Source: Alphaproteobacteria bacterium | GTDB lineage: Bacteria; Pseudomonadota; Alphaproteobacteria; Ferrovibrionales; Ferrovibrionaceae | DNA length: 64,000 nucleotides | Reading direction: 5' to 3' | NCBI GenBank assembly: GCA_017307375.1 | Contig: JAFKFH010000015.1 | Coordinates: 62,001-126,000, forward strand | In this document: positions 1 to 64,000 of the stretch, piece after piece | Numbering within the stretch: the stretch's first letter is position 1 | How the letters are laid out: every line of letters starts with the position of its first letter | Position numbers and translations under genes: made by a program | Notes under the pieces: generated by a model | What the model saw: only the letters and a program-made list of their open reading frames with translations | Told to the model about the DNA's origin: nothing | Databases searched by the model: none

Positions 1-194
1 CCGCCTATGCGACGGCCGGCCTCCCGCCGCGGCAGGCCCCGCGGGCCGCACTCGGGCTCGCACGCTTCCTGCGCGACGAACCACGCGAGGTCGTGCACGC
101 CATGATCGGCTGGACGAAAGCCATAGCCTGGTGCTGGGCTTCGACCGCCGGCCGCCAGGCGGGCTGTAGTGAGGAGCAGAGCGATGAACGATGA
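1..194 (+). CDS. 3' end of a hypothetical protein (5' end outside window)
   Basis: An open frame runs from base 3 to a TGA at 192-194 and continues off the left edge. Of the three forward frames here it gives the most protein-like translation, ending in an acidic, Cys-containing tail. It overlaps the next gene's ATG at 184 by 11 bases, which fits the tight packing seen downstream. No family is recognised. The frame choice rests on composition alone. Confidence 0.4.
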   Translation, partial: AYATAGLPPRQAPRAALGLARFLRDEPREVVHAMIGWTKAIAWCWASTAGRQAGCSEEQSDER

Positions 195-636
195 CCATCC
201 GTCGCTGTCCCGCGACATCGATCAACCGATGCCTGGCAAGGGCGCCAGCTTTCAGGCGCGGGTGGCGCCCTGGATACTGGACTGTTTCGGCCCTGTCGTC
301 GCGAAGGACCGGCAGGAACGCGGCGATCGGCTGCTCGAGGAAGTTCTCGAGCTGCTGCAGTCCGGCGGCTATCCGCCCGAGCGGGTAGCCGCCCTCGTTG
401 CCTATGTCTACGGCCGGCCGGCCGGCGAGCCGGCCCAGGAAGTCGGCGGCGTCATGGTGACGCTCGCCGCGTATTGCCTGGCCCACGAGCTCGACATGCA
501 TGAGGCGGGCGATGCCGAGCTGTCGCGCGTTTCCGAGCCTGCGACGATCGCCAGGATTCGGGCGAAGCAGGCGGCGAAACCGACGGGTTCGGCGCTGCCG
601 ATCCCTGTGCCAGGGGGAGCGACCGTCGACAAATGA
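184..636 (+). CDS. MazG-like nucleotide pyrophosphohydrolase-type protein
   Basis: A 150-aa protein. Its middle resembles the all-alpha MazG/NTP-PPase fold: an amphipathic helix with RGDRLLEEVLELLQSGG (an ExxE-type metal site) and a later helix with GGVMVTLAAYCLAHELD. Family members hydrolyse NTPs to NMP and PPi. The full four-helix acidic set was not verified, so the activity is inferred. The start is ATG 184, preceded by AGGAG at 172-176; an upstream in-frame GTG at 169 has no ribosome site. Such short MazG-like genes are common on phages and plasmids. Confidence 0.6.
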   Translation: MNDDHPSLSRDIDQPMPGKGASFQARVAPWILDCFGPVVAKDRQERGDRLLEEVLELLQSGGYPPERVAALVAYVYGRPAGEPAQEVGGVMVTLAAYCLAHELDMHEAGDAELSRVSEPATIARIRAKQAAKPTGSALPIPVPGGATVDK

Positions 637-936
637 TCGCGTTGCCGGGATCCCTTCAGCCGTGAGAAGCGCGGCAGTCTGACCGATCCGACCGAGGCCC
701 GCCGACTGGTCGCGTCATCGGCATCGGAGCCGCCAGATTCGCCGCCCTGAGCGTGCGCTGACACCTGTCGCTGATTTTCAGCGATCACAACAAAACAATC
801 CGGCCTGCCGAAACGTCTGCAAAGCAGCCGGCCGTCCAGGCCTGCGGCCGGGGCAAGCGATCACCGAGGTATCCGAGCGATTACGCATCGCTGAGTCCGG
901 GCATTGCCATACGTTGGATCGAGAGGAGCGTCGCCC
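637..936. other. 300-bp gap with no supported gene
   Basis: Open frames here are antisense shadows with arginine-rich, unprotein-like translations. The segment around 770-800 is the most AT-rich and could hold a promoter for the small gene at 937. No clear hairpin terminator or repeat was seen. Confidence 0.4.
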
Positions 937-1140
937 ATGACCGATTTGTGTGGCCATTCTCGTCGTCGAGCCCGTGGCCGCAGCGGCAGGTTCTTCTCGA
1001 CCCGATGCCCGGACGCAAATTGCGAGGGCACGTTGGTCGAGGAGGAGGCAGGGCGGTGGCGCTGCAACGGCCTGACGCATGTCGCGCCAACTTCCCGTTT
1101 GGTCGCTTGTCGCATGGAGCGCTGCGCCGGGGATTACTGA
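937..1140 (+). CDS. small cysteine-rich, probably zinc-binding protein
   Basis: A 67-aa product starting at ATG 937 with AGGAG at 923-927 about ten bases upstream. Two Cys residues in TRCPDANCEGTL and others in WRCNGLTHV and the C-terminal MERCAGDY give a zinc-ribbon-like spacing. Function unknown; small Cys-rich proteins of this kind are frequent in alphaproteobacterial mobile regions. Its 3' end overlaps the convergent nuclease gene by 7 bases. Confidence 0.5.
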   Translation: MTDLCGHSRRRARGRSGRFFSTRCPDANCEGTLVEEEAGRWRCNGLTHVAPTSRLVACRMERCAGDY

Positions 1141-1829
1141 TCTGCCCGAGGACCTGAACCAGGGCCTCGCCAGCCGATATCGCTGTAGACGGCGACGCGG
1201 AATTCCTCGAGATCGCGTGCTTCCTCCGCCAGCGCACGCAGACGGCGCCCCTGCGCATCCCACTGATGGATGTCGGCCTTCTGGTCCAGGTACCGGCGCA
1301 GTCGCTTCCAGACGAACTCGATTACCTGATTCCAGACGATCTGGGCGACCTGCTGATACCGGTCCGCGAGCTCGGTATTGTAGCTCATGCCGAAGGCTAT
1401 CAGTCGCACGCGGAGCCCGTCGCCGGCGTAGAGGCCAGTCCGGTAGAGGGCTGACGCAGCCGGCCCTATCGACCGAGGCGGCAGGCAGCCGATGGCAGCA
1501 AGCACGCGATCGATGTTCTGGCGCTCGGGTTTGGTCCAGGGTCCGTTCAGCATGCAGCGCTGCCCCCTCTTGACCTCGGCGATCACGACGTCGATGGCGC
1601 GGCCGTCCAAGCCGAGTGTCTCGCGGTCGTCCGCCATGACGTCGTCGGGATCATCGATCAGCCGCTCGGCGCGGTGCGGAAAGCGCACGCCCAGCAGATC
1701 GGCGTCGGTGCGCTGTCCACCGCGGCCGCCCGGATGGACGACGAAGTTCTCGATCTGCAGATAGCCGTTCAGCCGGAGGTACCAGTAGGCGAGCTTCTCG
1801 GCATCGAGCGGCTCGGCGGGCGTGGTCAT
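1134..1829 (-). CDS. PD-(D/E)XK-like nuclease-fold protein
   Basis: A 231-aa protein. The first third carries a plausible PD-(D/E)XK core: an Asp in TDADLLGVRFP (about residue 42-52) and the E-x-K element in VVIAEVKRG (about residue 80-88), preceded by a conserved-looking FVVHPGGRGG turn. The second half is helical (WNQVIEFVWKRLRRYL). This predicts a metal-dependent nuclease or an inactive relative. It lies downstream of, and in the same direction as, the methyltransferase gene at 1942-2664, so a restriction-modification-like pairing is possible but unproven. There is no sequence-based hint of target specificity. Confidence 0.6.
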   Translation of the reverse strand: MTTPAEPLDAEKLAYWYLRLNGYLQIENFVVHPGGRGGQRTDADLLGVRFPHRAERLIDDPDDVMADDRETLGLDGRAIDVVIAEVKRGQRCMLNGPWTKPERQNIDRVLAAIGCLPPRSIGPAASALYRTGLYAGDGLRVRLIAFGMSYNTELADRYQQVAQIVWNQVIEFVWKRLRRYLDQKADIHQWDAQGRRLRALAEEARDLEEFRVAVYSDIGWRGPGSGPRADQ

Positions 1830-1941
1830 CGATGAGGCCCCTTCAGCCTGGCCGCCCGGCGGGATCGGGCGGTCGTCCTATGCTAACGGCAGCCTCGCTC
1901 GACCACCAGCCGGTCATCGTCGCTGCCGGCTGTTCCGGCGA

Positions 1942-2664
1942 TCACCACCAGCGTCTCGACGTCCGGAACCGTCGCGACCGGACGGCGATCCGGCCTCCCG
2001 GCCCAGCGGCGCGCAGGCGGCGCCGGCGCAGCGGCGGCCGGACGGGGCCGAGGATGTAGTCGGTGCGGAATTCGAGGGCGTACCGGCAAGGTGCGATATG
2101 GACCAGCGCGGATGGCCTGGCCTGCCGCTTCTCGAGGACCAGCCAGCCATAGGCCGTCGCGGTGCTCGCCAGCCTGTCCAGCCGGCCTTCGACCATCGCG
2201 ACGCGCTCGACGAACTGCGCGAAGCTGAAGTAGCCATGATAGGGGCGATAGATCGCCTCGTACCGTCCGAGCCCTTCGAGGACCTGGGTGCGCACGATCA
2301 TCGCCACCCCGCGCTCGGCGACGGTCAGCGCGACGCGGATGAAATCCTCGAGCAGCCGGAATGGCGGGTTGGCGATCACCCAGTCGACGCGCTCGGCCCC
2401 GGCGGGCCGCTCGGCCCCGCGTTCGAGCGACAGGAAGTCGAATGTCCGGCCGAGCGCGGAGTAGCGAACGATGTCGGTGGCAATGACCTGGGCGGCGTAT
2501 TCGCGGAGCGGCCGCACCATGTTGCCCCGGTTGCAGGTCGGCTCCCACACCGTCATGCCGGCGAGGTCGACGACATGCTCGCACAGGGCCCGTGTCGCGA
2601 ACGGATAGGTCGGAAAGTCGTCGAGCCCGTGATCGGCCCCGGAAATGGCATGTCGCTGGGCCAT
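1942..2664 (-). CDS. SAM-dependent adenine-type DNA methyltransferase
   Basis: A 240-aa protein with the catalytic motif IV NPPF (within DWVIANPPFRLLEDF) and a SAM-binding motif I region, VWEPTCNRGNMV, followed by ATDI at the second strand. NPPF/Y is typical of N6-adenine methyltransferases, which would act on DNA adenines. The start is ATG 2664 (MAQRHAISG); the upstream extension of the frame is arginine/proline-rich and overlaps the next gene, so it is rejected. The C-terminal tail is very arginine-rich. It could be an orphan mobile-element methylase or the partner of the adjacent nuclease-like gene. Confidence 0.75.
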   Translation of the reverse strand: MAQRHAISGADHGLDDFPTYPFATRALCEHVVDLAGMTVWEPTCNRGNMVRPLREYAAQVIATDIVRYSALGRTFDFLSLERGAERPAGAERVDWVIANPPFRLLEDFIRVALTVAERGVAMIVRTQVLEGLGRYEAIYRPYHGYFSFAQFVERVAMVEGRLDRLASTATAYGWLVLEKRQARPSALVHIAPCRYALEFRTDYILGPVRPPLRRRRLRAAGPGGRIAVRSRRFRTSRRWW

Positions 2665-2720
2665 CACGGCATAGGGCACGCTGCGCCGGCGCCGCGGAAG
2701 ACGGTGCGCTGGCTCCGGCT

Positions 2721-4148
2721 TCACAGCAGGAGGCCCTGTCGTGCATCGGTCGGGCGGCGGGACGCGGCCGATTGAGGGCCGGCGATCTGGACGAGTTCCT
2801 CCTTGCGCCGGCGGCCGCGCCGCCGGGCTTTCAGCGCGAGCCCGGTGGCAACCCGGTAGACCTCGGTGCTCCGGCGGCCCAGCGCGCAGGCGATCTCCGC
2901 CGTCGTCGCCCGGCCGTAGTGGTCTCGCAGGTACTGGAGCTCGTCGAGGCTCCACCCGGACTGCGCGGCGGCGGCGGCGTCACCAGGCGGCTTGCGGCCG
3001 GGCCTGACGCGCGAAAGCGAGGCGAGGATCCACCTGATCGCGAAAGCAGGCCGTTGAGCGAAGCCGCGGCGGGCGAGCTCGCCGGCTATTGCCGCATGAT
3101 TGCCGCTGCCCGCCGCCAGCTCGGTCGCGACAAGGACTTCACGGACGTCCCAGCGCGGCAGCTCCTTGCCGCTCGCGAACAGCTGCTTGTGGCGGGCATA
3201 GCGGACGCTCAACGCCGACGTGCGATAGCGCGGCAGACCGTCCGCCTCCATCTGCGCGGCCACCTCGCTCCAGTTCAGCCCGGCCTGCCTCAGTTCGTGC
3301 ATCCGCTCGAGTTCGCGCCGCCGGCCGTCCCGTTTTTCGCAATACGACGTCGCCGCCGCGATCCGCTTCATCGCCGTCCCGATCCGCCGCCGGTTCCAGC
3401 CGTGGTGGCCGGCGCCTTCGAGGCGCGCCAGGGTCGCGTCGGCATCGAGACCCGCGTCGAAGCAGAGGCGGAGCAGCGCGTCCACCGCATTGCCCCTGTC
3501 GTACCTGCGCGATGCGTTGCGCGGCCGGCCCTGGCCGAGCCGGCGCAGCCGGATCGAGATGCTGTTCGCGGTGAGCCGGGGAAAGCCGGCGGCGGCCAGC
3601 CGACGGACGATCTCGTCATAGCCATGGCGCTGCGCCGCCAGCTCGAGCAGCAGCGATGTCAGCGGGTCCGCTGCGGGGAGATCCGGCGAGCCGATCAAGA
3701 CGCCAATGTAGCGATCCGGCAGCGGTTCCTCCCTGGCGGCGGCGAGGGCGGCCGCGATCGCCTCGGTTCCCCGCGCCTGCAGGGCGACGACGATCCGGAT
3801 CTGGCCTGAGCTGCAGGCTTCCTCCCGTGCCAGCACAGCGGCCATCTCTGGCCATGACACCCCGGCGGTGCGGAGCTCGACGATACGTGCAAGCAAATCC
3901 TGCGCGGATGGCCGGCCGACCCTCGCCGGATTTCGCCCGCGTCGCGCGGCATGGTACCTCCAGTACCGCCTTATCGCCCGCGCCGACCTGTCGCTGGCCC
4001 CCCCGGTGGACAGCGTGCTGGCCACCTGAGCCCAGGTGCATCCCTCGTCGCGCAGGGCGGTGATACGCCGGAAAAGGGCCGCCCGCCCCTCCGGAGCGGG
4101 TTGCTCCACTGCTTCGCCCGTGCGCGGATGCTCGCCATTGGTCGTCAT
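2721..4148 (-). CDS. protein made of tandem SANT/Myb- or HTH-like helical repeats
   Basis: A 475-aa protein with about seven diverged repeats of the pattern hydrophobic-x2-hydrophobic-R-x-x-G-x-[ST]-W-x-[EQ]-[VM]-A-x-x-[LM]. Examples: ITALRDEGCTWAQVASTL, IVELRTAGVSWPEMAAVL, MHELRQAGLNWSEVAAQM and LQYLRDHYGRATTAEIACAL. Each looks like a helix-turn-helix or SANT unit, so a modular DNA-binding role is inferred. The ATG at 4148 is preferred over the in-frame TTG at 4160. The C-terminus is basic. No catalytic domain is seen, and no named family was recognised as a whole. Confidence 0.6.
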   Translation of the reverse strand: MTTNGEHPRTGEAVEQPAPEGRAALFRRITALRDEGCTWAQVASTLSTGGASDRSARAIRRYWRYHAARRGRNPARVGRPSAQDLLARIVELRTAGVSWPEMAAVLAREEACSSGQIRIVVALQARGTEAIAAALAAAREEPLPDRYIGVLIGSPDLPAADPLTSLLLELAAQRHGYDEIVRRLAAAGFPRLTANSISIRLRRLGQGRPRNASRRYDRGNAVDALLRLCFDAGLDADATLARLEGAGHHGWNRRRIGTAMKRIAAATSYCEKRDGRRRELERMHELRQAGLNWSEVAAQMEADGLPRYRTSALSVRYARHKQLFASGKELPRWDVREVLVATELAAGSGNHAAIAGELARRGFAQRPAFAIRWILASLSRVRPGRKPPGDAAAAAQSGWSLDELQYLRDHYGRATTAEIACALGRRSTEVYRVATGLALKARRRGRRRKEELVQIAGPQSAASRRPTDARQGLLL

Positions 4149-4366
4149 CGTCGTTCCCAATCATCGACACCAGGTCTCCCGGTGAAGACGTTCGGGCGCG
4201 GCGGTTTGTCGTGCCGCCGGCAAGTTTTTGTCGAAGACGCTGCGTGATGGCGCCTCGGGTCGACAGTCGCGAAAAAAATCCGGGATCGGGCGCGACATTC
4301 GGCCTGGCCCAAACGTCTCGTCTTCGACACGGAATGGAACGGCCGCGTCCGGAGGAGGAAGCGAGC

Positions 4367-4681
4367 TTGATCGACAGGACCTTCAGGCCGACGAGCCGCG
4401 GGCGATGGCAGATCCTGCCTGGCGGCCAATACCGCCACGAAGTCGCGGACAATGCCGATGGCTTCCGCCATCGCGTCGTTTGTCGCGACGGCAGGGCGGG
4501 CGACTGGGTGCAAACGGGTTCGATCGCACGGCTCGACGATGCCCGAGCCGCGGACACCGCATTTCTGGGCATCCTTCCCGTCAGGACGATCTTCGTCTGC
4601 GAACGGGCGCCCGCCGCTCGTCGTGCCGCGCGGGGGCTGCAGCCGGGCCGCCGGCAGGACGATCAGGGAGACGCCTCATGA
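4367..4681 (+). CDS. hypothetical protein, first gene of a four-gene overlapping set
   Basis: About 104 aa. A strong ribosome site, GGAGGAGG at 4351-4358, precedes a TTG at 4367; the alternative ATG at 4334 has no site. The N-terminal half is beta-rich (RGRWQILPGGQYRHEV, HRVVCRDGRAGDWV) and the C-terminus is basic. It has no recognised domain. The stop overlaps the ATG of the next gene as ATGA, so the set 4367-6064 is probably one operon. Confidence 0.5.
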   Translation: MIDRTFRPTSRGRWQILPGGQYRHEVADNADGFRHRVVCRDGRAGDWVQTGSIARLDDARAADTAFLGILPVRTIFVCERAPAARRAARGLQPGRRQDDQGDAS

Positions 4682-5226
4682 TGACCTGGCTCGCCTCGCT
4701 GCCGGCACGCCTGCGGCAATCGTTCGCGTCGGCCGGACCCGACTGCAGAGAGGGCGCAGCCACCACACCTCCCGATGTGATCCGGGCCGCGACCGAGATC
4801 TGCGAGGCGGAGGGCGAGTTCCTGCAGGCATTGTCGGTGCATGGCTACGTCCGGCATGCCGGCGGCGCAACCCATCGCGATCACGGTGGACGCTGGCACG
4901 TGGTCGCCGTCCTTCTGCACTCGCCCTCCCGTCGCTTTCGGCACGTCCTGGTCCATTGCCTGATCGACCTGGTCTATCGGTTCGGACCGCGGCCCCCGAG
5001 CTTGTCGCCGGTACCGTCGGATGACCTCCCCGGCCTGGCCGCATCCCGCGATATCAGTCCCGCGGCCTGCTGCCTGCTGGCACTGGCAATGACGCTGGCG
5101 GGCGCGATCGGCACCTGGCTCGACCAGCCATGGTCAGGGCTCGCGGTCGGCTGCGGCGCAGGACTACTCGTCGCCGTGTACATTGTCGCCGGCGGTGCGA
5201 TCCGCCGGCAAGGCGGGGCGTCATGA
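4678..5226 (+). CDS. membrane protein of unknown function
   Basis: A 182-aa protein. The first 110 residues look soluble and include two His-rich strands (ATHRDHGGRWHVV, RFRHVLVHCLIDLVY). The C-terminal 60 residues contain two hydrophobic helices (CCLLALAMTLAGAIGTWL and LAVGCGAGLLVAVYIVAGGA), so it is probably anchored in the inner membrane by its C-terminus. It overlaps both neighbours by 4 bases. No family recognised. Confidence 0.6.
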   Translation: MMTWLASLPARLRQSFASAGPDCREGAATTPPDVIRAATEICEAEGEFLQALSVHGYVRHAGGATHRDHGGRWHVVAVLLHSPSRRFRHVLVHCLIDLVYRFGPRPPSLSPVPSDDLPGLAASRDISPAACCLLALAMTLAGAIGTWLDQPWSGLAVGCGAGLLVAVYIVAGGAIRRQGGAS

Positions 5227-5675
5227 CGGGCGCTCCGCCGCGCGCGCCCAGGCTCGATCTGCGCGCCGCGCCGATCGAGGACGCCCTGGTCGAGATCTCC
5301 GCCCTGCCGGCTTTCGACACGGTGTTCCTGCACCGTGGCCGATTCCGTCGCGAATACACCCTCGCCCGGGCGACGACGATGCCGCGGCGCCGATCCGACG
5401 TCTGCCCGGCCCGAATCGCGGTGGTGGCCCGTCTGCGCACCGTCGACGGGGCGGTCGACGACGGGATCTGGGACGTCCTGGTCGCCCGCGCCAGAATCTT
5501 CGTCGTCGATTCGCGGACGATCGCACGCGAGCTCGTCGCCTCCGGACAGGTCGCAGCCTCTTGCCGGCGGGCGCTGATCCGGAACGACGCGCGGGACGGC
5601 GGCCTGCCGCAGCGCCAGGTTCGCGGACGCCAAGGGTTCGCCTGGCGGCCCCGCTTCACGGAGACGGTGCAATGA
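5223..5675 (+). CDS. hypothetical protein
   Basis: A 150-aa soluble-looking protein, basic at its C-terminus, with a mixed alpha/beta middle (IAVVARLRTVDGAVDDGIWDV). ATG 5223 overlaps the previous stop and its own TGA overlaps the next ATG. Translational coupling with the two flanking membrane proteins is therefore likely. No recognised domain. Confidence 0.6.
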   Translation: MTGAPPRAPRLDLRAAPIEDALVEISALPAFDTVFLHRGRFRREYTLARATTMPRRRSDVCPARIAVVARLRTVDGAVDDGIWDVLVARARIFVVDSRTIARELVASGQVAASCRRALIRNDARDGGLPQRQVRGRQGFAWRPRFTETVQ

Positions 5676-6064
5676 GCCCCCTCGACGCGATGATCATCGC
5701 GGTGCCGGCAACGCTCTGCTACGCGCTGCCGCCGCCGCGCCCCTGGCTGCTATGGCTCGCCTGGCCGGCGGCGCTGCTCTATGCCGCCTGCGCGATCGGC
5801 CTGCAGGCTGTAACCCAGTTGGCGGCGATCGACCGCGACGCGGCCATGCTGCTGCCGGCGGTCCACGTGCTGCAGACGATCGCCCATGCGATCGGATTCG
5901 CGGCCGCAGGGCTGTTCTGTAACCTCGCCGGCGGTGACCTGGCCCCATGGATCCGGCGGTTCGCCGGCTGTGGCCTGCTGCTCGTGGGCTGGGCGGCCGG
6001 CTGCGGCGCCGGCCTGCTCGGGCCGGCCGCGGGACCGTGGCTGCGGCAGGCGGGCCTGCAGTAG
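5672..6064 (+). CDS. small polytopic membrane protein
   Basis: A 130-aa protein with about four predicted membrane segments: near residues 3-17, 22-44 (LLWLAWPAALLYAACAIGL), 60-80 and 95-118 (CGLLLVGWAAGCGAGLL). It is the last gene of the overlapping set 4367-6064. No family recognised; with two membrane proteins in four genes the set may act at the cell envelope. Confidence 0.6.
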   Translation: MSPLDAMIIAVPATLCYALPPPRPWLLWLAWPAALLYAACAIGLQAVTQLAAIDRDAAMLLPAVHVLQTIAHAIGFAAAGLFCNLAGGDLAPWIRRFAGCGLLLVGWAAGCGAGLLGPAAGPWLRQAGLQ

Positions 6065-6289
6065 CGATCAGCTCGCGTTCGTCCAGACCGTGCCTGAGCC
6101 TCCAGATTCAGCGCCCGCCGCGGCGCGGGCTGCTCGCAGATCGTCGTCGGCCTGCAGGCGTACCCGGAGTTCGGCCGACGTGCCGAGGCACTGCGATCGC
6201 GGGGCTGGTGGTGGAATTTCCGGCAGGCCACAGGATTGACATGGGCCACGATTTCGATAACTTGTGTCCTGTCAGTAGTGGAGGACACA

Positions 6290-6868
6290 GTGCCGAGCCC
6301 GATGATGCAGACCCTCAAGACGCGCGTCTCAGACCACCTCAAGCAGAACTTCGAGGCGCTGGCCGAGCTTCGCGGGATCACCGCGTCCGATATGTTGCGG
6401 GTCCTCGTGGACGACTTCGTTGCCCGCCATATCGGCCAGTTCAGCGACCGCGTGATGGTCTCGTTCCATCGCCCGGACGACTGGGATCACGGCGTCTGGA
6501 AAGCGAGGGCAAGGTTGCAGGTGCCCGGGGAGATCGACCATCTCGGTGGCCACATCCTCTTCGAATTGCCGCGTCTGGATCGTCGCCTGTTTCGGGAGGA
6601 CAAGATCGATGGCAAGGGCATGGTCGCGCCGCGCCCGACCGACGACGGTCGCAATCATCTGGTCCTGATGGGCATGCTGGTCGCCGGAGAATGGCGCGGT
6701 ATCGTCGAGACCAACGGCGTCCTCGAGGAGGATAACCCGACGTCGTTGCAGGACGTCCGCGACGCCCTGCGCCGCTCGATCGAGGCGACGCTCGACCGCC
6801 TGCCGCAGCGACCGGTCGATACCGAGCTGCGCGCACCAGAGGCGGCGGTCAGGAGGAGAAAATCGTGA
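6290..6868 (+). CDS. ribbon-helix-helix-like protein
   Basis: A 192-aa protein starting at GTG 6290, five bases after GGAGG at 6280-6284. The N-terminal 40 residues (TLKTRVSDHLKQNFEALAEL, then TASDMLRVLVDDFV) fit a CopG/Arc ribbon-helix-helix DNA-binding fold. The rest is a beta-rich domain of unknown role. It overlaps the next gene by GTGA and is likely co-transcribed with it. DNA binding is inferred from the fold pattern only. Confidence 0.6.
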   Translation: MPSPMMQTLKTRVSDHLKQNFEALAELRGITASDMLRVLVDDFVARHIGQFSDRVMVSFHRPDDWDHGVWKARARLQVPGEIDHLGGHILFELPRLDRRLFREDKIDGKGMVAPRPTDDGRNHLVLMGMLVAGEWRGIVETNGVLEEDNPTSLQDVRDALRRSIEATLDRLPQRPVDTELRAPEAAVRRRKS

Positions 6869-7278
6869 TCACCGCTTTCGAATCGCCGCTGCGGGGCGAA
6901 AAGTACTTCCGGGCGCTGGGCCTCCATACCATGGACGCGATCGAGCAGATTCGTGCCCGGGGCCTCGAAGCGGCGATCGAGGCGATGGCGACGGTCGGCG
7001 GCGTCGTGCGCGAACGTGACCGTCCGCGAATGGCGCGCGAGCTGCTGAAGCAGATCCAGCGCACCCCATCCTCGAGTTTCGAACCCTGGAGAGTTGTCGA
7101 CGTGCCGCTGCGCAGCCTTGCCGACGGCGCGTCCGAAGTCGAACGGATCATCCACATCCCCGTCCTCTCATGGAGCGTGCTGGGTTTCGACCGGCAGATC
7201 GGGCGGGTGCGGTGGTATCTGGTGTCCCGCACCGTCGAGCAGGTCGCGGCGTCGCCACCGTCGCGCGGCGAGCACTGA
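6865..7278 (+). CDS. hypothetical protein
   Basis: A 137-aa protein starting at GTG 6865 within GTGA of the upstream ribbon-helix-helix gene, with AGGAGGAG just upstream. The N-terminal half is helical (MDAIEQIRARGLEAAIEAM) and the C-terminal half is strand-rich (LGFDRQIGRVRWYLVSRTV). No family recognised. The tight coupling suggests the product works with, or is regulated together with, the upstream protein. Confidence 0.6.
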   Translation: MITAFESPLRGEKYFRALGLHTMDAIEQIRARGLEAAIEAMATVGGVVRERDRPRMARELLKQIQRTPSSSFEPWRVVDVPLRSLADGASEVERIIHIPVLSWSVLGFDRQIGRVRWYLVSRTVEQVAASPPSRGEH

Positions 7279-7377
7279 ATGACGTAGACTTCGCCGCGCG
7301 ACGGCAAGGCAGTTTGCTACCGCGCGGCCGCCGCCGCGGTTATGCTGCCGGCCTGCCGTTTCAGGGGAGATCCGCCG

Positions 7378-7878
7378 ATGGCACCGACACCGGGTTCGAT
7401 CCATCGCCGGCCGCGGCGGGACAGCAAGATCGCCGATCTATGGCCATGGATCCGCGCGCGGCGCAGTCCGTGGACGGCCGATGCCGCTGCGCTCGCCATC
7501 TCAGCCAGCCCACGCCGTGTCCGGGCCGTGCTGCGCGCGATGGCCGAGGCGGGGCTGATCAGCGTGGTCGAGGAAGCCGAACGGCATGGGAAATGGACTC
7601 CGGCCCGCTGGAGCCTCACCGAGGCGGGACGCGGCGTGACCCAGGCGCCGATCCTGATCGTCGACCGCGGGAGCCCGGTCGGCGTCCGGATCCCCGCTGT
7701 GCCGGACAGCAAGGCCGCGCTGGAGCCCCTGGTGGCCGAGAAGGGTCTCGTCTCGACCGCGGCGTATCTCCGCGTCCACCTGGAGACGCTGCATGGCCTG
7801 CTCGACGGCTCGGTGAAGCTGATGACCGGCGATCCCGCTGCCGGCCGGATCGGGCCGGGCGCAGCCGGGGACCGATAG
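7378..7878 (+). CDS. winged-helix DNA-binding-like protein
   Basis: A 166-aa protein starting at ATG 7378 with AGGGGAGA at 7363-7370. Residues about 30-95 read as a winged helix: TADAAALAISASPRRVRAVL (helix-turn-helix) followed by MAEAGLISVVEEAERHGKW and WSLTEAGRG (wing). The C-terminal 70 residues are unassigned. Probably a local regulator; no operator could be assigned. Confidence 0.55.
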   Translation: MAPTPGSIHRRPRRDSKIADLWPWIRARRSPWTADAAALAISASPRRVRAVLRAMAEAGLISVVEEAERHGKWTPARWSLTEAGRGVTQAPILIVDRGSPVGVRIPAVPDSKAALEPLVAEKGLVSTAAYLRVHLETLHGLLDGSVKLMTGDPAAGRIGPGAAGDR

Positions 7879-7893
7879 CGTGTCCCGGAGTGT

Positions 7894-8148
7894 TCAGCGG
7901 ACCTCGACGCCGACGTTCGGCGTCTCGGCGATCGCGCGATAACCGCGTCGTGTCCGGCGGCGATCGAGATCGCGCAACGCCTGCTCGCCGGCGGCGCGAT
8001 CGGCGAGCAGGGCGATCGCCTCGCCCCCGCGGGCATTGAACCGGCCACCCCAGCGCCTGACCAGCACCAGGTCGCCCAGCAGATCGGTCGTGACCGTCGC
8101 CGAATAATAGCGGTTGGCCGAGAGCCAGAAGCGTGTGACCGGGAACAT
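7894..8148 (-). CDS. WGR-domain-like small protein
   Basis: An 84-aa protein that is essentially one WGR-like module. It has RYYSATVTTDLLGDLVLVRR, then the signature WGGRFNARGG, then a helix LADRAAGEQALRDLDRRRTR. WGR domains are nucleic-acid-binding modules found in PARPs and in bacterial proteins. As a stand-alone domain its partner is unknown. The gene is convergent with the winged-helix gene at 7378. Confidence 0.65.
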   Translation of the reverse strand: MFPVTRFWLSANRYYSATVTTDLLGDLVLVRRWGGRFNARGGEAIALLADRAAGEQALRDLDRRRTRRGYRAIAETPNVGVEVR

Positions 8149-8298
8149 AACGTGATTCTATCGGCAGACCCGGCGGTTAACAAGGCCCTGGAAAGCAGAA
8201 AACCCGCGACGTCTCGCGGGTTCGGAAGCATCGTGATCGTGAACGGCGATCGTCCGGGGCGGCGGCAACCCGCATCGGGGCTGCCGCCGGTAGGATCT

Positions 8299-8718
8299 CT
8301 AGGCGGCCGCCTGCTCGGCCTCGGCGATCTCGTCCTCGCCGATCGCCTGCACCAGCTCGATCAGGCGTTCGCGCTTTTCGCGATCGCGGATGCGGTTGAA
8401 TGCTCTGATGAGCGTCAGCGTCTCGCGGCGGGCGAGATCGTCGCCCTCGCCCAGTTCGGCCCGGAGCTCGGGCGCGCGCATCGACGCCGTGTCCTGCAGA
8501 TCGGCAAAGAACCACTGCGGCGGCACGTTCAGGGCCTGGCTGAGCGCGGCGAGACGGGCGGCATCGATGCGATTGGTGCCGTTCTCGTACTTCTGGACCT
8601 GCTGGAAGGTCAGCCCGATGGCGTCGGCGAGCTGGCGCTGGCTCATGCCCAGCAGCAGCCGGCGCTCGCGTACCTTGGCGCCGACCTGAGCGTTGAGCGG
8701 ATGCAGTCTCCTCGACAT
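8299..8718 (-). CDS. XRE-family transcriptional regulator
   Basis: A 139-aa protein with a Cro/CI helix-turn-helix at about residues 10-70: VRERRLLLGMSQRQLADAIG, then LTFQQVQKYENGTNRI and a third helix LAALSQALNVPPQWFF. The rest is helical and acidic, as in a large alphaproteobacterial group of XRE regulators. The region upstream (8719-8856) is AT-rich for this window and contains direct AATCGGG repeats just ahead of the start, a possible autoregulatory site. Confidence 0.85.
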   Translation of the reverse strand: MSRRLHPLNAQVGAKVRERRLLLGMSQRQLADAIGLTFQQVQKYENGTNRIDAARLAALSQALNVPPQWFFADLQDTASMRAPELRAELGEGDDLARRETLTLIRAFNRIRDREKRERLIELVQAIGEDEIAEAEQAAA

Positions 8719-8856
8719 TGCGTTCTCCCGATTGCCCGATTACCGGATTGGACGTTTGCGAGCGCCATCCGGCGCCCTTTCTATCGTCGCTGGGAATTGG
8801 GAAAATCACAACCTATATTTGTCTATGGTGGACTCCGCACCACAAACTAAATTCGA

Positions 8857-9276
8857 TCATGGCAGGATCCACGGATTGATGACCGTGATGCCGGCAGCAG
8901 CGAACGGTGCGACATCCCGGGTCGCAACGGTAAATCCATGAGCCGCGGCAATTGCGGCGATGTAACCATCCGGCGTCGGGAAGCCCTTGCCTGCCGACCT
9001 TGCCGCGACGGCGAGAGCCGCGTAGTGGCGCGCGGCCGCGGCGTCGAACGCCAGTATGCGGCCGCCGAACAAATCGAGCAGCTCGTCGAGCATCGCAGCC
9101 AGCCGGTCGCGCCTCCTGCCGGCGGCCAGGACGCCGATTCCGTAGCGCAGCTCGGCGAGCGTGATGCTCGTCAGGTACAGGGTCTCGGCCGCCTGGTCGT
9201 TGAGCCAGTCGCGGACCTTGCGGTCGGGTGCCTCCCGCATCGCCTCCGAGATCACGTTCGTATCGAGAACGATCAT
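8857..9276 (-). CDS. fitB: PIN-domain toxin, VapC/FitB family
   Basis: A 139-aa protein with the PIN ribonuclease signature: MIVLDTNVISE (first acidic Asp), LAELRYG (Glu), and FPTPDGYIAAIAAAHGFTVATRD (two C-terminal Asp). These toxins cleave RNA; FitB-type members pair with a ribbon-helix-helix antitoxin. The start overlaps the stop of the antitoxin gene (ATGA at 9273-9276), the standard order. All expected acidic residues are visible, so it is likely active. Confidence 0.9.
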   Translation of the reverse strand: MIVLDTNVISEAMREAPDRKVRDWLNDQAAETLYLTSITLAELRYGIGVLAAGRRRDRLAAMLDELLDLFGGRILAFDAAAARHYAALAVAARSAGKGFPTPDGYIAAIAAAHGFTVATRDVAPFAAAGITVINPWILP

Positions 9277-9527
9277 TCGAGCCTCAGCGGCTCGGCGGCG
9301 GTCCGGTCGGTCGTGCTGTCGATCCCGTCGAGTTCATCATCGGTCAGGCCTGCCGCGCGCCCCAATGCCGCCAATGCGTCCCCCATCCGCAATCGTGCGG
9401 GGGGCCGCACCGTCGCCTCGAGTATCTCGCGGATCTCGGCTTCGGTGCTGCGGCCATGCGTCGCCGCCCGAACACGCAGCGCGCGATGCACCTCGTCCGG
9501 CAGGTTTCTCACGGTGATGGTGGCCAC
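9273..9527 (-). CDS. fitA: FitA/VapB-type ribbon-helix-helix antitoxin
   Basis: An 84-aa antitoxin beginning VATITVRNLPDEVHRALRVR (ribbon-helix-helix), then GRSTEAEIREILE and a toxin-wrapping tail ending EPLRLE. The start is taken as GTG 9527 because a GAGGA site lies six bases upstream and because a homologue at 46334-46600 begins at the equivalent Met; an in-frame extension to 9599 is less likely. It would neutralise the adjacent PIN toxin and repress the operon. The inverted repeat at 9585-9649 is a candidate operator. Confidence 0.88.
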   Translation of the reverse strand: MATITVRNLPDEVHRALRVRAATHGRSTEAEIREILEATVRPPARLRMGDALAALGRAAGLTDDELDGIDSTTDRTAAEPLRLE

Positions 9528-9584
9528 GCTATCCTCATGTGGCAATGCTGTCATTGCAGTCATCTTGTGACTGATGACAGCAGT

Positions 9585-9649
9585 TTTCAAGCGGTTCAAC
9601 GCCGGCCTGATGATCGCGCGCTGATCGGCCGGCGCTGAACCGCTTGAAA
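9585..9649. repeat. long inverted repeat (23-bp arms) upstream of fitAB
   Basis: The arms 9585-9607 and 9627-9649 are reverse complements with a single mismatch and a 19-base loop. The repeat sits between the end of the gene at 9657 and the antitoxin start, both on the minus strand. It could end the upstream transcript (no T-run was seen) or serve as the FitAB operator, which in known systems is an inverted repeat. Confidence 0.8.
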
Positions 9650-9656
9650 TACCCGA

Positions 9657-10631
9657 TCAGCCGGTGGCCGTTGCCGGACGGCGCCGCGGAATGCGGTCCA
9701 TACGGTCTCGATGGGCCTGGGCATCGGCATCCTCAATCCATTGCGCCCGGGCGCGCTCGAGGTCTTCGCGCCTCGCCACATACTCCAGCGGCAACAGATA
9801 GCGCCGGTATCCGGCCCGGCCGATGGGATAGCGACCCCAGTCCGGATGGTCCGTCGACCAGGAATCGAACCGCCTGCGCTTCAGCGCCGCCTCGAGCTCG
9901 CTGATGTCGGCGACCATCACCTGCGACATCAGCGGGAGCCAGAGGACCTGACGGCCACCGGCACGGTCCAGCCGCCAGGCCCGCCGCCGCATCAGCCACT
10001 CGGCGCCGAGCGCCATCAGCATTTCGGCAACTGGCTTGGCCGGGATCACAACCCCATGGGTGGCCGGAGCGAACCCGATGTCGATCGAGCGCGCAACGGC
10101 GTCGGCGTCGTAGCCGGTGGCCGACGCTTCGCGATTTTCCTGGTCGATCCCCTTAGCCGGGTCGATTGAGCACGCACAGGAATTCCAGATCATGTCGAGG
10201 TCGACGCGGCCGGCCCAGAAATCGCCGTCGCCGCGGCGCAGGGCGATCTGCACGGGCCGCCGGCCCGGCAGGACGATGCCCACGCCGCCCTTGCCGCCCC
10301 TCCATGCCCTCGAGGTCGCCAGCAGCGCGGGAGCATCGAGATCACCCAGGACCATGGAGCCCGACCAGGCGACGGTCCGGCCCGTCAGATGGCCGAGCCA
10401 GAGATAGCCGATGACGGCCAGCAGACGGCCGCCATAGGCATCGGTCAGGCCCGCATACGCGGTCGTGTCCCACAGCAGCGGAAGCGTTTCGATGGCTGCC
10501 AGCCGCCGCGCGCGCAGGACGCTCGGCGGCTCGTCGGGGCGCGGCGCCTGTTGCGCCCGGCGCCCATCGTTGTCTTTGGTTCTTCCCCGCCTGTTGTGTC
10601 CGCCCGACGGTGTGCGATGATCATGCGGCAT
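9657..10631 (-). CDS. hypothetical protein
   Basis: A 324-aa protein with a low-complexity basic first 40 residues. The folded body contains LLWDTTAYAGLTDAYGGRLL, GHLTGRTVAWSGSMVLGDLD and a C-terminal Arg-rich helix. Nothing matches a family I know. It probably belongs to the minus-strand operon that starts at the duplicated promoter near 12450: the gap to the gene upstream is only 36 bases. Confidence 0.6.
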   Translation of the reverse strand: MPHDHRTPSGGHNRRGRTKDNDGRRAQQAPRPDEPPSVLRARRLAAIETLPLLWDTTAYAGLTDAYGGRLLAVIGYLWLGHLTGRTVAWSGSMVLGDLDAPALLATSRAWRGGKGGVGIVLPGRRPVQIALRRGDGDFWAGRVDLDMIWNSCACSIDPAKGIDQENREASATGYDADAVARSIDIGFAPATHGVVIPAKPVAEMLMALGAEWLMRRRAWRLDRAGGRQVLWLPLMSQVMVADISELEAALKRRRFDSWSTDHPDWGRYPIGRAGYRRYLLPLEYVARREDLERARAQWIEDADAQAHRDRMDRIPRRRPATATG

Positions 10632-10667
10632 GGGTGCTCCTTACGGGGCAGCTCGTCTGCTGCCGCA

Positions 10668-10877
10668 TCAGTTCAGGTGGGTATTGTCGACACACCCGGC
10701 CAGGCTGCCGTCGGAGGCAATGATCTCGACCGGTTGCCCGGTCCGGGCCGCCAGCCTGGCGCCGCGCGCATACAACGTCTCGAGCAAGCGGCGGACCGCC
10801 GGCTCATCGTCGCTCTCGTAGATGGCGAACTCGGCTTCCGTCATCACGATGACATCGTCCCTGGTCATGGTGCTCAT
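10668..10877 (-). CDS. stand-alone copy of a paralogous 60-aa domain
   Basis: A 69-aa protein. Its core, AIYESDDEPAVRRLLETL, then LAARTGQPVEIIASDGSLAG, matches the N-terminal domains of the products at 11796-12371 and 18136-19560 (pattern Y-[DE]-[SG]-[DN]-D-[DE], a helix, then VEI-x-T/S-x-DG-x-[VL]-A). The function is unknown; the strand-turn-strand end suggests a small alpha/beta fold. It starts at ATG 10877 overlapping the upstream stop (ATGA). Confidence 0.65.
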   Translation of the reverse strand: MSTMTRDDVIVMTEAEFAIYESDDEPAVRRLLETLYARGARLAARTGQPVEIIASDGSLAGCVDNTHLN

Positions 10878-11791
10878 GTGGCGAGTTCTCCCTGTACCTT
10901 TATAATCCGGAGCCCAACCCAGCCCCAGTCTCCGGGCTCGCCCTCTGGCCCGGTCCACCAACCATACTCGGCCTCATCGTATCCGTCGGCTATCGCCTCA
11001 TCGGCGGTTTCGTAGATGTAGTCGCGGTCCCGGTACACCGAGACCTCGGGGAGCAGGTTCCGTCTGTACAGGGAAAATACCTGCCGGTGCACGGCAGCCC
11101 TACGCTCAGCCTCCATTCCCCAAACTGTCTCATAGTCGCTGTCCGATGGGTTCCCCCCACCGGTAATGGAAGCGATGTCGACGGTCTGGAGAATTTCGGC
11201 AACCTCCTGGGCGACTTTTCCGCTCGTTCTCCAGGCCAGCCCCGGGTTGTCCCAATACCACTGTATGGCGCGGTAGGCGCAATCGCCTCTAAGCCCTGTC
11301 AGCCTTGCGGCTGTTTGCCATTCAGAGGCCAGCAAGGCCTCAATGTGAATATTCCATGGCGAGGCGCCACGATGACGGTAGTCCTCGCGGTCGTGCATAG
11401 CATCCAACCGCTGGATGCGAGCTGCGCATGCCGCGACACATGCGTCGCTCAATTCCCGCAACGGTGAATTCTGGGCCGTGGCGGATTGTGGATGCCAGTC
11501 CGGTGTCACATGGTCCGGATATGGCGCCACGCGGATGACTTCTCGGATCTTTTCCGCGACATCGTCCGGGACCTTCCCCTCTGGCAGATCTCGCATGGCG
11601 TAGACGAGATCTCTGATCTCTTCCCTCGTCCAGCCTCGATACTCTCCGCTGTAACGGATGGCTTTTTCCTGCGGGCAGGTTATTTCTACCGGCCCGCTTC
11701 CGAAGTGGAACGACTTGGCGGTCGTGAACATGACAAAATCGCCATCGTCTTCGACGTACTCATGGCAAACCGCCATTTTTACTTTCAGCAT
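10874..11791 (-). CDS. hypothetical protein, lower GC than neighbours
   Basis: A 305-aa acidic protein. The first 60 residues are strand-rich (MAVCHEYVEDDGDFVMFTTA, GPVEITCPQEKAIRYSGEY); the C-terminus ends with tryptophan-rich YGWWTGPEGEPGDWGWVGL. No family recognised. Its base composition is visibly less GC-rich than the flanking genes, suggesting separate acquisition. It lies between the two small paralogues of the operon and overlaps the downstream one by 4 bases. Confidence 0.6.
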   Translation of the reverse strand: MLKVKMAVCHEYVEDDGDFVMFTTAKSFHFGSGPVEITCPQEKAIRYSGEYRGWTREEIRDLVYAMRDLPEGKVPDDVAEKIREVIRVAPYPDHVTPDWHPQSATAQNSPLRELSDACVAACAARIQRLDAMHDREDYRHRGASPWNIHIEALLASEWQTAARLTGLRGDCAYRAIQWYWDNPGLAWRTSGKVAQEVAEILQTVDIASITGGGNPSDSDYETVWGMEAERRAAVHRQVFSLYRRNLLPEVSVYRDRDYIYETADEAIADGYDEAEYGWWTGPEGEPGDWGWVGLRIIKVQGELAT

Positions 11792-11795
11792 TTTT

Positions 11796-12371
11796 TCAGC
11801 CCTCCGGAAACAGGATGTCCGCTGGCGTCCAGTTGCCGGTGCCCCCGGACCATGAAACGAAGACCATGTCGTGGCCAGGCGGCTGCGGCTGATCGACGTC
11901 GTGGATGACGCCGGTGTCGACGCCGTCCGCGTCGTCGGCGCGGACCTTCAGTCCGTCGACCACGGCCAGCCAGATCAGGGACGGATCGGCGGCCAGGATC
12001 TCGGCGGCTTCGGACGTGTCCGGGTCGATATCGTCTCGCGCCGCGCAGGCCGGGTCGGCGTACCTGTTCACGAGGTAGCCGAAGCGGCTACCGAAGGTGG
12101 CCGCGGCGTGTCCTTTGAGGATCTGGGCAGTGAGGGCCATCGCTGGTTTCCCCCGGTCATGCGTTGAAGATGGGGCGGCCGGCTCGTAACGTTCCACGAC
12201 GTCGGCCACGATGCCGTCAGCCGTGTGGATCTCCACCCGGGTGACTGCACCGGCGAGCAGGTCGCCAGCCTGTTGGCGCAACTGCCTGATCATCCCGGCC
12301 GACACGTCGTCATCGTCGGAATCGTAGGCTGCGGTCTGCCCGTCGGTCATCGTGATCGTCGTGGTGGTCAT
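11796..12371 (-). CDS. two-domain paralogue: 60-aa domain plus Trp-Thr-Pro motif domain
   Basis: A 191-aa protein. Residues 10-60 (QTAAYDSDDDDVSAGMIRQL, then VEIHTADGIVADVVERYEP) match the domain also seen at 10668 and 18136. The C-terminus has VFVSWSGGTGNWTPADILF, matched by VWVKWDSGVSTWTPASLL in the product at 18136-19560. The role is unknown. It is the first gene after the duplicated promoter/operator at 12374-12470 and so probably leads an operon of four minus-strand genes. Confidence 0.65.
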   Translation of the reverse strand: MTTTTITMTDGQTAAYDSDDDDVSAGMIRQLRQQAGDLLAGAVTRVEIHTADGIVADVVERYEPAAPSSTHDRGKPAMALTAQILKGHAAATFGSRFGYLVNRYADPACAARDDIDPDTSEAAEILAADPSLIWLAVVDGLKVRADDADGVDTGVIHDVDQPQPPGHDMVFVSWSGGTGNWTPADILFPEG

Positions 12372-12373
12372 GA

Positions 12374-12470
12374 TCAGATCCTCTCGATCTCTCTCCGGCT
12401 ACGCACCGCCGGCAGGTGGCCCGGTCGTCCACCGGGCTGGCAGGTCGATAATATGCGCAATGCGCATAGA
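12374..12470 (-). promoter_or_regulatory. promoter/operator/leader, copy A of a 97-bp duplicated block
   Basis: On the minus strand: -35 TTGCCT (12477-12472), an 18-base spacer and -10 TATTAT (12453-12448). The spacer contains the palindrome ATGCGCATTGCGCAT (12467-12453). The leader holds a CCCGGT-GGACG-ACCGGG hairpin and an AGGATC ribosome site before the ATG at 12371. All 97 bases are identical, in inverted orientation, to 23285-23381. Confidence 0.85.
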
Positions 12471-12555
12471 AAGGCAAGCTGAAAGACTGTGGCGTGTCTA
12501 CCCCGGCTTCGTCAGCCGATGGCACGGTCATTCCCTATGCCGCGGTTTCGGCGGC

Positions 12556-13386
12556 CTAGCTGCCTCCGGCGTCGGCATTGCCTATCGCCTGACGTTCCAG
12601 CTGGCGCTGGCGCCTCACATAGGCACCATCGACCAGCTGCTCGGGCGCGAGGTCCAGCGCGCAATTGGCGAACGAGGCCAGCGCTTCCGCCCCGAGCTGG
12701 AAGCCGAGCGGCAGCATCCCGCCATGTGCTGCGCCGATCTCGCGGATGCGACCCGAGTACGCCTTGAAGAAGTCGGCGAGGGAAGGCCGCCGCCCCGACG
12801 TCGCGGCCGCGGTGAGGGGATCGCTGGCCTCGATGCGAGCGCAGAGCGCATCCCGGCCAATCTCCGCGACGATCGCCTCGATGCTCGGCCAGTACTTCAA
12901 GCCGAACTGCTCCCACAGGCCGTCGAGCTCGCCCTGGAGGTACAAACGGAAATGGCTGTTGTCCCGGCCGGCAGACCTGATGACGTCGGCTATGTGATAG
13001 CAGCTGTCCGAGCTGAACGGTGACTGGTTCTGCAACGCGGTCCGCTCTGCCAGGAGCCCCGCCAGTTCGCGGGCCCTGTCCGCGATCGCCCGGTTGACCG
13101 CGACGAGGCGATCCCGCGCGCGGCGCGCTTCCACGGCCCTGGCCGGCGACCAGTAGGCAGCCGAAACGATGACGGCATCGAGAACGGCACCGATCTTCCC
13201 GGGATCGCCGCGAAGCCTCTTGTGCAGGTCGGCATAGGCCCCTGCGAGCTCGACCCTGCGATCGAGAAACCGCTCGATGATCGCCGTTTCGGACGGCGCT
13301 ACCTTATGCTCGAGATTGTAGGCCATCTCCTTCCGAAGGAAGTCTTCGCAAAGTCGCGTCGGGTCGTCGGGCGGCATGGTCTTCAT
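12556..13386 (-). CDS. hypothetical helical protein
   Basis: A 276-aa, mostly helical and Ala/Arg-rich protein with no recognised domain. It has a central segment with paired Cys (DSCYHIADVIRSAGRDNSHF) and an aromatic stretch (YLQGELDGLWEQFGLKYW). It is transcribed leftwards, with its 3' end about 85 bases beyond the promoter of the next operon. The start ATG 13386 has a GAGAGG-type site upstream. Confidence 0.6.
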   Translation of the reverse strand: MKTMPPDDPTRLCEDFLRKEMAYNLEHKVAPSETAIIERFLDRRVELAGAYADLHKRLRGDPGKIGAVLDAVIVSAAYWSPARAVEARRARDRLVAVNRAIADRARELAGLLAERTALQNQSPFSSDSCYHIADVIRSAGRDNSHFRLYLQGELDGLWEQFGLKYWPSIEAIVAEIGRDALCARIEASDPLTAAATSGRRPSLADFFKAYSGRIREIGAAHGGMLPLGFQLGAEALASFANCALDLAPEQLVDGAYVRRQRQLERQAIGNADAGGS

Positions 13387-13526
13387 GGCGGATCCCTCTT
13401 GTTGAGAGAGGAACAGTGCTCGAGGAAGGCCGCGACGTCCGCACCTGAGCCGATGTTTCTTGCCGGCGCTTCAGATACGGAGCCTGGCACCGACGGCGGC
13501 ATTTCCGCCATTGGGGCCGCGCGCAC

Positions 13527-14309
13527 TCACATCTGTCCTGTCGGAGCGGCAAGCCAGGCGCGCCGAGCAATCAGCGGCGGACCGAAGCCATGCATGCCCT
13601 CCTCTGCCGCTATCGCGGCTCGCAGAGCTCCGGTATCAGGCGGATTGCCGGGACCTCCGGGGCCACGCTCGATCTCGTCGATCAGCTGCAGCAGATCGGC
13701 TGTGACATCCGTCAGCGCCGCCGGCGGCATGAACACGATCCGGCGGCGCCCTATCCTGTCCCGCCCGTCATCGTCGCGCCCGGCGGGCACGCAAAGCCGA
13801 TGCAGGATTTCGTTCCGGATTTCCCTGAGCCGGTCGGCACGTTCGGTCCATTGGCACCAGGCGGCCGCGACATGGAATTCCGCATAGGCTTGCACGGCCG
13901 CATCGCCGTATCCTCGCTCCCCGCCACCTTCCGGGGAAGACGGGTCAGCGGCGCCGGCGGCGCGGTCCCCGGTTCGTCCGCCCAGATGCTCGAGGCACCG
14001 CCGCGCATGACGGGCCCGCAGGCGGAGCGCGATCGCCGCCGCCAGCGCGAAGATCTCGCCGGCGGTCATCCGGGAAAGCCTCGACAGGCTTCGGACCTTC
14101 GCAGGATCGGGTGCGCGGCCAGGCCACGGCCATTTAGCGACGATCTGGCGCGCGAGATCCATGCCGCCGGCGCACTGTTCTTCCACATAGGAGAGCATCA
14201 GGGCTTCGAGCTCGGAGAAGGCGATCACGAAGGCGCCGATCCGCTCCCGCCACGCGGCCTGATCGGAATCAGCGGATTCGGACCCCTGGTCGTCAAGACG
14301 TGAAACCAT
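13527..14309 (-). CDS. HEPN-like protein (RNEILH motif)
   Basis: A 260-aa helical protein. The N-terminal helix IGAFVIAFSELEALMLSYVE and the R-x4-H element RNEILH (R165, H170) fit the HEPN superfamily, whose members include RNases of toxin and abortive-infection systems. The middle (110-135) is a low-complexity Gly/Ala/Asp linker. No adjacent MNT nucleotidyltransferase partner is seen. It lies in a run of minus-strand genes with AP2-, PLD- and second HEPN-like products. Confidence 0.6.
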   Translation of the reverse strand: MVSRLDDQGSESADSDQAAWRERIGAFVIAFSELEALMLSYVEEQCAGGMDLARQIVAKWPWPGRAPDPAKVRSLSRLSRMTAGEIFALAAAIALRLRARHARRCLEHLGGRTGDRAAGAADPSSPEGGGERGYGDAAVQAYAEFHVAAAWCQWTERADRLREIRNEILHRLCVPAGRDDDGRDRIGRRRIVFMPPAALTDVTADLLQLIDEIERGPGGPGNPPDTGALRAAIAAEEGMHGFGPPLIARRAWLAAPTGQM

Positions 14310-14352
14310 GTCGTGTCCTGCCTCCGCGCCATCCCGCCAGATCCCGCATCGG

Positions 14353-14532
14353 TCAATCGGCCCCCTTTGCCGGAGTTCGAGAAATTCGGGCAGCTATCGC
14401 CTCACCCTCGGTGGCAAATGGCCCCGTCGAGCTCCGGCCAACAGTCGCGAACCAGGCCCCATCGGTGAACCGCCCGCGCTTGTGATCCGGGTCGAAGGAG
14501 ACCCCCTGGTACTTGGTCGATGTCACCCGCAT
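14353..14532 (-). CDS. AP2-like small DNA-binding protein
   Basis: A 59-aa protein starting at ATG 14532. KYQGVSFDPDHKRGRF, then WFATVGRSSTGPFATEGEA, follows the AP2 pattern (YRGVxxxxxxxKWxAxI...LGxFxTxEEAAxAY) seen in phage HNH proteins and plant regulators. As an isolated domain it may bind DNA. It sits directly upstream in transcription of no obvious partner; the HEPN-like gene follows 43 bases downstream. Confidence 0.55.
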   Translation of the reverse strand: MRVTSTKYQGVSFDPDHKRGRFTDGAWFATVGRSSTGPFATEGEAIAARISRTPAKGAD

Positions 14533-14687
14533 TGTCCCATTATCCCTTGCGAACTCTGCTCTCTCGCATCGGCCCTCTCCAGTGTGACGCTGAAGGCGCC
14601 GGGCGCGCCAGGCGATTTGCGGTGATCCTTGGAGATCCTGTGAAGGGGATGCTGGCCCGATCGCGCGACATCCGACCGGCTGTCGGG

Positions 14688-15785
14688 TCAATCGGCAGCC
14701 AGTTCCAGGTATCTGCGGCGCAGCGCGATCCAGAACCGTCGGTTCAGCTGCTGCCTCGGCACGAACCAGGACTTCTCCTCGGGGTAGATCCTCTTCAGTT
14801 CACGGAAACGCGGCAGGGAAAGCACCTCCCCGAAGGCCTGGAAGAATGCCGGTTCCATCGGATCGAAGGGACTCCGGTGATATCCTTCGGCCTGCAGCAG
14901 GTTGTCGCGGGTTTTGCCCCCCTCGTTGATGCTGGATTCTTTCGCGAAGACGTCGCCCAGTTTCACCCATTCCAGCCTTTCGGGCTCGCCGTAATTCGCG
15001 CTGTTTTTGTCCAAGTTCGGTGTCCACCAGAGGATCCACCTGTTCTTGAGGATTCTGTAATCGTCTTCGCCACTGATCTCGGCGCCTCCCGAGATCAGCC
15101 GCCTGACCGTCGCGTCCGGCTCGCGCTTCAGGTACCGGCGGACCGCGTCACCGTTCATCGTCCAGTCCTCCCAGCCATCCCAGGTGCTCCACCAGCCTTC
15201 CTTGATCGGGTCGAAATCCGCAATTGAGCGCCGCGATCGCTTCGTCCGCGACCGCACCGAGCGATTGACCCGCTGCCTTTCCTCCCAGGCCTGCGCGGCC
15301 GCGGCGAGATCGGCTTCCTTGATGGCTCGGGCACGGTTGTCCCAGAGATTGTCGAACCAGTCCGCGATGCGGGCGATATCGGGTCCCGGCGGCAGAAAGA
15401 CGCCGGCCTCTTCCCAGAGCGCGGCCGCATTACCCTCGTGGCCCAGGCCGTTCGCGGAGAGGTTGGCCGATGTGACGACAGCACCGGCGCTCGACAGGTA
15501 GACCTTGGCGTGCAGGGCGTCATGCTGCCTGATGCAGCGGCGGTTGACCGTCCAGAGCTTCCGGATGACCTGCGGATTGGTGCCCCCTGACCGGAGGTTA
15601 CAGATCAGCCGGGCATCTCGCAGCGATTTCGCCGGGATTCTGGCGTCGGCATCCTGACCCCAGAAGGCCACCGCGCATTTCAGCCCGGTGCCCCGGAGAA
15701 CGTCGGCAATCCTCCTTTCGAGCGTCCCCTTGGACAGAAATGTCGACGCTTCCGCGACTGGCAAGCCTCTCACCTGCATTGACAT
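14688..15785 (-). CDS. phospholipase D-like nuclease-family protein
   Basis: A 365-aa protein. Residues about 30-125 are a PLD-like half domain: strand KCAVAFWGQDA, then HDALHAKVYLSSAGAVVTSA, with the H-x-K catalytic pair and the following SANLS. Only one HKD motif is present, so an active enzyme would have to be a dimer, as in Nuc/BfiI-type nucleases. The C-terminal 200 residues are charged and Trp-rich (KEGWWSTWDGWEDW). Single-HKD proteins of this type occur in defence and mobile loci. Confidence 0.7.
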   Translation of the reverse strand: MSMQVRGLPVAEASTFLSKGTLERRIADVLRGTGLKCAVAFWGQDADARIPAKSLRDARLICNLRSGGTNPQVIRKLWTVNRRCIRQHDALHAKVYLSSAGAVVTSANLSANGLGHEGNAAALWEEAGVFLPPGPDIARIADWFDNLWDNRARAIKEADLAAAAQAWEERQRVNRSVRSRTKRSRRSIADFDPIKEGWWSTWDGWEDWTMNGDAVRRYLKREPDATVRRLISGGAEISGEDDYRILKNRWILWWTPNLDKNSANYGEPERLEWVKLGDVFAKESSINEGGKTRDNLLQAEGYHRSPFDPMEPAFFQAFGEVLSLPRFRELKRIYPEEKSWFVPRQQLNRRFWIALRRRYLELAAD

Positions 15786-15859
15786 GAGCTCCGGCGTTGG
15801 GGGGAGGGAAATCGTTGCAGCGCGCCACGGATCACGGCACCTGCGAGAAACCGGTGCGG

Positions 15860-17014
15860 TCAGGAGGCATGACGAATGCGCCGGGACCGGGTCGGACGGG
15901 CCCGGGCCGGCCGAACCGCGGTCAACAGCGCCTCCTCGACGATCCGCTGATGCGCTTCCTCTACCCTGTGCCGTGCCACAGCCGCCCCGAACGCCTCGGC
16001 ATCGTCGAGCGGCGGTACTGGTCCGGGCCGCTGCAGCGGCAGAAACCCGGTCAGGGCGATCCGGTAGAGCGGCGCCGCATAGTCGAGGATCGGACGTCGC
16101 GGCTCGGGCAGGATGAGCCCATCAGGCTCGATCGGTTCGCCGTGCAGGAAATCATTCCGGTGATTGTTGAGCAGCTGGTAGAGCCACGAGGACAACGTCC
16201 GTTGCGCGGGATTCTTCCGGTCTCCCGTCTGGTAGTCGCGCGCGGCGCTGTTTTCCAGCAGCCAGGGCGTCCGCTCGATCAGAGCGAAGACGCGATCCCG
16301 GGCGGAGCCGGAACGGCTGCGCCCGGGATGGGTGAGGATCTCGAAGGCCGCGACCCAGAGAGCCAGGGTCCGCCCGAGATCGTGGACGATGGTATCGACC
16401 CCCGCCGGCATCAGGCTGGCCTGATAGGCCATGTTGAGCGAACGAAAAAGGGCGAGGTCGGACCATTCCCGGTTCGCTGACCGGTAGTGGCGCGACCATC
16501 GCGCCATCAGCATCTCGAGCAGCGGCTCGTCGAGGTCCGCATCGTCGAGATCTGCCCGATTGAGCTGGGGCGAAGATTGCCCCCTGAAGGCGTCGACATC
16601 CGCGGCGCTCCGCTGCGCCGGCGTGATCGAAACGAGGCCCTCGTAATGGCGGTCGATCATCCAGGGATAGAGCGCCAGCGATTCCCCGAAGACGATCCCG
16701 TGGCGCGTCCCACGGTGCAGTGCGCGGGCGCGGCCATGGATCACGGCTGATATCGCGATCAGGTCCCGGAAACTCGCGACCGCGCCCACGCTCCGGAAGG
16801 CTGCCGGCGCGCCGTCATCGAGGAGCAATACCGCCGGCTCGAACCTCTCCCCAAAATTGTCGGAGAAGCGTTGAAGGAAACGGCGGAAGTTGCGGTGCTG
16901 TCGCTTGAGCGCCACCACCCGCGGATCGGCCGCAGGCACCAGCGCCGCGACATCGTTGCCGATCCCAGCCCGCAGCTCGACATTCGCGAGCACCGCCATC
17001 GGCGACCAGGTCAT
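15860..17014 (-). CDS. ApeA-like HEPN-family protein
   Basis: A 384-aa protein starting at ATG 17014 (MTWSPMAVL). The C-terminal third has AAFEILTHPGRSRSGSARDR and the motif HRNDFLHGEPI, the R-x4-H signature usual in ApeA-type HEPN domains. The N-terminal two thirds are alpha/beta and unassigned, as in large HEPN proteins of phage defence. RNase activity is inferred from the motif only. The upstream arginine-rich extension of the frame overlaps mucR and is rejected. Confidence 0.65.
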   Translation of the reverse strand: MTWSPMAVLANVELRAGIGNDVAALVPAADPRVVALKRQHRNFRRFLQRFSDNFGERFEPAVLLLDDGAPAAFRSVGAVASFRDLIAISAVIHGRARALHRGTRHGIVFGESLALYPWMIDRHYEGLVSITPAQRSAADVDAFRGQSSPQLNRADLDDADLDEPLLEMLMARWSRHYRSANREWSDLALFRSLNMAYQASLMPAGVDTIVHDLGRTLALWVAAFEILTHPGRSRSGSARDRVFALIERTPWLLENSAARDYQTGDRKNPAQRTLSSWLYQLLNNHRNDFLHGEPIEPDGLILPEPRRPILDYAAPLYRIALTGFLPLQRPGPVPPLDDAEAFGAAVARHRVEEAHQRIVEEALLTAVRPARARPTRSRRIRHAS

Positions 17015-17045
17015 GGCCGGGCCAGGCGCCGCCGGCGATCGCCGC

Positions 17046-17516
17046 TCATTGTCCTCGCCACACGGGCCAGCCGCCCTGCATCCGCTTGCGCGCCCGCCCG
17101 CCGAGGCCGGCGGCCTTCGAGATCTGCGATCGCCGCTTCGCATAGTTCGGGGCGGTCATCGGATAGTCGGCGGGCAGGCCCCATTTGCGGCGATACTCGT
17201 CCGGCGACAGGCCGAAGGCTTCGCGCAGATGGCGCTTGAGCGTCTTGAACTGCTTGCCGTCCTCGAGGCAGACGAGGTAGTCGGGCGTCACCGAGCGGTC
17301 GACCGCGACTGCCGGCACCGGCCGCGCCTGGCCCGGCAGGTTCGAGCTCGCCGGCGTGGCGGAAGCAGGGATGGCCGGGGACGCTGCAGCGGCCGGCAGC
17401 AACCGGCTCAGCGCCTCGTGGACCGCGACGATCAGCTCGGGAACAGTGCCGGGATCGACGGGATGCGATCCGACATAGGTCGTGACGATCGACGCGACCA
17501 GCGGCGTTATGTTCAT
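17046..17516 (-). CDS. mucR: Ros/MucR-family transcriptional regulator
   Basis: A 156-aa protein. An Ala/Pro-rich linker separates an N-terminal helix from the Ros/MucR domain: YLVCLEDGKQFKTLKRHL, then LSPDEYRRKWGLPADYPM, then YAKRRSQISKAAGLG. The zinc-finger position usually held by a second Cys is Asp (CLED), as in many paralogues. MucR proteins repress genes by binding AT-rich DNA in alphaproteobacteria. Start ATG 17516 with GAGGTGA upstream; it overlaps a TGA in the preceding frame (TGATG). Confidence 0.88.
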   Translation of the reverse strand: MNITPLVASIVTTYVGSHPVDPGTVPELIVAVHEALSRLLPAAAASPAIPASATPASSNLPGQARPVPAVAVDRSVTPDYLVCLEDGKQFKTLKRHLREAFGLSPDEYRRKWGLPADYPMTAPNYAKRRSQISKAAGLGGRARKRMQGGWPVWRGQ

Positions 17517-17565
17517 CAGGAAATCACCTCTTGCCACCCGGATGAGGCGGCAGGATCCGATATCA

Positions 17566-18057
17566 TCATCGGGTTGTCGAGGTCCTGATTGGATCGCGCA
17601 AATCGGACCGGCGTGGGCAGCCGGCGTCCCTGCCAGGCGAAATCGCGGATCCCGGGCGGCGCGCTACTTCCGGGACCTGGATGGTGCCGCAATCCGATGC
17701 GCCTGTGCCCATGGCGACCAGCGCCGAATCGTTGACCGTGAAGGCGACACCCGCGGCCGACACGCTGAAGCTGGCGGTCAGCCCGACCAGCAACTCCTCT
17801 GTCCGTGCCGTACAACCGGAACTGCTCTCCACCATGCCATCAGGATATGAGATGCGCCGGCGGCTCGCGAAGGATGCCCCCTTCCTGTCGAAGGCGATGC
17901 TGGTGACCGAGATCGGTGCACCGGTCGCGCGATCGGTCAATTTCACTTCGGCGGTGTAGTACTCGCTCAGGCTTCCGACCTCCGGTTCCGCGGCTTCCGG
18001 CGCGCCCGGTACCACCAGGCAGGCGGCGCAGAGTGTGACCATGGCGATGAGTTTCAT
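17566..18057 (-). CDS. secreted hypothetical protein, probably frameshifted near its 3' end
   Basis: The ATG at 18057 gives a signal peptide (MKLIAMVTLCAACLVVPGAP, Ala-rich cleavage site) and a beta-rich body (TAEVKLTDRATGAPISVTSI, FTVNDSALVAMG) with two Cys. After about 17670 the frame becomes arginine/proline-rich, while the adjacent frame reads as ordinary protein (FAWQGRRLPTPVRFARSNQD) and ends at TGA 17516-17518, overlapping the mucR start. A single-base shift in the GC run near 17655-17675 would join them. Function unknown. Confidence 0.55.
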   Translation of the reverse strand: MKLIAMVTLCAACLVVPGAPEAAEPEVGSLSEYYTAEVKLTDRATGAPISVTSIAFDRKGASFASRRRISYPDGMVESSSGCTARTEELLVGLTASFSVSAAGVAFTVNDSALVAMGTGASDCGTIQVPEVARRPGSAISPGRDAGCPRRSDLRDPIRTSTTR

Positions 18058-18135
18058 TCGTGCCTCTTCCAGGGACATGTCGGTCGACGATCTCCGATCG
18101 GCGAATATCGATCGGCCCCTATCCATAGGTCCGTG

Positions 18136-19560
18136 TCAGTCGCGTTCGCGCTGGTGCCGGCGCGGCTCGGCCCGGTCCTGGCGCGGCGTCGCCGCCACGA
18201 CCGGATCCCGGCCGCGGGCGGCCATCTGGTCGTTGATCAGGCCGAGGCCGCGGCGCAGCTCGCCGGCGAGGATCGCCGCGCTCGCCCCCTTCGCCCGCCC
18301 GACCGCGCCAAGCCGCGCCGCCGTCGCCTCGCCGAGGGCGGCCAGGCCGGCCGGGTCGAGCCCGCGCAGCCGGGCGGCGACCGCCGCCGGGTCGTCCCGC
18401 TCGCCGACCCGCAGCGGCGCCGCCGCGGCCGGCGGCCGTCCGGCTCCGGCGGGATCGGGAGGCCGCCCCGCGCGCAGGCGGGCCTCGCGATAGCGCTCGA
18501 GGGCGCTGCGCGACGTCCCGCCTTCCGCCGCGGCCGCCTCGTCCGCTGCCCGGGCAGTCCGGTCGGAAGATCTCCCGCCGCCGACAGGCGGCTCCGGTGC
18601 CGCGTGCTGCAGGCGGGCCGCCGCCTCGCTCACCGGAATGATGGTTGCCTTGATCTCGCCGATCAGCGATTCGATCGTCTTGTCTTCCGTCACGACGATG
18701 CGCGTCTTCGCCATGCTGTCCGGCGCCACCGGCCAGATGGCCGTGGTGGGTCCTTGCTCGACAGAGATGAAATCGGTCGTGATGCTGAACTCGGCCTGGT
18801 CGCGATCCCGGATCAGCACCTCCCTGCCAAGCATGAGCCGGGCGAATTCGTCGCGTTCGCCCTCACCGGCGATCCGCCAGTCCGGCATTTTCGCGGCGAT
18901 CTCGCGGGCGATGAAATCGAGGTCGTGCAATCGCCCGGCGAGGGGGGTGCTTTCAGCAGGATGGACCGCGCCGACCGGCGCGCGGGCTTCGGCGGGCGCG
19001 GTTGCATCGGCGATCTCGCCGGCGTCGATGAACCGCTCGCTCAGCAGCGACGCCGGCGTCCAGGTGCTGACGCCGGAGTCCCATTTGACCCAGACCGCGT
19101 CGACTGTCCGCTTCATCGCCAGCGCATCGGCGGTCGGTACCGCGACGATGCCTTCGTCGTAATCCTCGCCCTCGCCGGCGCTGACCCGATCACGAGGCAG
19201 GAACTCCCGCACGGCCCTGCCGCCTTCGAGCGTCGACCGGGCTCGCTCATCGTTCACCACCTCGGCCACCACGCCGTCGGCCGTGTAGATCTCGATCTGC
19301 GAGGTCTTGCCCCGGATCATGTTGCGGGCCCGCTCCCGCAACTGCTCCATCAGCCGCATCCGCCGCTCGTCGTCATTCCCGTCGTAGACCCGCGTCTGTT
19401 CCCTGTTCATCCTGACCGATCTGTCCGTCATCGCCTGACGGGCGCGGCGGGTGTTCACCGCGCCCGCAGGCGAGCCGATCTCGGAGGCCGGGGAGACGGT
19501 CTCGGCACCCGCCTGGGCGGAGCCGCGAGGGGCTATCTTGTCGTCGGAACGGTCTGTCAC
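18136..19560 (-). CDS. large multi-segment paralogue with Trp-Thr-Pro motif domain
   Basis: About 474 aa. The N-terminal part holds the 60-aa domain also seen at 10668 and 11796 (TRVYDGNDDERRMRLMEQL, then IEIYTADGVVAEVV), followed by VWVKWDSGVSTWTPASLL, then a mixed domain (LHDLDFIAREIAAKMPDW) and a 150-residue Ala/Arg/Pro-rich tail. GTG 19560 with GGAGA five bases upstream is the best start; ATG 19572 is possible. Function unknown. It follows the gene at 19583 with a 22-base gap. Confidence 0.6.
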   Translation of the reverse strand: MTDRSDDKIAPRGSAQAGAETVSPASEIGSPAGAVNTRRARQAMTDRSVRMNREQTRVYDGNDDERRMRLMEQLRERARNMIRGKTSQIEIYTADGVVAEVVNDERARSTLEGGRAVREFLPRDRVSAGEGEDYDEGIVAVPTADALAMKRTVDAVWVKWDSGVSTWTPASLLSERFIDAGEIADATAPAEARAPVGAVHPAESTPLAGRLHDLDFIAREIAAKMPDWRIAGEGERDEFARLMLGREVLIRDRDQAEFSITTDFISVEQGPTTAIWPVAPDSMAKTRIVVTEDKTIESLIGEIKATIIPVSEAAARLQHAAPEPPVGGGRSSDRTARAADEAAAAEGGTSRSALERYREARLRAGRPPDPAGAGRPPAAAAPLRVGERDDPAAVAARLRGLDPAGLAALGEATAARLGAVGRAKGASAAILAGELRRGLGLINDQMAARGRDPVVAATPRQDRAEPRRHQRERD

Positions 19561-19582
19561 GGGCATCTCCATGTTGTTCTGG

Positions 19583-20029
19583 TCAGGACCGGATAAGCGC
19601 TCCCCGGGGGCCAGGCCCCAGCCTTGATACGGTCACGGCTTCAGAATCGGCAGGCATCCGGGTCGTCACCGGTCGCCTTCGGCCGTGGTCGAAGTAGCCG
19701 CGCAGCCGCAACAGGAACTGTTCGAGATCGCGGGCGCGCTGGCTCGCGGCGGCGGAGGGGGGCGCCGGCAGCCGGATGGCGATGCCGGCCAGCAGCGAGG
19801 CCGTTTCCAGCCAGTCCGCGTCGGCGACGTCGCGGCGCCGGACCATGGCGATCGCGGCCGCCAGGTAGTCGGCCTCGGGCCGGTCCTCGCCGCCGGCGAT
19901 CGCCGCCACGACGCTGGCGATGAGGCTCGGAGCCTGGGCCGGAGCGAGGCCGTGGCGCTCGTACCACCCCCGGCGTTCGGCGAGATACCGCAACGATTCG
20001 ATGTCGTAGTGCGGATAGCGGTGCCGCAT
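19583..20029 (-). CDS. hypothetical helical protein
   Basis: A 148-aa protein of several helices (DIESLRYLAERRGWYERHGL, SLIASVVAAIAGGEDRPEAD, ARDLEQFLLRLRGYFDHGRR). No domain recognised. It lies three bases after the thermonuclease stop, so the two are probably co-transcribed with the multi-domain gene that follows. Confidence 0.6.
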   Translation of the reverse strand: MRHRYPHYDIESLRYLAERRGWYERHGLAPAQAPSLIASVVAAIAGGEDRPEADYLAAAIAMVRRRDVADADWLETASLLAGIAIRLPAPPSAAASQRARDLEQFLLRLRGYFDHGRRRPVTTRMPADSEAVTVSRLGPGPRGALIRS

Positions 20030-20032
20030 GGA

Positions 20033-20512
20033 TCACCGCGGATGCTGCCGGCGATACTCGGCCGGATCGTCGAACGTGGTGCCCCAGATCCCGCGCCGCG
20101 CCGATCGCGCGCGCTCCTCGGCGGCGACATAGTCGAGCGAATAGCGGCGATAGGCGATCGCCAGCCCCTGTTCGACCATCCAGCCGTTCAGGTCGGTGGC
20201 CCCCGCCCAGCAGACGGCGACGATCCGACGATACCTGTCGACATCGTGTTGCTCGCAGCGGACGGTCTGCCGGCCGATCCGGTCGGCCAGCGCATTTGCA
20301 GCGATCTGGCCGCAGCGTTCCGGCCGGCCGGCGCGCAGGCAGGTCTGCGACGATTCCGGGGCATCGATGCCGTGGAGCCGGATGCGCTGGGAATGGATCT
20401 CGATGGTGTCGCCGTCGACGACCCGGGCCTGGCCGATCAGCTCGGCGGCGACAGCCGGCGGGACGAGGGCGAGAACCAGGCCGATCACGCTGCAGGCCAG
20501 CTTGCCGTTCAT
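20033..20512 (-). CDS. secreted thermonuclease (SNase-like)
   Basis: A 159-aa protein with a signal peptide (GLVLALVPPAVAAEL) and an SNase OB-fold: ARVVDGDTIEIHSQRIRLHG followed by DAPE, a central DRYRRIVAVCW and the C-terminal LAIAYRRYS with RSARRGIWG. Family members are Ca-dependent DNA/RNA nucleases acting outside the cytoplasm; plasmids and ICEs often carry such genes. Catalytic Arg and Glu positions appear present. The four Cys in the middle could form disulfides. Confidence 0.88.
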   Translation of the reverse strand: MNGKLACSVIGLVLALVPPAVAAELIGQARVVDGDTIEIHSQRIRLHGIDAPESSQTCLRAGRPERCGQIAANALADRIGRQTVRCEQHDVDRYRRIVAVCWAGATDLNGWMVEQGLAIAYRRYSLDYVAAEERARSARRGIWGTTFDDPAEYRRQHPR

Positions 20513-20776
20513 GCGGGGAAAACCTCCGGGAAAACTCGATACCTGGACCGATCATCCGATAGCCGGCGGCCTGGCCGCCTGCAGGGTCAAGACGCACGAG
20601 AGGATCGAAATGTCGTGGGCAGGGCCATGAATTTTTCGCGGCCGGACCGGATCAGGCAGCCGGCGGTCCGGGAACATGCCGGTGGTTGCAGGCGGGACTG
20701 GCTCGCCAGACCGCTTCGAATCGCTCCCCCGGGCCGCTAGGCTGTCGCCCGGCAACCAGGAGAGCAGGAGAGCGAC

Positions 20777-21400
20777 ATGCCGAAGCCGCTGAAGCTGACC
20801 CTCGCCGCGATCGACGATGCCCGCTGCTCGGAGGATGGCAGCATCGGCATCGTGACGGCGACGACCGCGGACGGACGGTCGGTCGAGATCGACGCGGCGC
20901 CGGAAATCGGCCTGCAGCTCGCCCGCGCGACCCGCGAGGCGTTTTCCCGCGCCTGGATCCGGCAGATCGAGCGGGGCGCCCGCGAGGCGACGGACGCCGG
21001 GCCAAGCGATGCGATGGCCGCGCAGGGCGTCGACGTGCTGCGCGACGCCCGGCACCCCGATCAGGTCGGGCTGTGGGCGCTCGGCACGCCGATGCCGCCG
21101 GTGATCATCATGCCGGCGCGAGAGCTGCCCGCACTGATCGAGTCCGCCCGCCAGGTGCTTGACCAGGTCGCCGACGCGCCTGCGGCGGGCGACCGCGTCG
21201 TGACGCCGGCGAACACGATCAGGCCGGCCAGGCTCGCGACGGCGATCGGCGAGACGGCGATCATGGTGATCGCCTCCGACGAGGACGGCAGATCCCAGGC
21301 CCTGATGCTCGACCTCGATCGGATCGACGAGTTCGTCGAGACGATCCGATCGACCCAGGCCGAGGCGTTGCGGCAACGCGATCCCCGCCCCCTCAACTGA
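20777..21400 (+). CDS. hypothetical protein
   Basis: A 207-aa soluble protein. The N-terminus is a strand-rich unit (LTLAAIDDARCSEDGSIGIV) and the C-terminus resembles it (LATAIGETAIMVIASDEDGR), suggesting an internal duplication around a Pro/Ala-rich middle. Start ATG 20777, with AGGAG sites at 20759-20771. No family recognised. It is convergent with the SRAP-like gene at 21432. Confidence 0.6.
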   Translation: MPKPLKLTLAAIDDARCSEDGSIGIVTATTADGRSVEIDAAPEIGLQLARATREAFSRAWIRQIERGAREATDAGPSDAMAAQGVDVLRDARHPDQVGLWALGTPMPPVIIMPARELPALIESARQVLDQVADAPAAGDRVVTPANTIRPARLATAIGETAIMVIASDEDGRSQALMLDLDRIDEFVETIRSTQAEALRQRDPRPLN

Positions 21401-21431
21401 CCGGGGGCATCGATCGGGCGCGCTCGGCGGC

Positions 21432-22406
21432 TCAGACGGCGGCCCGCGGCTCCAGCGGCGCCAGGCAGGCCGGTTCATCGGCCTCGGCCGCATTGACGCG
21501 CGGGCCGACCGGCCAGGTCCGCAGCACCGCGTTGCCCACCGTGTTGGTCAGCAGCAGGCGGACGCGGTAGTCGTCCGCCGGGCTCTCGCCCAGCCAGATC
21601 GGCACATTCCGGGGCTCGACGATCAGCGGCATCCGGTGCTGCCCGATGCTCCTCAGCGTGTCATTGCTGGTGACGGTGATCAGCGCCGCGCTGCGCAGCC
21701 AGTCGCCGTCCCCGCGGCGCCAGGCGCCCCACAGCCCGGCGATCAGCAGCGGCTGGCCGTCCGCCCGGGCCACGGCATGGGGCTCGTACAGCTGCGATAC
21801 CGTGCGCCAATCGTAATAGCCCTCGACGACGAGGAGGCAGCGCCTGTGCCGCAGCGTCGGCCGCCAGGCGGCATCCTCCATGACGTAGTCGCCGCGCACC
21901 GCGATGCGGCGATGCGGGTGATCGTCGTCGGCCAGCCAGTCGGGGGTGATCCCCCAGCGCAGCAGGTCGAGCTGCCGGTGCCGGGCGCGCGGCTCGAACC
22001 GGACCACCGGCACCTGGCCGAGCGCCGGCAGGTTGTAGACCTCCGGCCAGTTGTGGGCCCGGGCGACGTCGCCGAGATCGGTCGCCCCGGCCGCCGCCAT
22101 CAGCTCGGCGCGGCCGTGGCGCCAGAACAGGCGGGTGGCGACCTCGTAGTCATGGACACCCTCGAATGTCGGCACGGCCGGTGTGTACTGCGCCGGCGGC
22201 CTGAGCAGCGGCGGCTGACGCCGGCGCAGCCAGAACCGGCGGGCGAGGATGCTCTCCACCACCTCGCCGGCGAGCCGGCGCGCCAGCTCGACCGGCACCC
22301 CGTCCGGCAGCGCTGCGCGCAGCGTCCAGGACCGGCGCAGCGTCGCGGTGAGATGGGTCTCCAGATAGTTGCGATCCCGGTCGGAGATGAGTTCGGCCTC
22401 GTCCAT
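21432..22406 (-). CDS. diverged SRAP-family protein with N-terminal extension
   Basis: A 324-aa protein. The SRAP fold is visible: LLRWGITPDW, RRCLLVVEGYYDW, LLIAGLWGAWRRGDG and GQHRMPLIVEP. Key residues differ from SRAP/YedK/HMCES enzymes: no Cys2, no NARAE motif (AVRGDYVMED instead), and Asp (YYDW) where the catalytic Glu is expected. The His of HRMP is kept. About 90 extra N-terminal residues are unassigned. It is unlikely to make the standard abasic-site crosslink. A LexA box lies 30 bases upstream of the start. Confidence 0.7.
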   Translation of the reverse strand: MDEAELISDRDRNYLETHLTATLRRSWTLRAALPDGVPVELARRLAGEVVESILARRFWLRRRQPPLLRPPAQYTPAVPTFEGVHDYEVATRLFWRHGRAELMAAAGATDLGDVARAHNWPEVYNLPALGQVPVVRFEPRARHRQLDLLRWGITPDWLADDDHPHRRIAVRGDYVMEDAAWRPTLRHRRCLLVVEGYYDWRTVSQLYEPHAVARADGQPLLIAGLWGAWRRGDGDWLRSAALITVTSNDTLRSIGQHRMPLIVEPRNVPIWLGESPADDYRVRLLLTNTVGNAVLRTWPVGPRVNAAEADEPACLAPLEPRAAV

Positions 22407-22435
22407 CGCGCCACAATGGACGGAGTCACGCATGA

Positions 22436-22450
22436 GAACAAGTAGAGAAC
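22436..22450. promoter_or_regulatory. LexA box (GAAC-N7-GAAC)
   Basis: GAAC at 22436-22439 and 22447-22450 are separated by seven bases; on the minus strand this reads GTTC-N7-GTTC, the alphaproteobacterial LexA consensus. It lies between two divergent SRAP genes, whose family is named for SOS association. It is 30 bases from the minus-strand start and 81 from the plus-strand start, so it may control both. Confidence 0.8.
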
Positions 22451-22530
22451 ATAAGGGATCGCCCAACCCGGCGGATTCGTGCCATCCTCCTGGCCGGAAA
22501 CATGGGAAACCGGCCGCGGGAGGTATCGGG

Positions 22531-23256
22531 ATGTGCAACTACTATTCGCGAACCCGCGGGCTCGAGCACGTCGAGCTGGCGCTCGGAATCGGCCAGCGGA
22601 CCGCGACGAACTATCCGCCTCATGTCGTCGTGCGTCCGACGCACACCGAGCATGTCGCCCGCCGGCGGCCGGATGGCCAGCGCGAGCTGGTCGAGATGCG
22701 CTGGGGCCTCGTCCCGCTCTGGGCGCCCGACATCAAGTCGGCCGGCTATACGATGACCAATGCGCGAGCCGAGGAGATCATGGGCAAAAAGAGCTACAAG
22801 CCTCCCTTCCTGGCTGGCCGCCGCTGCCTGGTCCCGGCCGATGGCTATATCGAGTCGACCGGGCCGACGGGCAAGAAGACTCACCATTTTTTTCACCCGG
22901 TCGATGGCAGCCTACTGGTGATGGCCGGGCTGTGGGAAGCCTGGCCCGGACCGAAAGGGGCGCCGCTGGCTGAGCCGTTGCTGAGCTACACGATCTGCAC
23001 GCACGCCCCCAACCGGTTTGCATCCCAGTGGCACGACAGGATGCCGGCGGTGCTCACCTGCGAGCAGCAGGATCGCTGGCTGGATCCTGGCGAGACGCCG
23101 GCCGACCTGATCGAGATGCTGCGTGAGCCGGTGGCCGAGGACATGCTGACGATGACGACCGCCGATCCCGACGTCCTACGGCTGAAGGTGCGACCGACGG
23201 TCGAGATGCTCTACGGGCAACCGCCGGCGGCCGCCGACGAGGCCGGGCTACCGTAA
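22531..23256 (+). CDS. yedK: SOS response-associated peptidase (SRAP; YedK/HMCES)
   Basis: A 241-aa canonical SRAP protein that shields abasic sites in single-stranded DNA by a covalent thiazolidine link. Cys2 (MCNYYS), Asn77 in NARAEEI, Glu108 in ADGYIES and His168 in WHDRMP are all present. The start at ATG 22531, with GGGAGG at 22518-22523, leaves Cys2 correctly exposed after Met removal. It is divergent from the degenerate SRAP gene, with a LexA box between them, so SOS induction is likely. Confidence 0.92.
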   Translation: MCNYYSRTRGLEHVELALGIGQRTATNYPPHVVVRPTHTEHVARRRPDGQRELVEMRWGLVPLWAPDIKSAGYTMTNARAEEIMGKKSYKPPFLAGRRCLVPADGYIESTGPTGKKTHHFFHPVDGSLLVMAGLWEAWPGPKGAPLAEPLLSYTICTHAPNRFASQWHDRMPAVLTCEQQDRWLDPGETPADLIEMLREPVAEDMLTMTTADPDVLRLKVRPTVEMLYGQPPAAADEAGLP

Positions 23257-23279
23257 TGGCGGGGCCGGCGGATTGCCGC

Positions 23280-23381
23280 TTGACTCTATGCGCATTGCGC
23301 ATATTATCGACCTGCCAGCCCGGTGGACGACCGGGCCACCTGCCGGCGGTGCGTAGCCGGAGAGAGATCGAGAGGATCTGA
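23280..23381 (+). promoter_or_regulatory. promoter/operator/leader, copy B of the duplicated block
   Basis: -35 TTGACT (23280-23285), a 16-base spacer and -10 TATTAT (23302-23307): a strong sigma-70-type promoter. The palindrome ATGCGCATTGCGCAT (23288-23302) fills the spacer, the ideal place for a repressor. The leader has the CCCGGT-GGACG-ACCGGG hairpin and an AGGATCT ribosome site before ATG 23384. Bases 23285-23381 are identical to copy A at 12374-12470. Confidence 0.87.
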
Positions 23382-23383
23382 CC

Positions 23384-23917
23384 ATGGCCAAGACCACCAT
23401 CTATTGCGAGTGCGGCGCGCCGATCGTCGTCGTGGGGCGCAACCGGCGCGACGCCGACGCCCAGGCCCGGAAACTGGCCGGCACCGCGCAATGCGACGCC
23501 TGCCGGCGGCGGGCATTCGACCAGAAGAATGCCGAGGCACTCGCCGCCAGCGCCGGCCTGCCCCCGCTCGACGGCACGGCCAGGCAGGTGCCCTGGGCAG
23601 CCTCGATCCGCCTCGAGATCCTGCCGCTGTTCGACACGGTGCCGGCCGCGATGCTGGAGGGCATGGTCGAAGAGATCGCCGAGTTCACGGCGCCCGAGCG
23701 CCTTGAGGCGGCCCGCCTCGAATTGGCCGACGCGCTGGCCCTGATCGTCACCGAGTTCCGTGCGATCACCGATGCCGAATGGTGGATCGAATCTCGCAAC
23801 GGCGCCTCCGAGTATGGCGTCGAATCGTTGATCCGCAAGGAGCTCGAGCGGCGCGAGGAGATCCTGACCCCGACCGTCTGGAATGCCCGGCGGGAATTCC
23901 TGGCGGCGGTGCGGTGA
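23384..23917 (+). CDS. hypothetical protein with N-terminal zinc-ribbon-like motif
   Basis: A 177-aa protein. The first 45 residues carry two Cys pairs (IYCECGAPIV at 8 and 10, then QCDACRRRA at about 37 and 40), consistent with a zinc site. The remainder is helical (MLEGMVEEIAEFTAPERLEA). It is the first gene of a six-gene operon that begins at promoter copy B and includes a VWA and an AcrVA2-like protein. The stop overlaps the next start (GTGA). Function unknown. Confidence 0.65.
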   Translation: MAKTTIYCECGAPIVVVGRNRRDADAQARKLAGTAQCDACRRRAFDQKNAEALAASAGLPPLDGTARQVPWAASIRLEILPLFDTVPAAMLEGMVEEIAEFTAPERLEAARLELADALALIVTEFRAITDAEWWIESRNGASEYGVESLIRKELERREEILTPTVWNARREFLAAVR

Positions 23918-24546
23918 GCGGGCTCGATTTCTCGGCGCTGACCGACGACCAGCTGGTCGAGCTGGTGCGCGAATGCTGCCGGGAGGCGGTCCGGCGCAGC
24001 CCGGCCGCCTCGGCCGCCATCGAACGCATGATGCTCGACGAGGCCGAGAAAGTGCGCGTCGCCCAGGCCGCCACCGCGACCGAAGCCGCCGCCGCCCGGG
24101 CGCGCGAGCGCATGCGCATCGCCAACGAGGCAGCCGCGGCCGAGCGAGCGCGGCAGGATGCGGCCACGGCGGGCGAGCGTGCAGCCGCCGCGCGGCGCGC
24201 CGCCGAACGCGAAGCCGAGGCCGCCCAGCGCCGTCTGGCGGCCGAGATGGCATTGCTCCGGCGGGTCGCGTCCGAAATCGGCCGCCAGCCGGCCGAGATC
24301 AGCATTCTCCACATCCGGACGCGCTACGGCCGGCGGGTGATGGTCAATGCCGGCAGCGACCGGTTCACCCGTGACCATCTGGTCGACTACAACGCGGACA
24401 CGCGGCAGATATCGACCAAGGCGAGCCTCGTCACGAAAAAACCCGACCTGATCCGGATCGCGGCGGAAATCGCCACGCACTGCGCGATCGACACGTTCCT
24501 GGTCGGCGCCAGCTATCCGTGGCATTCCTCCCAGGAGACGCGATGA
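23914..24546 (+). CDS. coiled-coil protein of unknown function
   Basis: A 210-aa protein starting at GTG 23914. Residues about 45-115 form a long Ala/Arg/Glu coiled coil (AEKVRVAQAATATEAAAARA). The C-terminal 85 residues look globular (RTRYGRRVMVNAGSDRFTRD, then IAAEIATHCAIDTFLVGASY). It overlaps both neighbours by 4 bases, so it is translationally coupled to the zinc-ribbon and VWA proteins and may form a complex with them. Confidence 0.6.
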   Translation: MSGLDFSALTDDQLVELVRECCREAVRRSPAASAAIERMMLDEAEKVRVAQAATATEAAAARARERMRIANEAAAAERARQDAATAGERAAAARRAAEREAEAAQRRLAAEMALLRRVASEIGRQPAEISILHIRTRYGRRVMVNAGSDRFTRDHLVDYNADTRQISTKASLVTKKPDLIRIAAEIATHCAIDTFLVGASYPWHSSQETR

Positions 24547-25127
24547 CACAGACGCCAGCCAATCCCCTCCAGACCCTGATCAACAGCGCAAGCGTGCTGC
24601 CTGCCAGGACCGGCATGGTCGACGAGTTCCGGGCGCGCCGTGAACGTTCGGCCGGCGACGAGGTGATCCTTGCCGATGTCAGCGGCTCGATGGCTGAGCC
24701 GGCCTGGGGGTCGAAACGCAAGATCGACCTGCTGCGCGAGGCGGTCGCCGACGTCTCGGCCCATCACTGCCGGATGGTCGCCTTCGCCTCCCGGGCCGCT
24801 CCGTGCGACGCCGCCGGCATCCCCGAGCCCGCCGGGGGAACCAGGCTCGATCTCGGCCTTGCCGAGGTGGCGCGGCTCCGCCCGCGAACCACGCTGGTGA
24901 TCAGCGACGGACGTCCCGACGATCCCGATCTCGCCCTCGCCGCCGCCGATGCGGTGACGGGAGTGATCCACGTGCTCTATGTCGGTCCCGACAGCGACGC
25001 CGACGCCATGGCGTTCATGGACCGCCTCGCCCGGCGCGGGACCGGGCGTTACCGCCATGCCGACATCCGCGAGCGCCGGACCGTCCTGCAGCAGGAGATC
25101 AGGCTGATGCTGGGTTGGGGCGGATGA
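24543..25127 (+). CDS. von Willebrand factor A-domain protein
   Basis: A 194-aa protein, nearly all one VWA domain. The metal-ion-dependent adhesion site is complete: ILADVSGSM (D45, S47, S49), a Thr in AGGTRLDLG and an Asp in VISDGRPDD. VWA proteins mediate metal-dependent protein-protein contacts; stand-alone cytosolic forms often partner with AAA ATPases, none of which is present here. It lies between the coiled-coil and AcrVA2-like genes, overlapping each by 4 bases. Confidence 0.85.
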   Translation: MTQTPANPLQTLINSASVLPARTGMVDEFRARRERSAGDEVILADVSGSMAEPAWGSKRKIDLLREAVADVSAHHCRMVAFASRAAPCDAAGIPEPAGGTRLDLGLAEVARLRPRTTLVISDGRPDDPDLALAAADAVTGVIHVLYVGPDSDADAMAFMDRLARRGTGRYRHADIRERRTVLQQEIRLMLGWGG

Positions 25128-25930
25128 GCCCGCAATTCACGCCGAAGGTCTGCCGGCCGCAGAAGCATCTGGAGGCGGGCGGCGGGCTCTACCCGCAGGC
25201 CTGGTCGCTGATCGACCGCTTCCGCGCCGGGAGAGGCCGCGAATTCCCGGACTGGCCCGACTGGTGCTACATCCCGATCACGGCCGGCCATACGGTCGTG
25301 GCCGAGGATGCCGGCGTCGACGTCATGGCCGTGCCGCTCCTCTATCCGGAGCGGGCGGCCGACGGCCCCAAGATCGCGGCGCTGGCCGCCTGGCGGGTCA
25401 CCCAGGGTGTCTACCAGTTCGCCCCTGACCTGTTCGCCCGCATCCTGGCGACGCCCGTGCATCTCGGCCTGACCGTCGACGTCCTGTTCGAGCTGCCCGA
25501 ATGGTGCGTCTATGTCGAGACCCCGGGCCTGACCTGGGGCAACGAGAGGCTGCACGGTTTCTTCGCCCATCTCGAATCCGACATCGACGATCAGCGGCCG
25601 GAGCTCCGGTTCGTGCTCGATACCGACAGCGAGCTGATCGCGTTGCCGCTGCACCTGGGACCGATGACGATGGCCGAAGCCGTCGACCGGACGCTGGCCG
25701 AAGCCCGCTACCGCGGCCTGGAGATCGGCCCGGCCGCCGCGACCGCGATGGGACGGATGCTCGCCCCGTTCGTATCGCTCGTCCTCTATCTCTGCGTCGA
25801 GCGATCGACGATCGTCGACCGGCGCGGTCGGCATCCCGAAAGGCCGCGGCCCCGGAAGATCCGGGGGGAATGGCGTCTTCCGCCAGCCGACGGCCCGACC
25901 TACTGGCAGGTCGCCGAGGCCGACCTATGA
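25124..25930 (+). CDS. AcrVA2-like protein (anti-CRISPR family homologue)
   Basis: A 268-aa protein. From memory of Moraxella AcrVA2, several signature stretches align in order: WRVTQGVYQF (AcrVA2 WRNTLGIYQL), LPEWCVYV at 124-131 (LPDWCVYV), HGFFAHL (KGFWAIY), LRFVLDTD at 161-168 (LDFVVDTD) and LYLCVE at 221-226 (LWLCVA), ending with P-x-YWQV. AcrVA2 blocks type V-A CRISPR by causing loss of Cas12a mRNA. This protein ends before the basic C-terminal region of AcrVA2. Whether it inhibits any CRISPR system is untested, and no CRISPR genes lie nearby. Confidence 0.75.
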   Translation: MSPQFTPKVCRPQKHLEAGGGLYPQAWSLIDRFRAGRGREFPDWPDWCYIPITAGHTVVAEDAGVDVMAVPLLYPERAADGPKIAALAAWRVTQGVYQFAPDLFARILATPVHLGLTVDVLFELPEWCVYVETPGLTWGNERLHGFFAHLESDIDDQRPELRFVLDTDSELIALPLHLGPMTMAEAVDRTLAEARYRGLEIGPAAATAMGRMLAPFVSLVLYLCVERSTIVDRRGRHPERPRPRKIRGEWRLPPADGPTYWQVAEADL

Positions 25931-26211
25931 CGCTCGGGAAGCCCCGGCACACGTCGCCGGCACCGGCGGACGTGGCCGCCGCCCGGGCCGAGGTGCAGCA
26001 GATCCTCGAGCTGGGAATGACGGCCGCCCGCGACTGGTGCGCCGCCCGGCTGTTCACGAGCCGCCGGTCGTTCCAGCAATGGGAGGCGGGCGAGCGGGAA
26101 ATGCATCCGGCGATGTGGCGCCTGCTCGAGATCCAGCTCGCGGTCCTGCGCGCAGGAGGGAGAACGAAAGTGCTTGCCGAGATCGGGCGCGACCTTTTGC
26201 GGTACCTGTGA
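25927..26211 (+). CDS. small HTH protein, Aca-like
   Basis: A 94-aa XRE-like helix-turn-helix protein: MTAARDWCAARLFTSRRSFQ followed by QWEAGEREMHPAMWRLLEIQ. The QWExGxRxMHP element is typical of small regulators where YExG ends the recognition region. It directly follows the AcrVA2-like gene with ATGA overlap. Small HTH genes after acr genes (aca) commonly repress their operon at inverted repeats. The palindrome at 23288-23302 is the obvious candidate target, but this is inference. Confidence 0.75.
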   Translation: MTLGKPRHTSPAPADVAAARAEVQQILELGMTAARDWCAARLFTSRRSFQQWEAGEREMHPAMWRLLEIQLAVLRAGGRTKVLAEIGRDLLRYL

Positions 26212-26273
26212 TGGTGCGGAGCCGGGAGGCGGCGCGGCCGGTTTGTCCACCCGGCCGGGACAGGAGGAGACTG

Positions 26274-26912
26274 GTGATATCGGCGCTACGCTACCGCTCG
26301 ACACGCGTACTCGGAAGCCTTGTCCTGCTTCTGCTCGGCCAGCTGCTGCTCGGCCTGGCCGCGGCGCAGGCGGAACCCTCGCGCGACTTGACCGCATTCG
26401 ACGCGGTCGTCAACGAGATCCGCGTGCGGTCGACCCCAGATTCCGGGTCTTGCGCGCCGCAACGCGACGAAATCGCTAATCGCCTCCGGCCTGCTTTCGA
26501 GGCCTCCTCCGAGCTGACCTTCGTCAGCGATGAGGACGCCGAGGCGGTATTTGCCCAGGCGATCGGCCAGGCAAGGCCTGGCTACAGACCAATCTCCGAT
26601 CCCAAGCTGCTGACGGAAACCGCGGACCGGCTGATCGCCTCCGCGGTCCTCCGGATCATCGTCGATGCGAGCAAGATCGAGCGCAGCTGCGTCCTGAGCT
26701 ACAGCGGCACTGTGGAGTTGCGGCTCGAACCGGCCAAAATTCAAGGGTCGTCGGAAATGGTGCATTTCCCGCGACACGCGATCCGGGAGTTCGCCGCGCT
26801 GGCGTTCGGAACGCCGGCCGTCGCACTCGGCGCGGCAATCGACGCCATCGCCGCCGACATCAGGGCGTTCACCACGGACTGGTCTGCCTCCCGGATTCGC
26901 TACCGCGGCTGA
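26274..26912 (+). CDS. secreted hypothetical protein
   Basis: A 212-aa protein starting at GTG 26274 six bases after AGGAGG at 26262-26267; an in-frame ATG at 26211 lacks a site. A hydrophobic signal sequence (LGSLVLLLLGQLLLGLAAAQ) precedes an alpha/beta mature part with two Cys. The middle holds LTETADRLIASAVLRIIVDA. No family recognised. It is probably the last gene of the operon from 23384. Confidence 0.6.
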   Translation: MISALRYRSTRVLGSLVLLLLGQLLLGLAAAQAEPSRDLTAFDAVVNEIRVRSTPDSGSCAPQRDEIANRLRPAFEASSELTFVSDEDAEAVFAQAIGQARPGYRPISDPKLLTETADRLIASAVLRIIVDASKIERSCVLSYSGTVELRLEPAKIQGSSEMVHFPRHAIREFAALAFGTPAVALGAAIDAIAADIRAFTTDWSASRIRYRG

Positions 26913-26971
26913 GCGCAGGACGGTCGCAGCGATCTGCTCGCACCGAACTACCGGGCTCGAACGTCCCCGTC

Positions 26972-27703
26972 TCAATGCTCGTCGCGATCGTCTGCCCCCT
27001 TGTCGTGAGGATGCTTGAGGTCGTAGCGCCGCTCCAGGTATGCGTTGCGCTCGTCGTCGGTCTCGGCGCGAACGCCCGCCCATAGCAAGGGCCCGAGCGC
27101 TCTGATCGTCATGTGCTCCTCAACAAGCGGCACGCCAAATCCGACCTCCCAGGAGCCGTGCACAAGCAAGTAAAGTTCGTCGACCAGCGGCACTGTCCGC
27201 TCCAACAGCTTCCGCTCGTCCCCTACCTCAGCCCAACGCCCCGCCGCCTCCGGCGCATCGAACCGCGCGTGCGCCAGGAACTCGTGCCTCAATCTCGCGA
27301 GAGCCTTGACCTCTTCGCCTGCTGTCTCCTGATCGATACGGTCTGCGAGCCGATTGGCATCGACGGCAAACCTGCGACGACCGTCATCGCCGCGCGCTGC
27401 TGCGATCAACTGAAGGACGGATGCGTTCTTTGCAGCCAGGCGCAGCTGCGTCGCGAGAGCCGGCAACGATCCGGTTCCCTTCTTTCCATCCCAGGCACGC
27501 GTCAACGAAAGGATCGCACCCTGGTGCAGGATAGCGCCGGCGCGACCAACTGCGTGCTGTGCCTCGGATCTGCCGACGCGCGCGCGAAGGTCGTCGTCGA
27601 TGGCGCCGCTGTACCAGAGGGAATGCGCCCACAGCGCCCAACGGAGGCTCTGGCGTATCGCGTCGAGCCTTTTGGCAATCTGGTCCAGCATCACGGTCGA
27701 CAT
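26972..27703 (-). CDS. HEPN-like protein (RHEFLAH motif)
   Basis: A 243-aa helical protein. An N-terminal helix pair (RLDAIRQSLRWALWAHSLWY) and LARLRHEFLAHARF, with R139 and H145 spaced as in AbiU2-like and other HEPN RNases. The C-terminus is charged (LKHPHDKGADDRDEH). HEPN proteins commonly act in abortive infection. It is the first of three minus-strand genes with a SIR2 protein and a Sll1717-type ATPase just upstream. ATG 27703 is chosen over the adjacent GTG. Confidence 0.6.
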   Translation of the reverse strand: MSTVMLDQIAKRLDAIRQSLRWALWAHSLWYSGAIDDDLRARVGRSEAQHAVGRAGAILHQGAILSLTRAWDGKKGTGSLPALATQLRLAAKNASVLQLIAAARGDDGRRRFAVDANRLADRIDQETAGEEVKALARLRHEFLAHARFDAPEAAGRWAEVGDERKLLERTVPLVDELYLLVHGSWEVGFGVPLVEEHMTIRALGPLLWAGVRAETDDERNAYLERRYDLKHPHDKGADDRDEH

Positions 27704-27772
27704 CACGTGTCCCTTATCCGGTCCTGGCTGATCAGGCGGGCATCAGCGAGCCGGCCGGCCACGCCGTCGCGA

Positions 27773-29545
27773 TCACCACCGCATCTGCCGCGAGATCAGA
27801 TTGAAGTTCCTGAGCGCCAGAACGATGAATTCCTCGTCGCCCCTCCCGAAACCCGCCTTTTCCAGCGCGGACTTCATCGGCTCCGTGGACAATTCCGTCA
27901 TCAGCTTATCCCCGTTGGGACCGTACCAGGCCGCGCGGCCACAAGGCATCCGCATCCGTCGACCAGCAGCAAGATTCTCCTTAATTTCCTCCTTCGAGTT
28001 TTCCTCGAAGAAAGACACCGAGCCAAGCAACTCGAAACGGTCGAACAGCAACCTGAAGTCACTCTCGAGGCCGGCGAACCGCGGCGCCCAGCGTTCGAAC
28101 AGGCCGAACAGGTGGTCGCTGAGCGGCGTCCTATGCTTCTCCAGCCCCTCCAAGAGATGCCATGCGCTGTCTCCACCACCCTCCCAGCTGCCGAGGAATA
28201 ATGTCCTTACAACGCATTCCTCTTCCCGACTGCCCAGTCTGAGCTTGGCGTCGAATAACCTGTGCAACGCCGTCCAGCGGCCCGCGCGCGTCAGGCCGAT
28301 CCCGTAGGCGTAGAAAACGATTACGGCGGGATAGGTTTGCAAGTGGATATAAGCGCTAAAACCAACGCGCACCGTGCTCGCCTGAGTAACAATCGTCGCG
28401 ATGATGTCGAGCACGATTTGCGCCTCATTGTCGTCGCCCCACCGCCCCGCAAGTCCGGCGATCGCGGCGAGAGGCTCGACGATCGCCTCATACCTGGGAA
28501 CCCGCGCCCGGTATTCGGCCAGGTCCCACCCCATAGCAGTCGGAAAATGCCCAGCATCGATCTTGGCGAGTGCGCTCCGGGTCTCGTCGGCGAACAGATC
28601 GTCGAGCTGAATTCGATGTTCCGGCTTCGCCAGGAAGCGCTTGGCGGTCGCTGTCAGCAGATCGATGGCGAGCGGATTGACCCGCTGGGTCTGGCGGAGC
28701 GTTGTCACGCGCTGACTCAGCGCCGAAAAGAAGCTGTCGGCATCGGCGATCGATATCGCGCGGCCGCGGCGATGGCTGATCAGATCCCGGGCCCGCGGCC
28801 CGGGTTCGCCGCGGGCGGCCCAGAACATCGAATAGCGGCGGTTGGGTGCGCGCTCGATCGCCGCGCGCAACGCATGATCCCAGTCGCCCGACCAGCCGCA
28901 GACGATCAGCCCGTATTCGTCGAATATCCGGTCGAGAAGCGCATCGTACGGCGCAGGATAGCGGCTCAGTTCCGTCTCGATATTGAGGATCCTGGCATCC
29001 TTGTAGTCGCCGTGCAGTTTCAGGATATAGCAGCGGCTGTGCACGATTGGCTCGGCGCCGTCGAGGGCGTCGACCGAGGCCACGACGGTCGGCTCGATGC
29101 CCCGCTCGCGGAGCGCGCTCTCCAGCAGCCGGTCGAAATTGGTCGTGACGATGACCTTGATGTAGCCGCCTTCGACCAGCTCGGCGATCGCGCGGTGCGC
29201 GGCCGTCGGCGTCTTCCGCCCCTCCGCCCGATCCGCCTCGGTCGGCTCGATATAGCCATGGATGATCGCCCGGCGTTCGTCGGCGGTGGCGCCCAGCCCC
29301 GCCAGCAATTCGGAATAGTCGGGTTCCCGGCCGGTCCGCTCGCGATACCAGGCCGCCCAGTCCGCCTGGTCGCCGGCGCCCTGGGCAAGCCCGACCCGTC
29401 GAATGAGGTCGAGCGTGATCTCCCAGCCGGTCGGGATCTGCGCCGCCCGGGAAATGCCTGAACCCAGGAGCAGGGCATAGACACCGCTGGATTCGTGGAT
29501 GCCGAAAGCCAGCTGGGTCAGCGGATCGCCGGATAGGATGGTCAA
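27773..29545 (-). CDS. SIR2-domain defence-type protein
   Basis: A 590-aa protein. Residues about 20-270 form a SIR2 NAD-binding domain: YALLLGSGISRAAQIPTG, VIVTTNFDRLLE (N136, D138), ILKLHGDYKD (catalytic-type H178) and LIVCGWSGDWDH. The C-terminal 300 residues are helical and unassigned. SIR2 proteins with long C-terminal sensor regions deplete NAD during phage infection (DSR1/DSR2-like, Thoeris ThsA-like logic). It stands between a HEPN protein and an ATPase, as in defence islands. The exact system type is not determined. Confidence 0.85.
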   Translation of the reverse strand: MTILSGDPLTQLAFGIHESSGVYALLLGSGISRAAQIPTGWEITLDLIRRVGLAQGAGDQADWAAWYRERTGREPDYSELLAGLGATADERRAIIHGYIEPTEADRAEGRKTPTAAHRAIAELVEGGYIKVIVTTNFDRLLESALRERGIEPTVVASVDALDGAEPIVHSRCYILKLHGDYKDARILNIETELSRYPAPYDALLDRIFDEYGLIVCGWSGDWDHALRAAIERAPNRRYSMFWAARGEPGPRARDLISHRRGRAISIADADSFFSALSQRVTTLRQTQRVNPLAIDLLTATAKRFLAKPEHRIQLDDLFADETRSALAKIDAGHFPTAMGWDLAEYRARVPRYEAIVEPLAAIAGLAGRWGDDNEAQIVLDIIATIVTQASTVRVGFSAYIHLQTYPAVIVFYAYGIGLTRAGRWTALHRLFDAKLRLGSREEECVVRTLFLGSWEGGGDSAWHLLEGLEKHRTPLSDHLFGLFERWAPRFAGLESDFRLLFDRFELLGSVSFFEENSKEEIKENLAAGRRMRMPCGRAAWYGPNGDKLMTELSTEPMKSALEKAGFGRGDEEFIVLALRNFNLISRQMRW

Positions 29546-29640
29546 TCTGCCCCCTACGGAAGCTGTCTATGTTTCGCCCATCGTCGGATGAGAACGGCAG
29601 GCGGGATTCTCGGATAGGCTGCTAGGTGGAGCAACCTGCA

Positions 29641-31125
29641 TCAATCGGCCGGCGCATCCGGTTCTTCCTGCTCGCCCGCCCCGTTCTGTTCATCCCTGGC
29701 ACGCTTCTCACGCACACTAAGCCCCTTGTAGAGGCATTGGTGGACGTAGATAGCGCCGACGGCCGGCAACACTAGGTCACTGTCCTCCGACCTGAAGCGA
29801 GGGGACCCGGCGCCAGCAAGGCGGACACCGATTGCCGAAGCGTTGAATAAGCGCTCAATGATGAGACGCAGCCCAAGCTTCTTTACGAGTTCCGGAGAAC
29901 GGTCGTGCAGGTGCGTCTCAAACTCGGTAAACGTGTCATACCGATGCTGTGCTTGCCGGAGAATTTCGACGATATCCTCGAAGTCTGGGTAAAGTCGACG
30001 GTACTCCTGCTTCAGGTCCTCAACCTTCCACGAGCTGTACTTCTCTTCGGCCTCACGGACATTGTCCTTGGTGATCTCCGTTGCGTTCTGGCCAGCTCGG
30101 CGGATGCACTCGTCGAGGAACTGTAGGATTTCCCGAGGCCGGAGGAAAGTGCGCTTGGCGATGTAGTTGAAAGGGGCGATAGAGCCCCGCATTTCTCCCG
30201 GCTCGAACAACTCGGACACCGAGACCTGCTCCGGGAGTCTTTCTTGGACCATGTCCCGTAACAGGTCCGGCGACCAGTTGATAGATTCCTCCGTAGCGCG
30301 ATGCTTGTCCTTGTCGTCGAAACGCAATCCCTCGTAAATGTCAGCGCGGAGAAAGACGATCACCGCCAGGCCCGACCCAACCGTCTCGCCCTTGTACTTG
30401 TCGTTGATGTCCTTACTCGCTTTGAGCAGGCCCACCAGCAACTGCTTTGATTGGTCTGAGCCCTCCCAAGAATCATCGAGCTTGTCGAGCGCGATCACTA
30501 TTCCGATCTCTTGAGCCACCGCAGCGATAGCTGCCAAAATCGATTCGATGATCTGCGGCGTGACCGGTTGATCCTCGGCTGCCCGGGTGAGCCCAGCACC
30601 GAATCCGAATGCCGACACATTGAAGCTCTTGATCCCCTTAAGCAATTGCCCAGCCGTCTTGAGCAAGCTGGGCGCGGCATCGCCGTAGTTCTCCTTGACG
30701 AACTGCTTCAGACGCTTCAGCGCTTCAATCGCCGGGTCGGATTTGAGAGATTCATCGGACAGCGCAGTCAGCGCGGCGCTCGCCTCGATGGCAAGAGTGA
30801 ATTTCCAGGCATTCGCGTGGGCCTGTTCAGGGAGCAGCCCGGCCTCTTGGTACTCGCGCAGGGCATTCCACGCGTACTGGTCGGGTGTAACCAAAATTAC
30901 CTTTGTGGCCGGATGGCCCGCCCCGGCTACAAGCCTAGGCAATTGCGTAAAGAGCGCAGACTTTCCAGCACCCTTGCGCCCCAAGAACAGCGTTCGACGC
31001 AACTGAAGCGCAGCGTCGACATGCGGCGTTGTCAGGAAATAAGACCCTAGCCTTTTGTCAGCCTCTGCATCTGGTGCTCCAAGCTGAACATCCCGAAGAG
31101 TCTTGCCTACTTGACGGAGATTCAT
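29641..31125 (-). CDS. P-loop ATPase, Sll1717 family type
   Basis: A 494-aa protein. Walker A is FLGRKGAGKSALF (about residues 46-58); Walker B lies in IVIALDKLDDSWEG. The STAND-like arrangement, with FLRPREILQFLDECIRRA after the ATPase core and a charged C-terminus, matches the Sll1717-type ATPases often found in defence islands. ATG 31125 (MNLRQVGKTL) is preferred over the GTG four codons upstream. A gap of 95 bases separates it from the SIR2 gene; the pair may work together, but this is not an established system. Confidence 0.75.
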   Translation of the reverse strand: MNLRQVGKTLRDVQLGAPDAEADKRLGSYFLTTPHVDAALQLRRTLFLGRKGAGKSALFTQLPRLVAGAGHPATKVILVTPDQYAWNALREYQEAGLLPEQAHANAWKFTLAIEASAALTALSDESLKSDPAIEALKRLKQFVKENYGDAAPSLLKTAGQLLKGIKSFNVSAFGFGAGLTRAAEDQPVTPQIIESILAAIAAVAQEIGIVIALDKLDDSWEGSDQSKQLLVGLLKASKDINDKYKGETVGSGLAVIVFLRADIYEGLRFDDKDKHRATEESINWSPDLLRDMVQERLPEQVSVSELFEPGEMRGSIAPFNYIAKRTFLRPREILQFLDECIRRAGQNATEITKDNVREAEEKYSSWKVEDLKQEYRRLYPDFEDIVEILRQAQHRYDTFTEFETHLHDRSPELVKKLGLRLIIERLFNASAIGVRLAGAGSPRFRSEDSDLVLPAVGAIYVHQCLYKGLSVREKRARDEQNGAGEQEEPDAPAD

Positions 31126-31613
31126 CTCGTGTCCCACAAAAAGTCATCGGCATCGTGCCGACAACGCTACGGTCCTAGGCGGGGCGAAATACATGGATCG
31201 TCACCCGGCGTTTCCCGCATTCGGCCTCTTCACCGCCGCGCGCCGGCGGGTCGGAAATTGTCGTACGGTTGCACGCCATGCGTCAATCTGCTCGCGCCTC
31301 GAAAGCAGCTGTCGACGCCCGCATCCGCTCGCTACCAATCAGGCTTTCGGGAAGCCGATCCGGTGCAAGATCCGTTCGACCAGGTCGAGGTCATAGCGTG
31401 CGGATGGTGTCGGCGCCCGAAGATGCTTCTGCGCGATCAGGTCCCCTGACTCCGAAGCGATCAAGCTTGCCGAGATCATGGCTCATAGCTAAGGTTGTCG
31501 GACGGGTGCTGCGACACCCGGTCTTCACGACAAAGGCTTCCGGCCGTCGCTGAACCATCAGGGCCGTATCCGCTTCCGACGGGATCGGTCCTCATATCGC
31601 CATGGAGGAAGCC
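31126..31613. other. 488-bp gap between divergent genes; at most a small remnant
   Basis: It should hold the promoters of the ATPase gene (minus) and the gene at 31614 (plus). The stretch 31130-31165 is the most AT-rich part. The only protein-like stretch is the short minus-strand frame at 31339-31479, listed separately. No repeat or terminator was recognised. Confidence 0.5.
31339..31479 (-). pseudogene. short ORF, possibly the C-terminal remnant of a lost gene
   Basis: A 46-aa frame with normal protein composition: GDLIAQKHLRAPTPSARYDL, then LVERILHRIGFPKA at the stop. It starts at ATG 31479 without a clear ribosome site, and may be the tail of a longer protein truncated by rearrangement. 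Not identified. Confidence 0.3.
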
Positions 31614-32846
31614 ATGCACCCGCACGCATACCGCCTGCTCACCGATTCCCCTGCCAGGAAAAAAGCCAAGAAGCTCGTCGAGATCGTCGAGCTGATGGGC
31701 TTCGACCTCAAGCTGTCCCGCGCTCAGACCCTGGTCGCGGGGTTGATGGGATACTCCACCTGGGCCGAACTGGTCCACGTCACCCGCACCTCACCTGACC
31801 GAGGCGTGCCTGATCAGATGCTGCCTCGAAAGGAGGCCGCGGCGCGTCGAAACCGTCAGTGCGCACTGCTGGCGCAGGAGTTCGGAATCGATGACTGGGA
31901 CGCTGACCGGATAGTCTCGGCACTGGCGCCCACCGGCGCCGGCGAAGGGCTCGACTGGCCGACGGTCGAAAAACTGAAGCTCCGGCTGGCGGAAACGGAC
32001 GTCGCCTGGCTGGAAGAATCCATGACGATCGTGCGCGACTTCGACGCTGCGGTCCGGCCGATGTTCGCGCTTGCTCCCGCACCTGCCGACCAGAACCGTG
32101 ACCGCCGCCTCACTCACATGGGACTTCAGCGAACTGTCCATGGCAGGCGTCATAGTGCGAAAAGGGACACCACAGTTGCCGATATTGTCGGATGGGTCGC
32201 CGACTCCTTTCCTGACGAACAGCCCTTGACCGGTGAGAAGCTCGCGGAAACGCATGTGCGGGCCGAGCGCGCGTCGCGGATCTTTGCTTCCCTTGATGCT
32301 CGCATTCGTGACCTCGGTCCCGCGCCCATGCTGGCCCCGATCGATCGCGTATTCCTGTTGCTGTCCCGAACGCGCGTGAGCGGCAGGCGCACGCACTACA
32401 CTGCCCTGAGCCCCGAACCCTGGCTGCATATCGGCTTCGACCTGCCAGGTTTTTGCTGGAACCCGGAGAACGAATGGAACGCGTCCCGAGCCCTGAGCCT
32501 GCAACTCGCCTTGCGGCGAGAGTTTCTTGATGCCGGCTGGACTGGCGATGGCCCCGAATGGCGGATCACCTTCCGCGAGGGCAATTCGGCTAAGGAAGAG
32601 ATCGCTGTCCACGCGAATAGCGCTGGGGCTGCATTTGCATGGGCGGCCGCCGCGCGTGCCGCGCTGCGGCTCGCCAAGCGTCAGTCGGTCGGCACCGTTT
32701 CCCTGCTGTCGATAGTCGGACCAGATGGCGCCGGCGACATCGACCAGACGCTCCGAGCCGCATTCCTTCAACCGGTGGTCCAGCGCGGAATTCTTCTGAG
32801 CCAAGACCGCCTGCGGATCCGGCCGGTTCGTAAGGCGGCGGCGTAA
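31614..32846 (+). CDS. hypothetical protein of the defence-like region
   Basis: A 410-aa protein starting at ATG 31614 five bases after GGAGG at 31604-31608. The N-terminal 60 residues (ARKKAKKLVEIVELMGFDLK, then LMGYSTWAELVH) recur at the start of many plasmid and phage hypothetical proteins, sometimes labelled glyoxalase-superfamily. The rest contains helical DWPTVEKLKLRLAETDVAWL and a beta region (THYTALSPEPWLHIGFDLPG). The function cannot be stated. Confidence 0.6.
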   Translation: MHPHAYRLLTDSPARKKAKKLVEIVELMGFDLKLSRAQTLVAGLMGYSTWAELVHVTRTSPDRGVPDQMLPRKEAAARRNRQCALLAQEFGIDDWDADRIVSALAPTGAGEGLDWPTVEKLKLRLAETDVAWLEESMTIVRDFDAAVRPMFALAPAPADQNRDRRLTHMGLQRTVHGRRHSAKRDTTVADIVGWVADSFPDEQPLTGEKLAETHVRAERASRIFASLDARIRDLGPAPMLAPIDRVFLLLSRTRVSGRRTHYTALSPEPWLHIGFDLPGFCWNPENEWNASRALSLQLALRREFLDAGWTGDGPEWRITFREGNSAKEEIAVHANSAGAAFAWAAAARAALRLAKRQSVGTVSLLSIVGPDGAGDIDQTLRAAFLQPVVQRGILLSQDRLRIRPVRKAAA

Positions 32847-32928
32847 CAGGAACGCCAGATGCTCGATGAAAGCCGGATTGACCTCGCGGTCGACCGGCTT
32901 GTTTCGATCGGGTGCATGGGAGGGGACA

Positions 32929-33618
32929 GTGTCGCAACCAGATCTCGCCGGCCGGCTGAATCGACTGAAGGCGCTCGAACAAGAGATCCTTGAGGCTAGC
33001 GCCCGCAGCATCGGTCATGAAGCTGCAATCTGCCAGACTGACCTTTTCCTTCTGGGCGCGTTGCGGCGCACCTTGGCGCAGTCGCGCGGATTTCGCGACC
33101 TGATGACCGCCCGCAATTTTCCGTGCGCAGCAGCCATACTGCGGCTTCAGATCGACACCGCGATGCGGGTGAACGCGCTCACCCTCGTCGACGATGTGGA
33201 ACAGACTTGCGGCGCCGTGCTGAGAGGGGACCAGTTCAACCGCCTGAAAGACCGGAGCCGAACGAAGATGTCAGATGCGCACCTGCGTCGAAAACTCGCC
33301 GGCAACTATCCTTGGACGAGCACAGTCTACGAACAGACGTCAGGTTTTGTGCATCTCTCAGATCGACATTTTCTGTCGTCGATCGCCGGCATGGATGAGG
33401 CCAATCGGTCGGTTCGATTCCAGATTGGCGGCGAGGATCCACCCCGCCCCGACGCAGACTATTTCGAAGTGGTGGACGCCTTCACGGAGGCAACAAGCCT
33501 CGCTGGAAAATTGATCGTTGGAATATTGATGTTCATCCACGGCCGGACTGGCGGGGCCAATGCAACGACGACGGAGAGGCAGCAGGATCTACCACCGAGC
33601 GACGAGCCTGCTGAATAG
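32929..33618 (+). CDS. helical paralogue A (pair with 36091-36735)
   Basis: A 229-aa protein starting at GTG 32929 after GGAGGGG. The conserved core, TDLFLLGALRRTLAQSRGFR, then NFPCAAAILRLQIDTAMRVN, and TSGFVHLSDRHF near the end, is shared at roughly two-thirds identity with the product at 36091. The pattern (helix with R-x-x-x-D-x-AMRVN, later LS-x-x-VHLS) recalls HEPN-like families such as DUF5677, but the assignment is weak. The two copies flank an HNH endonuclease and a serine recombinase. Confidence 0.65.
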   Translation: MSQPDLAGRLNRLKALEQEILEASARSIGHEAAICQTDLFLLGALRRTLAQSRGFRDLMTARNFPCAAAILRLQIDTAMRVNALTLVDDVEQTCGAVLRGDQFNRLKDRSRTKMSDAHLRRKLAGNYPWTSTVYEQTSGFVHLSDRHFLSSIAGMDEANRSVRFQIGGEDPPRPDADYFEVVDAFTEATSLAGKLIVGILMFIHGRTGGANATTTERQQDLPPSDEPAE

Positions 33619-33736
33619 CAGTCGATATGCGGGAGTTCGCCAGGCGGCGTCAGGTGACAGGACAAACTACCCCTCCCGTCGGCCACCGCAGACAGCCGGC
33701 CTACCGCCAGCCGAGCTTCTGCTGATGCTCATGCCT

Positions 33737-34642
33737 CTAGCTTTTACTGGCGCCCTGATTGACGTCTCCGACGACAACGAGATGGACCGGAAAGCCGAAA
33801 CAGGCCCAAAGCTGCACCCTGACGACTACGAGCCGCCGGCGGCCAAGGTCGGCGTCATCGATCGACACATTGTGTAGATCCTGGCCAATAGGAAAGTCAC
33901 CCTCTACGTTCGGAATGGCGCTCCCTACATATGTGCCAATCCCGGTCCCCTCAGCATCCGATAGAAATGGCAACAGACAGGGCCGAAAGGCATCAGTACC
34001 TAGCTCAGCTATCGCATAGGTATGGGCGATTTTCGCGAGCACTCGCGCCGTGACCGCCGCCGACTCTCGGACCAGATAGCCGAACTTGCGGTTACGGCTG
34101 CGCTTTTCCAGATCAGCCGACTTCCGATGGAAACCCGGCAGGTCCCTCATGATCACACGCCCAACGATCGGACCATCGGTGGTGCCGCCCCACAGCGCCG
34201 AGGGCGGCTCATAGACGAAGCTCATGAGAAGTGGAGGGACGAGTGAAGCTTCCAGCGCGTAAGTCCGGCCGTTCATCCTGATAGGAAACCGTTCGGCCTC
34301 ACGCGCCTGACGTGCCGCCCTGCCCCGACTTTTGTGCGGGAACTTGAACTGGCGCCGGACCGGCCGGAGTGCCTGACCGGCAAAGCTGCCCTCAACGGCA
34401 GCCGTCACCTTGGCGCATTCGCGACAGCTCGCTTTGGGGAGAACGAGCGCACCGCCGATGCTATGCGGCACGATATGTTCGTCTGTCAAACCGCCTTCGA
34501 CGACACACTCACCGCAGTAAATGCATCTGTTGACCTCAGGATACCGGTGCGCGCGGAGCATTCGTGTCATCACCTGCTCGTCGCGAGCGCCATCGGCAAT
34601 ACCGTCGCGCACGACAACCTCCTTGCTCATCAAATGTGGCAC
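33737..34642 (-). CDS. HNH endonuclease-like protein
   Basis: A 301-aa protein. An N-terminal HNH zinc module: RCIYCGECV (Cys pair), LTDEHIVPHSIGG (the H of DEHIVPHS) and SCRECAKV (second Cys pair). The remaining 200 residues are unassigned (FVYEPPSALWGGTTDGPIVG). GTG 34642, six bases after GAGGA, is preferred; ATG 34630 is the alternative. The longer open frame upstream is antisense noise over the recombinase gene and is rejected. HNH proteins nick or cut DNA in restriction, homing and phage-defence systems. Confidence 0.8.
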   Translation of the reverse strand: MPHLMSKEVVVRDGIADGARDEQVMTRMLRAHRYPEVNRCIYCGECVVEGGLTDEHIVPHSIGGALVLPKASCRECAKVTAAVEGSFAGQALRPVRRQFKFPHKSRGRAARQAREAERFPIRMNGRTYALEASLVPPLLMSFVYEPPSALWGGTTDGPIVGRVIMRDLPGFHRKSADLEKRSRNRKFGYLVRESAAVTARVLAKIAHTYAIAELGTDAFRPCLLPFLSDAEGTGIGTYVGSAIPNVEGDFPIGQDLHNVSIDDADLGRRRLVVVRVQLWACFGFPVHLVVVGDVNQGASKS

Positions 34643-34731
34643 ATCAGTTCCTCTCGCATTCCGACACCTCGGTCGGCGCCCTGCTCGTCGCTGGTGTTGC
34701 CGAGGTACCGATCCGTTCGGCCAGGTCAGTT

Positions 34732-35604
34732 TCAATCCATTTTGGAATTCCTGACCCGATCGCGCAGCGCCGCGACCGACGACAGCGGCCAGGCGGTCGC
34801 GCCGCGGGCAGTCTTGACGCGCATAGCCTCGAGCTGGCGCGCCAGATCGGCGAGCGTCATCCCGGGCTCGCGCTGCAGGAGTCCGGCGACGATGTAGGCC
34901 GGATCGTCGGCCGGTCGCCGCGGCCGCGCCCGGCCGAGCAGCGCCGTGTCGGCAAGCTTCTGGCCGACCAGCGATGTCACCATCCGCTTCAGCCGGTCCG
35001 CCGTCCAGTTCGTCCCCAGCGCCGCGCTGACCGCGCGGGCGACCTCCGGCCAGGGCTTGTGCGGCCGCAGCCGCTGGACGATCGGCAGCACGTCGCCGGC
35101 GGAAGCCGCCGCCCGCGCCCGGTAAGCGCTCTTCCGCGCCTCGGACAGCGCCGCCCGGGCGGCCGCATCGCCGGCGCGCAGCGCCGGGTTGCCCCCTACC
35201 CTGCCCCGCCTGGCGGCCGCCTGCAGCCCGGCACGGGTGCGCTCGCGGATCAGCGCCCGCTCGAGCTCGGCCACCGCGCCCAGCACCTGCAGCGAGAACC
35301 GCCCCTGCGGGCTCGACGTGTCGACCGGATCGTTGAGGCTGCGGAAATGGGCGCCACGGGCAGTCAGGATCTCGATCACCTCGAGCAGGTGCTGCAGCGA
35401 GCGGGCCAGGCGGTCGAGCCGGACGACGACCAGCACGTCGCCGGGGCCGATCGAGCGAAGGATGGCCAGCAGCCGTGGCCGCGCCCGGTTGCCGCCGGAC
35501 CCCTCCTCCTCGTGGATCACCTCGCAACCGGCCTGGCGCAGCGCGTCGAGCTGCGAGGCGTTGCGCTGGTCGTCGGTCGAAACCCGGGCGTAGCCGATCA
35601 GCAT
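34732..35604 (-). CDS. serine recombinase / resolvase
   Basis: A 290-aa resolvase-invertase-type recombinase. The N-terminal catalytic domain has LIGYARVSTDDQ (nucleophilic Ser in RVS), DVLVVVRLDRLARS and GAVAELERALIRERTRAGL. The C-terminal part has two helix-turn-helix-like stretches (WPEVARAVSAALGTNWTADR, LADLARQLEAMRVKTARGAT), longer than in Tn3 resolvase. Start ATG 35604 with GAGGG upstream. The AT-rich region 35640-35790 beyond the start may contain its recombination site. Confidence 0.9.
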   Translation of the reverse strand: MLIGYARVSTDDQRNASQLDALRQAGCEVIHEEEGSGGNRARPRLLAILRSIGPGDVLVVVRLDRLARSLQHLLEVIEILTARGAHFRSLNDPVDTSSPQGRFSLQVLGAVAELERALIRERTRAGLQAAARRGRVGGNPALRAGDAAARAALSEARKSAYRARAAASAGDVLPIVQRLRPHKPWPEVARAVSAALGTNWTADRLKRMVTSLVGQKLADTALLGRARPRRPADDPAYIVAGLLQREPGMTLADLARQLEAMRVKTARGATAWPLSSVAALRDRVRNSKMD

Positions 35605-36090
35605 AACTGGTGTCCCTCGACACATAAAACTGACAGCCGCTATTGAAAAATCAATGGGTTAGCGTCACGCATTTTACCCGATATTTGCAAACTAGTTTTT
35701 CTACTAATGATAGCTTTCTTGCCACTATCCCGTCACAAAATGAGAGTTGGTTCTCTGAACTTTTGTCGCTGACGTCGCGTGTTAAGCTAATGGCGGGCTC
35801 AGGCCCGCTGACAGAAAAATGGCAGGATCGAGCCCGAGCCACCCGATGTCACTCAGGTCCGGAAAATAGCAGGTGGCCATCCTACCCACGCGCCAAGCCC
35901 ATGCCCGCGATGTCGTGGGCACCGAAGCCGCGGCCGCCGCGGTCGATGAGATAGACGCGCTTTTCCTAGCGATGCTGGATCGGCCTGGCACTTCGTCGCA
36001 ATCACCCTCGCCGATGCCGGCGAAATCTCGGGCACCATGTCGTCGTCGCTCGTGCCCGATGCCCGAGACGCAACGTGACAGGTAGGTTCA
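35605..36090. other. 486-bp AT-rich intergenic region upstream of the recombinase
   Basis: No supported gene. The first 200 bases are the most AT-rich of the window and contain TTTACC-CGATATTTGCAAA (35673-35691) and TTTGTCGC-x-CGCGTGTTAAGCT (35762-35788), both repeated in diverged form near 36806-36858. It probably holds the recombinase promoter and may hold its res-type site or transposon-end sequences. Confidence 0.5.
35673..35788 (+). repeat. repeat block, copy 1 (pair with 36806-36858)
   Basis: Two sub-blocks, 35673-35691 and 35762-35788, match 36806-36825 and 36834-36858 in order and orientation. The distance between them is shorter in the second copy, so one copy has lost or gained about 60 bases. 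These could be transposase- or recombinase-binding sites. Confidence 0.6.
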
Positions 36091-36735
36091 ATGCCAGACG
36101 CTGACCTTGCAGGCAGGCTGAGGAGACTGGAAAATCTCGAAAATGAGCTCATTCACAAGGGCGTACAGAGCATCGGGCCGAACGCTGCAATCCATCAGAC
36201 TGACCTGTTCCTCCTGGGAGCTCTGCGGCGCACCCTAGCGCAGTCGCGTGGGTTTCGCGACTTGATCAGTGCCCGCAACTTTCCTTGCGCGGCAGCCATT
36301 CTACGCCTGCAGCTCGACACCGCCATGCGGGTGAACGCGCTCTCGCTCATTCATGATGTTGAGAACGCCTGCAGAGCGGTCCTGAACGGAGAGCAATTTA
36401 ACCGCCTCAAGGACCGCGATCGAATTAAGATGTCAGATGCGCACCTGCTCCGAAAGCTTGCTGAAAGCCATCCTTGGGCAAGTAAAGTCTACAAAGAGAC
36501 GTCAGATTTCGTCCATCTGTCAGGGCGGCATTTTATATCGTCAATTGCGCGCGCAGATGATGCCACCCGTACGGTGCATTTCCAGATCAGCGGCGAAGAT
36601 CCGCGTCGGCCCGAAGAGGACTATTTCGAAGCGGTGGATGCCTTCTTCGAAGCAACGAAGCTTTCTGGAACGCTAATTCTTGCCTGCTGGATGACAATCC
36701 ATCCGCCCAATGGTGAACGGGCTGACACGAACTAG
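36091..36735 (+). CDS. helical paralogue B (pair with 32929-33618)
   Basis: A 214-aa paralogue of the product at 32929, with the same core (TDLFLLGALRRTLAQSRGFR, then AAAILRLQLDTAMRVN, then TSDFVHLSGRHF). DNA similarity continues past the stop codons of both genes (a GGATC...GAGCGACGA stretch), showing true duplication rather than domain similarity alone. This copy is shorter at the C-terminus. ATG 36091 has AGGT upstream. Function unknown. Confidence 0.65.
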   Translation: MPDADLAGRLRRLENLENELIHKGVQSIGPNAAIHQTDLFLLGALRRTLAQSRGFRDLISARNFPCAAAILRLQLDTAMRVNALSLIHDVENACRAVLNGEQFNRLKDRDRIKMSDAHLLRKLAESHPWASKVYKETSDFVHLSGRHFISSIARADDATRTVHFQISGEDPRRPEEDYFEAVDAFFEATKLSGTLILACWMTIHPPNGERADTN

Positions 36736-36805
36736 TAGGATCATATTCCGTTGAGCGACGAACGATCCTGTATCTCGAACCCAAAAACCCGACTATCGCT
36801 GCGCG

Positions 36806-36858
36806 TTTACCGCGATATTTGCAAATTGGGTTCTTTGTCGCGCGACGCGCGTTGAGCT
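36806..36858 (+). repeat. repeat block, copy 2 (pair with 35673-35788)
   Basis: TTTACCGCGATATTTGCAAA (36806-36825) and TTTGTCGC...CGCGTTGAGCT (36834-36858) repeat the motifs upstream of the recombinase. This copy ends 10 bases from the tniQ stop codon, close to where the Tn7-like gene block ends. Confidence 0.6.
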
Positions 36859-36868
36859 GCCGGCAGGA

Positions 36869-38818
36869 CTAGGAGCCTTGGCTAAGAAAATACCACGGGT
36901 TGTCCATTTCCGGTGGGGGGTGCGTGCGTTTAGTTGGCGATGTGATGTGCGGTCGGTGCTCATATAGGTACCGAGCCACGTCGTCTCTTCGGTAAAGATT
37001 GAGCCGACCGCCATCGACGTGGGGGCCGGACACGGGCAGCAGGCCCGCCTCCTGAAGCAAGGCGAACGAGGTTTTCGTCGAGGTCCGGAGCTGCTTGGCG
37101 ACCTCTGCACCCGACATATATGTCGATTGAAAGCGATCAATTTCTTCCTGTGAGAGGCGTAACCCACGCTCATGTCCGCCCAAACTGGGGAGACATTGCA
37201 GCAGGCCCTTTTTCACCAGCGCGCGGAAGGCTTGACTGCTGAGATGCAAGATGCGGGCAGCCGGTTGGATTGCAAAGCTCGTGCGTCGCTCCCGAGCGAG
37301 TTCCGCCCACATTTTGAATGCATAAGTCTTGTCAAAAAGGAGTGAGGAGAAGCCGGTCGCATTCTTCGTTACGGCGGTCGGACTAATTCGACCAGAGATC
37401 AGAGCGGCAACGATATCCACAAAAGCAACCTGCTGGCACATGGATCGATTGAACGCGCGATTGAACGAGCAGAGCCCTGGTGGGGCGGCCTGTATCTGGG
37501 CAACTCCACCGTGGGAGAGCTTTCCGCAGAACTCTTCAATTGCGGCTCTGCTGAAGTGCCAGATCGACGAATAGCATGCACCGCGGGGCAAATATGGTTG
37601 GATGAGTTTGGCTTCGACCAGTCCCCTGCATCTGGCGCGTCCGATACCGAGGTGATTGGCGAGCTCGATGAGCGTCAAGCAATCCGATAACCCGGAACTA
37701 AGACGAGCAACCTTGGCAGCAGATACGGCGATCGGCATGCCTGAGCCCTCTGCCGCTTCCGGCATGGCACTATTTGCCACGAGCAGTCTCCGTGCGGCTG
37801 CCTTTCCAAGCCTGAGGCGGCGGGTGGCCTCGCCAAGGGAGATAATCGGCGCGTCGGCAGGTGGCATCGGGGGCACTGCCATTCGTTGCATCTCGAACCG
37901 TATCTGGGGCCTGGTCGCCATGTATTCGTAGAAACAGGCCGTGAGTTCATGCTCTCGGCGGTTCCTCAGCTCGGGTCCCATTATCGCGGCAAATTCGCCG
38001 AAGCTCTTGGCGCCCCCGAATCTGCCGTCGCGCTGGCTCGCCAGCGCAACTGTTGCATCCAAAGCTCGATAAAAGTCGGCGCGGGAGCCGGTAATCGCTC
38101 CAAACCCAATTTCGGCATAGGTCACGCCCGGAAGGGATTCTTCGTCCTCTGTACGGCGGGGATCCTTTCCAGGGTGATATTGAGGGCAGCCGCACATGGC
38201 TTGACCAAGGGCCTCGGCGGCGGTCACCAGAAAATCAAAAGGCATGCTACGAAGAGACGGGCGCAGAGTTGAGGTTCCATTGACGCGTGCGACCAGCTCC
38301 GTGTGTAAGCTCAGCGACCATGCCGAATCCAGAGGTTCGGGCTGCGGCCGATAGTTTGCGCTGTCATCGCTTTCTCCGACTCTCACGGGAGGCCCATGGC
38401 GCGTGTCTTCGTCACAATACACGAGCTGAACACGATGGATGTGACACGCGACGTAGTGAGGATGATGCCACACTCGGCGATGATAAGTTTGATCGGCGAC
38501 GCATAAAGGGCAGTACCAAAACCTCTCGAGGTCCAGTCGCTCGGGTGGCAATCCGCTCGCAGGGACCGTCGCTCCCTCGGCAACCCGCATCCCAAGAAAC
38601 CAACCATCCTTCGCTTCGCCATCCACAAGTGGCAAGATTCTGGCGACGGCCGCCGGCGACTTCAGCGCCTGTTGAAGGGATCTGACATTGAGAAATCTAA
38701 GCACCACTTTTATGCTATGCCCATTCGCGCTGCTCACTCTGTACAGATATCCCGATAGACTTTCGTCGGGAAAAGGTGCTGGCCTGACCGCGAAGCGGGG
38801 TGTCGGATGTGATTTCAT
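36869..38818 (-). CDS. tniQ: TniQ/TnsD-type target-site selector
   Basis: A 649-aa protein. The N-terminal TniQ domain has the usual start RPAPFPDESLSGYLYRVSSA and a zinc module (WYCPLCVAD, then VACHIHR). The long C-terminal region has several helix-turn-helix stretches (LIELANHLGIGRARCRGLVE, GAEVAKQLRTSTKTSFALLQ). This TnsD-like length suits recognition of a fixed chromosomal site by DNA binding. It follows tnsC; the start is ATG 38818, or TTG 38848 immediately after the tnsC stop. There is no adjacent Cas gene. Confidence 0.85.
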   Translation of the reverse strand: MKSHPTPRFAVRPAPFPDESLSGYLYRVSSANGHSIKVVLRFLNVRSLQQALKSPAAVARILPLVDGEAKDGWFLGMRVAEGATVPASGLPPERLDLERFWYCPLCVADQTYHRRVWHHPHYVACHIHRVQLVYCDEDTRHGPPVRVGESDDSANYRPQPEPLDSAWSLSLHTELVARVNGTSTLRPSLRSMPFDFLVTAAEALGQAMCGCPQYHPGKDPRRTEDEESLPGVTYAEIGFGAITGSRADFYRALDATVALASQRDGRFGGAKSFGEFAAIMGPELRNRREHELTACFYEYMATRPQIRFEMQRMAVPPMPPADAPIISLGEATRRLRLGKAAARRLLVANSAMPEAAEGSGMPIAVSAAKVARLSSGLSDCLTLIELANHLGIGRARCRGLVEAKLIQPYLPRGACYSSIWHFSRAAIEEFCGKLSHGGVAQIQAAPPGLCSFNRAFNRSMCQQVAFVDIVAALISGRISPTAVTKNATGFSSLLFDKTYAFKMWAELARERRTSFAIQPAARILHLSSQAFRALVKKGLLQCLPSLGGHERGLRLSQEEIDRFQSTYMSGAEVAKQLRTSTKTSFALLQEAGLLPVSGPHVDGGRLNLYRRDDVARYLYEHRPHITSPTKRTHPPPEMDNPWYFLSQGS

Positions 38819-38849
38819 TTTTTTGTTAGCCGGTAATAGGATTCTCAAC

Positions 38850-39791
38850 CTAGTTTATGGTGGTCATGCCAGTATCGCCTCGCAGCTTGCCGGAGTCGGG
38901 GGTACGAAAGGGATTGCGTGCGCGCGCAGCTGCGTCATGACAGCTTCTATCGTAGGCGCGGGCGAGATGATTACCCTGGACCGTTCTCGCGCCATCAAGC
39001 AACGCTGTTTCCGCTGCCTTGCCGAGCAGCCTGGGCAAATATCCTATCTTTCCACTCGTCGCCCGATGCAGATTGAGCGCCATTCGCATTTCCGCCAGGC
39101 CAGCGGGTTCCAGCGGAGCCAGCAATGTATCGAAGGTGGCGAGGACCGAGCGGAACTCGTTACGGTGGTCTCTTTTTAACCAATCGTAGCTGGAAAACTC
39201 GATCTTATCGTCGATCCGTCTCTCCAATGAATCAGTGCTGCTGACAACATCGAGTACCGGCGGGGTCCCAAGAAATCCAAAGGGACACGGCGAATCATTC
39301 AGAACGGACTTTATCCACTGCGCGGTTTCATGATTGACCCGGTGGTTTTCCGGCGATACCAGCAATTCACATTCGTCGAGAAAGATGAACTCGGTCTTCT
39401 GTTCCCGGATCCGCGTTATCACCAGGTTGATGAGTTCGCGCGTGTTCATGCGGCTTGGTGGGGGCACCGGATCTTCAAACGCATTGAGCAGTTCCATCGC
39501 GACACTGCGGTAGGTGCATCGACCCCCGGTCAACCGGGCGTAAGCGACGGGTCGTACGTCACAGGGTGTTCCGCGTTTGACCGGGAACTCACGCATCCAG
39601 GAGAGCGCTGTCGCGCTCTTACCGACGCCAGCTTCGCCGTAAACCACAACAGCCAGAGCGCTGGTTGGCGTGGTGCCGCGTCGCCGCAGTTTGTTGAATT
39701 CCTCTTTTGCCAAGTCCGCCTGCATGTGCGGAATGTAGGTTGTACGAATGCGGCCAACTGTATCATCGATGATTTCTTGAAGGTCTGTCAT
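38850..39791 (-). CDS. tnsC: TnsC/TniB AAA+ transposition regulator
   Basis: A 313-aa AAA+ ATPase that links the target selector to the transposase. Walker A is VVYGEAGVGKSATALSW and Walker B is EFIFLDECELLV. The N-terminal IRTTYIPHMQADLAKEEFNK resembles TniB. Start ATG 39791 overlaps the tnsB stop (ATGA), and tniQ follows, the standard operon order. It appears intact, unlike tnsB upstream. Confidence 0.9.
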   Translation of the reverse strand: MTDLQEIIDDTVGRIRTTYIPHMQADLAKEEFNKLRRRGTTPTSALAVVVYGEAGVGKSATALSWMREFPVKRGTPCDVRPVAYARLTGGRCTYRSVAMELLNAFEDPVPPPSRMNTRELINLVITRIREQKTEFIFLDECELLVSPENHRVNHETAQWIKSVLNDSPCPFGFLGTPPVLDVVSSTDSLERRIDDKIEFSSYDWLKRDHRNEFRSVLATFDTLLAPLEPAGLAEMRMALNLHRATSGKIGYLPRLLGKAAETALLDGARTVQGNHLARAYDRSCHDAAARARNPFRTPDSGKLRGDTGMTTIN

Positions 39792-40596
39792 CGCGCTGAC
39801 CGTGTTGGGTCGATGATCTTGTGCAAACCCGTGCGAGGAACGGGTATGTCATCTTCCTGCTCGGGCAGCATCACGCTTTCCAGATCACCATGGCTCCGAA
39901 GGTTGGGCGGCTCCTCGTCCATCGATGGGATGGTGGTGTCGCGTTCCTGGAGATGGTCAGAGAGAGCAAGCACTTTTGCACCCATGCCCTCTGGCGCGAG
40001 ATTGATCATCCGGAGGGTGCGACGTCGTGCTTGGCCTTTTTTCACAGAAGCCTCGGATACCAGGGCGGCCAGGCGGGAGCGGCTTCGAAGTCGCGCTTCA
40101 CGCGTGATGGTCTCTTGGTCGTTTTGTTCCTGACGTAGGATCTGGGAGGCCACCTTGTGCTGATGGAGGGTCAGCCCCTCGACGTATTCCGGAATCGCCG
40201 GCACAAGAGGAAACCATTCCCTCCCGATCGGGCAATACGCTTGCACGCGGCCCAGATTGAGCGGATCCACCTTAAGCTTTATACGCACTCTGTCCTGATA
40301 TCGCGACCGTATCGACGCGAGCCGGGGGCTTTGATAGATCAGGCCTTTGAACTTCACGCCATAGTGCTGAGGTTTCGCCAACGCTGCGACGCCGGTCAAG
40401 CACTCGAGCTTCGCTGCGTCTGGGGGAGGGCGAGATACCTGATGCCCTTCGCGCCGGAAGCTCTGCATCCAGCGCTCTGCCGGCGTGCTCGCAATGCCTG
40501 CGTGCAGGGCTTGATGATAGTCATCGATCAGCCAGAGATGAAATACCTCCACAAACCGTGCAAACCCCATGCACGCCTTTTGGTCGGGTTGGTACT
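39788..40596 (-). pseudogene. tnsB: tnsB, C-terminal part, separated by the IS66 insertion
   Basis: Contains the last 266 codons of tnsB plus the second copy of the 8-bp target duplication (40589-40596). Joining base 43013 directly to 40588 restores the frame exactly: ENRQNGEYQ continues into PDQKACMGFARFVEVFHLW. This part includes the Mu-transposase-type C-terminal beta barrel and the tail that would contact TnsC. Without excision the transposase cannot be complete. Confidence 0.9.
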
Positions 40597-40686
40597 GTAA
40601 GTGTCGTTGCGCCCCCACCTTCCCGTATCGGGGTCTGGGGTTGAATCTGAGCCGTTGATTTTGACGGACGGCTTGGAGTGCTGACG

Positions 40687-41061
40687 ATGTCTGGAGACGA
40701 TGTGCTGCCCGAGGCGGAAGTCCGGCGGCTTGAGGTGTTCACGGGCGCGGGTCGCCGGCGACAGTGGACGGCGGAGGCGAAGGCCCGGATCGTGGCGGAG
40801 AGCTACGCCAGTTCGGTGGGGGCTGTCGCCGAGCGGTACGGCCTTCGCCACACGCAGGTCTTCACCTGGCGCCGGAAGGCGCGAGGCATGTCCGATCTGT
40901 CGTTCACGCCGGTGATGGTGACGAGTGCGGAGACGGTCGCGACATCAGTGGATGCCGATGTCATCGAGGTGCGGATCGGCGAAGCCCTTGTGCGCATTCC
41001 GCGCGATGCGAATGCGGCTCTCGCCGGGGCGGTGATCTCGGCGCTGACGGGCAGCAGGTGA
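40687..41061 (+). CDS. tnpA: IS66 accessory protein TnpA
   Basis: A 124-aa IS66 TnpA-like protein with a helix-turn-helix: RRRQWTAEAKARIVAESYAS, then AVAERYGLRHTQVFTWRRKA, and a C-terminal strand-rich part (VIEVRIGEALVRIP). Required with TnpB for IS66 transposition. It overlaps tnpB by GTGA. Confidence 0.9.
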   Translation: MSGDDVLPEAEVRRLEVFTGAGRRRQWTAEAKARIVAESYASSVGAVAERYGLRHTQVFTWRRKARGMSDLSFTPVMVTSAETVATSVDADVIEVRIGEALVRIPRDANAALAGAVISALTGSR

Positions 41062-41414
41062 TCGGGCCAGCCGGCGCCATCAGGGTGATGGTGGCGACGA
41101 AGCCGGTGGACTTCCGCAAGGGAGCGGAGGGGCTGGCGGCGCTGGTACGCGAACGGCTCGAGGCCGATCCATTCTCCGGGGTGATCTATGTGTTCCGGTC
41201 GAAGCGGGCCGACCGGGTGAAGCTGATCTTCTGGGACGGCAGCGGTGTGGTGCTGGTCGCCAAGCGGCTGGAGGACGGCCGGTTCAACTGGCCCGCCGTG
41301 CATGACGGTGTGATGCGGCTCAGCGCGGCCCAGTTCCAGGCGCTGTTCGAGGGCCTGGACTGGCGGCGGGTGCATGACGCGCGGCGGATCGCGAGGCCCA
41401 CGGCGACAAGTTGA
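41058..41414 (+). CDS. tnpB: IS66 accessory protein TnpB (Orf2)
   Basis: A 118-aa protein starting at GTG 41058 overlapping the tnpA stop. Family marks: VMVATKPVDFRKGAEGLAAL, VIYVFRSKRADRVKLIFWDG and KRLEDGRFNWP. Its exact biochemical role in IS66 is unknown, but it is needed for transposition. Confidence 0.92.
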   Translation: MIGPAGAIRVMVATKPVDFRKGAEGLAALVRERLEADPFSGVIYVFRSKRADRVKLIFWDGSGVVLVAKRLEDGRFNWPAVHDGVMRLSAAQFQALFEGLDWRRVHDARRIARPTATS

Positions 41415-41469
41415 AGGCATCGCGCCGATGCCTCTTCAAACGCGTCGCGAAGCGTGATTCCATTGCCTG

Positions 41470-42999
41470 GTGACCGTCTCTTCCGAAGCCCTTCCCGATG
41501 ATGCCGGCATGCTGAAGGCGATGCTGCTCGCCGAGCGGGCGGAGAGCGAGCGGCTGCGCCAGATCATCAGAGAATTGCAGCGCCATCGCTTCGGCCGCCG
41601 GGCCGAGAGCCTGCCGCTGGAACAGCTCGAGCTCGGACTCGAGGAGGCCGAGCAGGTCGAGGCGGCCGGCCTGGCCGAGACCGCCGAAAAGGCGCCGGAC
41701 GATGGAAAATCCCGCTCGCCTCGCCGTCGGCATAACCGCGGAGCGCTGCCTGCGCATCTGCCCAGGGTCGAAACCGTCATCGACGTCGAGGACACGGCCT
41801 GCCCCTGTTGCGGCGGCGGCCTGCACCGGATCGGCGAAGACCGGGCGGAGCGTCTCGACATCGTTCCGGCCCAGTTCCGGGTGCTGGTGGTGTGCCGGCC
41901 CCGCTATGGCTGCCGGGCCTGCGAGGAGGTGGTCGTCCAGGCGCCCGCGCCGTCGCGCCTGGTCGAGGCCGGGTTGCCGACCGAGGCGACGGTCGCCCAG
42001 GTGCTCGTCGCCAAATATGCCGATCATCTGCCGCTCTACCGCCAGGCCCAGATCTACGCCCGTCAGGGCATCGACCTCGACCGGTCGACGCTGGCCGACT
42101 GGGTCGGCAAGGCAGCGTTCCTGCTGCGCCCGGTGCACGAGCGGCTGTTCGAGCGGCTGAAGGCATCGGGCAAGCTGTTCGCCGACGAGACGACGGCGCC
42201 CGTGCTCGATCCCGGCCGCGGAAGGACCAAGACCGGCCAGCTCTTCGCCTATGCCCGCGATGATCGCCCCTGGGGTGGCACCGACCCACCCGGTGTCGCC
42301 TATGTCTATGCGCCCGATCGCAAGGCCGAGCATCCGATCCGGCATCTGCAGGGCTTCGCCGGCATCCTCCAGGTCGACGGCTACGCCGGCTACAAGGTGC
42401 TGTCCGAACGCAATGCCGTCAGCCTGGCGTTCTGCTGGAGCCATGTCCGCCGGCGCTTCTACGAACTGGCTCAATCCGGTCCCGCGCCGATCGCGACCGA
42501 GGCGCTCGCCCGCATCGCCGCGCTCTACAGGATCGAAGGCGAGATCCACGGCCGCAATGCCAACGAACGACAGGCCGAGCGCCAGGCGCGCAGCCGCCCC
42601 CTCATCGCGGCATTCGAACCCTGGCTTCGGGAAAAGCTCGCCCTCGTCAGCCAGAAGAGCAAGCTGGCCGAAGCCATCCGCTACGCCCTGTCGCGATGGA
42701 TCGGCCTGACCAGGTTCCTCGACGACGGCCGTGTCGAAATGGATAACAACATCGTCGAGCGCGCCATCCGCCCCATCGCACTCAATCGCAAGAACGCCCT
42801 GTTCGCCGGCTCCGACGGCGGCGCCGAGCACTGGGCCGTCATCGCCTCGATCATTGAGACGGCCAAGCTCAACCGTGTCGAGCCGCTCGACTACCTCGCC
42901 GACGTCATCACGCGAATCGTCGCTGGCCATCCCCAGAGCAAAATCGACGATCTGCTCCCATGGGCTTACCACGCCAAAGCCAACAAGCCCGTGGCCTGA
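41470..42999 (+). CDS. tnpC: IS66 transposase TnpC
   Basis: A 509-aa DDE-type IS66 transposase. It has an N-terminal coiled coil (LRQIIRELQRHRFGRRAESL), a zinc-binding CPCCGGGLHRIGED, the catalytic domain with KLFADETTAPVLDPGRG and ILQVDGYAGY, and the C-terminal RVEMDNNIVERAIRPIALNR. The full length suggests it is active. A GTG start at 41470 is likely. Confidence 0.95.
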   Translation: MTVSSEALPDDAGMLKAMLLAERAESERLRQIIRELQRHRFGRRAESLPLEQLELGLEEAEQVEAAGLAETAEKAPDDGKSRSPRRRHNRGALPAHLPRVETVIDVEDTACPCCGGGLHRIGEDRAERLDIVPAQFRVLVVCRPRYGCRACEEVVVQAPAPSRLVEAGLPTEATVAQVLVAKYADHLPLYRQAQIYARQGIDLDRSTLADWVGKAAFLLRPVHERLFERLKASGKLFADETTAPVLDPGRGRTKTGQLFAYARDDRPWGGTDPPGVAYVYAPDRKAEHPIRHLQGFAGILQVDGYAGYKVLSERNAVSLAFCWSHVRRRFYELAQSGPAPIATEALARIAALYRIEGEIHGRNANERQAERQARSRPLIAAFEPWLREKLALVSQKSKLAEAIRYALSRWIGLTRFLDDGRVEMDNNIVERAIRPIALNRKNALFAGSDGGAEHWAVIASIIETAKLNRVEPLDYLADVITRIVAGHPQSKIDDLLPWAYHAKANKPVA

Positions 43000-43012
43000 A
43001 AACAGCGCTTAC

Positions 43013-44251
43013 TTGGTACTCGCCGTTCTGCCGGTTCTCGCCGGCGGAGTTGCCGGGCATCTGCTGAAGCAGCTGGAGCCTGAGAGTGAGGAACCACCTT
43101 TCGATCACTCCTTTGTACCAGGGCTGGCGAACCGGGCAGGCCTGATAGTCCACGGTCAGCTCAACCATCGCATCGCGAAAAGCATCTGCCCCAAATTCTG
43201 CGCCGTTGTCGGTAACGAGCAGTTCCGGCAGGCCGCAGCAGGGATAGTCGAACCTGACGGAAGGGTAGAGGTCGCGCAGATATGTCTTCGGTGCGATCGC
43301 ATGGCGTAGTGCGTGCATCACGCTCACGTAGCTCGGTGGTTCAAATCCGATGAAGAAGCCGACAATCATCCGGCTATAGCGATCGACAATGGCGGTAATC
43401 CACGGCCGCCCCATCAGCAGGCCGCGTTGCTCGTCGTACAGGTGAACATCCGCCATCGTGTGGTCGACTTCCCACACCTCGTTGATTCGGCTGGTGCTCG
43501 GGCCTGGGGCGCGGTTGGCAAATTTGATCTGCGCGGCGCGACGACCTTCTCGGCCTGCGGTCTTCTGGAAGCCGTCTCGAGCCGCGACGTGACGGTAGAT
43601 TGCTTTGGAGCTGGGCATTTCGAGATGAATGCCTGTGCGGTCGGAGTAGCGTTGAATTTCGCAGCCAACCGCGCGAACGCAGGATGCGATGGTTGGCTTT
43701 TCCTCCGTCAGATAAATTTCGTCGACCATGTCCGAGATGATCGCCGAGACCACGGGGTTGAGCCGAGACGTGCGGTTGCCGCGGCGACCGATCAACGGAA
43801 CGAGTGCCAATGGGTCTCGGTTTGCTCGACACCATCGAGACCAAAGGGCGTAGACCTGACGGACGCTCGGAGGGCTTGGATCGTTGAGAGTTTTTGCCAG
43901 AGCACTGAGGCTTGGCGCCAACTCCAGGGATCGGTGTCCGTGGGGAAGCGCATCGAGGAGCCGGACGTAGGCGAAAGCACGATGCGTGCGGAGGCGAATT
44001 TCCGGCGGCAGGTCACGAAGGTGAGTGTTCAGCAGTTGCGCTCGTGCGCGCTCGAGTGATTCCTCTCTCGCGGCGGATAGGACCATCTCGCCCCGATGTC
44101 GCAAGGCGTCTACTTGCTCTCCGGTAAGGAAGCGGGGGCTGCGGCTCACCGCGCTTTTGAAGAGGGTTCCGGTGGGGCTGATGGATATCACCTTCCATGA
44201 CTCACCTCGGAGCATGGCGACGTCGCCAACGTGGAGCAGCGGCGCGGTCAT
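43013..44251 (-). pseudogene. tnsB: tnsB, N-terminal and catalytic part, interrupted by IS66
   Basis: 413 codons from ATG 44251 (overlapping the tnsA stop as ATGA) to the target duplication. The DDE catalytic triad is complete: D263 (VDHTMAD), D348 (LLVTDNGAEF) and E384 (GVIERWF). The N-terminal third has the helix-turn-helix region that binds transposon ends. In the present state translation runs a few residues into IS66 (VSAVFRPRAC and on) and lacks the C-terminal domain. The uninterrupted protein would be 679 aa. Confidence 0.92.
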
Positions 44252-44898
44252 CGGCGTGTCTCGATCGGAAAGAATTTGGTGTGCTGGGTGATTGGAAGGT
44301 CGATATCGCAGGCGAGATGGCCGGCAAGCCACATTGCGAATATCTCGCGCTGTGCCGACGGCATCTCGCGTGGCGCAAGATCCAGGTCGGCGAGCGCGAA
44401 CGGCCCGGTGCCCCATCGAAGTCGGACCAGTTCCAGGAAGGATGGTGATGGTGCGATGCCTCTGGCGCAGAGGATGCGCGTCGCATTCTCCAACCTCGGC
44501 TGCCGGCGAATTTCCGCACGGTCCAGGAAGTAGAACGCGCGGCTTTCGGCTTGGGCATGCTCGGCAATGGCGCGGCAGCCAGGGCAATCTCGCGACGGAA
44601 ATCGGCGTGACTCTATCGCCACCAACGCATCGTGGCCGGACAAGCGAACCTCAAAATTCGGCGCCGATCTGTGAGCAGGTTTGTCGGCCGATGCAGGTAA
44701 GTCTTTGCCACGGGTTATCGTGGTGACTTCAGGGTTGACCTCCATAACGCGCAAGAAATCAAGTTCGAGGCGCGAATACCAAATAACCGGGGCGGGCGCC
44801 TTGCTGCTGACAAATCGACCCGTCAGCGGTCCCCGGCGGTGTCTGCCACGCGCCTCAGTTTTCTCAGACGCGCGTGACTTCGGTCCAAGCTTCCGCAT
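44248..44898 (-). CDS. tnsA: TnsA-like endonuclease, catalytic residues degenerate
   Basis: A 216-aa protein, first in the tnsABC-tniQ order, with ribosome site AAGGAGGT just upstream. The fold start is typical (WYSRLELDFLRVME, E45), but the Asp expected in the PDF motif is Asn (SAPNFEV, N81) and the following acidic-x-Lys strand reads AIESR (no Lys). In Tn7, TnsA cuts the 5' strands so that the element moves by cut-and-paste. This copy may be inactive or use other residues. The C-terminal part (FALADLDLAPREMPSAQREI) is TnsC-binding-like. Confidence 0.8.
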   Translation of the reverse strand: MRKLGPKSRASEKTEARGRHRRGPLTGRFVSSKAPAPVIWYSRLELDFLRVMEVNPEVTTITRGKDLPASADKPAHRSAPNFEVRLSGHDALVAIESRRFPSRDCPGCRAIAEHAQAESRAFYFLDRAEIRRQPRLENATRILCARGIAPSPSFLELVRLRWGTGPFALADLDLAPREMPSAQREIFAMWLAGHLACDIDLPITQHTKFFPIETRR

Positions 44899-44967
44899 GG
44901 AAACCTCCTTGGTGGAGATGTCGGAAGCTCAATCGCGGACAAAAAGCCCTTGCCCATCTCAGTCTAC

Positions 44968-45079
44968 GTGCTAGGCTGAGAAGTGTAGGCGGGTGGCTAG
45001 AACCTGTCCGCCGTGAGCTTCGAAGATATGGCTTTTGAAATCCTCGGGAGTTCGCTCCTCCCGGGGATTTTCTCTTTTT
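44968..45079 (+). ncRNA. candidate small RNA upstream of tnsA
   Basis: Plus strand: TTGCCC (about 44951-44956), 16 bases, TAGGCT (about 44973-44978), then a GGCGG...CCGCC stem and the terminator hairpin with a T-rich tail at 45042-45079. No plus-strand protein gene precedes this terminator, so a transcript of roughly 95 nt is suggested. Purely a sequence-pattern prediction. Confidence 0.3.
45042..45079 (+). terminator. intrinsic terminator-like hairpin
   Basis: CCTCGGGAG (45042-45050) pairs with CTCCCGGGG (45058-45066), with one G-T pair and a 7-base loop, followed by ATTTTCTCTTTTT. It would act on the plus strand, opposite to tnsA. Confidence 0.65.
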
Positions 45080-45357
45080 ACGATCCGATTTTTTTCATGG
45101 CGCTCCTTGGATTAGTGCTATCCGCACAGACTCCTCAGGATTGCGCATATCCATCGGCCTCGCAATAGGCCCTATTCAATTGTTTAGTATGCTTAGGATA
45201 TCCCTATGGTATGTCTTTAGATGCTATTGGGATATCGGAAGCTGACGCGAATTGATCGGTTTCGGCTTCGGCGAGTGTTGGATTTTCCTTTCCGGTGCTA
45301 CCGATGGCGATTGCCAGAGAAGCCCTGTCGAAATCCGCATCGTTGGGGGCCGGCCGA

Positions 45358-45633
45358 ATGCGCGTGACCGTGAAAAGAAGGGGCAGCGGCACAGTGGTTT
45401 CGATACCGGCAGCCGTATTGGCGACCGTGCAGATCCGTGCGGGTGATCTGGTCGATGTCCGAGCTGAAGACGGCAAGATCATCATCGAGAGGATTGCCGA
45501 TGCGGACTATGACCTCGATCAACTACTCGGCGGCATGCCAGATAGCCTCCATGGGGCGGTCGACTTCGGGCGCTCCGTGGGGCAGGGAAGTCCTATTTCA
45601 AGCGAGGCAATGCGTTCTAGCCATTGGACGTGA
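45358..45633 (+). CDS. mazE: MazE/AbrB-like antitoxin without toxin, altered 3' end
   Basis: A 91-aa protein. MRVTVKRRGSGTVVSIPAAV, then IRAGDLVDVRAEDGKIIIER, is an AbrB/MazE DNA-binding fold; the tail reaches VDFGRSVG, after which MazE proteins normally end GKEVW or similar. Here the next codons are QGSPISSEAMRSSHWT; a one-base shift would give GREV. No mazF follows: the antisense end of the abiEi-like gene does. So the toxin is lost and the antitoxin end is damaged. Confidence 0.7.
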   Translation: MRVTVKRRGSGTVVSIPAAVLATVQIRAGDLVDVRAEDGKIIIERIADADYDLDQLLGGMPDSLHGAVDFGRSVGQGSPISSEAMRSSHWT

Positions 45634-46237
45634 GCGCCTCGAGATAAGGTTGCATGACCTTCCACGCGCCGCCGGCTTTTGCGCCTTGAGCGATCGCACT
45701 TGGTGTCGCTTTGCGTTGTTCGATGGTGGCGCGCAGGCCTTCTACTGCGACCGACCGATCAACCAGCTTCGAATTGCGGAAGAGATCGGCAAGGGTCTTC
45801 GGGACGGAATAGATCGGGACCTCAAGACCAGCGATCAGGTGGTTCTCGACGCCCTGGCGCAGGTATCGCTCGGTGAAACGCACCACTCGCATCGGGGGAT
45901 AGGACTGCACCGGCGCCCAATCGCTGGTGCCGATGGCTATCCAGATGCGGCGCGGCATTTGATCAGTCAGGCCGTGAAAGGCGAGCGCCGACACGAGAGC
46001 GATAACGCCCTTGGGCGCGCGTATAGCGGCCTCGGCGAGGATCTGGTTCTCCTCGATCTCGGATCCACGCTTCTGGTAAACCCCGCGCGAGATGCGTTCG
46101 ATTTCTCCGGCCTCGACGGCACGCGCGATCGTTTGCGGGCTGATCCCTGCTTCACGCAGGTCCTGCGCGCGCATCATACTCCGGCCATCGAGCAGATTTC
46201 TGAGTTGGACCCTTTGCGAACCTGAAGCGGACGGCAT
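45617..46237 (-). CDS. abiEi: AbiEi-type antitoxin/transcriptional regulator without AbiEii
   Basis: A 206-aa protein. The N-terminal winged helix has RAQDLREAGISPQTIARAVE, then GEIERISRGVYQK; the middle has the AbiEi pattern (GVIALVSALAFHGLTDQMPR and VPKTLADLFRNSKLVDRSVA). AbiEi antitoxins repress their own promoter and neutralise the nucleotidyltransferase toxin AbiEii. No AbiEii gene follows; the 3' end meets the mazE-like gene. The start ATG 46237 overlaps the inverted repeat at 46237-46285. Confidence 0.85.
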   Translation of the reverse strand: MPSASGSQRVQLRNLLDGRSMMRAQDLREAGISPQTIARAVEAGEIERISRGVYQKRGSEIEENQILAEAAIRAPKGVIALVSALAFHGLTDQMPRRIWIAIGTSDWAPVQSYPPMRVVRFTERYLRQGVENHLIAGLEVPIYSVPKTLADLFRNSKLVDRSVAVEGLRATIEQRKATPSAIAQGAKAGGAWKVMQPYLEALTSNG

Positions 46238-46285
46238 GTGACAAATCCTCTGATGGATCGTGATTTTATCAGAGGTTTTGTCACA
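46237..46285. promoter_or_regulatory. 18-bp inverted repeat, probable AbiEi operator
   Basis: The arms 46237-46254 and 46268-46285 are reverse complements with one mismatch and a 13-base spacer. The left arm overlaps the abiEi-like start codon. Known AbiEi proteins bind inverted repeats in their promoter to autoregulate, so this is the natural site. Confidence 0.75.
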
Positions 46286-46333
46286 AGTCATCTAAGCGAG
46301 AAGCGAGCCCGCGCTTGGGCTATCTACCATCGA

Positions 46334-46600
46334 CTAGGTAGCAGAAACTGACCCTCGGCTCGGCTCGACCAACCCGTTGTCCTTCGCCTGCTCGATGCTC
46401 TCAATGTCGTCGTCAGTTAGCCCGGCGGCGCGACCAAGTTCGGCCGAAGCGGTGCCCAACCGCAGCCGTGCCGGCGGACGCACGGTGGCTTCGAGAATTT
46501 CCCTGATTTCGGCCTCGGTGCTTCGGCCATTCGAGGCTGCTCGCGCGCGGAGTGCGCGGTGCACGTCGTCGGGTAGATTCCTTAAGGTGATCGTTGCCAT
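46334..46600 (-). CDS. fitA: FitA/VapB-type antitoxin without toxin
   Basis: An 88-aa ribbon-helix-helix antitoxin closely similar to the one at 9273-9527: MATITLRNLPDDVHRALRAR, then GRSTEAEIREILEATVRPPA. The C-terminus diverges at VEPSRGSVSAT where the intact pair has AEPLRLE running into the toxin start. No PIN gene follows; the abiEi promoter region does. It may be a deletion remnant or a solitary antitoxin able to counter the homologous toxin at 8857. Confidence 0.8.
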   Translation of the reverse strand: MATITLRNLPDDVHRALRARAASNGRSTEAEIREILEATVRPPARLRLGTASAELGRAAGLTDDDIESIEQAKDNGLVEPSRGSVSAT

Positions 46601-46862
46601 GCCCTCGCTTCTTTCGTGATGAGCAGTGCTGTCGTCTTAGCTTACGGGTCGCACGGGGAGAGGTCGAGAATACCGCAGGCTGATGGTGTTGGCCGGTCGG
46701 CGGTTCGCTGCTGAAGTTCGTCGGCATTTGACAGTTCACCAACTCTCGAGCATATCTCGGCCCGCAAGAAGGATCCGGCTACCCGACAATTCAAGCCTGC
46801 TCGCCCGCCGTCATCGGTGGCGCTTCATCTTGCTCATCCAAAATTCGAACCGAGGCTTTGCC

Positions 46863-47693
46863 ATGCGCCATGATATGTCGCGGGTGCTCGTGGAGCGTCC
46901 GCGCTACGGCGACATCTGGACGCGCAAGGGGCGTCCCGTGCCGTTCGACCATCTACCTTCCAAGCAGGGTATGCAGCGCCCGTATCTGGAACGGGGGGCC
47001 TATAAGGATCTGAACGAGAACCTCGGGCCGCTGAGGCGGTTTCTGGAGCGCCAGGTCGGTCGCCCGTGGAACGACGTCTATAGCGAAATCGCCCGCAACC
47101 TTCGTGTCACCAGCACGGTGCAGCAGCATGTCCGCGACCACCTGCCGAACTTCGTGCAGCTCAACGCGCACGGTCGCATGCCGGGCCAGCTTGACGTCGG
47201 TGATCCATGGCCGTGGTACGAACCGCTCTATGTGGATCCGGTCGATGGCATCCTGAGGCGCACTGGCGATCTTCCCGAGGTCCGGAAGGTAAGGCGCCTG
47301 CGAAAGGAGATGCATACCCGCCGCAGGCCGCTGGAGATCGTCGATATCGGCGACAGGCAGCTGCGGAAGATCGAAGGTCTCTGGTACGAGGTGATCTTTG
47401 CCGAGCTGCCGCCCCCTGAGTATCGTGCCTACCTGGTTCTCGAAGAGGTCCTGCGATCGATCTATTTCGACAGCCCGGTGCGACTGATCGAGAGAGTGGT
47501 GCGTCGCCTGATCACGCCCGGCTGCTTCGACGTGGTAACCGGCGAGGCGATCCTGGCCGGCCCGCCCACCGACGACGAGGCTTCGCGAAAACGGTACCTC
47601 GCCGAGCACCCCGAGCGGCGATACGCGATCGCCAAGCGTCAAGTTTCGCGCCGCGAACTCCGACGCCATGGGCTCAGCAACGCGCGCGACTGA
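46863..47693 (+). CDS. hypothetical protein
   Basis: A 276-aa basic protein starting at ATG 46863 (MRHDMSRVLVERPRYGDIWT). Contains LGPLRRFLERQVGRPWNDVY and LQLNAHGRMPGQ-like loops, WPWYEPLYVDPVDGILR and a long basic C-terminal tail. No known domain. It stands alone between the antitoxin remnants and the copper island, so it may belong to either module. Confidence 0.6.
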   Translation: MRHDMSRVLVERPRYGDIWTRKGRPVPFDHLPSKQGMQRPYLERGAYKDLNENLGPLRRFLERQVGRPWNDVYSEIARNLRVTSTVQQHVRDHLPNFVQLNAHGRMPGQLDVGDPWPWYEPLYVDPVDGILRRTGDLPEVRKVRRLRKEMHTRRRPLEIVDIGDRQLRKIEGLWYEVIFAELPPPEYRAYLVLEEVLRSIYFDSPVRLIERVVRRLITPGCFDVVTGEAILAGPPTDDEASRKRYLAEHPERRYAIAKRQVSRRELRRHGLSNARD

Positions 47694-47838
47694 CAGGCCT
47701 GGCCAGCGTTGATCGCTGCTCCCGCCAGCGGCTGAGCCGCGCCCGCCGCTGCAATACTATGTAACAGAGGAGCAAACTTCGGGTATTGCGACGTCGCTAC
47801 CTTCCGCTTCGGTTGGCCCATCGACGGCGGAGGATGAA

Positions 47839-48192
47839 TTGACACGAGGTTTGCTTCTGGCAACTGGCCTATGGCTTGCCGCCGGGCCCGCATGGGCCGC
47901 GGAAGGGTCGAGCAAAGCAGCGCCAGATCCGGCCGATCCGACGGCCCCGACATCGGCGTTGCATTACGACCCGGTCTTCAAAGGGTATGAGGCTTTCCGA
48001 GACGTAAAACGGATTCCGTGGAAGGACGCCAACAGGACCGTTGGGCAGGTTGGCGGCCACGCCGGCGCCCTGAAAGGCGAAGCGGACGCTGCCGCCGATC
48101 CGACACCGTCTTCCCAATCCGGCGAGAGCGAGACGCCAAAGGCGGCACCGCTGACGCCGGTCACCGGCCACGGAGCCCATCATGGCGGTTGA
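47839..48192 (+). CDS. small secreted protein, first gene of the copper island
   Basis: A 117-aa protein starting at TTG 47839 after GAGGA. Signal peptide LLLATGLWLAAGPAWAAEGS; the mature part holds YDPVFKGYEAFRDVKRIPWK and ends with a His-rich GHGAHHGG, a plausible metal-binding tail. Proteins like this precede the TolC gene in alphaproteobacterial copper operons. It overlaps the next gene by 11 bases. Confidence 0.7.
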   Translation: MTRGLLLATGLWLAAGPAWAAEGSSKAAPDPADPTAPTSALHYDPVFKGYEAFRDVKRIPWKDANRTVGQVGGHAGALKGEADAAADPTPSSQSGESETPKAAPLTPVTGHGAHHGG

Positions 48193-49591
48193 GCCCCGCA
48201 CCTTGCGCGGCGGATTTGCCGCCGCGGCGATCGCCTTGTTGCTGGCAGGCTGCGCCGGGCCGATCGCCCAATCCAGCTTTGACGACGTCAACGCTATTAC
48301 AAAGGCAAAGACCGGGCGCCAGTCGGCATGGATTTCCAATGACGAGGCTGCCGACAAGGCCCGATCCCGCGTCGAAACACTCCTGGCCCAGCCGCTGACG
48401 GTCGACGACGCCGTCGAGATCGCGATGCTCAACAACCGGGCGCTCCAGGTTGACCTGTCCGAACTCGGGCTGGCCGCCGCGGATCTGGCCCAGGCCTATC
48501 GCCTGCCCAACCCGGGGTTTTCGTTCAAGCGCCTCGAAAGTGCCGGCGTCGTCGATATCGAACGCAAGTTCACGCTGTCCGTGGTCGACGTCCTGTTCAT
48601 GCCGCTGCGCATCGATATCGAGCAGAACCGCCTGACCGTCGCCAAGCTTAACACCGCCAACGCGGTCCTGCGCATCGCGGCCGAAACCCGGCGGGCATAT
48701 TACCGCGCCATCGCGGCCGGCCAGGTCGCGGACTATGTCATGCAGGTCAGGGAGGCGACCGCAGCCAGCGCCGAACTGGCCCGCCGCATGGCCCGGGTCG
48801 GGAATTTCAACACCCTCGACTTCGCCCGCGAGCAGGCTTTTCATGCCGACGCGACGGCGCAAGCAGGGGTTGCCCGGCGGGCCGCGACCAGCGAGCGCGA
48901 GAAACTGACGCGGTTGTTGGGCTTGTGGGGACCCAATACCGCCTTCAAGCTTCCGCCGCGCCTGCCCGACCTGCCCGCCCAGCCGGTCGATGTTGCGGAT
49001 GTCGAGGCGACGACGGTGCGGGACCGGCTCGACATCAAGGCCGGTAGGGCCGCCATCGACAGCCTGGCGACATCGCTTGGCCTGACCCGCGCCACCGGAT
49101 TCGTCAACGTGCTCGATGCGAGCTACATCCGCGAAACCGGGGGTGGCGCACGCTCGACAGGCTATGAGATCAGCCTTGAGATCCCGATCTTCGACTGGGG
49201 CGATGCCAAGGTCGCCCGAGCCGAATACCTCTACCAGCAGGCGGCTCATCGATTGGCCGGCACGGCGGTGAATGCCCGTTCCGAAGCCCGCGAAGCCTAC
49301 ATCAACTACCGGACGGCCCTCGATCTCGCGATCGCCTATCGCGACGAGGTCGTGCCGCTGCGCACCCGCATCTCCGAGGAGATGCAGCTGCGCTACAACG
49401 GCATGCTGTCCAGCGTGTTCGAGCTTCTGATCGATGCTCAGGCCCAGATACGCAGTGTGATCGCCGCGATCGACGCGCAACGCGATTTCTGGATCGCCGA
49501 CACCGACCTCCAGTTCGTGACGATCGCCGATGCCGGCATGTCTGCTGGTGGAGGCCTGCGGCTTGCCGGCGCGGACGCCAGCGGCGACTAA
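48182..49591 (+). CDS. TolC-family outer-membrane lipoprotein
   Basis: A 469-aa protein with a lipobox (LLLAGCAGP) and two TolC-type helical repeats (VDDAVEIAMLNNRALQVDLS, and later EAYINYRTALDLAIAYRDEV). Family members form the outer-membrane channel of efflux pumps. It sits upstream of a multicopper oxidase rather than next to its own pump, so it may carry copper-related export with a partner encoded elsewhere or with the CusBA pump downstream. Confidence 0.88.
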   Translation: MAVEPRTLRGGFAAAAIALLLAGCAGPIAQSSFDDVNAITKAKTGRQSAWISNDEAADKARSRVETLLAQPLTVDDAVEIAMLNNRALQVDLSELGLAAADLAQAYRLPNPGFSFKRLESAGVVDIERKFTLSVVDVLFMPLRIDIEQNRLTVAKLNTANAVLRIAAETRRAYYRAIAAGQVADYVMQVREATAASAELARRMARVGNFNTLDFAREQAFHADATAQAGVARRAATSEREKLTRLLGLWGPNTAFKLPPRLPDLPAQPVDVADVEATTVRDRLDIKAGRAAIDSLATSLGLTRATGFVNVLDASYIRETGGGARSTGYEISLEIPIFDWGDAKVARAEYLYQQAAHRLAGTAVNARSEAREAYINYRTALDLAIAYRDEVVPLRTRISEEMQLRYNGMLSSVFELLIDAQAQIRSVIAAIDAQRDFWIADTDLQFVTIADAGMSAGGGLRLAGADASGD

Positions 49592-49609
49592 GCGAAGGAA
49601 TCAAATTCG

Positions 49610-50896
49610 ATGGTAACCAGACGTTCTCTCTTCGCTGCCGGCGCCGCGCTGATCGGCGGCGCCGTGGTACAGCGCACGGCGCTGGCCGCCTTGCCCGAAC
49701 CGATGCTGCGCGACGACCCGAAGACGCTTGCGCCGTCCGCCCCGGCGACCGGGCGGCCCTACAATCCCGTGGTCACCTTGAACGGTTGGTCGGCGCCGTG
49801 GCGCATGAACGGCAACGTCAAGGAATTCCACCTCGTGGCCGAGCCTGTGGTCCGCGAATTCGCGCCAGGGATGAAGGCCAACCTCTGGGGCTACAACGGG
49901 TCAAGTCCCGGGCCGACCATCGAAGCCGTGGAAGGCGATCGGGTACGCATCTTCGTGACCAACCGGCTGCCCGAGCATACGACCATCCACTGGCATGGGA
50001 TGCTGCTGCCCAACGGCATGGACGGCGTCGGCGGGCTTACCCAGCCTCACATCCCGGTCGGCAAGACCTTCGTCTATGAATTCGACCTGAAGAAGAGCGG
50101 CACCTTCATGTACCACCCGCACTCGGACGAAATGGTCCAGATGGCGATGGGCATGATGGGCTTCTTTGTCGTTCACCCGCGGGATTCCTCACGGTATCGC
50201 GTCGACCGTGACTTTGTATTTCTCCTCAATTCCTTCGACATCGAGCCCGGTGCCGCGACGCCGAAGGTGGCGGAGATGACCAACTTCAACATGTGGGCCT
50301 GGAACAGCCGCGTCTTTCCCGGCATCGATCCGCTGCCGGTTCGCCGGGGTGACCGGGTGCGTGTCCGGGTCGGCAACCTGACCATGACCAACCACCCGAT
50401 CCACCTGCATGGCTACGACTTCGAGGTCACCGGCACCGACGGCGGATGGGTACCGCCCTCGGCCCGTTGGCCTGAAGTCTCGATCGACATCCCGGTCGGT
50501 GCGATGCGCGCCTTCGAGGTCGTGGCGAGCGAGCCCGGCGACTGGGCCATCCATTGTCACAAGTCACATCACACCATGAATGCGATGGGACACGACGTGC
50601 CGACGATGATCGGGGTCGATCACCGCAAGGTGGCCCGCAAGATCACCTCTCTGGTGCCGGACTACATGGTGATGGGCGAACGCGGCATGGCCGACATGCA
50701 GGACATGGAGATGCCGATCCCCGACAACACCCTGCCCATGATGACGGGCACGGGGCCGTTCGGCCCGATCGAAATGGGGGGCATGTTCAGCGTGATGAAG
50801 GTGCGCGAGGGCCTGCCCCGCGGCGACTACCGCGATCCCGGCTGGTTCAAGCACCCGCCTGGAACGGTTGCCTATGAATGGAACGGACCAATCTGA
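49610..50896 (+). CDS. periplasmic multicopper oxidase (copper resistance)
   Basis: A 428-aa protein with a Tat-type signal (TRRSLFAAGAALIGGA). All copper ligand motifs are present: TTIHWHGMLLPNG, MYHPHSDEMVQMAMGMMGFF, NHPIHLHGYDF and WAIHCHKSHHTMNAMGH. Such oxidases convert Cu(I) to the less toxic Cu(II) in the periplasm. The Met-rich C-terminal stretch (MADMQDMEMPIPDNTLPMMT) fits a Cu(I)-binding role. It overlaps the frame of the next gene's upstream region. Confidence 0.93.
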   Translation: MVTRRSLFAAGAALIGGAVVQRTALAALPEPMLRDDPKTLAPSAPATGRPYNPVVTLNGWSAPWRMNGNVKEFHLVAEPVVREFAPGMKANLWGYNGSSPGPTIEAVEGDRVRIFVTNRLPEHTTIHWHGMLLPNGMDGVGGLTQPHIPVGKTFVYEFDLKKSGTFMYHPHSDEMVQMAMGMMGFFVVHPRDSSRYRVDRDFVFLLNSFDIEPGAATPKVAEMTNFNMWAWNSRVFPGIDPLPVRRGDRVRVRVGNLTMTNHPIHLHGYDFEVTGTDGGWVPPSARWPEVSIDIPVGAMRAFEVVASEPGDWAIHCHKSHHTMNAMGHDVPTMIGVDHRKVARKITSLVPDYMVMGERGMADMQDMEMPIPDNTLPMMTGTGPFGPIEMGGMFSVMKVREGLPRGDYRDPGWFKHPPGTVAYEWNGPI

Positions 50897-50916
50897 ACCA
50901 CATCGAGGATATCGGA

Positions 50917-51408
50917 ATGCGTGCAATTGTTTTTGCAGCGGTCGCCCTGTCGGGATTGGCCGCGACCGCTCAAATCGCGGGCGCCAGCCCCGGACATGGT
51001 GGCGGCCATGCACAGGAAGCGGGCGAAGCGGCGGCGCTGGGGCAACCTGGCGACCCCAAGGCGCGCGCGCGGGTCATCGAACTCACGATGAATGACAACA
51101 TGCGCTTCACCCCTGCCAAGGTGATGGTGCTACCTGGCGAAACGGTCAAATTCGTGGTGAAGAACGCGGGCGCGGTGAAACACGAAATGGTGCTCGGCTC
51201 GGCTGCCGAGCTCAAAGAACATGCCGAAGTGATGAAGAAATTCCCGGAGATGGAACACGAGGCCGGCAAAAACTCCATCACCGTTGCACCCGGCGAGACC
51301 GGAACCCTGGTTTGGCAGTTCACCAAGGTCAAGGGCGAGTATGACTTCGGCTGTCTCGTGCCCGGGCATTTCGATGCCGGCATGGTCGGCAAGGTTCTCG
51401 TGCGTTAA
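50917..51408 (+). CDS. periplasmic cupredoxin-like protein
   Basis: A 163-aa protein starting at ATG 50917 (GAGGA upstream). Signal peptide AIVFAAVALSGLAATAQIAG, a His/Gly-rich spacer, then a cupredoxin fold with type-1 copper ligands in AVKHEMVLGS (His) and FGCLVPGHFDAGMVG (Cys, His, Met). It probably binds copper and may pass electrons or metal to the oxidase upstream. Confidence 0.9.
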   Translation: MRAIVFAAVALSGLAATAQIAGASPGHGGGHAQEAGEAAALGQPGDPKARARVIELTMNDNMRFTPAKVMVLPGETVKFVVKNAGAVKHEMVLGSAAELKEHAEVMKKFPEMEHEAGKNSITVAPGETGTLVWQFTKVKGEYDFGCLVPGHFDAGMVGKVLVR

Positions 51409-51423
51409 TCACGGAGATCGAAG

Positions 51424-51750
51424 ATGAAGACGATGGCCCTATTGGCGGCGATTTCCTTCGCTGCATTGTATCCTGCGCTCGGCCAGGCGCAGGGCGCGAC
51501 GCCTATGGTGGTTGCCCAGGCGATGACCGGAACCGCCGACGGCGAAGTACGCAAGATCGATCGCGAGCAGGGAAAGATCACTCTCAAGCACGGCCCCATA
51601 GCTGGTATGGACATGCCGGGCATGACCATGATCTTCCGGGTCCAGGACCCGTCGCTGCTGGATAAGGCCGCCGTAGGCGACAAGGTTCTTTTCAGCGTGG
51701 CCAAGACGGCCGATGGCATGACCGTGACGTCGCTGGAGAAGGCAAAGTAA
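51424..51750 (+). CDS. cusF: CusF-like periplasmic copper/silver-binding protein
   Basis: A 108-aa protein with a signal peptide and a CusF fold: GEVRKIDREQGKITLKHGPI followed by AGMDMPGMTMIF, the Met-rich Cu(I)/Ag(I) site. CusF delivers metal to CusB. A second CusF-like domain is fused to the CusB protein downstream, so there are two such modules in this island. Confidence 0.9.
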   Translation: MKTMALLAAISFAALYPALGQAQGATPMVVAQAMTGTADGEVRKIDREQGKITLKHGPIAGMDMPGMTMIFRVQDPSLLDKAAVGDKVLFSVAKTADGMTVTSLEKAK

Positions 51751-51859
51751 CGGCTGCGGTTGCAGGGTTGCCTTCGTGCTGAAGCAGACTGTCGCGGCGG
51801 CGTTCCTCGCCGCGGCAGTCGGGCCCACCTTGCCGGAAGAATACGGTATAGTCGAAATC

Positions 51860-52579
51860 ATGAGCATAGAACCTCACATTCTGGTCGTCGACGATGACGG
51901 GGAGATTCGGCAGCTTATCGGGCGTTTCTTGCGCGAAAACGGCTTTCGCGTGACTGGCGCCCGGGATGCCGTTCAAATGAGGGAGACGCTCGCCAATGCC
52001 GAAGTCGACCTCGTCGTGCTCGACGTGATGCTGCCGGGGACATCCGGGCTGGATCTATGCCGAGAGATCAGGGCCCGGTCGATGATGCCGATCATTATGC
52101 TCACGGCGCGCCGCGACGAAACCGACCGGATCGTGGGCCTGGAAGTCGGCGCCGACGACTATCTTCCCAAGCCGTTCAATCCGCGAGAGTTGCTCGCGCG
52201 CATTCGGGCGGTGATGCGGCGGGTTGCGCATGCCGGTGATCCGACTACGGCGCACCGTCAGCGCTACATCACCTTCGCCGGTTGGTCACTGGACACGCAC
52301 AGGCATGAACTGGCCAATCCGGAGGGGGTCGTGATCGACCTCAGCGGTGGTGAGTACGATCTCCTGCTGGCGTTCGTCGAACATCCAAATCGGGTGCTTC
52401 GCCGCGAGCAGCTGCTTGAACTTGCCCGCCATCGACTGACCGAGGGGTTCGATCGGTCGATCGACGTCCAGATCAGCCGGCTTCGCAAGAAGCTTGAGAT
52501 GGATGGATCGGCCTCGCCGCTCATCAAGACCATTCGTGGCGCAGGGTACATGTTCGTTCCCGCGGTAACGCGCCAGTGA
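51860..52579 (+). CDS. cusR: OmpR-family response regulator
   Basis: A 239-aa protein starting at ATG 51860 (MSIEPHILVVDDDGE). Receiver domain with D55 in VVLDVMLPG and K104 in YLPKPFN; C-terminal winged helix (LSGGEYDLLLAFVEHPNRVL, then RSIDVQISRLRKKLE). It pairs with the kinase that overlaps it by 4 bases. From position it should control the copper genes, but a target box was not identified. Confidence 0.92.
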   Translation: MSIEPHILVVDDDGEIRQLIGRFLRENGFRVTGARDAVQMRETLANAEVDLVVLDVMLPGTSGLDLCREIRARSMMPIIMLTARRDETDRIVGLEVGADDYLPKPFNPRELLARIRAVMRRVAHAGDPTTAHRQRYITFAGWSLDTHRHELANPEGVVIDLSGGEYDLLLAFVEHPNRVLRREQLLELARHRLTEGFDRSIDVQISRLRKKLEMDGSASPLIKTIRGAGYMFVPAVTRQ

Positions 52580-53928
52580 TCCGCCTATGGCCGGTCAGCC
52601 TGGCGGGGCGCACGATCGCGATCCTGCTGGTCAGCCTCGGACTGTTCCATCTGTTCAGCATCTGGGTCTACGAATTCGGGGTCGAGACGCGCCTGGTATC
52701 CTCGCGCGAGCAACTGTTGGCGGAGAAGCTCGCAACCGTCCAGCGGGCGTTGATCGAGATTCCTCCGGCCGAACGCGACAGCGCCGCCCATGCCCTTTCG
52801 AGCAGCACCGTCGATATTCATTGGGGCTCCCGCAGCCTGATCACCCCGGGGGGGGCGGATAGTCAGTTCTCGGCAGGCCTACGCCAGCGGCTGATCGGTT
52901 TCGCCCCGGATCTCGCACAATCGTCGCTCCGCATCGGCGCAGGACCGGAACAGGGCGTAGGAGCGCGCCACGTTGTCGGGGATCCTCACTATTTGCTGGC
53001 ATCGCTGCAGCTTCCGGACGGCAGCTTCGTCAATGTTTCAGCCCCGCTGATCAACGCCGGGGGCTTCGATCAACATGGAACGGTGGCATCGACAACCGCG
53101 ATGGCCGTTGGTGTCCTGGTGGTCTCCATCTTGCTCGTGCGTTCGCTCACGGCCCCGCTGCGGCGTCTCGCGGATGCGGCCGATCAGCTCGGTACCGGCA
53201 AGACGGAATTTTTCGTTGCCGAAGAAGGCGCGACGGAGGTTCGGCATGCCGCTCGCGCCTTCAATCAGATGCAGCGGCGGATCAGGAACCTCATCAACGA
53301 CCGGACGCAGACCTTGGCGGCGATTTCGCACGATTTGCGCACCCCCCTGACCAGGCTGCGATTGCGCGCGGAATTCATTGGAGAAGAAGCGCTGCGCGAG
53401 AAGATGTTTCAGGATATTGCCGAAATGGAGGAAATGCTCGAATCCACGCTCGACTTCCTGCGTGTCGAAACGATGGGCGGGGAAGTCCGCATCGTCGACC
53501 TCGGTGCTATCCTGAAGACGATCTGCGACGATCATATCGATGCCGGCGAAGACGTTCTCCTGATGAACCCGCCCAAGGCCTATGTATCGGCCAAGCCGCT
53601 CGCCTTGAAGCGGTCGCTGTCCAACCTCGTCGGCAACGCCGTGAAATACGGCAATCGCGCACGGATCTCGGTGGGCGAGACCGATTTGGCATGGCTCGTG
53701 CGCATTGAGGATGCAGGGCCGGGAATCCCGGCCGCGGACCTCGAACGGGTCTTCGAACCGTTCGTGCGCCTGGAAGATTCGCGCAACCGGAACACCGGTG
53801 GCGTCGGGTTGGGATTGACCGTCTGCCGCAGCCTTCTCCGGGGCTTTGGCGCGGATGTGGCGTTGACCAACCAGCTGGATGGCGGCGTCCTGGCGACGGT
53901 ATCGATGCCGAAGGCAAGCCTGCCGTGA
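52576..53928 (+). CDS. cusS: sensor histidine kinase
   Basis: A 450-aa membrane kinase starting at GTG 52576. Two membrane segments (about 12-30 and 170-190) bracket a periplasmic sensor region; then HAMP, H252 in AISHDLRTPLTRLR, N-box SLSNLVGNAVKYGN, and ATP-lid motifs EDAGPGIP and GVGLGLTVCR. It probably senses periplasmic copper or silver and phosphorylates the coupled regulator. Confidence 0.92.
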   Translation: MIRLWPVSLAGRTIAILLVSLGLFHLFSIWVYEFGVETRLVSSREQLLAEKLATVQRALIEIPPAERDSAAHALSSSTVDIHWGSRSLITPGGADSQFSAGLRQRLIGFAPDLAQSSLRIGAGPEQGVGARHVVGDPHYLLASLQLPDGSFVNVSAPLINAGGFDQHGTVASTTAMAVGVLVVSILLVRSLTAPLRRLADAADQLGTGKTEFFVAEEGATEVRHAARAFNQMQRRIRNLINDRTQTLAAISHDLRTPLTRLRLRAEFIGEEALREKMFQDIAEMEEMLESTLDFLRVETMGGEVRIVDLGAILKTICDDHIDAGEDVLLMNPPKAYVSAKPLALKRSLSNLVGNAVKYGNRARISVGETDLAWLVRIEDAGPGIPAADLERVFEPFVRLEDSRNRNTGGVGLGLTVCRSLLRGFGADVALTNQLDGGVLATVSMPKASLP

Positions 53929-54079
53929 TGCCGCAACACTAAGTATCTGTCGGGGAACACGGCAGCAATCTGGCGTCGATAAATTTGATCCCTTGAGAAC
54001 TGCGGCCCATCGCGGGTCGCAGACCGGCCGGCGTGCCGCGCGGCCCCCGTCCATACCGTCCACGGAGTTGGAGTCCGTC

Positions 54080-54580
54080 TTGAAAAACCACCACTCGTCC
54101 TCGGCCGGCTGCGAGCCGCGCAAAGCCGGAATCCGGCTCGCTGTGTTCCTTGTCGGGCTCATCGGCGCTTTCCCAGCTCTCGCCGACATCCCCGTCGGGC
54201 TGACGAGCGCGATACGGATCGAATCACCGACCGTCATCGCCACCTGCAAGGGGGCGGCGGCGAGCTTGGGTTTCATCGTTGCCAATGACAGTTCGACGCG
54301 GCTGCACCTGGCGGGCCTGTCATCGAACGTTGCGCCGAACGCGCGCCTGAAAGCGCGCATTGGTGCGAGCGACACGGCGGATCTCGGATCGATCAATATT
54401 CCGCCTGAAAGCCGGCTCGATCTGCTCACCTCCCACCTTCGCTATGAGATAGCGCCGCTCACGCGGGAGATCCGGCCGGGGGAGATCATCGAGGTTCAGC
54501 TCGACTTCGTGTCGTTCAAGGCGGTCGTGCCGGTGCATGTGCACGAGCCTCCCAAGGGGACGCGTCCCTGCGCGCAATAG
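54080..54580 (+). CDS. PCu(A)C-like secreted protein lacking clear metal ligands
   Basis: About 166 aa from TTG 54080 (GGAG-type site upstream), with a signal sequence LAVFLVGLIGAFPALADIP. The fold resembles the copper chaperone PCu(A)C: TADLGSINIPPESRLDLLTS, then IRPGEIIEVQLDFVSFKAVV, and a final HVHEP. The expected Met and His of the H(M)-x10-M and H-x-M sites are mostly replaced. It may bind copper differently, through the C-terminal HVH, or only scaffold. Confidence 0.55.
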   Translation: MKNHHSSSAGCEPRKAGIRLAVFLVGLIGAFPALADIPVGLTSAIRIESPTVIATCKGAAASLGFIVANDSSTRLHLAGLSSNVAPNARLKARIGASDTADLGSINIPPESRLDLLTSHLRYEIAPLTREIRPGEIIEVQLDFVSFKAVVPVHVHEPPKGTRPCAQ

Positions 54581-54678
54581 CCCCGGCGGCCTCCTGCAAT
54601 CATTTGTTATCAATGGGGAAATCTCCTGCAATCGAGGCCTGGTACGGTCGTCGGATCGCAGATGAACAGGAGAAAATC

Positions 54679-54927
54679 ATGATCTACGTCGCTTCCCGCT
54701 TCCTCGCCGCCATCATCCTGATCGGGGCCGCGGCGGCAGCCATGCCGGCCGCGGCGGCAACCGACGGACTGCCGCCATGCTCGGAGGCCCCCGCCAAGGC
54801 GGATTGCCACATGCATGACCGCAGGAGCCACATCATGCAGGGCAACAAGACGCCCCAGCAGCCCCATGCCGGCCAGGAACATCGTGACTGGTTGCGCGAA
54901 GAGCAGAATGGCGGCCGCCGCAGCTGA
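54679..54927 (+). CDS. small secreted protein with Cys/His/Met
   Basis: An 82-aa protein starting at ATG 54679 with AGGAG upstream. Signal peptide LAAIILIGAAAAAMPAAAAT; the mature part has LPPCSEAP and ADCHMHDRRSHIMQG, a Cys-His-Met-His set that could bind copper or silver. Not a recognised family. Confidence 0.55.
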   Translation: MIYVASRFLAAIILIGAAAAAMPAAAATDGLPPCSEAPAKADCHMHDRRSHIMQGNKTPQQPHAGQEHRDWLREEQNGGRRS

Positions 54928-55012
54928 CGCGGCAACCCGGCGCTGGGAGACCCGTCCCGGCGCCGGTATGACACCGGTTGGCAGTTCCGCGGGATCGTGG
55001 TAGCGATTCGAG

Positions 55013-55345
55013 ATGTGCCGTTTTTGGCTGAGCCTGATTTGCTGCTTCGCTCTGGTGCTGGCCTCGTTGGGAAGCACGATGGCGGCGATCGGTGAAATTT
55101 GCCCGATGGCGTCGATGACCGCTGACGACGTGCCTTGCTGTCCGGATAAACATCCCGGCAAATCGCCGTTGCCCGGCGGTCTCCTCTGCAAGACGGGCAT
55201 CGGTTGCGCCAGCGTGCCAGCACTTCCCGCGGGGCCGCTCGTCTCGCCGCAGCGCGAAGTATTGCGCCAAGCCGAGCCAGTTGCGGTCGCCGGCCTGACT
55301 GGTGGCGCACCACCGAACGGACCGTGGCGGCCACCTCGCATCTGA
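55013..55345 (+). CDS. small secreted Cys-rich protein
   Basis: A 110-aa protein. Signal sequence LICCFALVLASLGSTMAAIG, then EICPMASM, DVPCCPDKHPGK and LLCKTGIGCASV: five to six Cys in the mature part, resembling small metal-responsive secreted proteins found before cusC-type genes. The Pro/Arg-rich C-terminus is poorly conserved-looking. A role in periplasmic metal binding is inferred. Confidence 0.6.
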   Translation: MCRFWLSLICCFALVLASLGSTMAAIGEICPMASMTADDVPCCPDKHPGKSPLPGGLLCKTGIGCASVPALPAGPLVSPQREVLRQAEPVAVAGLTGGAPPNGPWRPPRI

Positions 55346-55431
55346 CCTGATCGCTTCCAGCTCGGATTCCTGCAATCCGCGGGCGCCCCTTGGCGCGCCT
55401 GTCGTGCAGATCAATGCCCGGAGAAGGCCAG

Positions 55432-56679
55432 ATGCCCAACCTCATCATTCTGTGGTCGGCCATAGCGCTGACCGCGTTCACTCGCGCTGCTCTCGCCGGC
55501 GAACCATCCCTTTCTTTCGAGCGGACGTTGACGGTCGCCGAAGCCGTGTCCTCCGGCCTCGCTGCTCGGGAGGCGGCGGTCGCTGCCGCCCAGGCGGCAG
55601 CTGTTCCCGCCGATGCCCTGCCCGATCCGAAGCTGGTGGTCGGGATCGACAATTTTCCCGTCTCCGGCCCCACTGGGTGGGCACCGGGGCAGGAGAACAT
55701 GGCCATGGCCCGCATCGGCGTACAGCAGGACATCCCAAACACCGGGAAGCGCCAGGCGCGCGCCGATGTGGCGAGAGCCGGGGTACAGGAAGCCACTGTG
55801 CGCGGCGACGTCGAACGCATCGCCGTCCGCCGAGAGGCGGCGGTTGCCTGGGTCAATCGATTCTATGTCGAGCGCAGATCGACTTTGCTCGATGCACTGG
55901 AACGGGAAAACAAGGTGTTTGCCCAGGTGGTCAAGGCGCAGGTCGCAGGTGGCAAGGCCCGTGCCGCAGAGCCCGTGATGCCGGGGGACGAGGCGGCAAG
56001 GCTCGGTGACCGGCGCGACGAGCTGGCCCGCGACCTCGTCAAGGCCAAGGCGGTGCTGAGGCGCTGGGTCGGGTCGGCCGGAGACCAGGCCCTGGCCGGC
56101 GATCCCCCCATCACCAGCATCGAACCGGCAGCGTTCCGGGATCAGGCGGCAAGTCACCCGGACCTCATGCTCTACGAACCGATGACGCGCACCGCCGACG
56201 CAAATCTGCGGGAGGCTCAGGCCGGAAAATCTCCGGACTGGGGCGTCGGCGTCGCCTATCAGCGCCGCGCGCCCCAGTTCGGCGACATGGTGTCGGTCCA
56301 GGTGACGATTGATCTGCCGCTGTTTCAGGCCTCGCGCCAGGATCCGCGTATCCTGGCCCGGCGGCTCGAACTGCAGCGGGTTGCCGCCGAACGTGAGGAC
56401 GCGCTCCGGGAACGTCAGGCCCTACTCGATGAAGAACTGGCTGAGTACGACGCCCTGTCGCGCCGGCTCGCGCGGATGCGAGACACTTCGATCCCCCTCG
56501 CGCTGGAGCGCGTGAAATTGGAGACCGTGAGCTATGCTGGCGGCCGCGGCGGCCTTGCCGCGGTGCTCGCCGCTCGGCGCGAAGCGATCGACAGGCGGAT
56601 CGACGCGCTGAATCTGGAGGGGGCCAAGGCCGCCTTGGCCACGCGGCTTACCTTCACCTACGGGCGGGAACCGCGATGA
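55432..56679 (+). CDS. cusC: CusC-like outer-membrane efflux protein
   Basis: A 415-aa TolC-family protein starting at ATG 55432 (GGAGAAGG upstream). Signal peptide LWSAIALTAFTRAALAGEPS; helical repeats with LTVAEAVSSGLAAREAAVAA and a conserved GVQQDIPNTGKRQARADVAR. It overlaps cusB by 4 bases and should be the outer-membrane channel of the CusCBA pump. Confidence 0.88.
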   Translation: MPNLIILWSAIALTAFTRAALAGEPSLSFERTLTVAEAVSSGLAAREAAVAAAQAAAVPADALPDPKLVVGIDNFPVSGPTGWAPGQENMAMARIGVQQDIPNTGKRQARADVARAGVQEATVRGDVERIAVRREAAVAWVNRFYVERRSTLLDALERENKVFAQVVKAQVAGGKARAAEPVMPGDEAARLGDRRDELARDLVKAKAVLRRWVGSAGDQALAGDPPITSIEPAAFRDQAASHPDLMLYEPMTRTADANLREAQAGKSPDWGVGVAYQRRAPQFGDMVSVQVTIDLPLFQASRQDPRILARRLELQRVAAEREDALRERQALLDEELAEYDALSRRLARMRDTSIPLALERVKLETVSYAGGRGGLAAVLAARREAIDRRIDALNLEGAKAALATRLTFTYGREPR

Positions 56680-58139
56680 CCGGGTGGAAGGCGAGCGCCG
56701 TTCTCCTGGCGGTGGTCGCAGGCGCATCGGGTCTGGCGGGCGGCTATTGGATCGCCCGCCGGATGCCTTTGGCAGAACCGGCCCAGGCGCCTCCGCCAGC
56801 AGCCCAGGACGATCGAAAAATTCTCTACTGGTACGATCCGATGGTGCCGAACCAGCGCTTCGACAAGCCCGGCAAGTCCCCGTTCATGGACATGCAGCTG
56901 GTCGCGAAATACGCCCGCGATGCAGGCGAGGCGGGTGAGGAAGGATCGGTACGCATAGCGCCGGGCACCCTGCAGAATCTTGGGATGCGGCTTGCGACAG
57001 CCGAGCGGACCGATCTTTCCCAACGGGTCTTCGTAACCGGCACGATCGCCTTCAACGATCGCGATGTTGCCGTCCTGCAGGCGCGTACGGGCGGCTTCGT
57101 CGAGCGGGTTTATCGGCGCGCATCCGGCGACGTCGTCGAGAAAGGCGCGGCATTGGCCGACATTCTTCAACCGGATTGGGCGGCCGCCCAGATCGAGTTC
57201 CTCGCGCTGCGTGACATCGCCGACCGTTCCCTGCTCGACGCGGCGCGCCAGCGGCTCCGGCTCCTCGGCATGCGGCAATCCGAGATCGACCGGGTGGAGC
57301 GCAGCGGCAAGACGGCCGCCACGACGACGGTGGTGGCGCCGGTGACAGGGGTGATCCAGTCCCTGGAGGTCCGAGAGGGCATGACCGTCGCCCCGGGCAT
57401 GACGCTTGCGCGGCTGAACGGTCTCGACCCGGTCTGGCTCGAGGCAGCGGTACCGGAGGCCCTGAGCGGCAGCGTTCGAGCCGGCGCGCCGGTCGAGGCC
57501 CGGCTTGTGGCTTTTCCCGAGGAGGCATTCGCCGGCACGATCGTTGCCGTGCTCCCGGAAGCCGATGCGGTCAGCCGGACGGTCAAGCTGCGGATCGAAC
57601 TCTCCAACCACGACCGGCGCCTGCGGCCGGGAATGTTCGCCGACATCCGCCTGGGCGGCGATGCCATGCCGGCCCTGACCGTACCCGCGGAGGCGGTGAT
57701 ACGGACAGGCCGCCGTGCCATCGTCATGCTGGCCGAGCCCGAGGGCCGGTTCCGGCCGGTCGAGGTGATGCTCGGCCGCGAGGGCGGGGGCCGCATCGCC
57801 GTGCTGAGCGGCTTGGCAGAGGGCCAGAAGGTCGTCGCCTCGGGTCAATTCCTGATCGATTCGGAAGCGAGCCTGGCCGGTCTCACGGCGAGGCTCGACT
57901 CGAGCGACGTGTTGCACCGAAGCAGCGGACGGGTCGAGGCGATCGATGGCGACGAGATCACTCTCTCGCATGAACCGATCCCAGCCATCGGCTGGGGGGC
58001 GATGACCATGTCCTTCAAGCTTGCGCGGCCGGACTTGACGGCCGGATTGCGGCCAGGCGACACCGTTGCATTCGCCCTGCGTGGTGTCGGCGACGCCTTC
58101 GTCATCGAGCAGATCGGAAAGGCGGGGGCGCCCAAATGA
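56676..58139 (+). CDS. cusB: CusB-like membrane-fusion protein with C-terminal CusF domain
   Basis: A 487-aa periplasmic adaptor. An N-terminal anchor is followed by a heavy-metal-binding module ([20 protein letters not shown], then MDMQLV), then the lipoyl/barrel adaptor body ([37 protein letters not shown]), and a fused C-terminal CusF-like domain with [19 protein letters not shown]. It would gather Cu(I)/Ag(I) and hand it to CusA. It overlaps both neighbours by 4 bases. Confidence 0.92.
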
Positions 58140-61100
58140 TTGCCGCCATCATCCGCGGGTCGATTGCCAATCGCTTCCTCGTGTTGCTCGCCACGTTGTT
58201 CCTCGCGGCGACCGGCATCTGGTCGGTCCGAACCACAGCGATCGATGCCTTGCCGGACCTGTCGGACGTCCAGGTGATCGTCCGCACCAGCTTTCCCGGC
58301 CAGGCACCGCAGATCGTCGAGAACCAGGTTACCTACCCTCTGGCCACCACGATGCTGGCGGTACCTGGCGCAAAGACCGTGCGCGGCTTCTCATTTTTCG
58401 GTGATTCCTTCGTCTATATCCTTTTCGAGGACGGCACCGACCTCTACTGGGCGCGCTCTCGCGTGCTGGAATATCTCTCCCAGGTGCAGGCGCGCCTCCC
58501 CCCGGGCGCCAAGCCGGCCCTGGGGCCCGATGCGACGGGCGTCGGCTGGATTTACGAGTATGCGCTGGTCGACCGGACCGGTCGGCACGATCTCAGCCAA
58601 CTCCGCGCCCTGCAGGACTGGTTCCTGCGTTTCGAACTGAAGACCCTGCCCAATGTCGCCGAAGTCGCGGCGATCGGCGGCATGGTCCGCCAATATCAGG
58701 TGGTGGTGAAGCCCGAGGCACTTGCGGCATATCGTATTCCGCTGGGCACGGTGCGCGACGCGATCACGCGGGCCAACCAGGAGGCCGGCGGATCGGTGCT
58801 CGAACTCGCTGAGGCCGAGTACATGGTGCGGTCTGGCGGCTATCTCGCGAGCTTGGACGATTTTCGGACGATCCCTCTCGGCCTTGCCGCCGGCGGCACG
58901 CCGATCCGGCTTGGCGATGTCGCCACGATCCAAATCGGGCCGGAGATGCGGCGCGGCATCGCCGAGCTCGACGGCCAGGGCGAGGTCGCCGGCGGCGTGG
59001 TCTTGCTACGCTCGGGCAAGAACGCCCGTGAGACCATTGCCGCGGTCAAGGCCAGGCTGGAGCAGCTCAAAGCCAGTCTGCCCCCCGGTGTCGAGATCGT
59101 GACGACCTATGATCGCAGCGAGCTGATCGATCGCGCGGTTAGCAATCTACGCGACAAGCTGCTCGAGGAATTTGTCGTCGTCGCAGTGGTCTGCGCGCTG
59201 TTTCTGTTCCACCTGCGTTCGGCGCTGGTTGCCATCGTCGCCCTGCCGCTCGGCGTGCTGGCCGCGTTCGTTGTCATGCGGCAGCAGGGCATCAACGCCA
59301 ATATCATGTCGCTGGGCGGCATCGCGATCGCCATCGGCGCGATGGTCGATGCCGCCGTCGTCATGATCGAAAACGCCCACAAGCGGATCGAGCGCTGGAA
59401 ACATGATCACCCGGAGGTCAGTCTCGGCGGAGAGGAACACTGGCGGGTCATCGGCGACGCCGCCGTCGAAGTCGGTCCGGCCCTGTTCTTCAGCCTCCTG
59501 ATCATCACCTTGTCCTTCGTGCCGGTCTTCGCCCTCGAGGCGCAGGAAGGGCGGCTGTTCGCGCCGCTCGCTTTCACGAAGACATATTCGATGGCTGCCG
59601 CGGCCGGCCTCTCGGTCACGCTCATTCCGGTCTTGATGGGTTACTGGATTCGCGGCCGGATTCCGGATGAAGCGCGCAACCCGATCAATCGCGGGCTGAT
59701 CGCGATCTACCGGCCCGCCCTTGCGGCAGTCCTACGCTGGCCGTGGGCAACCGTGATCGTCGCGATATTGCTGTTGGCCACCACCTGGTGGCCGCTGCAG
59801 CGTCTCGGGGCGGAGTTCATGCCGCCGCTCGATGAAGGTGATCTCCTCTACATGCCTTCCGCCCTGCCGGGGCTGTCAGCGGCAAAGGCCGCCGAATTGC
59901 TGCAGCTCAGCGATCGGATGATCAGGACCGTGCCTGAGGTCGAGCGCGTGTTTGGCAAGGCCGGCCGAGCCGACACCGCGACCGACCCCGCGCCTTTGGA
60001 GATGTTCGAAACGACGATACGCCTCAAGCCTCGCGACCAGTGGCGCCCGGGCATGACACCGGAAAAACTGATCGATGAACTGGATCGTGCGGTCAAATTG
60101 CCTGGTCTCGCCAATATCTGGGTGCCGCCCATCAGAAATCGCATCGATATGTTGGCCACCGGCATCAAGAGCCCGATCGGCGTCAAGATCGCCGGGACGA
60201 ATCTGGCCGCGATCGACAAGGCGGCCCTGGCCGTGGAACGCGTGGCGAAGTCGGTTCCCGGGGTCAGCTCCGCGCTGGCGGAGCGATTGACAGGCGGGCG
60301 CTATGTCGACGTGGCGATCGATCGCACCACTGCGGCGCGGTATGGCCTCAACGTCGCCGACGTGCAGCTTCTGATCACGTCGGCGATCGCCGGCGAGGCG
60401 ATCGGCGAAATCGTAGAGGGGTTGGCGCGGTTTCCCATAAACCTGCGCTACCCGCGCGAAATCAGGGATTCGCTCGAGAACCTCAGGGCCTTGCCAATCT
60501 TCACGGCCCAAGGGCAGCAAATTACCTTGGGTACGGTCGCCACGGTGAAGATCAGCGATGGTCCACCGATGCTGCGCAGTGAAAATGCCCGCTTATCCGG
60601 GTGGGTCTATGTCGATGTGCGCGGCCGCGACCTCGCCGCCGTCGTTGGCGATCTGCGCGCAGCCGTGACGCGCGAGGTGCGGATCGACCCGGGCATGAGC
60701 ATTGCCTATTCGGGCCAGTTCGAATTCCTCGAGCGCGCCACGGCTCGATTGATGGTGGTCGTGCCGGCGACGCTGCTGATCATCTTTGTGCTCCTCTACA
60801 TGACCTTCCGCCGTGCCGGCGAAGCCGTCCTGATCATGGCCACGATGCCATTCGCGCTGATCGGTGGTGTCTGGTTTCTCGCGCTGGAGGGGCACAATCT
60901 TTCGGTTGCCACCGGCATAGGCTTCATCGCCCTCGCGGGTGTCGCGGCGGAATTCGGTGTGATCATGCTGCTTTACCTCCAGCAGTCTTTCGCCGAGCAC
61001 CGCCCATGCGACATTGCGGCGCTCGACGCCGCGATCATCGAGGGGGCCGTACTGCGGATCCGTCCGAAGGCAATGACCGTGGCGGTGATCATGGCGGGCC

Positions 61101-61321
61101 TCCTCCCCATCCTGTTGGGCCAAGGCACGGGCTCGGAAGTGATGAGCCGTATTGCGGCCCCCATGGTCGGTGGCATGATAACCGCGCCGCTGCTTTCACT
61201 GTTCGTGGTGCCCGCCTGCTACAGACTGATGCGAGCGAAGGACCTTCGCAGGAGCGTCAGAGAACCCGGCGCCGCGGGGAATCATCGCGGCAACGAGGTG
61301 ACGGACGGTTCAAGTCAATGA
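58136..61321 (+). CDS. cusA: CusA-like heavy-metal RND efflux pump
   Basis: A 1061-aa inner-membrane RND transporter of full family length. Marks: [20 protein letters not shown] near the N-terminus, first porter domain ([20 protein letters not shown]), membrane repeat with [20 protein letters not shown], and second half with [20 protein letters not shown]. It exports Cu(I) or Ag(I), driven by the proton gradient, through CusB and CusC. The 3' end overlaps the convergent gene by 7 bases. Confidence 0.95.
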
Positions 61322-62106
61322 CCTGCGCCGAGGCCGCCGGCCGTCACTGTCATCCACACGGCCATCGCCACCATCATGAGGTTTTCGGTGAGCGATACTA
61401 AGCCGAGCGGTACATTGCTGTCGCCGCCGACGCAGGCGCATTTCAGTTCGCGGCGGTCGATATACACAGCCTTGAACACCGAAACAGCCCCGATCGACCC
61501 GATGGCAAGCGCAATCGGTACGGACAGCCACGTCAGAGCTCCGGAAATCATCAGCACGCCAGCCAGCCCCTCGGCAAATGGGTAAATGTAGCTATAGGGT
61601 ACCCAGCGCTGCGCCAGAAGATCATAGCCGAGGAACATGTTGGAGAAGCCCTCCAGGTCCCTGAGCTTCAGCATAGCGAGCAGACACATCGAGAAGGCAA
61701 TGAACCACTCTCCGGCCCGCACGGCCAGCAGGGAGCCGGAGCTTGACCAACTCGCGGCCAGCGCCATCGCCGCCGCCATGGCAAACACCGCCACGATCGG
61801 CATGTAGGTAGCTGCCTTGGGGTCGCGCACCGTCACCCCGAGGAACCGGCGCAGCGCGTCGTAGCCGCCGATGCGACGGCCGTCGATGAAGGTTTGCGGT
61901 GTCGTCTCGACCCCGTGTTCACCCTTGAAGGCGTCGACCTCGGCGCGGGTCGTCAGCCAGCGGTCGTCGACCGCATATCCCTTGCGCCGAAGCAGGTCTC
62001 TCGCTTTCAAACCGAACGGGCAGAGGTGCTTTGCCATGACCATGCGGTAGAGGATCGCGACAGGTTTTTCTTTCGCGTCAGCCCGTAGGTCCGTTGCGAT
62101 CGTCAT
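61315..62106 (-). CDS. glutaredoxin-MauE fusion membrane protein
   Basis: A 263-aa protein starting at ATG 62106 ([14 protein letters not shown]). The N-terminal glutaredoxin-like domain has [15 protein letters not shown] (single active Cys in CPFG) and [20 protein letters not shown]; the C-terminal part is a MauE/DoxX-like four-helix membrane domain ([20 protein letters not shown], then [15 protein letters not shown]), ending with [16 protein letters not shown]. Such fusions accompany metal-resistance or redox-maintenance genes. It is transcribed toward cusA. Confidence 0.85.
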
Positions 62107-62220
62107 TGGCGATTTCCTTCTTCCTGGCCTGCCAAGCTCCGCTAGGGCCGTTCGGCATTGCCACCCAAAAGTCCGCACCATCCCTAGGGAGACTTTTGCT
62201 GCTGAGGTCCGTTCCGGGCG

Positions 62221-62325
62221 TTACAAAATGTAATTCTGGGTGGCAGCCAAACTAAAGGTGACTGCCACGATGACGGCGGCGCCGATGACGCCGGCAAGCA
62301 CGGCTTCGTAGGAGCCGGTTGCCGC
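62221..62325 (-). pseudogene. remnant encoding one membrane helix
   Basis: A minus-strand open stretch of 34 codons with no start codon, ending TAA at 62223-62221. It encodes YEAVLAGVIGAAVIVAVTFS then LAATQNYIL, a typical single membrane segment. It is probably the 3' end of a gene truncated when the neighbouring segment (GNAT fragment) was joined. The remainder of 62107-62484 shows no gene. Confidence 0.4.
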
Positions 62326-62484
62326 TCACGGCGGTTTTGTGCCCCATCGAGCGCGCGAAGCCGGCATCCCGGTATTGTCCGGCATCGGCTGCGTTATGCC
62401 CGTTGCCTCCGCAGCCCGCCCTGGCGGAGAATTCGCCTGAAGACAGTCAGGCGAGGACCAGACGTTGAAGATTCGCGTGGCTGA

Positions 62485-62850
62485 AGCGGCCGCCTGCTCG
62501 GCTATGTCTACGCCAGCCCCCACCGGGCCCGTGCCGCCTATCGCTGGTCGGTCGACGTGACGGCCTATGTCGCCGAGGGCGCGCGCCGCGGCGGCGTCGG
62601 CCGGGCGCTCTACGGCGCGCTGATCAAGATCCTGACCCGGCAGGGCTTCCATTCCGCCTATGCCGGTATCGCCTTGCCCAATGATGCCAGCGTGGCGCTG
62701 CACGAGGCGGTGGGGTTCGAGGCGCTCGGCATCTACCGCGAGGTCGGCTTCAAGCACGGCCGCTGGCACGATGTCGGCTGGTGGCGCCGGGCGCTGGCCC
62801 AGGCGGCGACGCCGAGTGAGCCGGTGAGGTTCTCCGAGCTCGATCTCTGA
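62485..62850 (+). pseudogene. 5'-truncated GNAT acetyltransferase (PAT-like)
   Basis: The frame is open only from 62485, just after an in-frame TGA, and begins mid-domain with GRLLGYVYASPHRARAAYRW followed by SVDVTAYVAEGARRGGVGRA (acetyl-CoA loop), then GFHSAYAGIALPNDASVALH and VGFKHGRWHDVGWW. This matches phosphinothricin-type N-acetyltransferases but lacks the first 70-80 residues. An internal GTG at 62557 could start a 97-aa product, unlikely to be functional. Confidence 0.75.
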
Positions 62851-62877
62851 TTCCGCAAGACATACGGATGGTGCGTC

Positions 62878-63627
62878 ATGCAAGAATTGTCGCGGGAAAT
62901 TCCGGACGTCGAGACCGTGTTGGCGCTCGAGCCCGAGGAACTAGGTGCCAAGATCCTGTTGCTTCTCCGGCAGCGCGAGCAGCGTAATCCCAGCGCCAGA
63001 GGCCTTCATCACTGCGGAAACCTGCAGAGAGAACCATTCTCCGAAACAGGAGGGATGGTCCACTATCCCCAAAGTCATCGGGATCAGTTCATCCTCGCGT
63101 TCTCTGAGGCGTGGGCATGGCTGGAAGCTCAAGGCCTTCTCGTACCTGCGCCCGGGACGAACGGATCGAGCGGTTGCCGGGTGCTCAGCCGGCGGGCGCG
63201 GCGCTTCGAAGATGCGGCTGACTTCGCTCGATATGCCGCCGCGCGGCGACTACCACGAGACAGCCTGCACCCCGATATCGCCGCCACCGTGTGGTCCGCG
63301 TTCATCCGCGGCGAATATGATGTTGCCGTTTTCCAGGCTATGAAGGCCGTAGAGGTCGCTGTACGTGACGCGTCTGGCTTGGGTGCTAGTGCAGTCGGCG
63401 TACGCTTGGCTCGCGCGGCATTCGCGCCAAAAAATGGTCCGCTGACCGACACGACCGTCGAAGAGGGCGAGCAGGTTGCTCGGATGGAATTGTTCGCCGG
63501 CGCGATCGGATCCTACAAAAACCCTCATTCCCATCGCGACGTGCCACTCGACGACCCGGCCGAAGCGATCGAGATCGTCCTGTTGGCCAATCACCTGCTG
63601 CGGATCGTTGATGCCCGTCGACCTTGA
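62878..63627 (+). CDS. TIGR02391 (Ymh) family protein, HEPN-like
   Basis: A 249-aa protein. The C-terminal half follows the TIGR02391 pattern: LHPDIAATVWSAFIRGEYDV, then AVFQAMKAVEVAVRDA, then ELFAGAIGSYKNPHSHRDVP. The conserved NPxSH element relates it to HEPN folds. Members are common in defence and mobile regions; their activity is not established. It follows the GNAT remnant by 27 bases and has its own ATG at 62878. Confidence 0.75.
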   Translation: MQELSREIPDVETVLALEPEELGAKILLLLRQREQRNPSARGLHHCGNLQREPFSETGGMVHYPQSHRDQFILAFSEAWAWLEAQGLLVPAPGTNGSSGCRVLSRRARRFEDAADFARYAAARRLPRDSLHPDIAATVWSAFIRGEYDVAVFQAMKAVEVAVRDASGLGASAVGVRLARAAFAPKNGPLTDTTVEEGEQVARMELFAGAIGSYKNPHSHRDVPLDDPAEAIEIVLLANHLLRIVDARRP

Positions 63628-63684
63628 ATGCCCCCTGGGCTGGTGAACTTTCGCCGGTCCAGACGGCCACTCGGACAGGACTCC

Positions 63685-64000
63685 TCACGATCCGCTATAT
63701 CGCCGCAACCTCAGCTCCACCTCGCGCCGCGGCAGGCGGCAGCGCGGATGAGCCGCGGTCCGGGATAGACAGTCGTGAAGGGTCGGATGGTCGCAGAGTC
63801 CGGCCCGCTCAATCTGGTCGACCACCCACAGCATGCCGTGAACCTCGAGGCCTTCGCCCTCGGCGTACTCGCGCAACCCGCCGTCGCCGGTCAACAAGGT
63901 CCATCGCCGGCCGCTGGCCAGCGCGAAGGCGAAGCTGTCAGCCACGGAGAGCCTCGGATTGGCCCGAACGACCCGCGTCGCATGCGCCACTTCCGCGCCG
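63685..64000 (-). CDS. PIN-domain protein (5' end outside window)
   Basis: The frame is open to the window's right edge. It shows the C-terminal half of a PIN domain: LSVADSFAFALASGRRWTLL with the Asp of VADSF, then TGDGGLREYAEGEGLEVHG. This resembles toxin-like PIN proteins of the DUF3368 or VapC sort. The catalytic N-terminal Asp would lie outside the window. No antitoxin gene follows downstream on this strand; one may precede it beyond the edge. Confidence 0.65.
   Translation of the reverse strand, partial: GAEVAHATRVVRANPRLSVADSFAFALASGRRWTLLTGDGGLREYAEGEGLEVHGMLWVVDQIERAGLCDHPTLHDCLSRTAAHPRCRLPRREVELRLRRYSGS

What the first reader, a model, noticed from the sequence alone, without database searches (positions are those of the whole stretch)
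23280..26211. AcrVA2-like gene followed by an Aca-like HTH gene under a palindromic operator
The 268-aa product at 25124 shares ordered signature stretches with the type V-A anti-CRISPR AcrVA2 (LPEWCVYV, LRFVLDTD, LYLCVE), and a 94-aa HTH gene follows with ATGA overlap, the usual acr-aca layout. The operon starts at a strong promoter with a 15-bp palindrome between -35 and -10. The operon also encodes zinc-ribbon, coiled-coil and VWA proteins that have no known anti-CRISPR role and may form a new module with it. The link from HTH protein to palindrome is inference.
Basis: partly seen in the sequence, partly recalled or inferred. Interest (0 to 1): 0.85.

Follow-up and report, generated by a model that had tools for sequence, protein, structure and literature searches.

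The report
Truncated AcrVA2/FinQ-family protein in conserved operon
A gene on a probable conjugative element encodes a shortened relative of an anti-CRISPR protein that is reported to silence its target's messenger RNA, and the same family turns out to contain FinQ, an old plasmid gene that blocks transfer of a rival plasmid, so two puzzles may share one mechanism.

Summary
In detail: five overlapping genes (zinc-ribbon, coiled-coil, VWA, AcrVA2-like, HTH) behind TTGACT-16-TATTAT with a palindrome in the spacer. The 268-aa protein is a clear AcrVA2 relative: a profile of homologues finds AcrVA2 alone in the PDB (E 2.8e-50); its model matches AcrVA2 at Z 21.4.

Three facts change the reading. 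(1) It ends at AcrVA2 residue 263, lacking the C-terminal H-x-R-R-x-H-W-H domain that 108 of 116 family ORFs reach. (2) The profile scores FinQ, the IncI1 fertility inhibitor acting on F tra expression, as high as AcrVA2 (183.5 vs 174.6 bits); FinQ finds AcrVA2 directly (E 4.6e-17). No held paper pairs FinQ with anti-CRISPR. (3) The genome carries CRISPR types I-C and I-G; no Cas12a found (control uninformative).

Best reading: a shortened member of a family of nascent-peptide-directed mRNA silencers, target unknown. Zinc-ribbon/coiled-coil/VWA is a real module, followed by this family in three lineages. Operator palindromes inside promoter spacers recur in HTH-bearing loci (5 of 10 promoter-like sites; 36 of 1654 overall), supporting the HTH-operator link. 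The promoter-leader has two genomic copies, both here. Anti-Cas12a activity is unsupported.

The parts
23280..23307 (+). sigma-70-type promoter, TTGACT-16-TATTAT
   Evidence: only promoter-like site in 22800-26500; mean 0.2 in shuffles
23288..23302 (.). palindromic candidate operator ATGCGCA-T-TGCGCAT in the promoter spacer
   Evidence: perfect 7-1-7; two exact copies in the 7.54 Mb genome, both in this window, one more with one mismatch on C9; reversed-pattern control 0; same architecture in relatives
23285..23390 (+). promoter-proximal leader, copy 1, up to the first start codon
   Evidence: 98% identical to the minus-strand copy at 12365-12470; no third match in the genome at E 0.01
12365..12470 (-). 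promoter-proximal leader, copy 2, with the second palindrome at 12453-12467
   Evidence: TTGCCT-18-TATTAT at 12477-12448
10874..12371 (-). probable second operon under the same leader: 191-aa and 305-aa proteins of unknown family
   Evidence: ORFs; no Pfam or PHROGs hit; no plasmid hit for the 305-aa protein
23384..23917 (+). zinc-ribbon protein (177 aa)
   Evidence: phrog_16123 E 1.7e-16; homologues in Pectobacterium plasmids, Accumulibacter and viral contigs; zinc ribbon read from the cysteines by eye
23914..24546 (+). coiled-coil protein (210 aa, GTG start)
   Evidence: 48% identical in Pectobacterium plasmids; helix 43-122 in a low-confidence model, pTM 0.37
24543..25127 (+). VWA protein (194 aa), MIDAS-like DVSGS
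   Evidence: VWA_CoxE E 3.1e-6; alignment of 7 sequences
25124..25930 (+). AcrVA2/FinQ-family protein (268 aa), C-terminal HxRRxHWH domain absent
25927..26211 (+). small HTH protein (94 aa), Aca-like in position
   Evidence: ATGA overlap; relatives next to family members; weak family hit

Best explanation
The 268-aa protein is a C-terminally shortened member of one mobile-element protein family that contains both AcrVA2 and FinQ (shown by sequence, and by fold for AcrVA2). The family most likely works as AcrVA2 is reported to: it binds a peptide of a chosen target protein as it leaves the ribosome and causes loss of that mRNA (reported for AcrVA2, inferred for FinQ and the rest). I infer that the target varies by member: Cas12a for AcrVA2, a tra product for FinQ, an unknown host-defence or rival-element protein here. 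The C-terminal HxRRxHWH domain is probably the part that triggers mRNA loss or contacts the ribosome (inference from conservation). The window copy keeps the N-terminal and central domains, presumably with the peptide-binding face (not examined), so it is expected to bind its target but to act without that domain, by blocking the nascent protein or by handing the task to its operon partners. It overlaps, and so is probably translationally coupled with, a zinc-ribbon/coiled-coil/VWA module found in phages and plasmids. The small HTH protein most likely represses this operon, and a second one under the same duplicated leader, through the palindrome in the promoter spacer (supported by recurrence of that architecture, binding untested).
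For: Family: the 33-row profile finds only AcrVA2 in the PDB, E 2.8e-50; model pLDDT 92.7, Z 21.4, rmsd 2.9, 241 aligned, ending at AcrVA2 residue 263. FinQ: found from a full-length homologue in plasmids; 183.5 bits on the same profile; FinQ-to-AcrVA2 phmmer E 4.6e-17; phrog_6160 E 9.3e-48; FinQ keeps KRPHIRRGHWHTYW. AcrVA2 mechanism: PMC13131331 passages, meeting report PMC12908700 passages. FinQ terminates tra transcription at multiple sites: PMC8744291 passages. C-terminal domain: 108 of 116 ORFs, window included in the 116. Module: CC directly before VWA in 13 of 14 loci, ZR before them in 9 of 14, AcrVA2/FinQ-family gene after them in 4 of 14, three lineages. Operator: palindromes with arms of 7 or more in the spacer at 5 of 10 promoter-like sites upstream in HTH-bearing loci, against 36 of 1654 overall. 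Regulon. Conjugative context: coupling protein and TrbI on the same 237.6 kb contig.
Against: No target is known for the window copy and no activity was tested. FinQ is described as a transcription terminator, not as an mRNA-decay factor. None of 33 F tra-region proteins scanned has an LSKT-like motif near its N-terminus, so FinQ would need another recognition sequence. Loss of the C-terminal domain could equally mean loss of function. The tree does not unite AcrVA2 and FinQ as sisters and puts the window copy elsewhere; 48 of 115 inner branches are open. The module lacks the AcrVA2-like gene in 10 of 14 loci. Of 24 plasmids with a homologue of P0003, 11 are typed non-mobilizable. Six of 13 HTH-bearing loci show no palindrome in a promoter spacer: five have no promoter-like site in the 2.2 kb scanned and one has a site without it.
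Confidence: 0.45

Rival explanations
1. Fertility inhibition: the window protein is FinQ-like in role and lowers expression of the transfer genes of rival conjugative elements, with no connection to CRISPR.
For: FinQ homology. The contig carries conjugation genes. Of 24 plasmids with a homologue of P0003, 8 are typed conjugative and 5 mobilizable.
Against: The window copy lacks the C-terminal domain that FinQ has. It falls in another part of the tree from FinQ. 11 of the 24 plasmids are typed non-mobilizable. No rival plasmid or target is known.
Confidence: 0.3
2. Anti-CRISPR: a Cas12a (type V-A) inhibitor with its Aca repressor.
For: Homology to AcrVA2; HTH neighbour and operator architecture.
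Against: No Cas12a match in the own genome or in any of 17 genomes carrying homologues, although the control rang nowhere in either search. The CRISPR systems found are I-C and I-G. The C-terminal domain is missing. No convincing spacer match to the window (75 spacers, longest match 18 bases with one mismatch).
Confidence: 0.08
3. Degenerate remnant: the C-terminal domain was lost by deletion and the gene persists only as part of the operon.
For: Domain absent where 108 of 116 ORFs have it; most tree neighbours are full length.
Against: Coding signature intact, GC3 0.88; confident fold; clean end at a domain boundary with ATGA coupling. Legionella sainthelensi and three actinobacterial plasmids end at profile positions 259-268 too, which suggests that the short form is viable.
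Confidence: 0.17

Closest known systems
AcrVA2 (PDB 7CI1/7CI2; Moraxella bovoculi as source is recalled)
   Same: Homologous over nearly the whole window protein, same fold (Z 21.4, 241 residues aligned), PEWCVYV-type core motif.
   Different: AcrVA2 goes on for about 59 further residues with RPHIRRGHWH; only 17-18% structural-alignment identity; the genome here has I-C and I-G systems; different operon partners.
FinQ (fertility inhibition protein of IncI1 plasmids such as R820a)
   Same: Same family by profile (183.5 bits); carried on a conjugative plasmid.
   Different: FinQ has the HxRRxHWH domain and lies singly before trbA; the window copy is short and sits in a five-gene operon.
phrog_6160 (phage family without assigned function)
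   Same: Hit by the window protein (E 1.8e-22), by FinQ (9.3e-48) and by L032 (2e-55).
   Different: The family carries no name; the window protein matches positions 19-260 of 322 only.
Aca proteins (anti-CRISPR-associated HTH repressors)
   Same: Small gene with an HTH-like region directly after the acr-like gene, and a palindrome in the promoter; the pairing recurs.
   Different: No comparison with named Aca sequences was run. The same HTH type follows the module without an acr-like gene in Xanthomonas citri pXAC219.
ZR-X-CC-VWA-Y module of Pectobacterium plasmids (pLPa1526, p.MYP201603)
   Same: Same genes in the same order before an AcrVA2/FinQ-family gene and a small HTH or DUF1456 gene.
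   Different: Two extra small genes, and the AcrVA2/FinQ-family protein there is full length.

Membership tests
AcrVA2 | Sequence homology to AcrVA2 | tested here: met
   E 2.8e-50 for AcrVA2 with the homologue profile; window itself 274.6 bits on that profile with its own row removed
AcrVA2 | Fold of the N-terminal and central domains | tested here: met
   Z 21.4, rmsd 2.9, 241 aligned; Foldseek E 9.5e-13
AcrVA2 | C-terminal domain with HxRRxHWH | tested here: not met
   profile match ends at 261 of 336; no motif in 900 bases downstream in three frames
AcrVA2 | Lowers Cas12a by nascent-peptide-dependent mRNA loss | not testable with these tools
   needs an assay
AcrVA2 | Host with a type V-A system | tested here: inconclusive
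   0 of 1 own genome, 0 of 17 genomes with homologues, but 0 of 14 control genomes rang
FinQ | Sequence homology to FinQ | tested here: met
   FinQ 184.8 bits and window 274.6 bits on the same profile built without the window; direct BLAST 22% over 170 columns
FinQ | C-terminal domain with HxRRxHWH | tested here: not met
   present in FinQ, absent in the window protein
FinQ | Inhibits transfer of a co-resident plasmid | not testable with these tools
   needs mating assays
FinQ | Carried on a conjugative element | tested here: inconclusive
   coupling protein and TrbI on the contig, though C9 and C35 have coupling-protein matches too; no RepC family match in the genome; closed replicon not seen
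Aca | HTH protein encoded directly beside an acr-like gene | tested here: met
   ATGA overlap; 10 of 113 family loci have this HTH type adjacent, three of the ten used to build the profile; no control rate was computed
Aca | Palindrome in the promoter of the operon, recurring with the HTH gene | tested here: met
   arms of 7 or more in the spacer at 5 of 10 promoter-like sites upstream in 13 HTH-bearing loci, window included; 36 of 1654 overall
Aca | Binds the palindrome and represses its own operon | not testable with these tools
   binding and repression need an assay

The most novel reading that the evidence does not exclude
FinQ and AcrVA2 are one family of translation-coupled mRNA silencers with interchangeable targets, used by mobile elements against both host immunity and rival plasmids. 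The short forms (this window, Legionella sainthelensi, actinobacterial plasmids) are binding-only versions that either block their target without mRNA decay or, as here, recruit a separate zinc-ribbon/coiled-coil/VWA machine to finish the job.
Probability: 0.2. Interest if true: 0.9.

Novelty: new variant of a known kind. Interest (0 to 1): 0.7.

Why it matters
FinQ was described in the 1980s as shutting off F tra expression at several sites (Ham and Skurray 1989, as cited in PMC8744291), and AcrVA2 is described as the first prokaryotic factor of its kind to remove an mRNA by reading the protein being made from it (PMC13131331), with the decay step unknown. If the two homologues share one mechanism, FinQ, the F plasmid and laboratory E. 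coli give a simple genetic system for finding that step. Probably hundreds of enterobacterial plasmids would then carry such a silencer aimed at competitors (547 plasmid records match a full-length family member; 60 were listed, 39 of them FinQ-type). The short forms could show which part recognises the target and which part triggers decay.

Tried and rejected
Cas12a search with TIGR04330 in the own genome and in 17 genomes with homologues (reached from 17 of the 19 loci; L012 and L018 were not given): 0 matches, but the 14 control genomes gave none either, so absence is not shown.

CRISPR self-targeting: 75 spacers from the two arrays against the window and the loci held. The longest window match is 18 bases with one mismatch. 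Matches of 22 bases or more were only to L058 and L059, which overlap the same arrays. One search printed only part of the hits, so I repeated it. The rest of the genome was not searched with the spacers.

LSKT idea: AcrVA2 is reported to read LSKT in Cas12a, so I scanned 33 F tra-region proteins for [LIVM]S[KR][TS]. The only match is at position 137 of TraN, none near an N-terminus. Against a shared recognition sequence.

Leader RNA structure: z -1.5 and -1.3, not exceptional. A special RNA element was dropped.

Palindrome counted alone: not rarer than chance. I first looked for near copies of the exact operator sequence in other HTH-bearing loci and found little (the N in that pattern was counted as a mismatch, so in effect up to 3 mismatches were allowed). 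On rechecking, one of those hits, in L011, is a perfect palindrome inside a promoter spacer, which led to the architecture test. The letters differ between lineages; the layout and a CA-A/T-TG centre recur.

Coiled-coil protein model: two-row alignment, pTM 0.37, too poor for a fold search. Weak structural rows below AcrVA2 (Z 2.7 or less; YfiA-like Foldseek rows at E 0.29 or worse) were not followed.

Relatives: 2 of 96 genomes match P0003, the own one and a weak fragment with a stop (E 8.6e-4). The coiled-coil protein matches 2 of 398 genomes of the phylum, one of them the own, and no viral contig with the single query. Direct nucleotide search of window 1-25000 against plasmids gave only six records with short stb-type or HTH matches. 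The HTH protein had no phage hit and one plasmid hit; the zinc-ribbon protein no plasmid hit by tblastn, although homologues were seen in fetched Pectobacterium loci. PADLOC gave nothing for the five proteins.
Full report
What is there. The operon is real: five genes on the + strand, each overlapping the next, all with a strong GC3 (0.85-0.89). They start behind a TTGACT-16-TATTAT promoter whose spacer holds the palindrome ATGCGCA-T-TGCGCAT. The contig, C31, is 237.6 kb and also carries a coupling-protein match and a TrbI/VirB10 gene, so it is probably at least partly a conjugative element; contigs C9 and C35 have coupling-protein matches too. No RepC-type replication gene was found, and a closed replicon was not seen.

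Family of the 268-aa protein. A single-sequence search of the PDB gives AcrVA2 first, but weakly (E 0.0041). An alignment of 33 sequences (A1) as a profile gives AcrVA2 alone, E 2.8e-50, aligned nearly from end to end. The predicted structure (pLDDT 92.7) matches AcrVA2 at Z 21.4, rmsd 2.9 over 241 residues; the next unrelated row has Z 2.7. Homologues are spread over mobile elements: 24 plasmid records, 7 phage records, 19 loci in genome contigs, 21 loci in viral contigs with the single query. With the alignment, 99 viral-contig relatives were found, of which 80 were returned.

The missing end. In the alignment nearly every other sequence ends in a block reading H-[IVLM]-R-R-[AG]-H-W-H, then G, then RWxPPIxVN. 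AcrVA2 has it (RPHIRRGHWHGYWQG). The window protein does not: its structural match ends at AcrVA2 residue 263 and the motif was not found in 900 bases downstream in three frames. Census: 148 ORFs, 121 after removing exact duplicates, 116 closed at the 3' side and covering the N-terminal part, window and FinQ included. Of these 116, 108 reach profile position 310 or beyond (100 with the strict motif, one with a loose form, the others with variant letters), one ends at 293, and seven end before 285: the window, Legionella sainthelensi (L027), Prauserella (L155), L070, L014, L012 and L020, of which the last four look like frameshifts, fragments or divergent ORFs. Part of that set was found with a pattern taken from the block itself; among those with ids from searches made with the window protein, 52 of 58 have the domain (window not counted). 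Two further actinobacterial plasmids (Streptomyces, Amycolatopsis) end at 262 and 268. So a clean short form exists in the window, in Legionella and in three actinobacterial plasmids. In the tree the first two sit mostly among full-length proteins, which suggests separate losses at the same boundary; support for those forks is moderate.

FinQ. When a full-length homologue (L032) was searched against plasmids, 547 records matched. Rows 22 to 60 of the 60 listed are annotated FinQ or unannotated records with the same match on Enterobacteriaceae plasmids. FinQ read from an ATG upstream of the annotated start (L148, 363 aa) scores 183.5 bits on the A1 profile (open frame as searched), slightly more than AcrVA2 itself (174.6 bits), and keeps KRPHIRRGHWHTYW. 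With the window sequence left out of the profile the scores are window 274.6, FinQ 184.8, Legionella 180.3, AcrVA2 174.2, Streptomyces 101.9. FinQ finds AcrVA2 in the PDB directly at E 4.6e-17 and phrog_6160 at 9.3e-48. AcrVA2 and FinQ are therefore homologues. In the held library no paper contains both FinQ and anti-CRISPR (0 papers); 20 papers contain the word FinQ at all, several unrelated. The AcrVA2 mechanism preprint is not held, so I cannot say that the link is nowhere in print.

What the literature says, as seen here (passages only in each case). PMC13131331: AcrVA2 recognises LSKT in the nascent N-terminus of Cas12a and the mRNA is degraded; the decay machinery is unknown. PMC12908700, a meeting report: one abstract reports mRNA degradation during translation, another from the same university reports use against tagged Cas9 and Cas12f. 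[quoted passage not shown] PMC5696584: FinQ was included in a survey of fertility-inhibition proteins on plasmids. PMC10846135: a Shewanella phage with an AcrVA2-like protein; a type I-E system is cited for a Shewanella strain. PMC9765179: Aca survey; AcrVA2 appears once, as a long Acr. PMC10403363: tubulin autoregulation paper that draws the parallel with an anti-CRISPR acting on nascent Cas12a.

Mechanism. The economical reading is that one family reads nascent proteins and removes their mRNAs, with the target chosen by the N-terminal and central domains. FinQ's multiple apparent termination sites in a long polycistronic message could be multiple decay events (inference). Against it, none of 33 F tra-region proteins has an LSKT-like N-terminus, so the recognised sequence would differ. 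The window copy keeps the presumed reading part and lacks the conserved end. I expect binding without the usual trigger; whether its partners supply it is a guess. Loss of function is the sober alternative.

The module. With profiles built from the relatives, coiled-coil and VWA genes occur together in 14 distinct loci (15 locus ids; L110 and L172 are one contig; two are closely related Pectobacterium plasmids). The coiled-coil gene is directly before the VWA gene in 13 of the 14; in L056 it is 2.2 kb away. The zinc-ribbon gene precedes them in 9 of the 14. The AcrVA2/FinQ-family gene follows in 4 of 14: the window, the two Pectobacterium plasmids (L026, L055) and one viral contig (L110/L172), where the VWA stop and the next start overlap as GTGA, much as in the window. 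It is not seen in the fetched stretch of the other 10; one of these (L056) ends about 0.5 kb after the VWA gene, so its absence there means little. A third Pectobacterium plasmid shows the same hits but was not fetched. Delftia and Xanthomonas citri plasmids have coiled-coil and VWA, and are not among the 24 plasmid records with a P0003 match. The zinc-ribbon family also occurs in 11 of 144 AcrVA2/FinQ-family locus ids, duplicates and the module loci included, once directly in front of the gene without the rest of the module (L003). So the module is real, and its link to the family recurs but is not obligatory.

The HTH gene and operator. The window HTH protein is a poor match to any library, but its relatives are found directly beside family members in 10 of 113 loci, window included and three of the ten used to build the profile; the weakest matches are at E 1e-4 to 2e-3, and no control rate was computed. 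A relative also closes the module in Xanthomonas without the AcrVA2-like gene. In Vreelandella rituensis (L011) the operon that ends in the AcrVA2/FinQ-family gene and the HTH gene starts with TTGACG-16-TATATT, with the perfect palindrome ACGCGCAATGCGCGT in the spacer, laid out as in the window. I then scanned 2.2 kb upstream in 13 HTH-bearing loci, window included. Eight have promoter-like sites, ten sites in all. Five of the ten have a spacer palindrome with arms of 7 or more (window, L011, L149, L076, L135) and two more with arms of 6 (L034, L054); the centre is CA-A/T-TG in all but L135. Five loci have no promoter-like site there and one has a site without a palindrome. Over the held loci, 36 of 1654 distinct promoter-like sites have arms of 7 or more, those five included. 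This makes the link between HTH gene and palindrome likely, though binding is untested.

Regulon. The palindrome has two exact copies in the whole 7.54 Mb genome, both in this window, at 12453 and 23288, and one copy with one mismatch on C9; the reversed-pattern control gives none. The two are not independent: about 106 bases around them, up to the start codon, are 98% identical, while the proteins behind them look unrelated by eye. A promoter-leader has been duplicated and kept, so two operons pointing away from each other, 11 kb apart, should be regulated together.

CRISPR context. The genome has a type I-C locus with 57 repeats and a type I-G locus with 21, no TIGR04330 Cas12a match (control uninformative), and no convincing spacer match to the window. 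None of 17 genomes that carry homologues had a Cas12a match (same caveat).

Verdict. The protein should not be filed as an anti-CRISPR: it is a shortened member of a broader AcrVA2/FinQ family in a recurrent operon. The FinQ link is the more valuable result, because it makes two unexplained mechanisms testable in a simple laboratory system.

Noticed in passing
L148:3228-4319 (IncI1 plasmid NZ_CP145638.1): The annotated finQ start gives 259 aa, but the open frame has an ATG upstream that gives 363 aa and a better fit to the family profile (183.5 against 159.1 bits); the annotated start looks too short.
   Followed up: partly
window 21432-22538 (-) and 22369-23256 (+): Two divergent SRAP (SOS-response-associated peptidase) genes directly upstream of the operon.
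   Followed up: no
window 26972-29545 (-): An AbiU2-type HEPN protein next to a SIR2-domain protein: possibly a defence pair downstream of the operon.
   Followed up: no
window 32941-33240 and 36103-36402: A 300-base direct repeat at 74% identity, inside ORFs of 250 and 214 aa; unknown family.
   Followed up: no
window 8857-9599 (-): Toxin-antitoxin-like pair by eye; 9400-9515 is 83-85% identical to stbC of Sinorhizobium plasmids, the best plasmid DNA match for window 1-25000.
   Followed up: no
window 10874-12371 (-): Second operon under the duplicated leader encodes 191-aa and 305-aa proteins with no Pfam or PHROGs hit; their role may reveal what the regulon is for.
   Followed up: partly
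L094, L093, L074, L102, L103, L104, L133: Other AcrVA2/FinQ-family loci also contain promoter-like sites with palindromes in the spacer; whether these belong to the family gene's operon was not checked.
   Followed up: no
L025 (Thioflavicoccus mobilis pTHIMO01) 1961-8014: A full-length family member lies two genes after brxL, which follows a PglZ-domain gene (BREX), on a plasmid typed conjugative.
   Followed up: no
L012 (Blastocatellia) and L005 (Azohydromonas): Several family copies close together, some broken, suggesting local duplication and turnover.
   Followed up: no
window about 48182-61321 (+): What looks by eye like a metal-resistance block with a two-component system and an RND efflux operon (not searched in any library).
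   Followed up: no
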